Assembly: GCA_020435705.1 (NCBI GenBank)
Contig: JAGQZG010000002.1
Span: 1 to 39,933, forward strand
Direction: 5' to 3'
DNA: 39,933 nucleotides
Source of the DNA: Mangrovimonas sp.
GTDB lineage: Bacteria > Bacteroidota > Bacteroidia > Flavobacteriales > Flavobacteriaceae
The position numbers were made by a program, and so were the translations under genes. The notes below the pieces were generated by a model, which worked only from the letters and a program-made list of their open reading frames with translations, searched no databases and had not been told where the DNA came from. Positions 1 to 39,933 of this stretch are shown here, piece after piece. Numbering within the stretch: position 1 is the stretch's first letter; the number at the start of each line of letters is the position of its first letter.

Positions 1-34
1 TAATTAACAATTTTGGAATATTATTCAAATAAAT

Positions 35-66
35 TTGCTTAAGTACAAGTTTAAGCCTATTTTTCA
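35..66 (+). terminator. Possible terminator of a gene left of the window
   Basis: A 6-bp inverted repeat (GCTTAA at 37-42 and TTAAGC at 51-56, 8-base loop) is followed by a short T-rich tract. It could end a gene lying upstream of the window. The stem is short, so this is a weak call. The rest of bases 1-105 shows only AT-rich sequence. Confidence 0.3.
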
Positions 67-105
67 AAATCGTTTAATTAAATTCTAATTTCTAATTTAA
101 TCATT

Positions 106-249
106 ATGGAAGGATACTGTGTAAAATGTAAATCCAAAAAAGAAATGAAAGGTGCTTCTGAAGTTATCATGAAAAACGGCAGAAAAGCCATGAAAGGAAC
201 TTGTCCAACGTGCGGTACGGGAATGTTTAAAATAATGGGGAAAGCATAA
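106..249 (+). CDS. Small zinc-ribbon protein, DUF5679-like
   Basis: This 47-residue protein starts at ATG 106 and ends with TAA at 247-249. It has two CxxC pairs (CVKC at residues 5-8 and CPTC at about 33-36), separated by a lysine-rich stretch. The spacing is that of a one-zinc ribbon, and the sequence resembles the small DUF5679 family found in many bacteria. The family has no established function; nucleic-acid or protein binding is plausible given the high basic content. A strong terminator follows directly, so it is probably transcribed alone. Codon use and the perfect terminator argue that this short frame is real. Confidence 0.8.
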   Translation: MEGYCVKCKSKKEMKGASEVIMKNGRKAMKGTCPTCGTGMFKIMGKA

Positions 250-260
250 TTTGAACAAAC

Positions 261-292
261 AAAAGGGGAAGCAAAATTGCTTCCCCTTTTTT
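261..292 (+). terminator. Rho-independent terminator after the zinc-ribbon gene
   Basis: A perfect 14-bp stem (261-274 with 277-290) surrounds a two-base AA between the arms, so the real loop includes the innermost pairs. The 3' arm runs into a T tract. It lies 11 bases after the stop codon of the small zinc-ribbon gene. Confidence 0.85.
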
Positions 293-316
293 ATTTCAAA
301 TACACGGAAAGGTATT

Positions 317-790
317 CTAAATTCCTAAAGTAGGTAAGTGTTTAACTTTGTGATAAATAAGTGCTGCTCTTATACAGTATTTAAGCTCATCCATCGGGAC
401 TTTATCCTCTAATTTGAACACAATGGCTCGTTTCCCTTCAAAATCAAAAGTGTTTTTAAAGAGAGCCCTAAACGTTTCTATAAGTTTGCTAGTGCATTGA
501 AAATAGAGGGCATATTGGTCAGTGGTTTTTTGTTTCCAGTCCATTCTAATGGTACTTCCTATATTAGTAAGATAGCTGGGTTCTCCCCATCTCAATGCTT
601 CTTCCAATGTTGTTATTGCTTCTGTTTCTTGGGCGGTTTCAATAATCAATCCTCTAAGATCGAGCATTTGCTGCCGAACGAAATCTGGGTAGTTGTTGAA
701 AATGAGTTCAACATCTGGATGGGTTATTATTTCTAAGGGACTAATCAATTTATGATAATTTTCAATGTAAGTTAAATAAAAATCCCACAA
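317..790 (-). CDS. DUF1801 domain-containing protein
   Basis: This 157-residue soluble protein belongs by sequence to the DUF1801 (YdhG-like) family. The typical pattern is present: an N-terminal helical segment ending in RGLIIETA, a WGEPSY motif around residue 88-93, and a C-terminal part reading IRAALIYH. Members are small cytoplasmic proteins of unknown biochemical function, some called iron-transport-associated without firm support. The first 20 or so residues extend beyond the usual family start, and no internal ATG lies close to the expected beginning, so the true start is uncertain. Nothing in the neighbourhood points to a specific role. Confidence 0.8.
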   Translation of the reverse strand: MWDFYLTYIENYHKLISPLEIITHPDVELIFNNYPDFVRQQMLDLRGLIIETAQETEAITTLEEALRWGEPSYLTNIGSTIRMDWKQKTTDQYALYFQCTSKLIETFRALFKNTFDFEGKRAIVFKLEDKVPMDELKYCIRAALIYHKVKHLPTLGI

Positions 791-834
791 GTCTTGGGGA
801 TTTCTTATACTTGTAATCTAAAATTTTTGATACT

Positions 835-1359
835 ATGAGACTTTTGGGAATAGGTTCCAGAATTAATCATCCGGATTATGGTAAAGGTGTGGTGACCAAT
901 GTGACTTCTAAGCATTATTGGGTAACATTTATTGACAATGGCTTGGAAACCATTAATTTGGATTCTGAGTTTGACGTGATTGAAGCGGCCGATGACGATG
1001 TGGATACGGTGAGCTTTTTTGAAGTAGAACGTAGTCTTGTAGACATCCTTAAGAAATGGAGTGATGTTACCGAATTGGTTCCCATTGCTGATAAATGGAA
1101 AGGAGGCAAGCTAATTTTGGAGCCCGGCGATGCTGGTTTGCAGAACAAGGAAGTGCCAATTGACACTTTTTTTCATAAAATAGTAATGGTTCGTGATCGC
1201 TTGCGAGTCATGGAGCAAAAAATAAATTCCAGCAATTTGGGCGAAAGTGAAAAAATTGACTTACAACAATACATTACCCGTATTTATGGCAGTTTGACCA
1301 CCTTCAATATTTTATTCAAATTGAAGGATCAACAGTTCGTGGGAGAGAAAGGTTCTTGA
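835..1359 (+). CDS. Conserved protein with UvrD-tudor-like N-terminus
   Basis: This 174-residue protein has no signal peptide or membrane segment. Residues 6-60 read GSRINHPDYGKGVV followed by a beta-rich stretch; this pattern resembles the small tudor/SH3-like domain seen at the C-terminus of UvrD/PcrA helicases and in other nucleic-acid-associated proteins. The remainder is predicted helical with an acidic segment around residues 45-58. It appears to be a conserved flavobacterial protein of unknown function. Its stop lies one base from the convergent ACP phosphodiesterase-like gene, leaving no room for a terminator between them. The function is not recognised. Confidence 0.7.
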   Translation: MRLLGIGSRINHPDYGKGVVTNVTSKHYWVTFIDNGLETINLDSEFDVIEAADDDVDTVSFFEVERSLVDILKKWSDVTELVPIADKWKGGKLILEPGDAGLQNKEVPIDTFFHKIVMVRDRLRVMEQKINSSNLGESEKIDLQQYITRIYGSLTTFNILFKLKDQQFVGEKGS

Positions 1360-1360
1360 A

Positions 1361-1963
1361 TTAAGGTGTGAATGCCTGTTCCAAGACGTTCAACTTTTTA
1401 TTGGAAAAATCCCTCAGTTCCTTAAAAAACTGGATAAATTCAGTTTCAAAATCAGAGTAAAATTTCTGAAGTTCGTTCACGGCCTTGTGCATTCCAGATT
1501 TGTTTTTGGTACGCCTGTTCATGCCTTCCAAAACTTTTGCAATTCCTTCAATGGAAGCATAGCTTAATAGCCAATTTTCGGAAATCATAAAAGGCATCAT
1601 TTTTTGGATACGCAAGGGCAATAGATCATAATTTTCTTCTAGGCTATTATAAAAACGGTTGGTAAATGCGTCTAATGGTTCATCACTGTATTGTTTCCAG
1701 TTTTTCGCTAAAAAGTGATCGTAAAAAATGTCTACAATTACACCAGAATAGTGACTGTAGTTTTCATGCAGTCGTTTCGTGCTTTTCCGTACTGTAGGAT
1801 GCGTATCTGTAAACGAATCAATCTCCCGATGTAGTAGTATACCTTTTTGAATATCAATAGGATAGGTTTTGTACTGTTTTCCTTTAATGCCATCGGCTAT
1901 AAAATTGCCTATAGCTATTAAATCGTTGTTTCCGGACAGATAAATGTGGGCTAAGTAGTTCAT
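1361..1963 (-). CDS. Acyl carrier protein phosphodiesterase-like protein
   Basis: The 200-residue protein matches the ACP phosphodiesterase family (AcpH, PF04336). It opens with MNYLAHIYLS, has the GNFIADGIKG motif at about residues 20-29, then LLHREIDSFTD and VDIFYDHFLAKNW, all typical family blocks. In the reference enzyme the reaction is removal of 4'-phosphopantetheine from holo-ACP. The length agrees with the family. It is convergent with the upstream conserved gene and divergent from glmM. Assignment to the family is firm; the exact activity in Bacteroidota is inferred. Confidence 0.85.
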   Translation of the reverse strand: MNYLAHIYLSGNNDLIAIGNFIADGIKGKQYKTYPIDIQKGILLHREIDSFTDTHPTVRKSTKRLHENYSHYSGVIVDIFYDHFLAKNWKQYSDEPLDAFTNRFYNSLEENYDLLPLRIQKMMPFMISENWLLSYASIEGIAKVLEGMNRRTKNKSGMHKAVNELQKFYSDFETEFIQFFKELRDFSNKKLNVLEQAFTP

Positions 1964-1986
1964 TCTTCGAATTTACAAATTCCAAG

Positions 1987-2018
1987 TTTAGATTTCCGAC
2001 TTTGTAATTGTATATTTG
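1987..2018 (+). promoter_or_regulatory. Candidate Bacteroidota promoter of glmM
   Basis: TATATTTG at 2011-2018 matches the Bacteroidota -7 consensus TAnnTTTG exactly. A TTTA at 1987-1990, 20 bases upstream, is an imperfect -33 element. It lies 19 bases before the glmM start, giving a short leader. Confidence 0.5.
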
Positions 2019-2036
2019 TTCAAAATTTGAAGTCAC

Positions 2037-3425
2037 ATGACATTAATAAAGTCCATTTCAGGCATTAGAGGCACCATAGGCGGTGTGGTTGCAGATAATC
2101 TCACACCTATTGATGTAGTTAAGTTTGCTTCCGCTTACGGCGCTTGGCTTAAACAGCAACGTAACAAAAACAATTATGTGGTCGTGGTGGGACGAGATGC
2201 TCGTATTTCAGGAGAAATGATTCAGAATTTGGTCATGCATACGTTAGTTGGCATGGGCATTCATGTTGTGGATTTGGGACTTTCTACAACCCCAACGGTG
2301 GAGGTTGCCGTGCCTTTAGAACATGCCGATGGTGGAATCATTCTCACGGCCAGTCACAATCCCAAACAATGGAATGCTTTAAAATTGTTGAATGTTAAAG
2401 GTGAATTTTTAAGTGCCGAAGATGGCAAGCAAATATTGGAACTATCCGAAAGTGCTTCCTTGTCATTCAATGACGTGGATTCTCTAGGAAAAATCACGAT
2501 CAATCAAGCCTATATTGATTTGCATATTGATGAAATTTTGGATTTGCCTTTGGTGAATAAAAAAGCCATCGAGGCGGCCAAATTTAAAGTGGTCGTAGAC
2601 GGCGTGAATTCAACAGGAGGTATAGCCGTGCCACTATTATTGGAACGACTCGGGGTTCATGCGGTCAAGCTTTATTGTGAACCCAATGGCCATTTTCCGC
2701 ACAATCCCGAACCGTTGAAAGAACATTTAGGTGACCTTTCGGAAAAAGTGGTGAAAGAACATGCCGATTTTGGGATTGTAGTAGATCCAGACGTAGATCG
2801 TTTGGCCTTTATGGATGAAAAAGGAGAGATGTTTGGAGAAGAATATACCTTGGTGGCCGTTGCCGATTATGTACTGGGTCAAACACCCGGTAATACCGTG
2901 AGCAACATGAGTTCTACCAGAGCCTTAAAAGACATAACCGAAAAACATGGCGGAAGCTATCAAGCCAGTGCTGTGGGTGAGGTGAATGTGGTTGAATTAA
3001 TGAAAAAAACCAACGCCATCATAGGTGGTGAAGGGAATGGTGGTATTATTTATCCTGAATTGCATTACGGCCGGGATGCTTTAGTAGGAATTGCCTTATT
3101 TTTAAGTCTTTTGGCTGATAAAAGGATCTCTGTAAGTGAGCTTAGAAAGTCTTACCCTAGCTATTTTATGAGCAAGCAAAAAATTGAACTTACGCCAGGA
3201 TTGGATGTGGATGGGATTTTGAAGACCATTGAACAGCGTTATGCCAGTGAAAAGATTTCTACTGTTGATGGTGTGAAAATTGACTTTGAAAAAGGATGGG
3301 TACATTTGCGCAAAAGTAATACGGAGCCTATCATTAGAATTTATACTGAAGCTGGCTCGCAATATGATGCCGATGCTTTAGCTCATAAGTTTATGGATGA
3401 ATTGGCTGAAATTGCCAAAAAATAA
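2037..3425 (+). CDS. glmM: Phosphoglucosamine mutase / phosphohexomutase
   Basis: This 462-residue enzyme belongs to the alpha-D-phosphohexomutase superfamily. The phosphoserine loop is TASHNP at residues 104-109 with Ser106 as the phosphorylated residue. The metal loop DPDVDR lies at 250-255. The sugar-specificity loop reads GEGNGG at 331-336, and the phosphate-binding region is RKSNTEPIIRIYTEA near the C-terminus. In Bacteroidota this type is usually annotated GlmM, which makes glucosamine-1-phosphate for peptidoglycan and LPS. The specificity loop differs from GEQSGH of classical bacterial GlmM, so phosphomannomutase or phosphoglucomutase activity cannot be excluded. A likely promoter sits just upstream, and a class V aminotransferase follows 13 bases after the stop. 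Confidence 0.8.
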   Translation: MTLIKSISGIRGTIGGVVADNLTPIDVVKFASAYGAWLKQQRNKNNYVVVVGRDARISGEMIQNLVMHTLVGMGIHVVDLGLSTTPTVEVAVPLEHADGGIILTASHNPKQWNALKLLNVKGEFLSAEDGKQILELSESASLSFNDVDSLGKITINQAYIDLHIDEILDLPLVNKKAIEAAKFKVVVDGVNSTGGIAVPLLLERLGVHAVKLYCEPNGHFPHNPEPLKEHLGDLSEKVVKEHADFGIVVDPDVDRLAFMDEKGEMFGEEYTLVAVADYVLGQTPGNTVSNMSSTRALKDITEKHGGSYQASAVGEVNVVELMKKTNAIIGGEGNGGIIYPELHYGRDALVGIALFLSLLADKRISVSELRKSYPSYFMSKQKIELTPGLDVDGILKTIEQRYASEKISTVDGVKIDFEKGWVHLRKSNTEPIIRIYTEAGSQYDADALAHKFMDELAEIAKK

Positions 3426-3438
3426 TTTTTGATTTGAT

Positions 3439-4938
3439 ATGTTTTCTTCGGAAGAAATAAAAGCCACTAAAGAGAATCTGGAAACGTATTTTGATACGTT
3501 CAGGAAAAATATTGTAGGAGTTGATCAAACCTTTGAGACTCCTTTTGGCACCAAGAAAATGATTTACACCGATTGGACAGCCTCAGGTAGGCTGTACCGT
3601 CCAATAGAAGAAAAATTGCTTAACGAATTTGGCCCTTTTGTAGCCAATACCCATACAGAAACCACCGAATCGGGTACCGCTATGACCATGGCCTATCACA
3701 AGGCCAAAAGCATCATCAAACACCATGTGAACAGCAATGAAGACGATGTTTTGATAATTTCAGGAAATGGCATGACTGGAGTGGTCAATAAGTTTCAACG
3801 TATTTTAGGATTGAAAGTTCCTGAAAATTTGAGTAAGCATACCGCAATTCCTGATGAGATTCGCCCTGTAGTATTTGTAACACATATGGAGCATCACTCC
3901 AACCAAACCTCATGGCTGGAAACCATTGCCAAAGTGGAGGTCATTCCACCGGGACCGGAAGGCTTGTTTAGCCTTGAAAATTTGGAAAAGCTTTTAGAAG
4001 ACTACAAGGATTATACTATAAAAATAGCTTCTATTACAGCAGGGTCCAATGTTACGGGAATACAAACGCCCTATCATGAAGTCGCTAAATTGATGCACCA
4101 AAATGGCGGTGTATGTTTTGCAGATTTTGCTTGTGCGGCACCCTATGTCAATATTGATATGCATCCTGAAGATAAAGACGCCTATTTAGATGCTATTTTC
4201 TTTTCTCCACATAAATTTTTAGGTGGCCCAGGAACCTGTGGTGTGTTGGTTTTCAATAAAAAGTTGTACAAGAACATGATTCCCGATTGCCCTGGTGGCG
4301 GAACTGTGAGTTGGACCAATCCGTGGGGTGAGCATAAATACATAGATAATATAGAAGAACGTGAAGACGGTGGGACACCAGCCTTCCTTCAGACCATCAA
4401 AACCGCTTTGGCCATTCAGTTGAAAAACAAAATGGGAGTTGAAAAAATGCTGAAACGCGAACATCAATTGATATCCTACATCTTTGAAACGTTGGAACCC
4501 GTGGAAAATTTACATCTATTGGCACCGCAACATAAAGATAGGCTAGGGGTCATATCGTTTTATATTGATGACCTGCATTACAATTTGGGTGTTAAACTTC
4601 TCAATGACAAGTTTGGTATTCAAACTCGGGGCGGTTGTAGTTGTGCCGGTACGTATGGTCATTATTTGTTACATGTTGACTACGAAACTTCACATGAATT
4701 AACCAGTGAAATCTCATTGGGTGAATTAACCAGAAAGCCTGGTTGGATTCGCATGTCTATTCACCCGACTACTACAGATGAAGAGATTCAATTTGTGTGC
4801 GAAAGCATCAAAGAACTGGCAAGGAACTTCAAAACATGGGCGAGCGACTATGACTACGATAAAAGCACGAATGAATTTGTCCATAAAACCTATAAAGGAA
4901 CTGCAAGTGCGATGGTGAACCAGTGGTTCCGTTTTTAA
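3439..4938 (+). CDS. Class V aminotransferase, cysteine desulfurase-like
   Basis: This 499-residue fold-type I PLP enzyme carries a lysine in FFSPHKFLGG (Lys259), the expected Schiff-base residue, and an upstream histidine/aspartate pattern (FADFACAAPY) that fits the cofactor pocket. A CSC pair in TRGGCSCAGTYG (Cys400 and Cys402) recalls the persulfide cysteine loop of NifS/SufS-type desulfurases. At almost 500 residues it is about 80-100 longer than IscS or SufS. It lies 13 bases after glmM and probably shares its transcript. The general class is certain; whether it is a desulfurase, selenocysteine lyase or another lyase is not shown. Confidence 0.8.
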   Translation: MFSSEEIKATKENLETYFDTFRKNIVGVDQTFETPFGTKKMIYTDWTASGRLYRPIEEKLLNEFGPFVANTHTETTESGTAMTMAYHKAKSIIKHHVNSNEDDVLIISGNGMTGVVNKFQRILGLKVPENLSKHTAIPDEIRPVVFVTHMEHHSNQTSWLETIAKVEVIPPGPEGLFSLENLEKLLEDYKDYTIKIASITAGSNVTGIQTPYHEVAKLMHQNGGVCFADFACAAPYVNIDMHPEDKDAYLDAIFFSPHKFLGGPGTCGVLVFNKKLYKNMIPDCPGGGTVSWTNPWGEHKYIDNIEEREDGGTPAFLQTIKTALAIQLKNKMGVEKMLKREHQLISYIFETLEPVENLHLLAPQHKDRLGVISFYIDDLHYNLGVKLLNDKFGIQTRGGCSCAGTYGHYLLHVDYETSHELTSEISLGELTRKPGWIRMSIHPTTTDEEIQFVCESIKELARNFKTWASDYDYDKSTNEFVHKTYKGTASAMVNQWFRF

Positions 4939-4961
4939 TTAACAGCTTGTTCAGCTGTTAA
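4939..4961. terminator. Hairpin between convergent genes
   Basis: A perfect 9-bp inverted repeat (4939-4947 with 4953-4961, 5-base loop) fills the gap between the convergent aminotransferase and acyltransferase genes. It lacks a clear T run on either side, so it is a probable but weak bidirectional terminator. Confidence 0.5.
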
Positions 4962-4971
4962 CCCATTTTGG

Positions 4972-5865
4972 TTATTTCTTAAAAGCATCAGGAACCTGAT
5001 CCTTGTGTTTCCAACGTTTGTGTGTCCAAAGATAAAATTCAGGTTTGTTGCGAATTTGTTGTTCTAAAACACGAGTGAATTTTTCCGTGATATCGTAATT
5101 TTTATAATCTCTTGGATTTTCGGCCAGTGTTACAACTTCTGTTTGGTAATACCCTCGTTTAACTTTTTCTATTTTTAGATAAGCCACTGTCATGTCTAGG
5201 TTTTTGGCAACCATTTCGGCACCCGTAAAACAGGGTACGGTTATGCCCATGAAATCTGTCCAATAGTAGGCTTTATTCAATTTAGGCGATTGGTCGCTAA
5301 TAAAGGCTGTAATGGTACGCACACCTTGTTTTTCATGATTGGTCACTTCGGCTATTGCATGCTTTGTGTCAATAAGTTCAGTATTGAATTTTGAACGGAT
5401 GCGTCTCACCAAACGATCAAAATATTTATTGGCAATGCGCTTGTAAATACCCATTCCTTTATAAGAAATGTAGTTTTCAGTAACTACGGACCACTCATAA
5501 CTGGCGTAATGGCCATACATCATGATAATACTCTTGTTTAAGGTTTCCAAACGTTTGAGTTCTTCGGGATTGGTAATCACAAAGTGCTTGCTGAGTACTT
5601 TCTTTGATGCGGTCAAGGTCTTGATCATTTCCAAAAACATATCACACAAATGATGGTAAAACTTTTTGGTAATGGTGTTGATTTCTTCAGCCGATTTTTC
5701 CGGAAAAACCAATTTGAGATTGTTCTTTACGGTACGCTTCCTGTACCCAATAATGCGATAGATAATAATGTAAACAAAGTCTGAGAAAGCATACAAAAGC
5801 TTAAAAGGCAGAATGGAAATGAGCCATAAAAGGGGATAAATCAGAACATATGCCAGAAATTGCAT
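4972..5865 (-). CDS. Lysophospholipid / lipid A acyltransferase (LpxL/HtrB family)
   Basis: This 297-residue protein fits the LpxL/LpxM-HtrB acyltransferase family. One hydrophobic helix at residues 3-38 would anchor it in the inner membrane. The catalytic HX4E box is His119 to Glu124 in the segment GHYASYEW. Further family blocks are SDQSPKL and FTGAEMVAKN, and a C-terminal WTHKRWKHK motif. Known members transfer an acyl chain to lipid A precursors; in Bacteroidota, homologues may also act on other lipids such as aminolipids. The reaction class is firm and the acceptor is not determined. It is divergent from the rhomboid gene, with both promoters squeezed into 46 bases. Confidence 0.85.
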   Translation of the reverse strand: MQFLAYVLIYPLLWLISILPFKLLYAFSDFVYIIIYRIIGYRKRTVKNNLKLVFPEKSAEEINTITKKFYHHLCDMFLEMIKTLTASKKVLSKHFVITNPEELKRLETLNKSIIMMYGHYASYEWSVVTENYISYKGMGIYKRIANKYFDRLVRRIRSKFNTELIDTKHAIAEVTNHEKQGVRTITAFISDQSPKLNKAYYWTDFMGITVPCFTGAEMVAKNLDMTVAYLKIEKVKRGYYQTEVVTLAENPRDYKNYDITEKFTRVLEQQIRNKPEFYLWTHKRWKHKDQVPDAFKK

Positions 5866-5875
5866 AGAATAATTT

Positions 5876-5894
5876 TAAATTTGTGACAAATATA
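5876..5894. promoter_or_regulatory. Overlapping divergent promoter elements
   Basis: TAAATTTG at 5876-5883 on the plus strand (towards the rhomboid gene) and TATATTTG on the minus strand at 5887-5894 (towards the acyltransferase gene) both match the TAnnTTTG element. They lie back to back in a 46-base gap. Upstream TTG elements are weak for the plus-strand copy. Confidence 0.4.
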
Positions 5895-5911
5895 AAACAA
5901 ACAAGTACACT

Positions 5912-6562
5912 ATGCTCAATTTAGATCCAGTTACCATTGTTATTATTGCTGCCAATGTTTTGATTTCTATGAAAGGCTTTAGTGATTTTGGTTTTTTTGA
6001 AAAATACAAGTTCAATATAGGCGGTATAAGACGTGGTGAGCAAGTGCGTATGATAAGTGCCGGCTTTTTGCATGTAGATACGGCTCATTTGCTTTTCAAT
6101 ATGATAACCTTATACTTTTTTGCTGGTATAGTGATTTATGAATTGGGTACGGGTAATTTTATATTGGTGTATTTGTCAAGCCTACTGGCAGGAAATTTAC
6201 TGTCTTTCTATTTCCACAAAGACGAATATTATTACAGTGCTGTGGGTGCTAGTGGAGCGGTTACAGGTATTATTTATTCGGCTATTCTGCTCAAACCGGA
6301 TTTAGATCTATATATGTTTTTTATCCCCATACCAATACCCGCTTACATCTTTGGGATAGGCTATCTTTTATATTCAATTTATGGCATGAAGAATAGATTG
6401 GGTAACATTGGGCATGACGCTCATTTTGGTGGTGCTATAGGGGGGTATGCTTTGACCCTTTTTATGGATCCTTCCTTACTGCAAAGCAGTCTTAAAATGG
6501 TTGTTCTCTTGGCTATACCAATTGTGCTTCTTTTTGTATTGAAGAGAACTGGTAAACTATAA
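5912..6562 (+). CDS. Rhomboid family intramembrane serine protease
   Basis: This 216-residue protein has about six hydrophobic helices. The catalytic serine sits in the GASG motif (Ser114) and the catalytic histidine in HDAHFGG (His171). The N-terminal loop with FLHVDTAHLLFNM is the conserved rhomboid HxxxN region. Rhomboids cleave transmembrane substrates inside the bilayer; the substrate here is unknown. The length fits the minimal six-helix bacterial type, with no extra domain. It ends at a shared terminator with the convergent TlpA-like gene. Confidence 0.93.
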   Translation: MLNLDPVTIVIIAANVLISMKGFSDFGFFEKYKFNIGGIRRGEQVRMISAGFLHVDTAHLLFNMITLYFFAGIVIYELGTGNFILVYLSSLLAGNLLSFYFHKDEYYYSAVGASGAVTGIIYSAILLKPDLDLYMFFIPIPIPAYIFGIGYLLYSIYGMKNRLGNIGHDAHFGGAIGGYALTLFMDPSLLQSSLKMVVLLAIPIVLLFVLKRTGKL

Positions 6563-6567
6563 TAAAA

Positions 6568-6593
6568 AAAGCCATTCAATTTTGAATGGCTTT
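6568..6593. terminator. Bidirectional terminator
   Basis: GCCATTCAA (6571-6579) pairs with TTGAATGGC (6582-6590), extended by AAA/TTT on both sides. A-rich sequence precedes and T-rich sequence follows, so it can serve both the rhomboid gene and the convergent TlpA-like gene. Confidence 0.75.
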
Positions 6594-6611
6594 ATACATA
6601 TCTAAAAAAAA

Positions 6612-7724
6612 TTACTTTAATAATTCTTCAATTTTAGCCTCTAGCTCTGGGCCTTGCAGATTCTTTGCTGCAATTTTTCCATTAGCATCAACAATAAAAA
6701 TGGAAGGTACTTTGGTAACGTTATACTTCAGAGCAACTGGATCTTCAAAGTATTTTATGTTTGAAACCTGAGGCCAAGTCAAGCTGTCTTCTTCAATAGC
6801 TTGTACCCAAGCTTCTTTTGCGCCACTTTGTTGTTGGGCGCCATCTAACGATACACCAATTATTTCTAGCCCTAGATCATGGTACTTTTTATAAAGCGCT
6901 GAAAGATTTGGATTTTCTGCTCTAGAGGGCTTACTCCAGGAAGCCCAAAAATCTATGATGGTTACTTTGCCTTTCACGTCATTTAAATTAATCATAGAAC
7001 CATTTTGGTCAGGAGCAGAGAAATCTGGAGCCATTTTGCCCACAGCCGTTTCCATAGCTTTTGCTAAATCTTTACCCACTCGAGTAGCCTTCACATCCTC
7101 AGGGAATGCTTCATAGAGCTCGACCACTTTGGATTCATCCATTCGTCTGTTGTTGTATAGCTGTTCCAAAAGTAAAGCAGCAATAGCATTGTCCTTATTC
7201 TCGTTAATAAATTTCAGGTCGAATTCCTCATTGAGTTTTAATAAACTATCAGACACTTTTCGCATGTAATTGGGATCTAACGAATCGTTTTTCATCCGAC
7301 GTTCTTGATACTCTTTAAAAGATTTCTGATACATCTTACTCAAACCACCAACAAAATCTTGATACTCTTTAAAGAGTTTGGTTTCCTCACTGCCCGATAC
7401 TGTTGAGGTATACAAACTGTCGGCATTCATTTTGATCTCATAATCCGTGTTTTCTAGAATGAACGGAGTGTTACCTCTGTAGCCATCTACGGAGATAAAA
7501 TAGAGTTCAGGAGAGTCGGCTTTACCTTTAAAGCTAAGCTTGCCATTTGCAATTCTTGTCGAATCTTTCAATACTTGATTTCTTCCTTCAAGGGTCATTA
7601 ACCGAGCTAATTTTCCATTGGCCGTGGTGTCTATTTCAGCATTAATGGTGTAGGAACTTTTTGTTTCAGATTGGCAAGAAAAAAGTGAAATACCAATCAG
7701 AGAAAATAAAATGTATTTATACAT
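6612..7724 (-). CDS. TlpA-like thioredoxin-fold lipoprotein lacking the CxxC cysteines
   Basis: This 370-residue lipoprotein has a signal peptide with the lipobox around Cys17 (SLFSCQSE). Residues 25-115 resemble the DUF4369 domain, residues 120-215 are helical, and residues 230-370 form an AhpC/TSA-TlpA-type thioredoxin fold with FWASW, the cis-proline region TKVPSIFIVD and GKIAAKNL. The usual WCxPC active site reads WSKPS: both cysteines are serines (Ser264 and Ser267), checked on the reverse-strand codons AGT and TCT. It therefore cannot act as a dithiol reductase; a scaffold, chaperone or ligand-binding role is possible. It is convergent with the rhomboid gene and divergent from mnmE. Confidence 0.9.
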   Translation of the reverse strand: MYKYILFSLIGISLFSCQSETKSSYTINAEIDTTANGKLARLMTLEGRNQVLKDSTRIANGKLSFKGKADSPELYFISVDGYRGNTPFILENTDYEIKMNADSLYTSTVSGSEETKLFKEYQDFVGGLSKMYQKSFKEYQERRMKNDSLDPNYMRKVSDSLLKLNEEFDLKFINENKDNAIAALLLEQLYNNRRMDESKVVELYEAFPEDVKATRVGKDLAKAMETAVGKMAPDFSAPDQNGSMINLNDVKGKVTIIDFWASWSKPSRAENPNLSALYKKYHDLGLEIIGVSLDGAQQQSGAKEAWVQAIEEDSLTWPQVSNIKYFEDPVALKYNVTKVPSIFIVDANGKIAAKNLQGPELEAKIEELLK

Positions 7725-7741
7725 GATTATGAATTTTGATA

Positions 7742-7749
7742 CAAATATA
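7742..7749 (-). promoter_or_regulatory. -7 element upstream of the TlpA-like gene
   Basis: On the minus strand TATATTTG matches TAnnTTTG exactly, 17 bases before the start codon. No clear -33 TTG is seen at the right distance. Confidence 0.4.
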
Positions 7750-7820
7750 GCGGTATGTTAAATTCCGAGGAAAATTAGTGGCAGGAAAATACCAAAGATT
7801 ATAATTCTATTAACATTTAG

Positions 7821-7828
7821 TACTTTTG
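7821..7828 (+). promoter_or_regulatory. -7 element directly upstream of mnmE
   Basis: TACTTTTG matches TAnnTTTG and ends only five bases before the mnmE ATG at 7834. If used, the transcript would begin at or next to the start codon. No good -33 element is present. Confidence 0.35.
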
Positions 7829-7833
7829 TTACC

Positions 7834-9222
7834 ATGCAACATCACGATACAATCATTGCTCTAGCGACACCTTCGGGTGCCGGTTCTATAGCTATCCTAC
7901 GTATTTCCGGGAATCAGGCGCTCTCTATATGCGCAAAGCACTTCCGTTCGGTTTCAGGAAAAAATTTGGAGTCGCAAAAAACCCATACGGTACATTTGGG
8001 ACACATCATGGAAGGTGCCCGAATTATTGATGAAGTTTTGGTTACTGTATTCAAGAATCCGAATTCCTACACCGGTGAAGATGTGGTGGAAATTTCCTGC
8101 CATGGTTCTATCTATATCCAACAAGAAATTTTACAGCTTTTTTTAAGGAATGGGTGTAGAATGGCTACCGCTGGAGAGTATACCTTGCGTGCTTTTTTGA
8201 ACGGGAAGTTGGATTTAAGCCAAGCCGAAGCTGTGGCCGATTTGATTGCTAGTGATAGTGCTGCTTCCCACCAAATTGCGATGCAGCAAATGCGTGGTGG
8301 GTTTTCCAATGAAATAGCCAAATTACGAGAAGAGTTACTCAATTTTGCCTCGTTGATTGAACTCGAATTGGATTTTGCGGAAGAAGATGTTGAATTTGCC
8401 GATAGAACCCAATTCAAAGCACTCATTGATAGAATATTGCATGTCTTAAAGCGTTTGATGGATAGTTTTGCCGTAGGTAATGTTCTTAAGAATGGAATTC
8501 CTGTGGCCATTATTGGCGAACCTAATGTGGGAAAGTCAACCCTTCTCAATGCGTTACTGAATGAAGAGCGAGCCATTGTGAGTCACATTGCAGGAACTAC
8601 ACGGGATACTATTGAAGATGAAATTGTTATTAAAGGTGTAGCATTTCGATTTATTGACACAGCCGGCATTCGTGAAACAGAAGACCATGTTGAAAGTATT
8701 GGAATCAAGAAAACCTTTGAAAAAATTGAACAGGCGCAAGTGGTTCTCCTGCTTATGGAAGCCGATGATTTTCTCAGTAAAGCTAAAAAAGTCTCTCATG
8801 AAATAGAAAAATTAAGACACAAATACCCACAGAAACCATTAGTGCTATTAGCCAATAAGGCAGACAAAATCAACGAGACTGAAAAGAGCATTCTTTTGAG
8901 TAAATTCCCCAAGGTGCATTTAATGTCGGCTAAAGAAGGTGTTGGAGTAGATGATGTTACCGAAGCTCTTTATGGGTTCGTGAACACTGGGGCGTTGCGC
9001 AATAACGAGACAATTGTTACCAATTCGAGACATTATGATGCTTTGGTAAAAGCTTTTGAGGAAATACAAAAGGTGAAGAATGGTCTGGTAACTGGACTTT
9101 CAGGAGACCTATTGGCCATTGATATTCGCCAAGCACTCTATCATTTTGGAGAGATTACGGGAGAAATTACTTCCGATGATTTATTGGGTAACATTTTTGC
9201 TAATTTCTGTATCGGGAAGTAA
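7834..9222 (+). CDS. mnmE: tRNA modification GTPase MnmE
   Basis: This 462-residue protein is MnmE (TrmE). The N-terminal tetrahydrofolate-binding domain begins with DTIIALATPSGAGSIAILR. The inserted G domain has G1 GEPNVGKST at residues 228-236, G2 TTRDT, G3 DTAGI and G4 NKAD. The C-terminus ends in FCIGK, containing the catalytic cysteine of the family. With MnmG it installs the cmnm5/nm5 group on wobble uridine of certain tRNAs, using GTP and methylene-THF. The SRPBCC gene starts six bases after the stop, so mnmE probably heads a three-gene operon with the photolyase. Confidence 0.97.
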   Translation: MQHHDTIIALATPSGAGSIAILRISGNQALSICAKHFRSVSGKNLESQKTHTVHLGHIMEGARIIDEVLVTVFKNPNSYTGEDVVEISCHGSIYIQQEILQLFLRNGCRMATAGEYTLRAFLNGKLDLSQAEAVADLIASDSAASHQIAMQQMRGGFSNEIAKLREELLNFASLIELELDFAEEDVEFADRTQFKALIDRILHVLKRLMDSFAVGNVLKNGIPVAIIGEPNVGKSTLLNALLNEERAIVSHIAGTTRDTIEDEIVIKGVAFRFIDTAGIRETEDHVESIGIKKTFEKIEQAQVVLLLMEADDFLSKAKKVSHEIEKLRHKYPQKPLVLLANKADKINETEKSILLSKFPKVHLMSAKEGVGVDDVTEALYGFVNTGALRNNETIVTNSRHYDALVKAFEEIQKVKNGLVTGLSGDLLAIDIRQALYHFGEITGEITSDDLLGNIFANFCIGK

Positions 9223-9228
9223 AACAAT

Positions 9229-9711
9229 ATGATAAACTTTAAAAAGCACTCTGGAATTTATACTTTAAAAGCCAAGCAAGAATTGAATTTGCCTATAAAA
9301 GAGGCGTGGGATTTTTTCAGTAGACCTGAGAATTTAGAGAAAATCACTCCGCCGTTTATGGGCTTTAAGATTACATCTGAGGTTGAGTCCAAAGCCTATT
9401 CAGGTCAGATTATTACTTATAAGGTGAATATTCTGCCGGGCATATCTTCTAAATGGGTTACCGAAATTACACAGGTACAAGAAGGCCAATTTTTTATAGA
9501 TGAGCAACGGTTTGGTCCTTATAGAATGTGGCACCACGAGCATTTTTTCTATGAGCTACCTAATGATAAAACCTTGATGGAAGATAAAATATCCTATAAA
9601 ATTCCCTTTGGAATATTAGGTCATTTGGCACAAAAGCTCTTTATTAAAAAACAATTGAAGACTATCTTCGAATTCAGAAAGCAAACTTTAAATCAAATGT
9701 TCAATGGTTGA
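9229..9711 (+). CDS. SRPBCC family protein
   Basis: This 160-residue soluble protein has the SRPBCC (START/Bet v1-like) fold signature: an opening strand, WDFFSRPENLEKITPP, then the central strands and a C-terminal helix ending in FEFRKQTLNQMF. Homologues are often annotated as ligand-binding or cell-division-inhibitor-like and are frequently found beside photolyase genes in Bacteroidota. No ligand is known. It starts six bases after mnmE and overlaps the photolyase start by eight bases, so translation is probably coupled. A link to light or UV response is inferred from this context only. Confidence 0.85.
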   Translation: MINFKKHSGIYTLKAKQELNLPIKEAWDFFSRPENLEKITPPFMGFKITSEVESKAYSGQIITYKVNILPGISSKWVTEITQVQEGQFFIDEQRFGPYRMWHHEHFFYELPNDKTLMEDKISYKIPFGILGHLAQKLFIKKQLKTIFEFRKQTLNQMFNG

Positions 9712-10996
9712 GAAAGTAACCTTTTTTTGGTTCCGTAGAGATTTACGATTGGATGATAATGTAGGTTTGTGCCATGCCTTAAAAAGTAATTTCAAGGTTG
9801 TTCCTCTATTTATTTTTGATGATGAGATTTTGGACAAATTGCCCGAAGATGATGCTAGAGTTGGTTTTATTCATAGTACTCTTGAAGATATTTCTAAGAA
9901 ATTAAGAGAGTATGATTCTTCCTTGCTTATAAAAAAAGGAAACCCGTTAGAGATTTGGAAAAACCTGACTTCAGAATTTTCCATTCAAGAAGTTTACTGT
10001 AATCATGATTACGAGCCCTATGCCATTTCTAGGGATAAAAAAGTTCATGATTTTTTAGCAGAAAAAAACATTAAGTTTAAAACTTTCAAGGATCAAGTTA
10101 TTTTTGAAAAAGACGAGGTTTTAAAAGATAATGGGACGCCTTACACGGTTTACACACCTTATAAAAATAAGTGGTTGCAAAATTTCCAGTTGATCCGGGA
10201 TACCAAAGAATATTCGACTGAAACAATGTTTGACAATTTTTTCAAGTCCAGTTTTGACTTTCCTGCCTTGAGAGCCTTTGGCTTTTCAAAAAGTTCTATA
10301 ATGGTGAGGCCGTATGATTTTTCAATGCTATCTACTTATGGGGAGACAAGGGATTTTCCCGCAATAGATGGTACCAGTTCTGTATCGCCTTATCTGCGTT
10401 TCGGTTTGTTAAGTATCAGAAAACTGGTAAAGAGGGCCAAAGAAACCAATGCTATTTATCTAAGTGAATTAATTTGGCGGGAATTTTTCATGCAAATACT
10501 GTTTCACTTTCCTCAAGTAGTCACGGAAAGTTTCAGACCCAAATATGATGCGATTAAATGGCGCAATAACAAAGACGAGCTTGAGAAATGGTGTTTAGGT
10601 ACTACAGGCTATCCTCTAGTAGATGCAGGTATGAGGGAATTAAATCAAACAGGTTACATGCATAATAGGGTGCGAATGGTTGTAGCCAGTTTTTTATGCA
10701 AGCATTTGCTCATTGACTGGCGCTGGGGCGAAGCTTATTTTGCTGAAAAACTATTGGATTACGAATTGTCCTCAAATAATGGTAACTGGCAATGGGCCGC
10801 GGGAACAGGCTGTGATGCAGCTCCTTATTTCAGGGTGTTCAATCCGTCAGAACAATTAAAAAAATTTGATAAAGATTTAAAGTATACAAGCAAATGGGTG
10901 CCAGAATTTCATGAACTTACATATGCTCAGCCCATAGTGGATCACAAATTGGCCAGAGAACGTGCTTTGGCTACTTATAAGGAAGCTTTAAAATAA
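9704..10996 (+). CDS. phrB: Deoxyribodipyrimidine photolyase
   Basis: This 430-residue flavoprotein belongs to the class I photolyase/cryptochrome family. The N-terminal alpha/beta antenna domain (residues 1-130) begins with FFWFRRDLRLDDN. The C-terminal FAD-binding helical domain holds ELIWREFFMQ, GMRELNQTGYMHNRVRM, and the FAD/DNA region NNGNWQWAAGTGCDAAPYF. It repairs cyclobutane pyrimidine dimers with blue light. The length is slightly shorter than E. coli PhrB. It overlaps the SRPBCC gene by eight bases. A cryptochrome-like signalling role or (6-4) specificity is less likely from the motifs but cannot be ruled out. Confidence 0.92.
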   Translation: MVEKVTFFWFRRDLRLDDNVGLCHALKSNFKVVPLFIFDDEILDKLPEDDARVGFIHSTLEDISKKLREYDSSLLIKKGNPLEIWKNLTSEFSIQEVYCNHDYEPYAISRDKKVHDFLAEKNIKFKTFKDQVIFEKDEVLKDNGTPYTVYTPYKNKWLQNFQLIRDTKEYSTETMFDNFFKSSFDFPALRAFGFSKSSIMVRPYDFSMLSTYGETRDFPAIDGTSSVSPYLRFGLLSIRKLVKRAKETNAIYLSELIWREFFMQILFHFPQVVTESFRPKYDAIKWRNNKDELEKWCLGTTGYPLVDAGMRELNQTGYMHNRVRMVVASFLCKHLLIDWRWGEAYFAEKLLDYELSSNNGNWQWAAGTGCDAAPYFRVFNPSEQLKKFDKDLKYTSKWVPEFHELTYAQPIVDHKLARERALATYKEALK

Positions 10997-11011
10997 TTTT
11001 GTTTAACTTTT

Positions 11012-11043
11012 TTTGTAAATAATTAAACAAAATACTATCTTAG
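11012..11043 (+). promoter_or_regulatory. Candidate promoter of the fasciclin gene
   Basis: TTTG at 11012-11015 and TATCTTAG at 11036-11043 are separated by 20 bases and resemble the Bacteroidota -33/-7 elements (two mismatches in the -7). The -33 is nested inside an 8-bp inverted repeat, TTGTTTAA at 10999-11006 and TTAAACAA at 11023-11030, which could be a regulator site or a weak photolyase terminator. Confidence 0.45.
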
Positions 11044-11061
11044 CAAAAAAAAACAATTGCT

Positions 11062-12018
11062 ATGAAAAAGAATTTTTTAAAGATTACCCTAGTTTTATTA
11101 ACATTTGTGGCATTCTCGTGCTCCAATGATGACGATTCCAGTCAGCAAACCACAAACACCATTGCTGACTTTGTTAGTGCCAACCCTAATTACAGTTCGC
11201 TCAAAGCTGCACTGGATAGAGCTGGTCTTACTTCAACATTAGATGGTACAACAAATTACACGGTTTTTGCACCAGATAATGCAGCATTCTCCGCTTTCTT
11301 GACTTCAAATGGGTTTGCATCACTTAATGATGTTCCAGTTGATGTTCTACAGCAAGTTTTGCTTAATCATGTAGTGACGGGTACTAATCTCTCAACTAGT
11401 TTAACAACAGGCTATGTTAAGACACTGGCTACTGAAGCTACAACCAGCAACCCTATTGATATGTATATTAATACTTCTAGTGGTGTTATGATTAATGGAG
11501 ATGTATCAGTTACAGCGGCCGACATAATGGTTGATAACGGAGTAATTCATGCCGTTAATAAAGTTATTGCACTACCTACGGTAGTTACTTTCGCTACTGC
11601 TGATTCAACTTTTGATACGTTGGTTGCAGCACTAACCGCCGATGCAGGGTTTACTTATGTGAGTACACTAAGTTCTATGTCAAGTCCAGCTCCTTTTACC
11701 GTATTTGCTCCAACGAATGGCGCTTTCGGCGATTTATTGACTGAACTTGGAGTTGGTGGTTTGGGAGATATCCCTACGGCAACTTTAGAAGCTACTTTAA
11801 ACACTCATGTAGTAGCAGGTGCCAATGTCTTGTCAACGGCACTTACTGATAATATGACGGTTACTACGTTGGGTGATACCTTTACTATTAATCTAGGAAG
11901 TGGCGCAACATTTACCGATCAAAATGGAAGGACAGGGAACATAATAGTAACTGATGTACAAGCTGCCAATGGTGTTGTACATGTTATTGACAAAGTCATA
12001 TTGCCTAATCTAAATTAG
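11062..12018 (+). CDS. Fasciclin (FAS1) domain lipoprotein, two domains
   Basis: This 318-residue lipoprotein has a signal peptide with the lipobox around Cys20 (VAFSCSND) followed by an acidic linker DDDSS, a common flavobacterial surface-export pattern. Two FAS1 domains follow: about residues 33-170 and 178-316. Each has the NYTVFAPDNAAF / PFTVFAPTNGAF block and the closing H-box (GVIHAVNKVI and GVVHVIDKVI). FAS1 proteins act in adhesion and cell-surface interactions. It lies between the photolyase and the CarH-like gene with its own probable promoter and terminator. It may be co-regulated with the light genes, but sequence alone does not show that. Confidence 0.92.
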   Translation: MKKNFLKITLVLLTFVAFSCSNDDDSSQQTTNTIADFVSANPNYSSLKAALDRAGLTSTLDGTTNYTVFAPDNAAFSAFLTSNGFASLNDVPVDVLQQVLLNHVVTGTNLSTSLTTGYVKTLATEATTSNPIDMYINTSSGVMINGDVSVTAADIMVDNGVIHAVNKVIALPTVVTFATADSTFDTLVAALTADAGFTYVSTLSSMSSPAPFTVFAPTNGAFGDLLTELGVGGLGDIPTATLEATLNTHVVAGANVLSTALTDNMTVTTLGDTFTINLGSGATFTDQNGRTGNIIVTDVQAANGVVHVIDKVILPNLN

Positions 12019-12030
12019 TTAGTTGTTTTA

Positions 12031-12068
12031 AGTGGGTTTTTGGTATCTTCACCAAAAGCCCACTTTTA
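12031..12068 (+). terminator. Terminator after the fasciclin gene
   Basis: A 14-bp stem (12031-12044 with 12051-12064, one G-T pair, 6-base loop) is followed by TTTTAATTT. It begins 12 bases after the fasciclin stop. TATCTTCA at 12044-12051 in the loop, 18 bases after a TTG at 12023, could also serve as a promoter for the downstream regulator. Confidence 0.75.
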
Positions 12069-12075
12069 ATTTAAT

Positions 12076-12987
12076 ATGCAGAAATTGAAACACATTAAGA
12101 CTATATTCAGTATTAAAGATCTTGAAAATCTTTCAGGGATAAAAGCTCATACGATAAGGATTTGGGAAAAACGTTACGGCTTATTAGAACCTGAACGTAC
12201 AGATACCAATATCAGGTTTTATTCCTTGCAGAGTTTGCAAAAGCTATTGAATATATCTTTTTTAAATGCTAACGGTTATAAAATTTCAAAGATTGCTGAA
12301 CTTGACGAAACGGGATTCAAAACTGAAATTGACAAGCTTGTTAATTCACAAGTTAACAAGGATGATTTTTTGAACAATTTGAAAATCTCAATGATCAATT
12401 ATGACATTCAATTGTTTGAAAAAACCTATCAGAATGTAATTGCGAAACTTTCTTTTTCTGAAGTATTTACGGATTATTTCATTCCTTTTTTAGCTGAAAT
12501 AGGTCTTCTCTGGCAGTCAGGTTCCATTAACCCAACACATGAACATTTTATAAGTAACCTTATTAAGCAAAAAATTCTGTTGGAAATACACAAGCTCCAA
12601 TTGATAGCCCCAATTCATGATGATAAATTTTTTGTCATGTTTTTGCCTGATAATGAAATTCATGACATAGGGTTGACATTTATGCATTATCAAGTTTTGA
12701 AAAAAGGATATAAATCAATTATGCTGGGATCTTCAGTTCCCATGGATTGTCTTAAACCTTTTGTGGGTAAATCAGAAAAAGTGATTTTTGTGAGCTACTT
12801 CACAATTCAACCGGAAATTGAGAATGTTATTCCGTATTTGGAAACTTTTAAAACCAATGTGCTCAATAGTAGCAACGCTGAACTCTACGTGCTTGGTAAA
12901 CAGGTATCGGATATGATTGATGAAAATCCCAAACTCAAAGGAATTCATCTTTTTTCTTCCTTGGGAAGTACCATTTCTAAAATATAA
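12076..12987 (+). CDS. CarH/LitR-type MerR regulator with cobalamin-binding domain
   Basis: This 303-residue protein has a MerR winged helix at residues 13-80 (HTIRIWEKRYG) and a C-terminal cobalamin-binding part. The helical-bundle signature W-x9-EH is present (Trp146, Glu156, His157). The Rossmann motif reads ExHxxG (Glu194, His196, Gly199) against the usual DxHxxG. In CarH the second histidine ligates B12 and the W-x9-EH segment caps the adenosyl group; light breaks the Co-C bond and releases DNA. The crtI gene starts five bases after the stop. A role as B12-dependent light sensor repressing the crt cluster is inferred from these residues and the position. Confidence 0.85.
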   Translation: MQKLKHIKTIFSIKDLENLSGIKAHTIRIWEKRYGLLEPERTDTNIRFYSLQSLQKLLNISFLNANGYKISKIAELDETGFKTEIDKLVNSQVNKDDFLNNLKISMINYDIQLFEKTYQNVIAKLSFSEVFTDYFIPFLAEIGLLWQSGSINPTHEHFISNLIKQKILLEIHKLQLIAPIHDDKFFVMFLPDNEIHDIGLTFMHYQVLKKGYKSIMLGSSVPMDCLKPFVGKSEKVIFVSYFTIQPEIENVIPYLETFKTNVLNSSNAELYVLGKQVSDMIDENPKLKGIHLFSSLGSTISKI

Positions 12988-12992
12988 ACACA

Positions 12993-14456
12993 TTGAAAAT
13001 AGGTGTAATTGGTTCCGGCTTTTCATCGTTGGCAGTCTCTTGCTATCTCGCAAAGATGGGTTGCTCAGTAACTCTTTTTGAAAAAAACAACTATTTGGGA
13101 GGTAGGGCACGCCAATTGAAAAAAGAAGGCTTTACCTTTGATATGGGGCCAACATGGTATTGGATGCCAGACGTTTTTGAGCGCTTTTTTGGTGATTTTG
13201 ATAAGCATCCATCTGATTATTATGCCTTAGAAAAGTTAAATCCAGCTTATACGGTGTACTTTGGATCTCAAGACTGTATCGCTATAAAGGACAATCCTGA
13301 GGCTATAGCCCAAACATTTGAAACTATTGAAAAGGGAAGTAGCTTAAAATTAAAGAGCTTTCTCAAAACAGCAAAGTCTAATTATGATATCGCAATTCAT
13401 GATTTAGTCTATAATCCAGGGGAAAGCATAGCTGAACTGATCACTCCCAAGACCATTTCTAGAATAGGACAATTTTTTGGAACAGTTACCAGCGATGTAA
13501 AAAAAACAATCTCAGATAAAAGATTACAGAGTATCTTAGAATTTCCAGTTCTCTTTCTAGGTGCTAAACCTTCCAATACACCCTCTTTCTACAATTTTAT
13601 GAATCATGCCGATTTTGGTTTGGGCACATGGCATCCAAAAGGTGGGATGTATAAAGTAATTGAAGGCATGGTGTCGTTGGCTCAGTCCCTTGGTGTCGAA
13701 TTGAGAACAAACTCTGACGTAGGTGAAATTATTACATCTAATGGTAATGTTAGTGGACTTGTAGTAAATGGTCAACAAGAATCCTTTGATTTAGTTGTTT
13801 CCGGAGCTGATTACGCTCATACTGAAAAGCTTTTGCCAGAGGCTTATAGACAATATTCCAAGAGCTATTGGGAAAAGAAAACATTTGCCCCTTCAGCATT
13901 ACTCTTTTATGTGGGTTTTAATAAACCTGTTGAAAACGTATCTCATCACACCTTGTTTTTTGATACTGATTTCAATGTACATGCTAAAGATATTTATGAC
14001 ACGCCTAGATGGCCTGAAAACCCACTTTTTTATGCCAGTTTTCCTAGTAAGACAGATACTTCGGTTGCACCTTCAGGAAAAGAGGCTGGAGTTTTCTTGA
14101 TTCCTCTAGCTCCAGGATTGGAAGATGATGAGAACCTCAGGGAACACTATTTTGACCTAATTCTAGATCGTTTGGAAAAATTGACCAATCAAGAACTAAG
14201 AAGCAAAATCTTATTTAAAGAAAGTTTTGGAATCCAAGATTTTATAAAGGAGTATAATTCTTACAAGGGGAATGCCTATGGTTTGGCCAATACGCTCATG
14301 CAAACAGCTTTCTTAAGGCCCAAGCTTAAAAGTAAAAAGCTAAAAGGAATGTACTTTACTGGTCAGCTTACGGTGCCTGGGCCGGGTGTACCACCATCCT
14401 TGATATCCGGTAAGTTAACTGCAGAATTAATTCAGAAATACGAACTTAAAAATTAA
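12993..14456 (+). CDS. crtI: Phytoene desaturase
   Basis: This 487-residue flavoprotein belongs to the CrtI family. It opens with the dinucleotide-binding motif GVIGSGFSSLAVS, followed by GGRARQLKKEGFTFDMGPT, and closes with the C-terminal FAD signature GMYFTGQLTVPGPGVPPSL. It converts phytoene to lycopene by successive desaturations. The start is TTG at 12993: the upstream sequence holds no ATG, the first internal ATG would remove the FAD motif, and the regulator stops five bases earlier. The length fits the family. It is the first enzyme of the carotenoid operon after the CarH-like gene. Confidence 0.95.
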   Translation: MKIGVIGSGFSSLAVSCYLAKMGCSVTLFEKNNYLGGRARQLKKEGFTFDMGPTWYWMPDVFERFFGDFDKHPSDYYALEKLNPAYTVYFGSQDCIAIKDNPEAIAQTFETIEKGSSLKLKSFLKTAKSNYDIAIHDLVYNPGESIAELITPKTISRIGQFFGTVTSDVKKTISDKRLQSILEFPVLFLGAKPSNTPSFYNFMNHADFGLGTWHPKGGMYKVIEGMVSLAQSLGVELRTNSDVGEIITSNGNVSGLVVNGQQESFDLVVSGADYAHTEKLLPEAYRQYSKSYWEKKTFAPSALLFYVGFNKPVENVSHHTLFFDTDFNVHAKDIYDTPRWPENPLFYASFPSKTDTSVAPSGKEAGVFLIPLAPGLEDDENLREHYFDLILDRLEKLTNQELRSKILFKESFGIQDFIKEYNSYKGNAYGLANTLMQTAFLRPKLKSKKLKGMYFTGQLTVPGPGVPPSLISGKLTAELIQKYELKN

Positions 14457-14460
14457 TGCT

Positions 14461-14529
14461 ATGAAATGCCATGATTTGAAATTCAAACTACATGAAAAGT
14501 ATGCTAGTGGCATTACATCTGACTTTTAA
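14461..14529 (+). other. 22-codon open frame with inverted repeat in the crtI-crtB gap
   Basis: An ATG-started frame of 22 codons fills most of the 93 bases between crtI and crtB. It shows no similarity that I recognise. The same stretch carries a 7-bp inverted repeat (AATGCCA at 14465-14471, TGGCATT at 14508-14514). It may be a structured spacer, a processing site or noise. Confidence 0.25.
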
Positions 14530-14549
14530 TAGCCATAAAAAATTAACAG

Positions 14550-15389
14550 ATGAAAGGAATTTTTGACCTCGTATCCAATAGAACAAGTGAGATGGTAACT
14601 AAAGAATATAGCACATCATTTTCTTTGGCCACTAAATTATTGGGTCAAACTATTAGGCAGGATATTTACAATATCTATGGCTTTGTGAGGCTGGCCGATG
14701 AAATTGTGGATTCTTTTTCAGGTTATGAGCAGGAAAGATTGTTCAATGATTTTGAAAAACAAATGTATTGTGCCTTAGAAGATGGTATTAGTTTAAATCC
14801 AGTTTTAAACGCTTTTCAACATACCTATCATAAATATGATATGTCATTAGAATATGTTGAAGCCTTTATGAAGAGTATGAGAGCTGATTTGAACAAGCGA
14901 ACCTATAATACGAAAGCCGAGTATGAAGAGTACATTTATGGTTCTGCAGATGTTGTAGGCTTAATGTGTCTTCAGGTTTTTGTGAAAGGCGATAAAGAGA
15001 AATTTAGTAAGCTCAAAGATTCAGCAGAAAAATTGGGTTCTGCTTTCCAGAAAGTAAATTTTCTAAGGGATCTAAAGCAGGATTTTGAAGATTTGGGAAG
15101 AACCTATTTCCCCAATACCAATCTTATGGATTTGGACGAGTGCTCGAAATTAATGCTTATTAAGGAAATAGAAATGGATTTTGAACAAGCTTATAATGGA
15201 ATACTGCAGTTGCCAATGGATGCTCGTTTTGGTGTTTTTGTAGCTTACAGGTATTACAAACAACTGTTGAAGAAAATAGCCAATACCCCAGCCATTGAAA
15301 TTAAGAACAAGAGAATTAGAGTCAATAATTACAAAAAAATGGAGTTGCTCACTCGGAGTTTTGTAAAATATCAATTAAATTTATTGTGA
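14550..15389 (+). CDS. crtB: Phytoene synthase
   Basis: This 279-residue enzyme is a squalene/phytoene synthase. The first aspartate-rich motif is DEIVD (in VRLADEIVDSF, about residues 50-54) and the second is in FLRDLKQDFEDLGRTYFP (DLKQD, about residues 173-177). It joins two geranylgeranyl diphosphates to make phytoene. It lies 93 bases after crtI. The stop codon overlaps the crtZ ATG by one base (TGATG), which suggests translational coupling. The length is typical of flavobacterial CrtB. Confidence 0.95.
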   Translation: MKGIFDLVSNRTSEMVTKEYSTSFSLATKLLGQTIRQDIYNIYGFVRLADEIVDSFSGYEQERLFNDFEKQMYCALEDGISLNPVLNAFQHTYHKYDMSLEYVEAFMKSMRADLNKRTYNTKAEYEEYIYGSADVVGLMCLQVFVKGDKEKFSKLKDSAEKLGSAFQKVNFLRDLKQDFEDLGRTYFPNTNLMDLDECSKLMLIKEIEMDFEQAYNGILQLPMDARFGVFVAYRYYKQLLKKIANTPAIEIKNKRIRVNNYKKMELLTRSFVKYQLNLL

Positions 15390-15847
15390 TGGGATTTATA
15401 ATTCATGTACTGGTATTCCTTTTATCTTTTGCCATTATGGAGTTTATGGCATGGTTTACGCACAAGTACATCATGCACGGGCCATTGTGGATATTGCACA
15501 AGGATCATCATAGGAAAGACCATGATTCTTGGTTTGAGAGAAACGATACATTTTTTATTTTTTATGCCTTCGTGAGCATTGGTTTTTTTCTACTTTGGAA
15601 GTATGATTATTTTCAGTTTGGACTCACTATTGGGTTAGGTATTTTCGCCTATGGGTTAACGTATTTTTTGGTGCATGATATTTTTATTCATCAGCGTTTC
15701 AAATGGTTTAGAACTACCAATTTCCGCTATGGTAAAGCGTTAAGAAGGGCTCATAAGATGCATCATAAGCATTTGGGCAAAGACCACGGTGAGTGCTTTG
15801 GTATGCTACTTTTTCCTTCTAAGTACTATAAAGAAGCCAATTCGTGA
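15389..15847 (+). CDS. crtZ: Beta-carotene hydroxylase, sterol desaturase family
   Basis: This 152-residue membrane di-iron enzyme has the histidine boxes of CrtZ: HKYIMHG, HKDHHRKDH, HDIFIHQRF and HKMHHKHLG. It adds 3- and 3'-hydroxyl groups to beta-carotene to give zeaxanthin. I place the start at ATG 15389, overlapping the crtB stop by one base, rather than at the GTG three bases earlier. The stop overlaps the GTG start of the lycopene cyclase gene by four bases. Two to four hydrophobic segments are visible. Confidence 0.93.
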   Translation: MGFIIHVLVFLLSFAIMEFMAWFTHKYIMHGPLWILHKDHHRKDHDSWFERNDTFFIFYAFVSIGFFLLWKYDYFQFGLTIGLGIFAYGLTYFLVHDIFIHQRFKWFRTTNFRYGKALRRAHKMHHKHLGKDHGECFGMLLFPSKYYKEANS

Positions 15848-16551
15848 AATCCCTATACCTCATAATTGATCTGGCATCAGTTGCTATACCATTTTTAGTC
15901 AGTTTTCATCCTCGATTGAGGTTTTATGAGAAATGGAAAACACTATTCCCAGCTTTGCTAATAACAGGAGCCATATTTATTATTTGGGATGTGCTGTTTA
16001 CTAAATGGGATGTTTGGGGATTTAATGAAGACTACTTATTGGGAAGAAACATCATAAACCTTCCCATAGAAGAATGGCTATTTTTTGTGTGCATTCCCTA
16101 CGCTTGTGTTTTTATGCATTTCGCAATTCAAGAACTTTTGCCTAAAGCTGTTTTGTCGGTGAAAATAACCACAATTATAACCTATATACTTTTATTTCTT
16201 TTCTTGATTTTGTCTATTGCAAATTATGACAAACTCTATACCCAAGTAAATTATTACTTTGCTTTTTTAGTGCTATTGATTTCCTTTAGATTTTCATCTC
16301 AAATACTATCCAAATACTATGTGACTTTTCTTCTTATGTTAATTCCTTTTTTTATTGTGAATGGCATTTTAACAGGATCATTTATACATGAACAGGTCGT
16401 ATGGTATAATAATGACGAAAATTTAGGCATACGATTATTTACAATTCCTATTGAAGATGTCACCTATGCTTTTTCACTCATCTTATGTACACTCTTGCTC
16501 ATGGAAAGATTTAGCCTTTATAAAAAGCGATATGTATTTGCTGTAAAATAA
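15844..16551 (+). CDS. Lycopene beta-cyclase, fused CrtYcd type
   Basis: This 235-residue integral membrane protein has about seven hydrophobic segments and two copies of the lycopene cyclase domain motif: LPIEEWLFF at about residues 75-83 and IPIEDVTYAF at about 201-210. This is the fused form of the actinobacterial CrtYc/CrtYd pair that is common in Bacteroidota and unrelated to plant-type CrtY. It converts lycopene to beta-carotene. The start is GTG 15844, overlapping the crtZ stop by four bases. It is the last gene of the carotenoid operon; no ketolase (crtW) is present here. Confidence 0.9.
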   Translation: MKSLYLIIDLASVAIPFLVSFHPRLRFYEKWKTLFPALLITGAIFIIWDVLFTKWDVWGFNEDYLLGRNIINLPIEEWLFFVCIPYACVFMHFAIQELLPKAVLSVKITTIITYILLFLFLILSIANYDKLYTQVNYYFAFLVLLISFRFSSQILSKYYVTFLLMLIPFFIVNGILTGSFIHEQVVWYNNDENLGIRLFTIPIEDVTYAFSLILCTLLLMERFSLYKKRYVFAVK

Positions 16552-16587
16552 AAGGGCATTATAAATACCAATAACCCAATAAACTTA

Positions 16588-16595
16588 TAATTTTG
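16588..16595 (+). promoter_or_regulatory. -7 element upstream of the MFS transporter
   Basis: TAATTTTG matches TAnnTTTG, 18 bases before the start codon at 16614. No clear -33 element. Confidence 0.35.
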
Positions 16596-16613
16596 TGCAT
16601 CTTTTTGTGATGT

Positions 16614-17762
16614 ATGGAAGCCATTAAAAAAAATCGTTTGGCGTTAGGCGCTTTTTTCTTTATTTACGGATTTAATTTTGCCACGTGGACTTCCCGAATC
16701 CCTACTATTAAAGAAGTTTTCAACCTAAATGATGCTCAATTGGGTTCTATTTTGATGATTATGCCCGTTAGCTCCATTACAGGATTGGCAGTTTCGGGTT
16801 GGATGGTTTCAAAATTTGAAAACCGTATTCCAATAGTGGCTTCAACAATCATACTCACCCTTTCCTTACTATTTATTGCGTCCCAGCATTCAGTAATTAT
16901 GCTTGTAGTTGGGATTGGGCTATTTGCCTTTTTTATGCGCATACTCAATATATCAGCCAATACACAATCCCTTTATGTACAAAAGTTTTTTAACAAGAAC
17001 ATTGTTGGCTCCTTTCATGGATTATGGAGCCTTGGTGGTGTTTGTGGGGTACTGTTTTCAACGCTCATGGTGAAAAATGGAATTGGATTGTTTGAACATT
17101 TTATAACGGTTAGTATTGTAACAATTGTAATGGCACTGTTGGGCTATCGGTTTTTGATTCAAAATGATAAATCTGTTTCTGGGAATAAGTTGATTTTTGG
17201 AAAGCCAGACAAATATATCATGATGCTTGGTATAATGGTATTTTTGGCAGCCATTAGTGAAGGTGGTATGTTTGATTGGAGCGGAGTTTATTTTAAGGAT
17301 GTTCTTAAGTCGGATGTATTTACTTATGGTTATTTGATTTTTATGAGTTGCATGGCTCTTTCAAGATTTCTTTCTGATTATTTTCTGGAGATTATTGGTA
17401 TAAGGAGAACTTATTTTTTAAGTGGTGCATTTGTTTTTTTGGGTACCCTAATCTCGGTTTTATTTCCCTCGTTTTATGTGGTTTTAGTGGGGTTCTGTTT
17501 GATTGGTTTTGGCACGGCAGCCATTTTTCCATTAACCTTTAGCATGGCAGGAAAATCCACAAAATATTCACCGGGCATGGCCATTTCAATTGTGGCAACC
17601 TATTCAACCATTGGTTTTTTAATAGGCCCACCGCTGATAGGATACCTGTCTTACATGTTTTCGTTGCGTTATGCTTTTTTATTGTTGTCATTGATGGGGT
17701 TTTTAATGATTCCGGTTTCTAAACTTTTTTTCGATTTTCAGGACAAGCAAAACGATTCCTAG
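16614..17762 (+). CDS. MFS transporter, YbjJ-like
   Basis: This 382-residue protein has about 12 hydrophobic helices and belongs to the major facilitator superfamily. The N-terminal block FIYGFNFATWTSRIP and the IKEVFNLNDAQLG loop match the YbjJ-type MFS group, whose substrates are unknown. The length is typical. It has its own candidate promoter and a 62-base gap from the carotenoid operon, and ends 99 bases before the PUL regulator. It might be an efflux pump or a sugar/metabolite carrier; the sequence does not decide. Confidence 0.85.
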   Translation: MEAIKKNRLALGAFFFIYGFNFATWTSRIPTIKEVFNLNDAQLGSILMIMPVSSITGLAVSGWMVSKFENRIPIVASTIILTLSLLFIASQHSVIMLVVGIGLFAFFMRILNISANTQSLYVQKFFNKNIVGSFHGLWSLGGVCGVLFSTLMVKNGIGLFEHFITVSIVTIVMALLGYRFLIQNDKSVSGNKLIFGKPDKYIMMLGIMVFLAAISEGGMFDWSGVYFKDVLKSDVFTYGYLIFMSCMALSRFLSDYFLEIIGIRRTYFLSGAFVFLGTLISVLFPSFYVVLVGFCLIGFGTAAIFPLTFSMAGKSTKYSPGMAISIVATYSTIGFLIGPPLIGYLSYMFSLRYAFLLLSLMGFLMIPVSKLFFDFQDKQNDS

Positions 17763-17861
17763 GTGCTTTCTGTATAAAATTTTATATTTAGCAATTCATA
17801 GAATTGTTTAAATGCTCATAAGAGTATCAAACTATAGTTATTAAAAGGGATTTCTTTAAAA

Positions 17862-20666
17862 ATGCTAAGACTAAAAGATATATTTATAATTCTCATTATT
17901 GCTTCAATTTCTAGTTTTGGCTTGGCTCAAAACACCCCTTTTTTCAAGAACTTCAATCTCTCCAAGTACAACGCCACGAATCAAAACTGGGACGTGTCTG
18001 TAGCTGATAACGGTAAAGTTTACGTGGCCAACGGCAAAGGACTAATGGAATATGATGGACTTAACTGGAAATTTCATGAGTTGCCCAATAAAACAACCAT
18101 GCGGTCTGTTTTGGCCTATAATGATAGGATATATACGGGCTCTTTTGAAGAGATTGGTTACTGGCAAAAAGATGCTAAAGGACAATTGTATTACACGTCT
18201 TTAAACGGGTTGATAAACGAAGGTATTTCTACCGATGAGGAGTTTTGGCAAATTGTACCCTATAAAACAGGAATTGCTTTCAGGTCGTTTTCAACACTCT
18301 ATGTTTATGAAAACGATAAAATTGTAAAGATAAAACCAGAGTCTACCATCATATCCATAAGTATTGTACGTGATGAGCTTTTGGTGTCAACTTTAAAAAA
18401 TGGGGTGTTTCATTATGAGCATGCCGAATTGCAACCGTTTATTACTGCTGAAGGGATTAAGAACAAGAAAATTGTTGATATCATTGAAAAACCCCAAGGT
18501 TATCTTATTGCAACGGCATTAAATGGGCTCTATAATTATGTCAATGGCGAATTGCTTCCTATTGATTCGGAAATTTCAGTATTGATAAAACAGCACCAGC
18601 TCAATGTATTTACTCAATTGGACAATGGGAATATGGCTTTTGGAACCATTAAAAACGGTATTTACTATACAAATAGTAGAGGAGATGTCTTGTTTCATTT
18701 GAGCAAAGAGGAAGGACTATTCAATAATACTGTTTTGAACCAATTCGTGTTTAAGGAAAATTTGTGGCTAAGCCTTGATAATGGTGTTGCATTGATAGAT
18801 TTGAATGGAGATTATACCTTTTTCAATGATGTTTCCGGAAAGCTGGGTGCCGTGTATGATGTCATATACTTTGATGGAACGTATTTCATTGGCAGTAATA
18901 CAGGATTATTTTATTTAGATTCCAAAGGGCAACTCCAATTTGTTGAAAACAGCCAAGGGCAAGTTTGGGATCTAAGAGAAATAAATGGACAGCTCATTTG
19001 TGGGCATAATGATGGAACGTATCTGGTAGAGAACAAAACCATTAAGAAAATTTCACCTTATACTGGTGGTTGGACCTTAAAAAGAGTGCCAGAAACCAGT
19101 GATGTTTATGTACAGGGCACCTATGCGGGATTGGTGAAATTTGAGAATCCCAAGCAGGATGAATGGAAAATAAAACATTTGGGCAAGACAACCATGCCGT
19201 TACGATATTTGGTTTTTGAAGATGCTTATACTGCCTGGGCGGCCCATGCCTACAAAGGGCTTTACAAGATAAAGTTTGATCACAACTATGATACCATAAA
19301 AACGGTTTCCAGCTATGAAAAGAAAGGTTTATGGTCCAGTTACAATGTGAGGGTTTACAAGCTCAAAAACGATATTTGCTTTAAAACTAATAACGGTTGG
19401 CAAAAATATGAACCACTTTTGGATAGTATAGTCCCTTTTGATTTATTGAACAAGAATTTAGGTGCCGATTCCTATATTATTTCCGACTTTAATTCAGATG
19501 TTTTGGTTACGAAAAGCAAAAATGAGGCAGTCAATTTCATCTCTTTTGATAGCAATACCAATAACCTATCACTAACAAACAAATATTTTGAAAACAGGTT
19601 GGTAGTAGGATCAGAGAAAGTGTCTCAAATAAACGATTCTATTTATGCCTTAAACCTAAATGATGGCTTTATGCTCATCAATACCCAAAATTATCATACG
19701 CAGCATAGATTATATCCGCCAGAAATTGAGTTTGTTAGTATAAATAATGAACTAATGGATTTATCAGAATTTGATAAGGATCAAAAGTTTGATGTTAAGT
19801 ATGGTAAAACAATTTCCTTGGGTCTGTCTTCTTCTCAATCTGATAACTATTATCTAGAATATGCTTTCATCAACAGTGATTCACTAAAATGGAATACGTT
19901 ATTAAATGATAAACTAGAATTGAATAATCTTAATGATGGATTAAACACCATTTTTCTTAGAACCCGTAATGATTACGGGGACGCCTCAAAAAATATAGAG
20001 TTCAATATAAATGTTTTGCCTCCATGGTACAGAGACACCTTAGGATATGTTATATATTTTTTGATAGTAGCACTCGTCCTTATTATTATGTATATTCTTC
20101 ATACTAGGAAGATTAACAAAGAACAGAAGCTCCTTCAAGATAAGTTTGAAAATGAGCAACGCGAATTATTAAAGGAGAAAACACTTGAGAACGAAAAGAA
20201 AATTGTTCAATTACGTAATGAATCCTTGAGAAATGAGATTAAGCTCAAGAGTAAGCAATTAGCCAATTCGGCTATGGCATTAGTTAAAAAGAATGAAACT
20301 CTACAGGATCTTAAGCAAGAGCTACTTCAACATAAGGGAGAGTTCAACAATTATTATTCTTATAAAAAGCTCATTAAGAAAATAGATACCTCTATTGAAC
20401 ATGAAGATGAATGGGAAGTTTTTGAACATAATTTCAATCAGGTTCATGAAGAATTCTTCAATAAATTAAAAACTGAGCACCCAGCTTTAACACACAAAGA
20501 TTTGAAGATTTGTGCTTACATCAAAATGAATTTATCTACTAAGGAAATTGCGCCATTGATGAATATTTCCATAAGAGGCGTAGAAACACATCGTTATAGG
20601 CTCAAACGTAAATTAAATTTGGATAATGACAATTCTTTAAGTGATTATTTGCTAAATTTTAATTAA
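17862..20666 (+). CDS. SusR-like membrane-spanning sensor regulator
   Basis: This 934-residue protein has a signal peptide (residues 1-22, cleaving near GLAQ), a periplasmic two-component-regulator-type beta-propeller (about 30-620), a Y_Y_Y domain (about 650-720), one transmembrane helix (about 731-750), a long coiled coil (about 752-850) and a C-terminal LuxR-type helix-turn-helix (870-930, with LSTKEIAPLMNIS and VETHRYRLKRKL). There is no histidine kinase or receiver domain, so it is a one-component sensor like SusR rather than a hybrid two-component system. It sits directly upstream of susC, so it most likely senses an oligosaccharide from the PUL substrate and activates the locus. Confidence 0.9.
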   Translation: MLRLKDIFIILIIASISSFGLAQNTPFFKNFNLSKYNATNQNWDVSVADNGKVYVANGKGLMEYDGLNWKFHELPNKTTMRSVLAYNDRIYTGSFEEIGYWQKDAKGQLYYTSLNGLINEGISTDEEFWQIVPYKTGIAFRSFSTLYVYENDKIVKIKPESTIISISIVRDELLVSTLKNGVFHYEHAELQPFITAEGIKNKKIVDIIEKPQGYLIATALNGLYNYVNGELLPIDSEISVLIKQHQLNVFTQLDNGNMAFGTIKNGIYYTNSRGDVLFHLSKEEGLFNNTVLNQFVFKENLWLSLDNGVALIDLNGDYTFFNDVSGKLGAVYDVIYFDGTYFIGSNTGLFYLDSKGQLQFVENSQGQVWDLREINGQLICGHNDGTYLVENKTIKKISPYTGGWTLKRVPETSDVYVQGTYAGLVKFENPKQDEWKIKHLGKTTMPLRYLVFEDAYTAWAAHAYKGLYKIKFDHNYDTIKTVSSYEKKGLWSSYNVRVYKLKNDICFKTNNGWQKYEPLLDSIVPFDLLNKNLGADSYIISDFNSDVLVTKSKNEAVNFISFDSNTNNLSLTNKYFENRLVVGSEKVSQINDSIYALNLNDGFMLINTQNYHTQHRLYPPEIEFVSINNELMDLSEFDKDQKFDVKYGKTISLGLSSSQSDNYYLEYAFINSDSLKWNTLLNDKLELNNLNDGLNTIFLRTRNDYGDASKNIEFNINVLPPWYRDTLGYVIYFLIVALVLIIMYILHTRKINKEQKLLQDKFENEQRELLKEKTLENEKKIVQLRNESLRNEIKLKSKQLANSAMALVKKNETLQDLKQELLQHKGEFNNYYSYKKLIKKIDTSIEHEDEWEVFEHNFNQVHEEFFNKLKTEHPALTHKDLKICAYIKMNLSTKEIAPLMNISIRGVETHRYRLKRKLNLDNDNSLSDYLLNFN

Positions 20667-20700
20667 CTACTACTTTAAAAAGAGAATAGCGTAAAAAAAA

Positions 20701-20812
20701 CTACGTCATTTCTACGTCAAAAAACCTTTTCGTGTCATTTTTTTTGTTGTTTTAAGTAAATTTATAGTACGTCAATAACACGATTTTAACATATTTTTTA
20801 GAATGACGTACT
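20701..20812 (+). promoter_or_regulatory. TACGTCA repeat cluster, putative PUL operator
   Basis: The 226-base gap before susC holds TACGTCA at 20702-20708, 20713-20719 and 20768-20774, and its inverse TGACGTA at 20804-20810. The last two extend to AGTACGTCA in inverted orientation. The starts of copies one to three are 11 and 55 bases apart, close to whole helical turns. These are candidate binding sites for the upstream LuxR-type regulator. A TAATTTAG at 20854-20861 may be the -7 element of the susC promoter. Confidence 0.6.
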
Positions 20813-20892
20813 CAAAATGTAAGTTGATTTTTAAGAAACTCTTAAAGACATCTTAATTTAGTTACCGAAAACAATTCTAACAATCAAATAAT

Positions 20893-23800
20893 ATGAAAAC
20901 AAGATTTAGGCTATTATTATTTTTTCTTATGGTTTTCTCTATCTCATCGGCGCAAGAAATTGTGGTTCGAGGTACAGTGACCAGTTCTGAAGACAATATG
21001 CCCATACCTGGTGCAAATGTTGTTGTTAAAGGAACTACTAGAGGAACGAGCACGGATTTTGACGGTAATTACGAAATCCATGTCAATTCAGGAGAAACAC
21101 TAGAGTTCAGTTCAATCGGTTTTAAAACGATTGAAATTGCTGTTTCTGGACAAAATCAAATTAATGTTAAATTAGATACAGATGTTTCCCAGCTTGATGA
21201 AGTTGTGTTGATTGGTTATGGGACACAAAAGAAAGCTGATTTGACAGGGTCAATTACTGCAGTGGATGCAGAAGAAATCCAAAAAACACCTACCAGTAAC
21301 GTAAACCAAGCTCTACAAGGAAAAGTAGCTGGTGTTCAAGTGACAAGTTCTGGTGCTCCAGGTGTATCTGCTAATATCAAATTAAGAGGTGTTGGTACTT
21401 ATACAGCCAATGCTAGTCCACTATACATTGTGGATGGAATGTATTACACAGATATCGATTTCCTTAACACATCGGACATTAAATCATTGAATGTATTAAA
21501 AGATGCATCCTCAACCGCCATTTTTGGGGTTAAAGCTTCAGGTGGTGTAATTATAATTGAGACTAAATCTGGCGGTTACGACAAAAAACCAATGGTTACT
21601 TATGAAGGTTATTCAGGATTGCAAGTAGCTCAAAATGTATTAAAAATGGCCAATGCCGAGCAGTTTGTAACTATGGCCTACGAATCAGGATCTCAACCAG
21701 ATATAGACCACGTGCTAGCAGCCATGCAACGTTATGGACGTAGCCGTGTGAACCCTAACGTACCCAACGTAAATACCGATTGGTACGATGAGATTCTCAC
21801 GGAAGCTTTTATGCAAAGCCATAGCGTCAACTTCTCAGGAGGCTCAAATAATGTGTCTTATGCCATTGGGATGAACTATTTCTCACAAGATGGTATTTTA
21901 GATCATACTAAGAATGAATACGAACGTATTAACTTACGTTCAAAAATTGATGCAAAATTGTCCGATCGCTTTATCGTAGGAACAAATTTTGTAGTGAGTG
22001 ATGCTACACAGTATACTGCCGAAGGCGGTGTTTGGAACCAAGCTTATTTCGCAGTGCCTATCATGCCAGTCTATGATCCACAAAATGTGGATGCATCGCC
22101 TATTCCATATGCTAATGCTATGGATTTAGGATATAGAGGTACACAAAACCCTTTCCCAACGCTTTCATACAACAATAATAGAATGAAACACAGAAACATA
22201 TTGGCAAATATTTATGCCGAATATGATGTTTTGCCTAGCAAACTTAAGTTTAAAACAGCTTACAATTTATCCTACAGGCCTACTGAAGAGCGCTTGGTCA
22301 ACTTACCCTATACCTTAGGGCCAACAGTAGATGTTCCTTCTTCAATTACTATTGTAAATAGAGTTGGAAAAAGCCGTACTGAACCAGGTTTTAATCAAAT
22401 TTGGGATAACACGTTAACTTACACTAACAGTTTTGGTAAACATAATATTACTGCTTTGGCTGGGACATCATTTAGATCTGAAGTCTATAATATAGCTACA
22501 GCCTCTGGTAGTAATATTACGGGTGTAAACAATCAAGATAACTGGAATATTAACAATACTGATGAGTCCACTCGAAATGCCACTTCTTACAGCAGTAAAG
22601 TTAATGCGGTATCCTACTTCGGAAGATTGCAGTACAATTTCGCCGACAAATACCTTATTAATGCTACGATGAGAGCAGAAGGCACCTCTAAATATACCAA
22701 AAATCGTTGGGGATATTTCCCATCAGTAGGTGCTGGTTGGGTAGTTTCTGAAGAAAGTTTCATGAAAGATAATGGCGTCTTCGACTTTTTGAAACTAAGA
22801 GCTAGCTGGGGTAAAAATGGTAATGATAAGGTAGCCCCAAGTTCAGGGTCAAACACCGTCTCAGAAATATCTACAGCTATTGGTGGTGTACAATATAGTG
22901 GAACAACCGTATCCAGTACTTACTCAGATTTGGAGTGGGAATATGTGGAAGAATCAAACTTTGGTATTAGTGCAAGATTGCTGGATAGCCGATTGACCCT
23001 AGAAGCCGATTACTATATTAGAGATACCAAGAATGCCGTAATTCCTGTATATCAACCAATAATCAGTTTGTTTGTCAATCAAAATGCAGGTGTAATTAGA
23101 AATCAAGGATTTGAATTGGCCTTAGGCTGGAATAACAGGATTTCTGAAAAACTAAGCTACAATGTTAGCGCAAATTTCACGACACTTAAAAATGAAGTGA
23201 CCGATATCTATGTGCAGGATTATATTGATGGAGGCTCTGCCGAGTTCCGTCAAAGAACCATGGTAGGAGAGCCTATCAGAGCATTTTTTGGTTATGAAGT
23301 AGCCGGGGTTTACCAAAATCAATCTGATATTGATAATGATCCTGCAGCAGTTGCTGAAGGAAATTTAGTTCCTGGAGATTTCAGATATGTTGACCAAAAT
23401 GGTGATGGTGTGATAAATGATGACGATAGGGTTGTTCTTGGGTCCTATTTACCAAAATTTACCTATGGAGGTAACATAGGTATTAACTATGGCGATTTTG
23501 AATTCTCTTTGAGCATTTACGGCCAAACTGGAAACAAAATATTGAATAGAAAACGTGGTGAAGTCATTTGGACACCAGACCAAAATATGGATGCCGATTT
23601 GGCTATCAATCGTTGGCATGGTGAGGGAACTACCAATTCTTACCCTTCATCAGCAGGTTTAAGAAAAGGATGGAACCAAAAAATGAGTGATTTTTATGTT
23701 GAAGATGGAGACTTTTTCAGAATCCAAAACATTCAGCTGGCCTATAATTTAAGAGGGAAGAAATTGGCTGGTGCCAATATGCCCGATACTAAAATTATTT

Positions 23801-23928
23801 TCACTGCTGAACGCCCATTCACTTCATTCAAGTATAACGGATTTAATCCCGAGGTAAATGATGGTATTGATACACAAACGTATCCCGTACCCGCAATTTA
23901 TACTCTTGGTTTAAATATTAAAATTTAA
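20893..23928 (+). CDS. susC: SusC/RagA family TonB-linked outer membrane transporter
   Basis: This 1011-residue outer-membrane protein has a signal peptide (about 1-20, cleaving near SSAQ), a carboxypeptidase-D-like domain (about 22-100), the SusC junction GYGTQKKADLTGSI, a plug domain (about 110-230, with YIVDGMYY and LKDASSTAIFGVKASGG) and a 22-strand barrel reaching the C-terminus at LGLNIKI. It imports oligosaccharides with TonB energy, forming a complex with SusD. The gene begins the structural part of the PUL; susD starts 11 bases after its stop. Substrate specificity cannot be read from the sequence. Confidence 0.95.
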   Translation: MKTRFRLLLFFLMVFSISSAQEIVVRGTVTSSEDNMPIPGANVVVKGTTRGTSTDFDGNYEIHVNSGETLEFSSIGFKTIEIAVSGQNQINVKLDTDVSQLDEVVLIGYGTQKKADLTGSITAVDAEEIQKTPTSNVNQALQGKVAGVQVTSSGAPGVSANIKLRGVGTYTANASPLYIVDGMYYTDIDFLNTSDIKSLNVLKDASSTAIFGVKASGGVIIIETKSGGYDKKPMVTYEGYSGLQVAQNVLKMANAEQFVTMAYESGSQPDIDHVLAAMQRYGRSRVNPNVPNVNTDWYDEILTEAFMQSHSVNFSGGSNNVSYAIGMNYFSQDGILDHTKNEYERINLRSKIDAKLSDRFIVGTNFVVSDATQYTAEGGVWNQAYFAVPIMPVYDPQNVDASPIPYANAMDLGYRGTQNPFPTLSYNNNRMKHRNILANIYAEYDVLPSKLKFKTAYNLSYRPTEERLVNLPYTLGPTVDVPSSITIVNRVGKSRTEPGFNQIWDNTLTYTNSFGKHNITALAGTSFRSEVYNIATASGSNITGVNNQDNWNINNTDESTRNATSYSSKVNAVSYFGRLQYNFADKYLINATMRAEGTSKYTKNRWGYFPSVGAGWVVSEESFMKDNGVFDFLKLRASWGKNGNDKVAPSSGSNTVSEISTAIGGVQYSGTTVSSTYSDLEWEYVEESNFGISARLLDSRLTLEADYYIRDTKNAVIPVYQPIISLFVNQNAGVIRNQGFELALGWNNRISEKLSYNVSANFTTLKNEVTDIYVQDYIDGGSAEFRQRTMVGEPIRAFFGYEVAGVYQNQSDIDNDPAAVAEGNLVPGDFRYVDQNGDGVINDDDRVVLGSYLPKFTYGGNIGINYGDFEFSLSIYGQTGNKILNRKRGEVIWTPDQNMDADLAINRWHGEGTTNSYPSSAGLRKGWNQKMSDFYVEDGDFFRIQNIQLAYNLRGKKLAGANMPDTKIIFTAERPFTSFKYNGFNPEVNDGIDTQTYPVPAIYTLGLNIKI

Positions 23929-23939
23929 AAAAAGGAACT

Positions 23940-25478
23940 ATGAAAAATTTAAAAGTTTTAATTACATGGAGCACTGTGGCAGTATTATTGCTCACAGCCT
24001 GTAGTGATCAGTTGAACGAGCAAGAAGGCTTTACTCTAGCAAGCGATATAGATTACACAGACTCCGCTGCTATGATTGATCCAATGGTAGGTTCTTATCA
24101 AACAGTTTACACTCGTGGTTGGGAAGATTTTCCATTAATTTCTGTAAGAGGAGATGATGTTAATGCTGGAGGTTTAGGAGACCAACAGGATTATATGGAA
24201 ACCGATTTTTTTAATTACAATAAAGATTATTGGATGTACAATTCTGTTTGGCAAAACTTCTCTAGAGATATGATTGATGTTAACGCCAACATTAATGAAA
24301 TACTAAAATTCAAAGAGTATGCCACAGGAAACTATCTTGATTTAGCCGATCAATACGTGGCTGAAAGCAAAGTCTTACGTGGTTGGTTGCAATTCCAGAT
24401 GACCCGCATTTGGGGAAGTGTGTTTATCATTCAAACTAATACCCCTGCAGAAGACATTGCAAGTGGAGTTAAGACTAAAGCTGAAACAATGCAATACATT
24501 TCAGATTTAATGGACGAAGCCATACCTAACCTCCCAGCCATTAGACCAAATGAAAGAACAGATATACCCGGTGGAGTTACTAAATACACAGCTTTGGCAA
24601 TTAAAGCATTGGCAAATCTAGAAATAGAAAACTATCAAGCTGTAGCTGAGGCATGTGGTGAAATAATTAACTCTAACAAGTTCACTTTAGATTCTGATTT
24701 CTATGAGTTATTTAAGATCCCAGGAAAATTAAGTAATGAGAACCTGTTTGAACTACAATATTCAGATTATGGAACTCCAGCTGGTTCTCCAGCCAATAAC
24801 TATCTTTGGGCATTCTTTGGACCTCAAGGATGGACTCCTGCTGTGAGCGGTGCCGGTGCCGGTTGGGGATTCTATGAACCAAGCCTGAAATATATTAAAT
24901 TCATGCTAGACCGTGGTGAAACAACACGTTTGCAAACAAGTGTCTTATTTACTGACAGAGGTATAGATGAAATTACAAACGATCCAAATTATTCTTCATT
25001 ACCATCTTGGATATCCAATACAACTCCTGATGGTGATGTTATTAATGATTATTCAAGAGCAATGTTTGCTAGTGGTAAACATTACCTACCTTCCAACCAA
25101 TTAACAGCAGGTAGAACAGAGTATGGATCCAATAAAAACATGATTGTTATTCGTTATGCCGAAGTACTGTTAATGTATGCTGAAGCTCTAACAAGAGGAG
25201 CAAGCAGCTCAGGCATGTCCGCCGATCAGGCTGTTAATTTGGTAAGAGCAAGAGCAAATATGCCAAATATTTCCGGAGTTACTACGGCTCAAGTTATGAA
25301 CGAAAAATTCGCAGAATTAGCAATGGAATGGGGTATTCGTTATTACGATATCATTAGAACAGGTCAGTATGGAGAATTAAGTTATGACGGTCACAATTTC
25401 AGCGAAAGCAAGACATACTTGCCATATCCACAAGCTCAAGTTGATGCAATTCCTGAATTGACAGACACTACTAATTAA
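23940..25478 (+). CDS. susD: SusD/RagB family glycan-binding lipoprotein
   Basis: This 512-residue lipoprotein has a signal peptide with the lipobox at LLTACSDQ (Cys21). The TPR-like helical core is visible: the N-terminal part with WQNFSRDMIDVNANINEIL, the middle with YTALAIKALANLEIENY, and the C-terminal SusD block MIVIRYAEVLLMYAEAL plus RARANMP. It caps the SusC barrel at the cell surface and helps capture the glycan. It lies 11 bases after susC and 13 bases before the LamG lipoprotein, so the three are one transcription unit. Confidence 0.95.
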   Translation: MKNLKVLITWSTVAVLLLTACSDQLNEQEGFTLASDIDYTDSAAMIDPMVGSYQTVYTRGWEDFPLISVRGDDVNAGGLGDQQDYMETDFFNYNKDYWMYNSVWQNFSRDMIDVNANINEILKFKEYATGNYLDLADQYVAESKVLRGWLQFQMTRIWGSVFIIQTNTPAEDIASGVKTKAETMQYISDLMDEAIPNLPAIRPNERTDIPGGVTKYTALAIKALANLEIENYQAVAEACGEIINSNKFTLDSDFYELFKIPGKLSNENLFELQYSDYGTPAGSPANNYLWAFFGPQGWTPAVSGAGAGWGFYEPSLKYIKFMLDRGETTRLQTSVLFTDRGIDEITNDPNYSSLPSWISNTTPDGDVINDYSRAMFASGKHYLPSNQLTAGRTEYGSNKNMIVIRYAEVLLMYAEALTRGASSSGMSADQAVNLVRARANMPNISGVTTAQVMNEKFAELAMEWGIRYYDIIRTGQYGELSYDGHNFSESKTYLPYPQAQVDAIPELTDTTN

Positions 25479-25491
25479 GATAACAAACAAA

Positions 25492-27246
25492 ATGAAACTA
25501 AAGATGAAAAATATCTATAAAATATTAACTGCGATACTAGTCTCGATTTTTTTGGTATCGTGTAATGATGGAATAGACCCAATCACAGCTGTGGATCCAG
25601 GACCAGATGCTGGAGCACCTACAGTCACCATAGTAAAACCAAGCAATGGGTTTGAAATTCAAGTTCCAGAAGCCGTTGCATCTGTTAATATTGAATTTGA
25701 TGCAGAAGATGATATAGAATTGGTTTCCGTTGTAGTAAATCTTGACGGTACTCCAATAGCATCTTATAATAATTTTACTGACTACAGAATTGTAAGTGAG
25801 GAGTTTACTTATGACAATGTAATGACAGGTGATCATATTTTAACCGTAGTAGCTACGGACTTGGCAGGAAATGTTACCACGTCAATGGTAAACTTTAGTA
25901 AAGAACCCCCATACACTCCTTTGTTCAATGGAGAAGTGTTCTACATGCCTTTTGAAGGAAGCTACACAGATTTAGTCTCTTTTGCCGATGCAAACGAAGT
26001 TGGTTCTCCTGGGTTTACTAATCAAGCCAAAGTTGGAACTAGTGCCTATTCAGGTGCAACAGATTCTTACTTAACTTTCCCTACAGCAGGGCTATTGGGA
26101 AGTGAATTTAGTGCTTCTTTTTGGCTGAACATTAATTCTACACCTGATAGAGCCGGAATTCTAGTTGTAGGACCAGAAGATACGGCCAATCCCACAGCTC
26201 AAAATAACCGTACCAGCGGATTCAGATTTTTCCGTGAAAATGCTGGCGGTATGCAACGTTTCAAATTGAATGTAGGAAACGGCACAGCCGACTCTTGGTT
26301 TGATGGAGGTGTTGCTGCTGATGTTGCACCTAACACTGGGGAATGGACACACTTTGCGTTTACTATTTCTGGAACTGAATGTGTGGTTTACATTAATGGA
26401 AATATTGTAAAGCAAGGCGCTTTCTCTGGAGTAGATTGGACTGGATGCGATTTCCTATCAATTATGTCTGGAGCACCTAGATTTACAGGATGGAGCCATT
26501 TCTCTGATTTAAGCTTTATGGATGAATTACGAATTTTTAATGTTGCTTTAACCCAACAAGAGGTTATCAAGCAGATGGCATTAGGAAATCAAAAATTATA
26601 CATGCCATTTAATGGTACCTTCACCGACAAAGTAACTGATACTGATGCCACAGAAGTTGGCTCTCCAGGTTTTTCAGGTGAAAATTTTGATGGAGGAAGT
26701 GGAGATTCTTATGAAGGTGCCACAGATTCCTATTTGACCTTCCCAACAGACAATCTAATGAATAGCGAATTCAGTGCTTCTTTTTGGATGAACGTAAACG
26801 GTACGCCCGATAGAGCAGGGATTTTAGTTATGGGCCCAGAAGATACAGCCAATCCTACGGCTCAAAATAACCGTACCAGCGGATTCAGGTTTTTCCGTGA
26901 AAATGCTGGCGGTATGCAACGTTTCAAATTGAATGTTGGAAACGGTACAGCCGATTCTTGGTTTGATGGTGGCACTGCTGCCGATGTAGCTCCAAATACA
27001 GGAAACTGGGATCATTTCGCCTTTACAATTTCTGCTACTGAATGTGTTGTGTATGTAAATGGTAATGTGGTTAAACAAGGTGCTTTCTCTGGCGTTGACT
27101 GGACAGGATGTGACATCCTATCTATTATGTCTGGTGCGCCAAGATTTACTGGATGGAGCCATTTTTCAGATCTAAGCTACATGGACGACTTAAGAATCTT
27201 TGACAAAGCATTAACTCAAACTGAAGTTCAGAGTTTAATGAACTAA
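25492..27246 (+). CDS. Surface lipoprotein with Ig-like domain and two LamG domains
   Basis: This 584-residue lipoprotein occupies the place of a surface glycan-binding protein (SusE/SusF position). The lipobox is IFLVSCND. Residues about 38-140 form an Ig-like domain, and residues 146-360 and 367-584 form two LamG (concanavalin A-like) domains. The two copies are spaced by 221 residues, and a 64-residue core (220-283 against 441-504) differs at only two positions. The second in-frame ATG at 25504 is an alternative start and gives a more usual signal peptide. It probably binds the PUL substrate at the cell surface; a hydrolase or lyase role is less likely since no catalytic set is recognised. 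Confidence 0.85.
   Translation: MKLKMKNIYKILTAILVSIFLVSCNDGIDPITAVDPGPDAGAPTVTIVKPSNGFEIQVPEAVASVNIEFDAEDDIELVSVVVNLDGTPIASYNNFTDYRIVSEEFTYDNVMTGDHILTVVATDLAGNVTTSMVNFSKEPPYTPLFNGEVFYMPFEGSYTDLVSFADANEVGSPGFTNQAKVGTSAYSGATDSYLTFPTAGLLGSEFSASFWLNINSTPDRAGILVVGPEDTANPTAQNNRTSGFRFFRENAGGMQRFKLNVGNGTADSWFDGGVAADVAPNTGEWTHFAFTISGTECVVYINGNIVKQGAFSGVDWTGCDFLSIMSGAPRFTGWSHFSDLSFMDELRIFNVALTQQEVIKQMALGNQKLYMPFNGTFTDKVTDTDATEVGSPGFSGENFDGGSGDSYEGATDSYLTFPTDNLMNSEFSASFWMNVNGTPDRAGILVMGPEDTANPTAQNNRTSGFRFFRENAGGMQRFKLNVGNGTADSWFDGGTAADVAPNTGNWDHFAFTISATECVVYVNGNVVKQGAFSGVDWTGCDILSIMSGAPRFTGWSHFSDLSYMDDLRIFDKALTQTEVQSLMN
26137..27100 (+). repeat. Tandem duplication inside the LamG gene
   Basis: The LamG unit is repeated in frame with a 663-base offset. 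A 47-base run is identical between 26227-26273 and 26890-26936, including all third codon positions. The ends of the units are more diverged than the core. Confidence 0.85.
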
Positions 27247-27253
27247 AAATAAT

Positions 27254-27275
27254 AGCACTTTCTAGGTGCTTTGAT
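27254..27275 (+). terminator. Weak hairpin after the LamG gene
   Basis: AGCAC (27254-27258) pairs with GTGCT (27266-27270) across a 7-base loop, followed by TTGATT. The stem is short, so it is a weak candidate. Confidence 0.25.
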
Positions 27276-27305
27276 TAGTAGTTAATTTGAATTAGCCTTT
27301 GTGCC

Positions 27306-27344
27306 TTTTAGCTGCATTTTGACTCGTTTGAAATGCAGCTAAAA
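27306..27344 (+). terminator. Perfect 14-bp hairpin between the LamG and hydrolase genes
   Basis: The arms 27306-27319 and 27331-27344 are perfectly complementary, with an 11-base loop. There is only a weak T run behind the 3' arm. It lies 22 bases before the first GH144 gene and may be a partial terminator or an mRNA-stabilising element separating the binding genes from the enzyme genes. Confidence 0.55.
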
Positions 27345-27365
27345 ATTTCTTAAACATTACCTTAA

Positions 27366-28724
27366 ATGAAATATTTTCACAAATACATTGTTGCACTGTC
27401 ATTAATTCCAGCGATGGTAAGTTGCAAGTTTGACAAAAAAGAAATTGCAATCTCTAATGATGTTTCAGCCAAGTCACACTGGACAGATGAACAATTATTG
27501 GACACTATTCAGTATCAAACATTTGAATATTTTTGGGAAGGCGCTGAACCAAACTCAGGAATGGCCAGAGAGCGACTTCATATGGATGATGTGTACCCAA
27601 CATCGCCTAAAAATACTGTAACCATTGGTGGAAGCGGATTTGGACTTATGGCAATTCTGGTTGGTGTTGAAAGAGGTTTCATCACCAGAAAACAGGCTCT
27701 GGATCGTTTTGTGAAAATTGTTGATTTTCTTGAAAAAGCAGATCGGTTTCATGGTGCTTGGCCGCACTGGCTTAATGGTGAAACAGGTAAAGTCCATCCA
27801 TTCAGTAAAAAAGATGATGGTGGAGATTTAGTTGAAACCGCTTTCCTAGTACAAGGTTTATTGACAGTTTCAGAATATTTTAAGGAGGGTAATGAAAAAG
27901 AAAAAGAATTAGTTTCCAAAATTGATACCCTTTGGAAAGGAGTAGAGTGGGATTGGTATACTAAAGGCGGTGAAGATGTGCTTTACTGGCATTGGTCTCC
28001 AGACTACGGCTGGGATATGAATTTCCCCGTAGGCGGTTATAATGAATGTTTGATTATGTATGTCCTGGCGGCGGCTTCGCCCACGCATTCCATTTCAAAA
28101 TCTGTTTATGATAAGGGTTGGGCTCGTAACGACTCTATTATTTCAAAGGATTCACTCTATGGTTTACCCTTGGTTTTGAATTACTATGAGCATAATGACG
28201 ATTTAGTTGGCCCCTTATTCTGGGCACATTATTCCTATTTGGGATTGAACCCCAAAGGACTTTCCGATAAGTATGCCAACTATTGGACACTAACCCAAAA
28301 CCAAGCTAAAATTCACTATAAGTATGCCCAAGAAAATCCTAAAAATTATAAGGGGTATGGCGATAGTCTTTGGGGATTAACATCTAGTTACTCAATCAAA
28401 GGATATGCAGGGCATAGACCAGATATGGACCTAGGTGTGATATCACCAACAGCTGCCTTTTCATCCTTTCCCTATACACCAAAAGAGAGCATGCAGATGC
28501 TACGGTATATGTATGAAAAACAAGATTCCCTCATCGGGAAATATGGGCCTTACGATGCGTTTAGTCTTCAAGATCATTGGTATTTGCCCAGATATTTGGC
28601 CATAGATCAAGGACCTATACCTGTAATGATTGAAAATTACAGATCTGGGTTGCTGTGGAAATTATTTATGAGGAACCAAGATGTGAAAAGAGGCTTGGAT
28701 AAACTAGGTTTTACCTATGAATAA
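27366..28724 (+). CDS. GH144-type glucan hydrolase, lipoprotein (copy 1)
   Basis: This 452-residue lipoprotein (lipobox AMVSC, Cys21) has a single PF10091 (glycoamylase-like) domain, the domain of CAZy family GH144. Conserved blocks are EYFWEGAEPNSG, GGSGFGLMAILVGVERGF, DRFHGAWPHWLNG, DDGGDLVETAFL, WHWSPDYGWDMN, PLFWAHYSYLGLNP and GVISPTAAFSSFPY. Characterised GH144 enzymes are endo-beta-1,2-glucanases with an (alpha/alpha)6 barrel; the exact activity here is inferred. The lipid anchor and preceding surface-binding genes suggest it acts at the cell surface or in the periplasm. It overlaps the next gene by eight bases. Confidence 0.88.
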   Translation: MKYFHKYIVALSLIPAMVSCKFDKKEIAISNDVSAKSHWTDEQLLDTIQYQTFEYFWEGAEPNSGMARERLHMDDVYPTSPKNTVTIGGSGFGLMAILVGVERGFITRKQALDRFVKIVDFLEKADRFHGAWPHWLNGETGKVHPFSKKDDGGDLVETAFLVQGLLTVSEYFKEGNEKEKELVSKIDTLWKGVEWDWYTKGGEDVLYWHWSPDYGWDMNFPVGGYNECLIMYVLAAASPTHSISKSVYDKGWARNDSIISKDSLYGLPLVLNYYEHNDDLVGPLFWAHYSYLGLNPKGLSDKYANYWTLTQNQAKIHYKYAQENPKNYKGYGDSLWGLTSSYSIKGYAGHRPDMDLGVISPTAAFSSFPYTPKESMQMLRYMYEKQDSLIGKYGPYDAFSLQDHWYLPRYLAIDQGPIPVMIENYRSGLLWKLFMRNQDVKRGLDKLGFTYE

Positions 28725-30891
28725 AACGGTTTTATATATAGGAGTTCTTTTGTTGTTTGCCAATTTAATTTCGGCCCAAGAGATTCCGTATATAAAAGTC
28801 CTCTTTGATAACAGTCCAATGCCTAATTCCTACTTTTATTCCAAGGTTTCCTTTGAGGGGAATAGTTGGGTTAAAAATGAAGGCAATAAGCTGCCAGTGT
28901 CAAGCAAAATATTCTTTACTCCCAAGAATGCACTCCTACTTGAGTATAACTCGGCTGAAAAAGGCAATTGGAAAGTAAGCATAGCTTATCATAACATAAG
29001 AGGATTGAACTATTTTCAGAAAGCAGAAAACCTTTCTTTTTGGATTTTTTTCCCATCTACAGTTGATGTTAAGAGTTTGCCTAATCTTCGCTTAAAGTTG
29101 AACAGAAATGATTTTTCAAATAGTGTTCAACTGCAAGAGTTTATTTCGGAAGTAAGGCAGAACAATTGGATACAGGTAAGCATTCCGTTGAGTCGATTTG
29201 GAAATAATCTTCAAACGGAAACTATATCTGGCCTTGAGCTTTCACAATCCAGTCCTAGCGAATTGAATCAAGTTTTTTATTTGGATCAAATCGAGTTTCT
29301 TCCAAATCCGTCTTCAGTATTTGGTTCTAAAACACCCAAATTGATCTCCGCTAAGGGCTATCAAAAGCATATTGATTTGCGTTGGGAAAAAGTAACGGAT
29401 TCATTAACCCATTACGTAAGGATTTTCAGAAAAGGATCACAGGATTCCGAGTTTAAATATATAGGGGTTCAAGACCCATGGATTTCTGGTTACACAGATT
29501 TTGTTGGCGACTCTAAAGATAATTTTACCTATAGAATTTCATTTTTAAGCAGAGATTATTCCACAACCTCATTTTCTAATGAACTAGAATCCAAAACAAA
29601 GGAAATGACGGATGAACAGTTGTTGGATATGGTTCAAGAATCCCATTTTAGATATTATTGGGATGGCGCCGAACCGCATTCAGGCTTAGCACTTGAAAAT
29701 ATCCCTGGTCGAACAACCATGATAGCAACGGGGGCATCAGGTTTTGGCATTATGGCCATTGTAGTGGGTGTAAAAAGAGGATTTATTACTAGAGATGAAG
29801 CTTCGCAAAGACTGTTGAAAATAGTGCGGTATCTATCAACAGCCGATCGCTTCCATGGAGCATTTCCACATTTTTTGGATGGACAAACAGGAAAAGTCGT
29901 ACCGTTTTTCGGACAAAGAGACAATGGGGCAGATTTAGTGGAGACCTCATTTCTTATGCAGGGATTATTAGTGGCAAAAGAATTTTTCGATGAGGAAAAT
30001 TCCGAAGAAATAGAAATTAGCTCAACTATAGAAAAATTGTGGCAAGAGATAGAATGGGATTGGTTCCGTCAAGAAAGCAGTCCAGGTTTTCTTACTTGGC
30101 ATTGGTCACCGGACCAATACTGGACTATTGACCATCAACTCATAGGTTGGAACGAAACCATGATTACTTATTTCTTGGCCATTGCTTCGCCAACACACAG
30201 CGTTCCTGCGTCTATGTACTATAGTGGTTGGGCAAGTCAATCGGAAAAGGCACAACAATATAGAAAAAATTGGGGCAAGACTGAAGATGGCTCCATGTAT
30301 ACCAATGGTAACACCTATTATGGCATTACATTACCCGTTGGTGTGTCTAATGGCGGCCCACTTTTTTTTATCCATTATTCCTACTTTGCACTTGATCCAC
30401 ATAAACTGACGGATGCCTATGTGAATTATTTTAACAACAATCAGCGTATTGCTCAAATTAACCAAAACTATTGTATTGACAATCCTGAAAACCACTTAGG
30501 GTATGGTGAAGATTTTTGGGGATTGACAGCCAGTGATGGCCCCTATGGATATTCGGCTGATGAGCCCAACGTTGTAAACGATAAGGGCAAAATAACCCCA
30601 ACAGGTGCCTTAGCTAGTTTTCCCTATACTCCAGAAGCTTCCATGAAAGCGTTAAAGAACTATTATCAAAACTATGGAAACTATTGGTACGGTTTTTATG
30701 GCTTTTACGATGCGATGTCATTGGAAGATAATTGGAGATCTTCGTTGTATATGGGGTTAAACCAAGCTCCTATTGTGATCATGATAGAAAATTACAGATC
30801 AGGTTTTGTTTGGGATTTGTTTATGAAAAATGAAGATGTGAAAAGAGGACTTGAACTATTGAATAAAGAAACGGAAAGAAAAAAGTTATGA
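28717..30891 (+). CDS. GH144-type hydrolase with N-terminal binding and Fn3-like domains (copy 2)
   Basis: This 724-residue protein has a signal peptide (about 1-21, cleaving near ISAQ), a beta-rich N-terminal region (about 25-195) that resembles a carbohydrate-binding domain, an Fn3-like segment (about 205-290) and a PF10091 domain (about 293-715). The catalytic domain is diverged from copies 1 and 3: WPHWLNG becomes FPHFLDG, DDGGD becomes RDNGAD, and FWAHYSYLGL becomes FFIHYSYFAL. These changes suggest a different binding cleft. The protein may be soluble in the periplasm or secreted, since no lipobox is present. It overlaps its neighbours by eight and four bases. Confidence 0.85.
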   Translation: MNKTVLYIGVLLLFANLISAQEIPYIKVLFDNSPMPNSYFYSKVSFEGNSWVKNEGNKLPVSSKIFFTPKNALLLEYNSAEKGNWKVSIAYHNIRGLNYFQKAENLSFWIFFPSTVDVKSLPNLRLKLNRNDFSNSVQLQEFISEVRQNNWIQVSIPLSRFGNNLQTETISGLELSQSSPSELNQVFYLDQIEFLPNPSSVFGSKTPKLISAKGYQKHIDLRWEKVTDSLTHYVRIFRKGSQDSEFKYIGVQDPWISGYTDFVGDSKDNFTYRISFLSRDYSTTSFSNELESKTKEMTDEQLLDMVQESHFRYYWDGAEPHSGLALENIPGRTTMIATGASGFGIMAIVVGVKRGFITRDEASQRLLKIVRYLSTADRFHGAFPHFLDGQTGKVVPFFGQRDNGADLVETSFLMQGLLVAKEFFDEENSEEIEISSTIEKLWQEIEWDWFRQESSPGFLTWHWSPDQYWTIDHQLIGWNETMITYFLAIASPTHSVPASMYYSGWASQSEKAQQYRKNWGKTEDGSMYTNGNTYYGITLPVGVSNGGPLFFIHYSYFALDPHKLTDAYVNYFNNNQRIAQINQNYCIDNPENHLGYGEDFWGLTASDGPYGYSADEPNVVNDKGKITPTGALASFPYTPEASMKALKNYYQNYGNYWYGFYGFYDAMSLEDNWRSSLYMGLNQAPIVIMIENYRSGFVWDLFMKNEDVKRGLELLNKETERKKL

Positions 30892-32249
30892 AAAAATTGA
30901 GTTATTTAATTTGTGTGTTATTATTGTTAAGCTCTTGTGGTTCAGATGATGGGCCAGGTTATCAAGAACCATATGACCCTTCGAACAACGATCCAGTGGT
31001 AGACCCATTGACAGATATTGAATTGATGGATTTAATCCAAGATAGAACATTCAATTATTTCTGGGATTATGCCGAAACCAATTCTGGTGCGGCAAGAGAG
31101 CGATACCATCCAGATGATCCAACGAACAGTCAGAATGTGGTAACTACTGGAGGAAGTGGTTTTGGCTTAATGGCTATTTTGGTTGGTATAGAGAGAGGTT
31201 TTGTAAGTCGTGCAGAAGGGGTACAACGCTTGAATCAGATTTTGACGTTTTTTGAAAATGCCGATAGATTTCATGGTGCATGGCCACATTGGTTAAACGG
31301 GGCTAATGGGAATATAATTCCTTTCAGTAGTCAGGATGATGGCGGTGATATTGTTGAAACAGCTTTTTTTGTTAAGGGCTTAATATGTGTAGTAGAATAT
31401 TTTAAAAATGGATCCACCGAGGAAATGGCTCTTTCCAATCTAGCAGATACTTTATGGAAAGGTGTAGAGTGGAATTGGTATACCAATAACCAAAATAAAT
31501 TGATTTGGCACTGGAGCCCCAATAATGGCTTCGCAATAAATCTGGAACTTAAAGGATATAATGAAACTCTGATAGCTTTTATATTGGGGGCGGCTTCACC
31601 AGATTATTCTATCCCAGTAGAAGCCTATGAACAAGGTTGGGCAAGTAATGGGGCTATAGAAACAGCAGCAACTCAGTATGGGTATCAACTAATATTGGAT
31701 CATGCAGGTACTGGAACTGGGCCTTTATTTTGGGCACATTACTCTTATTTGGGATTGAATCCAACTAATTTATCTGATCAATATGCCAACAGCTATTGGG
31801 ATGTTAATGTAAATCATACTATGATTAATTATTCCTACTGTGTAGACAATCCGCATAATTATACAGAGTATGGACCAGATTGTTGGGGGTTAACCGCTAG
31901 TTATAGTAGGGAAACAGATGGATCCGTTGGTTATTCAGCTCATGATCCTGAAAATGACAAAGGGGTTATTTCCCCAACTGCCGCCATAAGTTCAATTCCT
32001 TACACACCACAACAATCCTTGGCTGCTATGCATCATTTTTATAGTAAAGGAACCACATTGTTAGGTAATGCAGGTTTTTATGATGCTTTTAGTCCTCAAT
32101 ACAACTGGGTTACAAAAAGATATCTAGCCATTGATCAAGGTCCACAAATAGTCATGATTGAAAACTATAGAACGGGATTGCTATGGAATTTATTTATGCA
32201 AAACCAAGACGTTCAAAATGGTCTGGACGCCTTAGGGTTTAATTATTAA
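30888..32249 (+). CDS. GH144-type glucan hydrolase, lipoprotein (copy 3)
   Basis: This 453-residue lipoprotein has the lipobox LLSSCGSDD (Cys17) followed by an acidic/proline-rich linker that is typical of surface-exposed flavobacterial lipoproteins. Its PF10091 domain shares the copy 1 blocks: GGSGFGLMAILVG, DRFHGAWPHWLNG, DDGGDIVETAF, WHWSPNNGF, GPLFWAHYSYLGLNP and GVISPTAAISSIPY. The close likeness to copy 1 and the sandwiching of the diverged copy 2 suggest duplication followed by specialisation. The predicted activity is endo-beta-1,2-glucanase-type hydrolysis. It overlaps copy 2 by four bases. Confidence 0.88.
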   Translation: MKKLSYLICVLLLLSSCGSDDGPGYQEPYDPSNNDPVVDPLTDIELMDLIQDRTFNYFWDYAETNSGAARERYHPDDPTNSQNVVTTGGSGFGLMAILVGIERGFVSRAEGVQRLNQILTFFENADRFHGAWPHWLNGANGNIIPFSSQDDGGDIVETAFFVKGLICVVEYFKNGSTEEMALSNLADTLWKGVEWNWYTNNQNKLIWHWSPNNGFAINLELKGYNETLIAFILGAASPDYSIPVEAYEQGWASNGAIETAATQYGYQLILDHAGTGTGPLFWAHYSYLGLNPTNLSDQYANSYWDVNVNHTMINYSYCVDNPHNYTEYGPDCWGLTASYSRETDGSVGYSAHDPENDKGVISPTAAISSIPYTPQQSLAAMHHFYSKGTTLLGNAGFYDAFSPQYNWVTKRYLAIDQGPQIVMIENYRTGLLWNLFMQNQDVQNGLDALGFNY

Positions 32250-32265
32250 TTTAAGTTAGATAAAA

Positions 32266-33048
32266 ATGCTGAAAAAATTTGTTTTACTATTGGTATTTGC
32301 AAGCTCTCTCAATTTTGTATCGGCACAAGAGAACCTTTACGAAAGTGCTTACTTCATAAAAGAAAATGATACTCTTGCGTATCGAATTATGTATCCTCAG
32401 GATTTTTCCGAAGAAAACCAATATCCTTTAGTGCTCTTTCTTCATGGTGCAGGAGAACGTGGAAGCGACAACCAAAAACAGCTTGTGCATGGTAGTAAAT
32501 TATTCACAAGCACAATAAACAGAGGGGCTTTCCCTGCAATAGTTGTTTTCCCTCAATGTCCGCAGAAAAGCTATTGGTCAAATGCTGATGTAGACAGAAG
32601 CAGTTATCCCATTAAATTGGTATTTCCTAAAGATAAAGAACCCACTGAACCAATGGAAATGGTTATGTCCCTTATGGATGAATTTGTGGCCAAACCATTT
32701 GTAAATAAACAAAAAGTCTATGTGGGCGGTCTTTCCATGGGTGGTATGGGAACGTATGAAATTTTATCCAGAAAGCCGGATATGTTTGCAGCAGCCTTCG
32801 CTATTTGTGGTGGTGGTAATCCAGAACTGACTGAAAACTATGCCACTAAAATACCAATGTGGATTTTCCATGGGGCAAAAGATGATGTGGTGAATCCGCA
32901 ATTGTCAATAGATATGGTGAGTGCTATTCTAAAATTCGGAGGAAAACCTAACTTTACACTTTATGCCGATGATAATCATAACAGTTGGGACTCTGCCTTT
33001 GCTGAACCTGAATTATTACTATGGCTTTTTTCTAAAACTAAACAATAA
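32266..33048 (+). CDS. Secreted alpha/beta-hydrolase, esterase-like
   Basis: This 260-residue protein has a signal peptide (about 1-20, cleaving near VSAQ) and an alpha/beta-hydrolase fold. The nucleophile motif is GLSMGG with Ser157, the oxyanion region is FLHGAGERGSDN, the acid is in GAKDDVV (Asp206 or Asp207) and the histidine is His238 in DDNHNSW. It resembles the prolyl oligopeptidase-/PHB depolymerase-type carboxylesterases that recur in Bacteroidota PULs. It probably removes ester groups from the glycan, though peptidase activity cannot be excluded. The GH3 gene follows three bases after its stop. Confidence 0.85.
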   Translation: MLKKFVLLLVFASSLNFVSAQENLYESAYFIKENDTLAYRIMYPQDFSEENQYPLVLFLHGAGERGSDNQKQLVHGSKLFTSTINRGAFPAIVVFPQCPQKSYWSNADVDRSSYPIKLVFPKDKEPTEPMEMVMSLMDEFVAKPFVNKQKVYVGGLSMGGMGTYEILSRKPDMFAAAFAICGGGNPELTENYATKIPMWIFHGAKDDVVNPQLSIDMVSAILKFGGKPNFTLYADDNHNSWDSAFAEPELLLWLFSKTKQ

Positions 33049-33051
33049 CAC

Positions 33052-35370
33052 ATGAACTCAACTAACAAACTACTACTCATTTCATCGCTATTCATCTCTG
33101 TTTTCCTCTTGGGATGCGATAGCAAAGAAAGTCTCAATGCTTCCAAAACAGAAAATCCTTATGAAAAAAAGGTAGATTCTATATTGAAACTAATGACCTT
33201 GGAAGAAAAGCTAGGACAATTGAATCTTCCTGGAGCAGGCGATATTACTACGGGCCAAGCCCAAAGTTCGGACATTGCCAAAAAAATAGAAGATGGTCTG
33301 GTTGGTGGTTTGTTCAACATAAAATCCGCTGGAAAGATTAGGGATGTTCAAACCATCGCTGTTGAAAAAAGTAGATTAAAAATTCCTTTGATTTTTGGTA
33401 TGGACGTCATCCATGGCTACGAGACAACGTTTCCTATTCCTTTAGGGCTTTCATCTTCTTGGGATATGGAAATGATTGAACACACAGCTCACATTGCTGC
33501 TAAAGAAGCCACCGCCGATGGAATTAACTGGACTTTTTCACCCATGGTAGACATTTCAAGAGATCCGCGTTGGGGAAGAGTTTCTGAAGGATCAGGTGAA
33601 GACGCCTATTTGGGAAGTGAAATAGCAAAGGCCATGGTAAAAGGTTATCAGGGCGACGATTTAACACAAGACAACACGATGATGGCTTGTGTTAAGCATT
33701 TTGCACTTTATGGGGCTCCTGAAGCTGGTCGTGACTATAACACGGTTGACATGAGTCGTATCCGCATGTACAATGAATATTTACCACCATACAAAGCGGC
33801 GGTTGATGCCGGCGTGGGGTCTGTTATGGCATCTTTTAATGAGATTGACGGGATTCCTGCCACGGGGAATCGTTGGTTGCTCACAGAGTTGCTTAGAGAC
33901 CAATGGGGATTCAATGGATTTGTTGTTACAGATTATACGGGTATCAACGAAATGATTGAGCACGGAATGGGTGACCTGCAACAAGTATCTGCCTTGGCCT
34001 TAAAAGCGGGGGTTGATATGGATATGGTAGGAGAAGGTTTGTTGACCACACTGAAAAAATCTTTGGATGAAGGAAAAGTATCTATGGCAGATATTGACAA
34101 TGCGGTTAAAAGAATCCTTACTGCCAAATATGAATTAGGCTTGTTTGAAGATCCTTATAAATATTGCGATGTCAATCGTGCCGAAACCGAAGTGTTTACT
34201 GCCGAAAATAGAGCGTTTGCTAGAAAAGTGGGTGCCGAATCCATGGTTTTAATGAAAAATGAAGGCAATTTACTTCCTCTTAAAAAAGAGGGTACTATAG
34301 CTTTAGTTGGACCTTTGGCCAATACAGCAGTAAACATGGCCGGAACATGGAGTGTAGCAACCAATCAAGAGCAATCCAATCCGCTTTTGGATGGTTTAAA
34401 AACAGTGGTGGGCGACAGTGCAAGCATTCTTTATGCTAAAGGCAGTAACCTAGACTATGATCTTGAATTTGAAAAACGTGCTACCATGTTTGGTAAAGAA
34501 ATCCCAAGGGACGGAAGAACGGATAAGCAATTACGGGATGAAGCAGTTGCTATAGCTCTCAAGTCTGATGTGGTGATTGCTGCCATTGGAGAATCGGCCG
34601 AAATGAGCGGTGAAAGCAGTAGTAGAACCAACTTGCAAATTCCTCAAGCACAAAAAGACCTGTTAAATGCGTTGTTGGAAACGGGTAAACCTGTTGTTGT
34701 TGTGCTCTTTACAGGAAGACCTTTGGTACTTACTGAAGAAAGTGACAAAGCGCCTGCTATTTTGAATGTTTGGTTTCCAGGTAGTGAAGCGGGCTTAGCC
34801 ATTTCCGATGTTCTTTTTGGTGATGTCAATCCATCAGGGAAATTAACGGCTACGTTCCCAAGAAATGTTGGTCAAGTGCCTATTTTCTATAACCATAAAA
34901 ACACGGGACGACCTTTAGGTAACACTGAAGGTAAGTTTGAAAAATTCAGAAGTAATTACTTAGATGTTCGTAATGAGCCCTTATATCCTTTTGGTTACGG
35001 GTTGAGCTATACCCAATTTGATTATAGTAATATAAAGTTAAGCACAAACTCTATAGATGTAAAAGGAACTATTGATGTTTCTGTAGATGTGACCAATTCA
35101 GGTAATTATGACGGGAAAGAAGTCGTTCAGCTTTACCTAAGGGATTTAGTAGGCTCCGTGACAAGACCTGTGAAAGAGTTGAAAGGGTTCCAAAAAGTTG
35201 AAATCAAAAAAGGAGAAACCAAAACCGTAACTTTCCATCTTACAGTGGAGGATTTGAAATTCTATAATTATGATCTTGATTTTGTGGCCGAACCTGGAAA
35301 ATTTCAAGTGTTTGTGGGCACCAATTCTGACACCCAAAATGGGGCTGAATTTGAATTAACGGAAAAATAA
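33052..35370 (+). CDS. bglX: GH3 family beta-glucosidase, lipoprotein
   Basis: This 772-residue lipoprotein (lipobox FLLGCDSK, Cys22) is a three-domain GH3 enzyme: TIM-barrel (about 40-360), alpha/beta sandwich (about 385-620) and an Fn3-like domain (about 680-755). The nucleophile is Asp294 in GFVVTDYTGINE, and the motif KHFALYGAPEAGRDYN is typical of BglX. It releases glucose from the non-reducing end of beta-glucosides. Some Bacteroidota BglX-like enzymes near GH144 genes cleave beta-1,2-glucooligosaccharides, which would fit here. The GH97 gene starts five bases after its stop. Confidence 0.93.
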   Translation: MNSTNKLLLISSLFISVFLLGCDSKESLNASKTENPYEKKVDSILKLMTLEEKLGQLNLPGAGDITTGQAQSSDIAKKIEDGLVGGLFNIKSAGKIRDVQTIAVEKSRLKIPLIFGMDVIHGYETTFPIPLGLSSSWDMEMIEHTAHIAAKEATADGINWTFSPMVDISRDPRWGRVSEGSGEDAYLGSEIAKAMVKGYQGDDLTQDNTMMACVKHFALYGAPEAGRDYNTVDMSRIRMYNEYLPPYKAAVDAGVGSVMASFNEIDGIPATGNRWLLTELLRDQWGFNGFVVTDYTGINEMIEHGMGDLQQVSALALKAGVDMDMVGEGLLTTLKKSLDEGKVSMADIDNAVKRILTAKYELGLFEDPYKYCDVNRAETEVFTAENRAFARKVGAESMVLMKNEGNLLPLKKEGTIALVGPLANTAVNMAGTWSVATNQEQSNPLLDGLKTVVGDSASILYAKGSNLDYDLEFEKRATMFGKEIPRDGRTDKQLRDEAVAIALKSDVVIAAIGESAEMSGESSSRTNLQIPQAQKDLLNALLETGKPVVVVLFTGRPLVLTEESDKAPAILNVWFPGSEAGLAISDVLFGDVNPSGKLTATFPRNVGQVPIFYNHKNTGRPLGNTEGKFEKFRSNYLDVRNEPLYPFGYGLSYTQFDYSNIKLSTNSIDVKGTIDVSVDVTNSGNYDGKEVVQLYLRDLVGSVTRPVKELKGFQKVEIKKGETKTVTFHLTVEDLKFYNYDLDFVAEPGKFQVFVGTNSDTQNGAEFELTEK

Positions 35371-35375
35371 TAACC

Positions 35376-37478
35376 ATGAAAAAAATACTAATCTTTATAC
35401 TGTGCTGCCTCGTTCAATTGGTATTGGCCCAAGAGGTTGAGTCGCCTTCAAAAGACATAAAACTGAATGTTTCCATCAATAACTTGGGTGAAGTTGCGTA
35501 TCAAGTTTCCTATAAAGGAAAAGCCGTTATCAAACCAAGCAAACTGGGAATTCTATTAAAAGATGGAACAGATTTAACCAAGGATTTTGAAGCCGTTGAC
35601 ACTAAAACAGCATCGTTTGATGAAACCTGGCAACCAGTCATGGGAGAACAAACCAATATACGAAATCATTATAACCAACTCACTCTTCAGCTAAAACAAA
35701 AAAACAGCAATAAAAGATTAGATATCGTTTTCAAAATTTATGATGAAGGTGTGGCCTTCCGTTATGAGTTTCCTTTTGAAAAACGAGTTGAGTACTTCGT
35801 GATTTCCGATGAAAAGACAGAATTCAATTTAACGGGCAATCATAAAACATTTTGGATTCCAGGAGATTATGACAGTCAGGAATATGTTTACAACGAAACC
35901 AAGCTTTCTGAAATTGATAACCATAAACTGGATTTGAACAACGGGATTGCTTTAAAGACCATTGAAAGTCGTTATCGTGTACAATCGCCTTTAATGATGA
36001 AAACCGCCGATGGACTGTATCTTAATATTTTCGAAGCGGCCGTTGTTAACTATCCAGTAATGCATTTGGATGTAGATGTCAATTCATTTGAGTTAACCTC
36101 CAATTTGCCACCAAATGCTATTGGTGATAAGGCCTACTTAAGAACACCTTCAACCACACCTTGGCGCACTATCATGGTAAGTGATGATGCAAGGGATATT
36201 GTAGCTTCCAAAATGATTTTCAATTTAAATGAACCTAATAAGTTGGAGGATACCTCATGGATAAAACCTATGAAATATGTTGGTATTTGGTGGGAAATGC
36301 ACGTAGGAAAATCTACTTGGGATTATGCAGGAAGTCAAAATGCCCAAAATGCCTTATCACAAGATTTGATACCTTCTGGAAAGCATGGAGCTACCACCGA
36401 GAATACCAAGCGCTATATTGATTTTGCTGCCAAACATGGCTTTGATGGTGTTTTGGTAGAAGGTTGGAATGTGGGTTGGGAAGACTGGTTTGGCAATTGG
36501 AAAGAAGACGTTTTCGATTTTGTTACACCATATCCTGATTTTGATATTGAAGAAGTGGCGAGATATGCCAAGGCCAAAGGGGTTAAAATGATTATGCACA
36601 ATGAAACTTCAGGCTCTGTAGCCAATTATGAGCGCCATTTGGATCGCGCTTTGGAACTCATGGTGAAGTTTGGATATCCTGCAGTAAAAACAGGCTATGT
36701 AGGCAGAATTATTCCAAGAGGGGAATATCATGACGGACAAGCTATGGTCAATCATTTCAATTTCGTTGCCCAACGGGCGGCCGATTACAAAATCATGGTG
36801 AATTCACACGAAAGCACCAGACCAACGGGCTACAGCAGAACGTATCCTAATTATATTGCAGCTGAAGCTGCAAGAGGGAATGAGTTTAACGGTTGGAGCA
36901 ATGGAAATCCTCCTATGCATGAAACCATTTTACCCTTCACCAGATTACTTGGAGGGCCTATGGATTACACTCCGGGTATTTTTGAAACCCAGATGAAAAT
37001 TTATGGTGACGACCGCAAGGACTATATGGTTCATACAACCTTGACCAAGCAATTGGCATTGTATTTAACTATGTATTCACCATTACAAATGGCGGCCGAT
37101 TTGCCGGAAAATTATGAAAAATATCTAGATGCCTTTCAATTCATAAAAGAAGTTCCTGTAGATTGGCAAGAATCCATTTATCTGGAAGCCGAACCCGGGG
37201 ACTATATCACCGTTGCCAGAAAAGATAAAAATTCTGAAGACTGGTTTTTAGGAGCCATTACAGACGAAAATGCGAGAAGTACCGAAATTAAATTAGATTT
37301 TTTGGAAGCTGGTAAAAAATACAAAGCTACGATCTATCAAGATGGTAAAGATGCCGATTGGAAGACCAATCCAAAAAGCTACGATATAAAAACGCAAACC
37401 GTTACCAGTAAATCTAAATTGAAACTGAATTTGGCCAAAGGTGGTGGTACAGCCATAAGTTTTGAATTGGTAGACTAA
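35376..37478 (+). CDS. GH97 family glycosidase, inverting alpha-glucosidase type
   Basis: This 700-residue protein has a signal peptide (about 1-18, cleaving near VLAQ), an N-terminal beta-sandwich (about 25-285), a TIM barrel (about 290-580) and a C-terminal beta-domain. Three glutamates, Glu410 (HNETSG), Glu479 (NSHEST) and Glu503 (ARGNEFN), have the same spacing as Glu439, Glu508 and Glu532 of SusB. The position of the nucleophilic aspartate of retaining GH97 alpha-galactosidases is not aspartate (KTGYVG, Gly440). This places it in the inverting subgroup, expected to act on alpha-glucosides. Such activity is not needed for a plain beta-1,2-glucan and suggests an alpha-linked decoration. 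Confidence 0.92.
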   Translation: MKKILIFILCCLVQLVLAQEVESPSKDIKLNVSINNLGEVAYQVSYKGKAVIKPSKLGILLKDGTDLTKDFEAVDTKTASFDETWQPVMGEQTNIRNHYNQLTLQLKQKNSNKRLDIVFKIYDEGVAFRYEFPFEKRVEYFVISDEKTEFNLTGNHKTFWIPGDYDSQEYVYNETKLSEIDNHKLDLNNGIALKTIESRYRVQSPLMMKTADGLYLNIFEAAVVNYPVMHLDVDVNSFELTSNLPPNAIGDKAYLRTPSTTPWRTIMVSDDARDIVASKMIFNLNEPNKLEDTSWIKPMKYVGIWWEMHVGKSTWDYAGSQNAQNALSQDLIPSGKHGATTENTKRYIDFAAKHGFDGVLVEGWNVGWEDWFGNWKEDVFDFVTPYPDFDIEEVARYAKAKGVKMIMHNETSGSVANYERHLDRALELMVKFGYPAVKTGYVGRIIPRGEYHDGQAMVNHFNFVAQRAADYKIMVNSHESTRPTGYSRTYPNYIAAEAARGNEFNGWSNGNPPMHETILPFTRLLGGPMDYTPGIFETQMKIYGDDRKDYMVHTTLTKQLALYLTMYSPLQMAADLPENYEKYLDAFQFIKEVPVDWQESIYLEAEPGDYITVARKDKNSEDWFLGAITDENARSTEIKLDFLEAGKKYKATIYQDGKDADWKTNPKSYDIKTQTVTSKSKLKLNLAKGGGTAISFELVD

Positions 37479-37489
37479 ATTTAATTACA

Positions 37490-37576
37490 ATGAAGTATTA
37501 AACTGGTCTTCTCATTCTTGATGCTCTTTTTTGTTTTGCTCAGAAAAAAACTTACTGGTTTATTAAATGTTTAAAT
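37490..37576 (+). pseudogene. Possible remnant of a signal-peptide coding start
   Basis: The 98-base gap before the GH43-like gene contains ATG AAG TAT TAA at 37490 and then an open frame reading TGLLILDALFCFAQKKTYWF, in phase with the downstream start. The FAQ ending resembles a signal-peptidase cleavage site of the kind seen across this locus. It could be the left-over start of a deleted or frameshifted gene. The stop codon after three residues makes it non-functional. Confidence 0.35.
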
Positions 37577-39487
37577 ATGAGTAAATTAAAGTTTTTATTT
37601 GTTGTCGCAATAGTAACGGCATCATTTAAAATGTTGGCGCAATCAAATGGAAAAACAGAGTGGTTTGATCCTGACTTGCCAGCAAAAACCTATTGTAATC
37701 CAATAAATATAGGATACAATTACGTCACTAAAAACCATAATAATATTCCTATATCGCGTCGTTCAAGTGCAGATCCTGTAATTGTTACCTATAAAGGAGA
37801 TTATTATTTATTTGCTACTAATCAAGCAGGATTTTTCTGGAGCAAAGATATGTCTGAATGGAATTTTGTCTATGGCAGTTTCCAGAGGAATCCAAACGAT
37901 GACGATCAATGTGCACCGGCTGCTTGGGTTGTAAATGACACATTGTTTTATGTTGGCTCAACTTGGAAAAGGGATCACCCAGTTTGGAAAACTGCCAATC
38001 CAAAATCTGGAAGATGGACTAGGCATGTCAATACTGCTATGCTTCCCACTTGGGATCCAGCCATTTTTCAAGATGATGATGGGAAGATATATATGTATTA
38101 CGGTTCCAGCGGAAAATTGCCACTGGTAGGCGTTGAGGTAGATTATGGTACTTGGTTGCCAAAAGGAAACCAAGCCGATTATGAAAAATTATACCAAGCC
38201 ACAGAAGTAGAGGACATTCAGAAACCTTATGGCGAAGCAAAAGCGGTTGTGGGCCTAGATCCTTCGGAACATGGTTGGGAACGTTTTGGCCCTAATAACG
38301 ATATGGAACCTGCGCCTTGGGGCAATTTTATTGAAGGCGCTTGGATGACCAAGCATAATGGTAAATATTACATGCAATATGGTGCACCAGGCACCGAATT
38401 TAAGGGGTATGCAAATGGTGTTCATGTTGGAAATCATCCATTGGGGCCGTTTAAGTATCAAAAACACAACCCCATGTCCTATAAACCTGGAGGTTTTGTA
38501 GTTGGTGCCGGACACGGAAATACATTTGCTGATAACTACGGTAATTATTGGAATACGGGCACCTGTAAAATCTCTGTCAAAGATCGTTTTGAACGAAGAA
38601 TTGATATGTTTCCGGCCGGTTTTGATCAGGATGATATCATGTATTCTATCACTTCATATGGAGATTTTCCCATTCTGCTTCCCACAAAAAGTAGAGACCA
38701 TTCAAATGGTGCATCTACAGGTTGGATGTTACTTTCTTATAAAAAAGCCGTAACCGTTTCTTCTTTTGAAGAGTGTATGGATGTGGAAACAAACAGAATA
38801 GATCATGGAGGTGAAAAAGTATATGAAAGAATTTGTTACGATGCTTCCAATCTAACAGATGAAAATATTCAAACCTATTGGTCCGCAACATCTGCAGATA
38901 AGGGGGAATGGCTTCAAGTTGACTTAGGAAAAACAATGGAAATAAAAGCGCTGCAAATAAATTATGCAGACCATAAAGCAACCCAATACAACAAGGCGAT
39001 GGATATGTATTACCAATACAAAATTTTCATGTCTGATGATGCCGAAAACTGGACTTTGGTTGTTGATAAATCTGCCAATGATAAAGATGTGCCACATGAT
39101 TATGTAGAATTAACAAAATCAATACAAGCGCGTTATATCAAGATGGTGAACATTCATAATGCTTCAGGATTATTTGCGGTTTCAGATTTTAGAGTTTTTG
39201 GAGATGGACTATCGGAAAGACCAAAATCAGTATCTGGTTTTAAGGTAGAAAGAAGCCAATCAGATTCTCGAAATGTTATGATTTCATGGAAAAAACAAGC
39301 AAATACTGTAGGTTGTAATATTTATTACGGAATTGCACCTGATAAGCTTTACAATAGCATCATGGTGTATGAAGATGATTTTTATGACTTTAGAGGTCTA
39401 GATAAAAACACTGAATATTATTTCGCAATAGAAGCATTTAATGAAAGTGGAATATCAGAAAGAACCAAAGTAATTAATGTAAAATAA
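37577..39487 (+). CDS. GH43-like glycosidase with F5/8C and Fn3 domains
   Basis: This 636-residue protein has a signal peptide (about 1-22, cleaving near MLAQ), a five-bladed propeller (about 45-390), an F5/8 type C (discoidin) domain (about 400-540) and a C-terminal Fn3 domain (about 548-636). The propeller carries a GH43-type set: Asp66 in SADPVIV as base, Asp160 in WDPAIFQD as pKa modulator and Glu253 in EGAWMTKHNGKYY as acid. Known GH43 enzymes mostly act on arabinosides, xylosides or galactosides; the target here is not evident. It starts 98 bases after the GH97 stop and 11 bases before the next GH3 gene. Confidence 0.85.
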   Translation: MSKLKFLFVVAIVTASFKMLAQSNGKTEWFDPDLPAKTYCNPINIGYNYVTKNHNNIPISRRSSADPVIVTYKGDYYLFATNQAGFFWSKDMSEWNFVYGSFQRNPNDDDQCAPAAWVVNDTLFYVGSTWKRDHPVWKTANPKSGRWTRHVNTAMLPTWDPAIFQDDDGKIYMYYGSSGKLPLVGVEVDYGTWLPKGNQADYEKLYQATEVEDIQKPYGEAKAVVGLDPSEHGWERFGPNNDMEPAPWGNFIEGAWMTKHNGKYYMQYGAPGTEFKGYANGVHVGNHPLGPFKYQKHNPMSYKPGGFVVGAGHGNTFADNYGNYWNTGTCKISVKDRFERRIDMFPAGFDQDDIMYSITSYGDFPILLPTKSRDHSNGASTGWMLLSYKKAVTVSSFEECMDVETNRIDHGGEKVYERICYDASNLTDENIQTYWSATSADKGEWLQVDLGKTMEIKALQINYADHKATQYNKAMDMYYQYKIFMSDDAENWTLVVDKSANDKDVPHDYVELTKSIQARYIKMVNIHNASGLFAVSDFRVFGDGLSERPKSVSGFKVERSQSDSRNVMISWKKQANTVGCNIYYGIAPDKLYNSIMVYEDDFYDFRGLDKNTEYYFAIEAFNESGISERTKVINVK

Positions 39488-39498
39488 AATGATGTGGC

Positions 39499-39933
39499 AT
39501 GAATCGTTATAAATATATAACCTTTTTCATTTTTTTTCTAACTGTAACCATCTCTCGGTCACAAAATTATGAAGCTAAAGTTGATTCCCTGATGGCGTTA
39601 ATGACACTTCAGGAAAAGATTGGCCAAACGATTATGTACGGCGGCAGTTGGGACCAAACAGGCCCTATTGTGGGAGCCAATAATGGAAAATTAATTCGAG
39701 AAGGAAACATGGGAGGCATGCTCAATGCCTTTACCGTTAAAGGAACCAAGGATTTGCAAACGATAGCTGTTGAAGACTCTCGTTTAGGAATACCACTATT
39801 GTTTGGATATGATGTTATCCACGGCCACCGAACCATTTTCCCCATCAATTTAGGGATGGCGGCAAGTTGGGATTTAAAACTAATAGAAGAGAGTTCCCGT
39901 ATTGCTGCTGAAGAAGCTTCGGCTGAAGGCCTG
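39499..39933 (+). CDS. Second GH3 family beta-glycosidase, partial (right edge)
   Basis: The first 145 codons of a GH3 enzyme are present and remain open to the window end. A signal peptide (about 1-22, ending near ISRSQ) lacks a lipobox cysteine. The family blocks LMTLQEKIGQ, RLGIPLLFGYDVIHGHRT and FPINLGMAASWDLKLIEES identify GH3; the nucleophile lies beyond the edge. Compared with the first GH3 of the locus, the N-terminal region is clearly different (MYGGSWDQTGPIV), so it is a paralogue with possibly different linkage preference. The PUL continues past the window. Confidence 0.9.
   Translation, partial: MNRYKYITFFIFFLTVTISRSQNYEAKVDSLMALMTLQEKIGQTIMYGGSWDQTGPIVGANNGKLIREGNMGGMLNAFTVKGTKDLQTIAVEDSRLGIPLLFGYDVIHGHRTIFPINLGMAASWDLKLIEESSRIAAEEASAEGL

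Follow-up and report, generated by a model that had tools for sequence, protein, structure and literature searches.

The SusR-like regulators of Bacteroides are membrane-anchored activators of PULs, and the operators predicted for them consist of direct repeats whose centers are unusually far apart, at 67 or 77 bp (Ravcheev et al., 2013, PMC3878776). For HTCS, direct repeats about 21 bp apart were predicted in the same study (PMC3878776). DegU of B. subtilis recognizes inverted and potentially direct repeats (PMC9263151). In the literature searched, no operator motif published for LuxR-type one-component PUL regulators was found, and the SusR-like and HTCS motifs were the nearest. This agreed with the initial annotation of the DNA analyzed here, which held the binding motif of its regulator to be undescribed; predicted motifs are available for the SusR-like and HTCS classes (PMC3878776).

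The window, i.e., the whole stretch of 39,933 nucleotides that was analyzed, comes from Mangrovimonas sp. and contains the gene of a 934-aa membrane regulator (17862..20666, + strand). The protein belonged to the GerE/LuxR class, with a match to PF00196 at residues 875–926 of 32.6 bits (E = 6.2e-08) against a curated cut-off of 23.5. It comprises an N-terminal helix, periplasmic beta-propellers (~27–600), a YYY-like domain, a long helix/coiled coil (726–823), which would hold the membrane span, and the GerE/LuxR HTH (875–926), whose recognition helix (~904–917) includes Thr909. The AlphaFold2 model had a mean pLDDT of 67.8, and at this moderate confidence its best Foldseek matches were the HTCS sensor domains of BT4673 (E = 8.7e-28), BT4663 (E = 1.1e-24), and BT3049. 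Proteins matching the regulator at E ≤ 1e-50 were found in 27 of the 60 relatives searched, and LuxR-type one-component PUL regulators were common in marine Flavobacteriaceae.

All genes of the downstream PUL lie on the + strand. The first gene of the operon, susC (20893..23928; TIGR04056, E = 1e-240), encodes a SusC/RagA TonB-dependent transporter and is followed by susD (23940..25478; PF07980), the gene of a probable laminin-G-like surface glycan-binding protein (25492..27246; PF13385), and three PF10091 “glycoamylase” genes (27366..32249). The esterase, GH3, GH97, and GH43 genes behind them (32266..39487) probably belong to the same operon or PUL as susC. Since we take PF10091 to be GH144, our guess is that the PUL substrate is of the beta-1,2-glucan type. 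Two carotenoid-type genes, encoding an amine oxidoreductase family protein and a squalene/phytoene synthase, were observed upstream of the PUL (12993–14456 and 14550–15389 of the window).

The 226-bp gap between the regulator gene and susC holds four exact copies of TACGTCA, three direct and one inverted, at exactly the positions and spacings that had been annotated initially; the distances between successive starts are 11, 55, and 36 bp. The distal tandem pair is formed by box 1 (20702..20708, + strand) and box 2 (20713..20719, + strand), which starts 11 bp further on. Box 3 (20768..20774, + strand) starts 66 bp past box 1. Box 4 (20804..20810, − strand) is the inverted copy and reads TGACGTA on the + strand (consensus TGRCGTA). 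The initial annotation overlooked a fifth, degenerate inverted half-site, box 5 (AAATGTA, 20815..20821, − strand; consensus xxxTGTA), which starts 11 bp past box 4 and completes an inverted 11-bp pair with it. The overall layout is thus a tandem pair, a single box, an inverted pair, and the promoter, and the functional unit extends as far as a −7-like element at 20854–20861. Two of the copies had also been described as extending to AGTACGTCA in an inverted pair, and this 9-mer was indeed present at 20766–20774 (+) and 20804–20812 (−). As the true unit it was rejected: the flanks varied among orthologs and only the heptads were strongly conserved, so that the AG extension is considered incidental.

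Elsewhere in the window, TACGTCA occurred only at 13715 (−) and 37721 (+), both within genes. The earlier claim that the motif is absent from the other intergenic gaps of the locus was borne out: no exact copy was found in any other intergenic gap of the window, and a single box with one mismatch turned up (TGAAGTA at 37491). The six copies in the window compare with 2.0 expected, and 2 of 100 shuffles reached six. A 7-mer is short, and this one has 105 copies across the draft genome to which the window belongs, as would suit chance clustering where the DNA is rich in A and T. However, when the gap was shuffled by dinucleotides (n = 20,000), no shuffle reached three copies and 26 reached two. 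If the post-hoc choice of the word is allowed for, any 7-mer with at least three G or C appeared four times in 4 of 3,000 shuffles. The number of copies in the gap thus greatly exceeds what chance would give. The conservation with fixed spacing at 32 loci, given below, already refutes such clustering, and we regard its probability as negligible.

The orthologous clade (G clade) was defined as the regulator of the window and 31 others with at least 51% identity, giving 32 loci. In all of them the array was located between the regulator gene and susC. The distal pair was retained throughout with its spacing of 11 bp (32/32), and the distance from box 1 to box 3 was 66 bp in 29 of 31 loci. From box 3 to box 4 it was either 35–38 or 46–49 bp, with no values between, a difference of about one helical turn; the 47 bp counted for locus L038 takes its TGGCGTA as box 4. 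The GTA that occupies positions +15 through +17 of box 4 and is the basis of box 5 was kept in 29–30 of the 32 loci. A lack of conservation upstream of orthologous susC genes had been named at the outset as what would speak against an operator; the elements were conserved in a fixed geometry at every one of the 32 loci. In several genomes, susC and susD were replaced by homologs with only 35 and 26% identity to those of the window and the array was retained, which indicated that the array follows the regulator. Three loci with such distant susC/susD (L122, L123, and L124) retained the regulator, array, and enzyme genes, and their spacing from box 3 to box 4 was longer (48–49 bp).

The −7-like promoter element TAATTTAG (20854..20861, + strand) is of the type TAnnTTTG and starts 50 bp past the start of box 4. 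TAnnTTTG is the −7 consensus of Bacteroidota. The −33 element is poor in the window. Transcription is expected to start at ~20866, ~25 bp ahead of susC. In every measurable ortholog, the start of box 4 was 49–51 bp from the −7-like box (TAnnTT), and the distance was exactly 50 bp in 24 of them. The proximal pair starts at a fixed 50–51 bp upstream of the −7-like box, which places box 5 just upstream of the −33 region. This position bears on whether the adjacent regulator, if it binds these sites, acts as a repressor or mainly regulates its own gene. A repression loop would also be compatible with the remote upstream positions of box 3 and the distal pair, and in a distant lineage of regulators that likewise carry Thr at residue 909 (see below) the boxes sit upstream of the regulator gene itself. 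However, the proximal pair stops at a fixed distance short of the −33 region and leaves the promoter uncovered, for which reason activation is favored over repression. The G-clade boxes are downstream of the regulator gene, away from its promoter, and SusR is an activator (PMC3878776). Repression or autoregulation as the main function was thus considered improbable.

The regulators of the sister clade (A clade) were ~33–39% identical to that of the window. Their gaps contained pairs of TACATCA with 11-bp spacing, together with an inverted TGATGTA, mostly at +99–101, and lacked box 3, which was restricted to the G clade. The distance between the proximal box and the −7 box was 50–51 bp, with 51 bp in 18 of 24 cases. 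Of the 30 A-clade loci, 9 had no clean full pair at the mismatch limit applied, and G and A boxes were mixed in two loci of this clade (L060 and L084). Conserved words, GTTAAAnTT and ACTGCAAA, were observed between the distal and proximal pairs of sister-clade gaps, e.g., at L006, L007, and L073, where box 3 would fall. The more distant K clade (helix VEVKR) had 11-bp repeats of a different sequence, e.g., TACCTATACATTACCACAACAT, and in 13 of 14 loci the start of its inverted element preceded the −7 box by 50 bp. Another regulator family of the same class (helix VEIRR) was again associated with TACATCA and an inverted TGATGTA. At L018, the 535-bp gap contained a near-palindrome, situated between ~408 and ~370 bp ahead of the downstream gene, that is made up of two 11-bp tandem pairs (two copies of TACCACAACAT followed by the inverse).

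These comparisons also bear on the idea that the repeats form an RNA structure, i.e., a hairpin or terminator, and no protein site. In its favor, boxes 3 and 4 constitute an inverted repeat of 9 bp that encloses a loop of 29 bp. However, the 9-bp extension was unconserved, box 3 was missing in the sister clade, and two of the boxes are direct repeats. The likely promoter is also downstream of the boxes, a search of Rfam gave no match, and the terminator scan found no terminator-like site. An RNA structure is therefore a very unlikely explanation.

The sequence of the boxes changed together with the recognition helix of the adjacent regulator. Residue 909 was Thr and base 4 of the boxes was G by majority in 32 of 32 G-clade loci; in the sister clade, the residue was Ile, Val, or Leu and the base was A by majority (30/30, including one row whose helix, VEIHR, was not parsed by the pattern). 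Among the last 120 residues, 909 was the sole column without overlap between the two clades, and positions 901 and 915 separated them almost as cleanly. On the careful tree the G and A clades each had a single origin, so that the contrast between base and residue amounts to one evolutionary event; a quick tree left L079, a long-branched sister row, unplaced. The distant Thr lineage, of which one member (G275) was 25.6% identical to the regulator of the window, fell outside the G and A clades with full support on the careful tree. It had TACGTCA-type 11-bp pairs in the upstream promoter region, and base 4 was mixed (G in nine, A in three, and T in several). The co-variation of box and recognition helix thus held across the two clades and partly in this independent lineage, which supports a code of Thr909 for G but shows it to be looser there. 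Thr909, which we take to align with the position of Val189 in NarL, is the leading candidate for the residue that reads G at base 4.

The perfect tandem pair occurred once in the draft genome of the window. When up to two mismatches were allowed in the tandem pair, to look for a further regulon site in that genome, five matches were obtained against 17 for the reversed control; only the perfect one stood out, and a further site was rejected. Among 299 genomes of the family, 21 contained the perfect pair, one each, and the reversed pattern occurred three times; 16 of the 21 pairs were at orthologous loci. Two of the other five lay within long genes, probably by chance, one was beside a distant Thr-type regulator, one was 10 kb from another Thr-type regulator, and one was in an unrelated gap. 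At L088, a perfect TACGTCA pair (5640–5657) was observed before a 429-aa gene, ~10 kb from a Thr-type regulator, where action at a distance is possible. Since the perfect pair occurs once per genome, the regulon is probably this single promoter.

The genomes of the family carry several paralogous LuxR-type PUL regulators, and the array might be the operator of some other DNA-binding protein, either a global regulator or another factor of the LuxR type, present here because PULs share it. However, a site found once per genome, in only 21 of 299 genomes and in 16 of these at orthologs of the window's regulator, is not that of a global regulator, and the boxes change in step with the recognition helix of the adjacent regulator. 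We consider this assignment quite unlikely.

The comparison of loci ties the sequence of the array to the adjacent regulator, and its position to the susC promoter. The array is thus very probably the operator of this membrane one-component regulator, which combines a periplasmic beta-propeller/YYY sensor with a LuxR/GerE domain and would activate susCD. The initial annotation had proposed that the array fits an operator for the LuxR-type domain of this protein, and the co-variation of box and helix across clades and the rarity of the motif elsewhere speak for that proposal. The two tandem heptads of boxes 1 and 2, 11 bp apart, lie on the same helical face. This distal pair and the proximal inverted pair (boxes 4 and 5, also 11 bp apart) flank ~100 bp, with box 3 at +66 bp as an addition of the G clade. 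We infer that an oligosaccharide from the PUL substrate binds the periplasmic propeller/YYY sensor and that the regulator then dimerizes or rearranges across the membrane. Its GerE domains would bind the heptads and so bridge the two pairs, distal and proximal. From its position immediately before the −33 region, the proximal pair would contact RNA polymerase, activating susCD and the enzyme genes.

It seems somewhat more probable than otherwise that one operator grammar is common to the propeller/YYY-LuxR one-component PUL regulators of Bacteroidota, in which half-sites 11 bp apart form a tandem pair on the distal side and an inverted pair on the proximal side, the proximal pair is 50–51 bp from the −7 box, and the letters of the half-sites are set by residues of the recognition helix (at base 4, Thr909 reads G and Ile, Val, or Leu reads A). 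If that is true, the targets of many uncharacterized regulators are predictable from sequence, and regulators can be assigned directly to promoters by way of a conserved grammar in which specificity is likely switched by one residue. The same grammar would allow tests of how transcription is activated by a LuxR-type protein that is tethered to the membrane, and it would be useful for building glycan-inducible promoters.

A similar protein, WP_008773160.1 (named “triple tyrosine motif-containing protein” by NCBI), was found on the Parabacteroides distasonis plasmid NZ_OY725801.1, with the same order of regulator, susC, susD, and a glucoamylase-family gene. Its helix reads RGIEAARYR. No TACnTCA boxes were present on the + strand, but AGTAGTA-type 11-bp repeats were. 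The gap of the P. distasonis plasmid locus (L136, 8794–9127), from a gut member of Bacteroidales, holds the AGTAGTA-type 11-bp repeats.

Compared with the described systems, the 66 bp from box 1 to box 3 resembles the 67 or 77 bp of the SusR-like repeats, but here it is part of a richer array and is missing in the sister clade; SusR was compared by its description only. The DNA-binding domain of SusR has no significant similarity to known families (PMC3878776), whereas the GerE/LuxR domain is clear here. The 11-bp tandem and inverted pairs present here do not appear in the text on the SusR-like motif (PMC3878776). With the HTCS (BT4663, BT4673, and BT3049), the locus shares the periplasmic propeller/YYY sensor fold, as judged from a model of moderate confidence, the probable control of susCD, and putative direct-repeat operators. 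However, Pfam found only GerE in the regulator of the window, which is not an HTCS because the histidine kinase, receiver, and AraC domains are absent. Regulators of the NarL/DegU type are alike in their GerE domain and heptad-type half-sites, and the NarL heptamer also begins with TAC. Unlike them, the regulator of the window has no receiver domain and is tethered to a membrane sensor.
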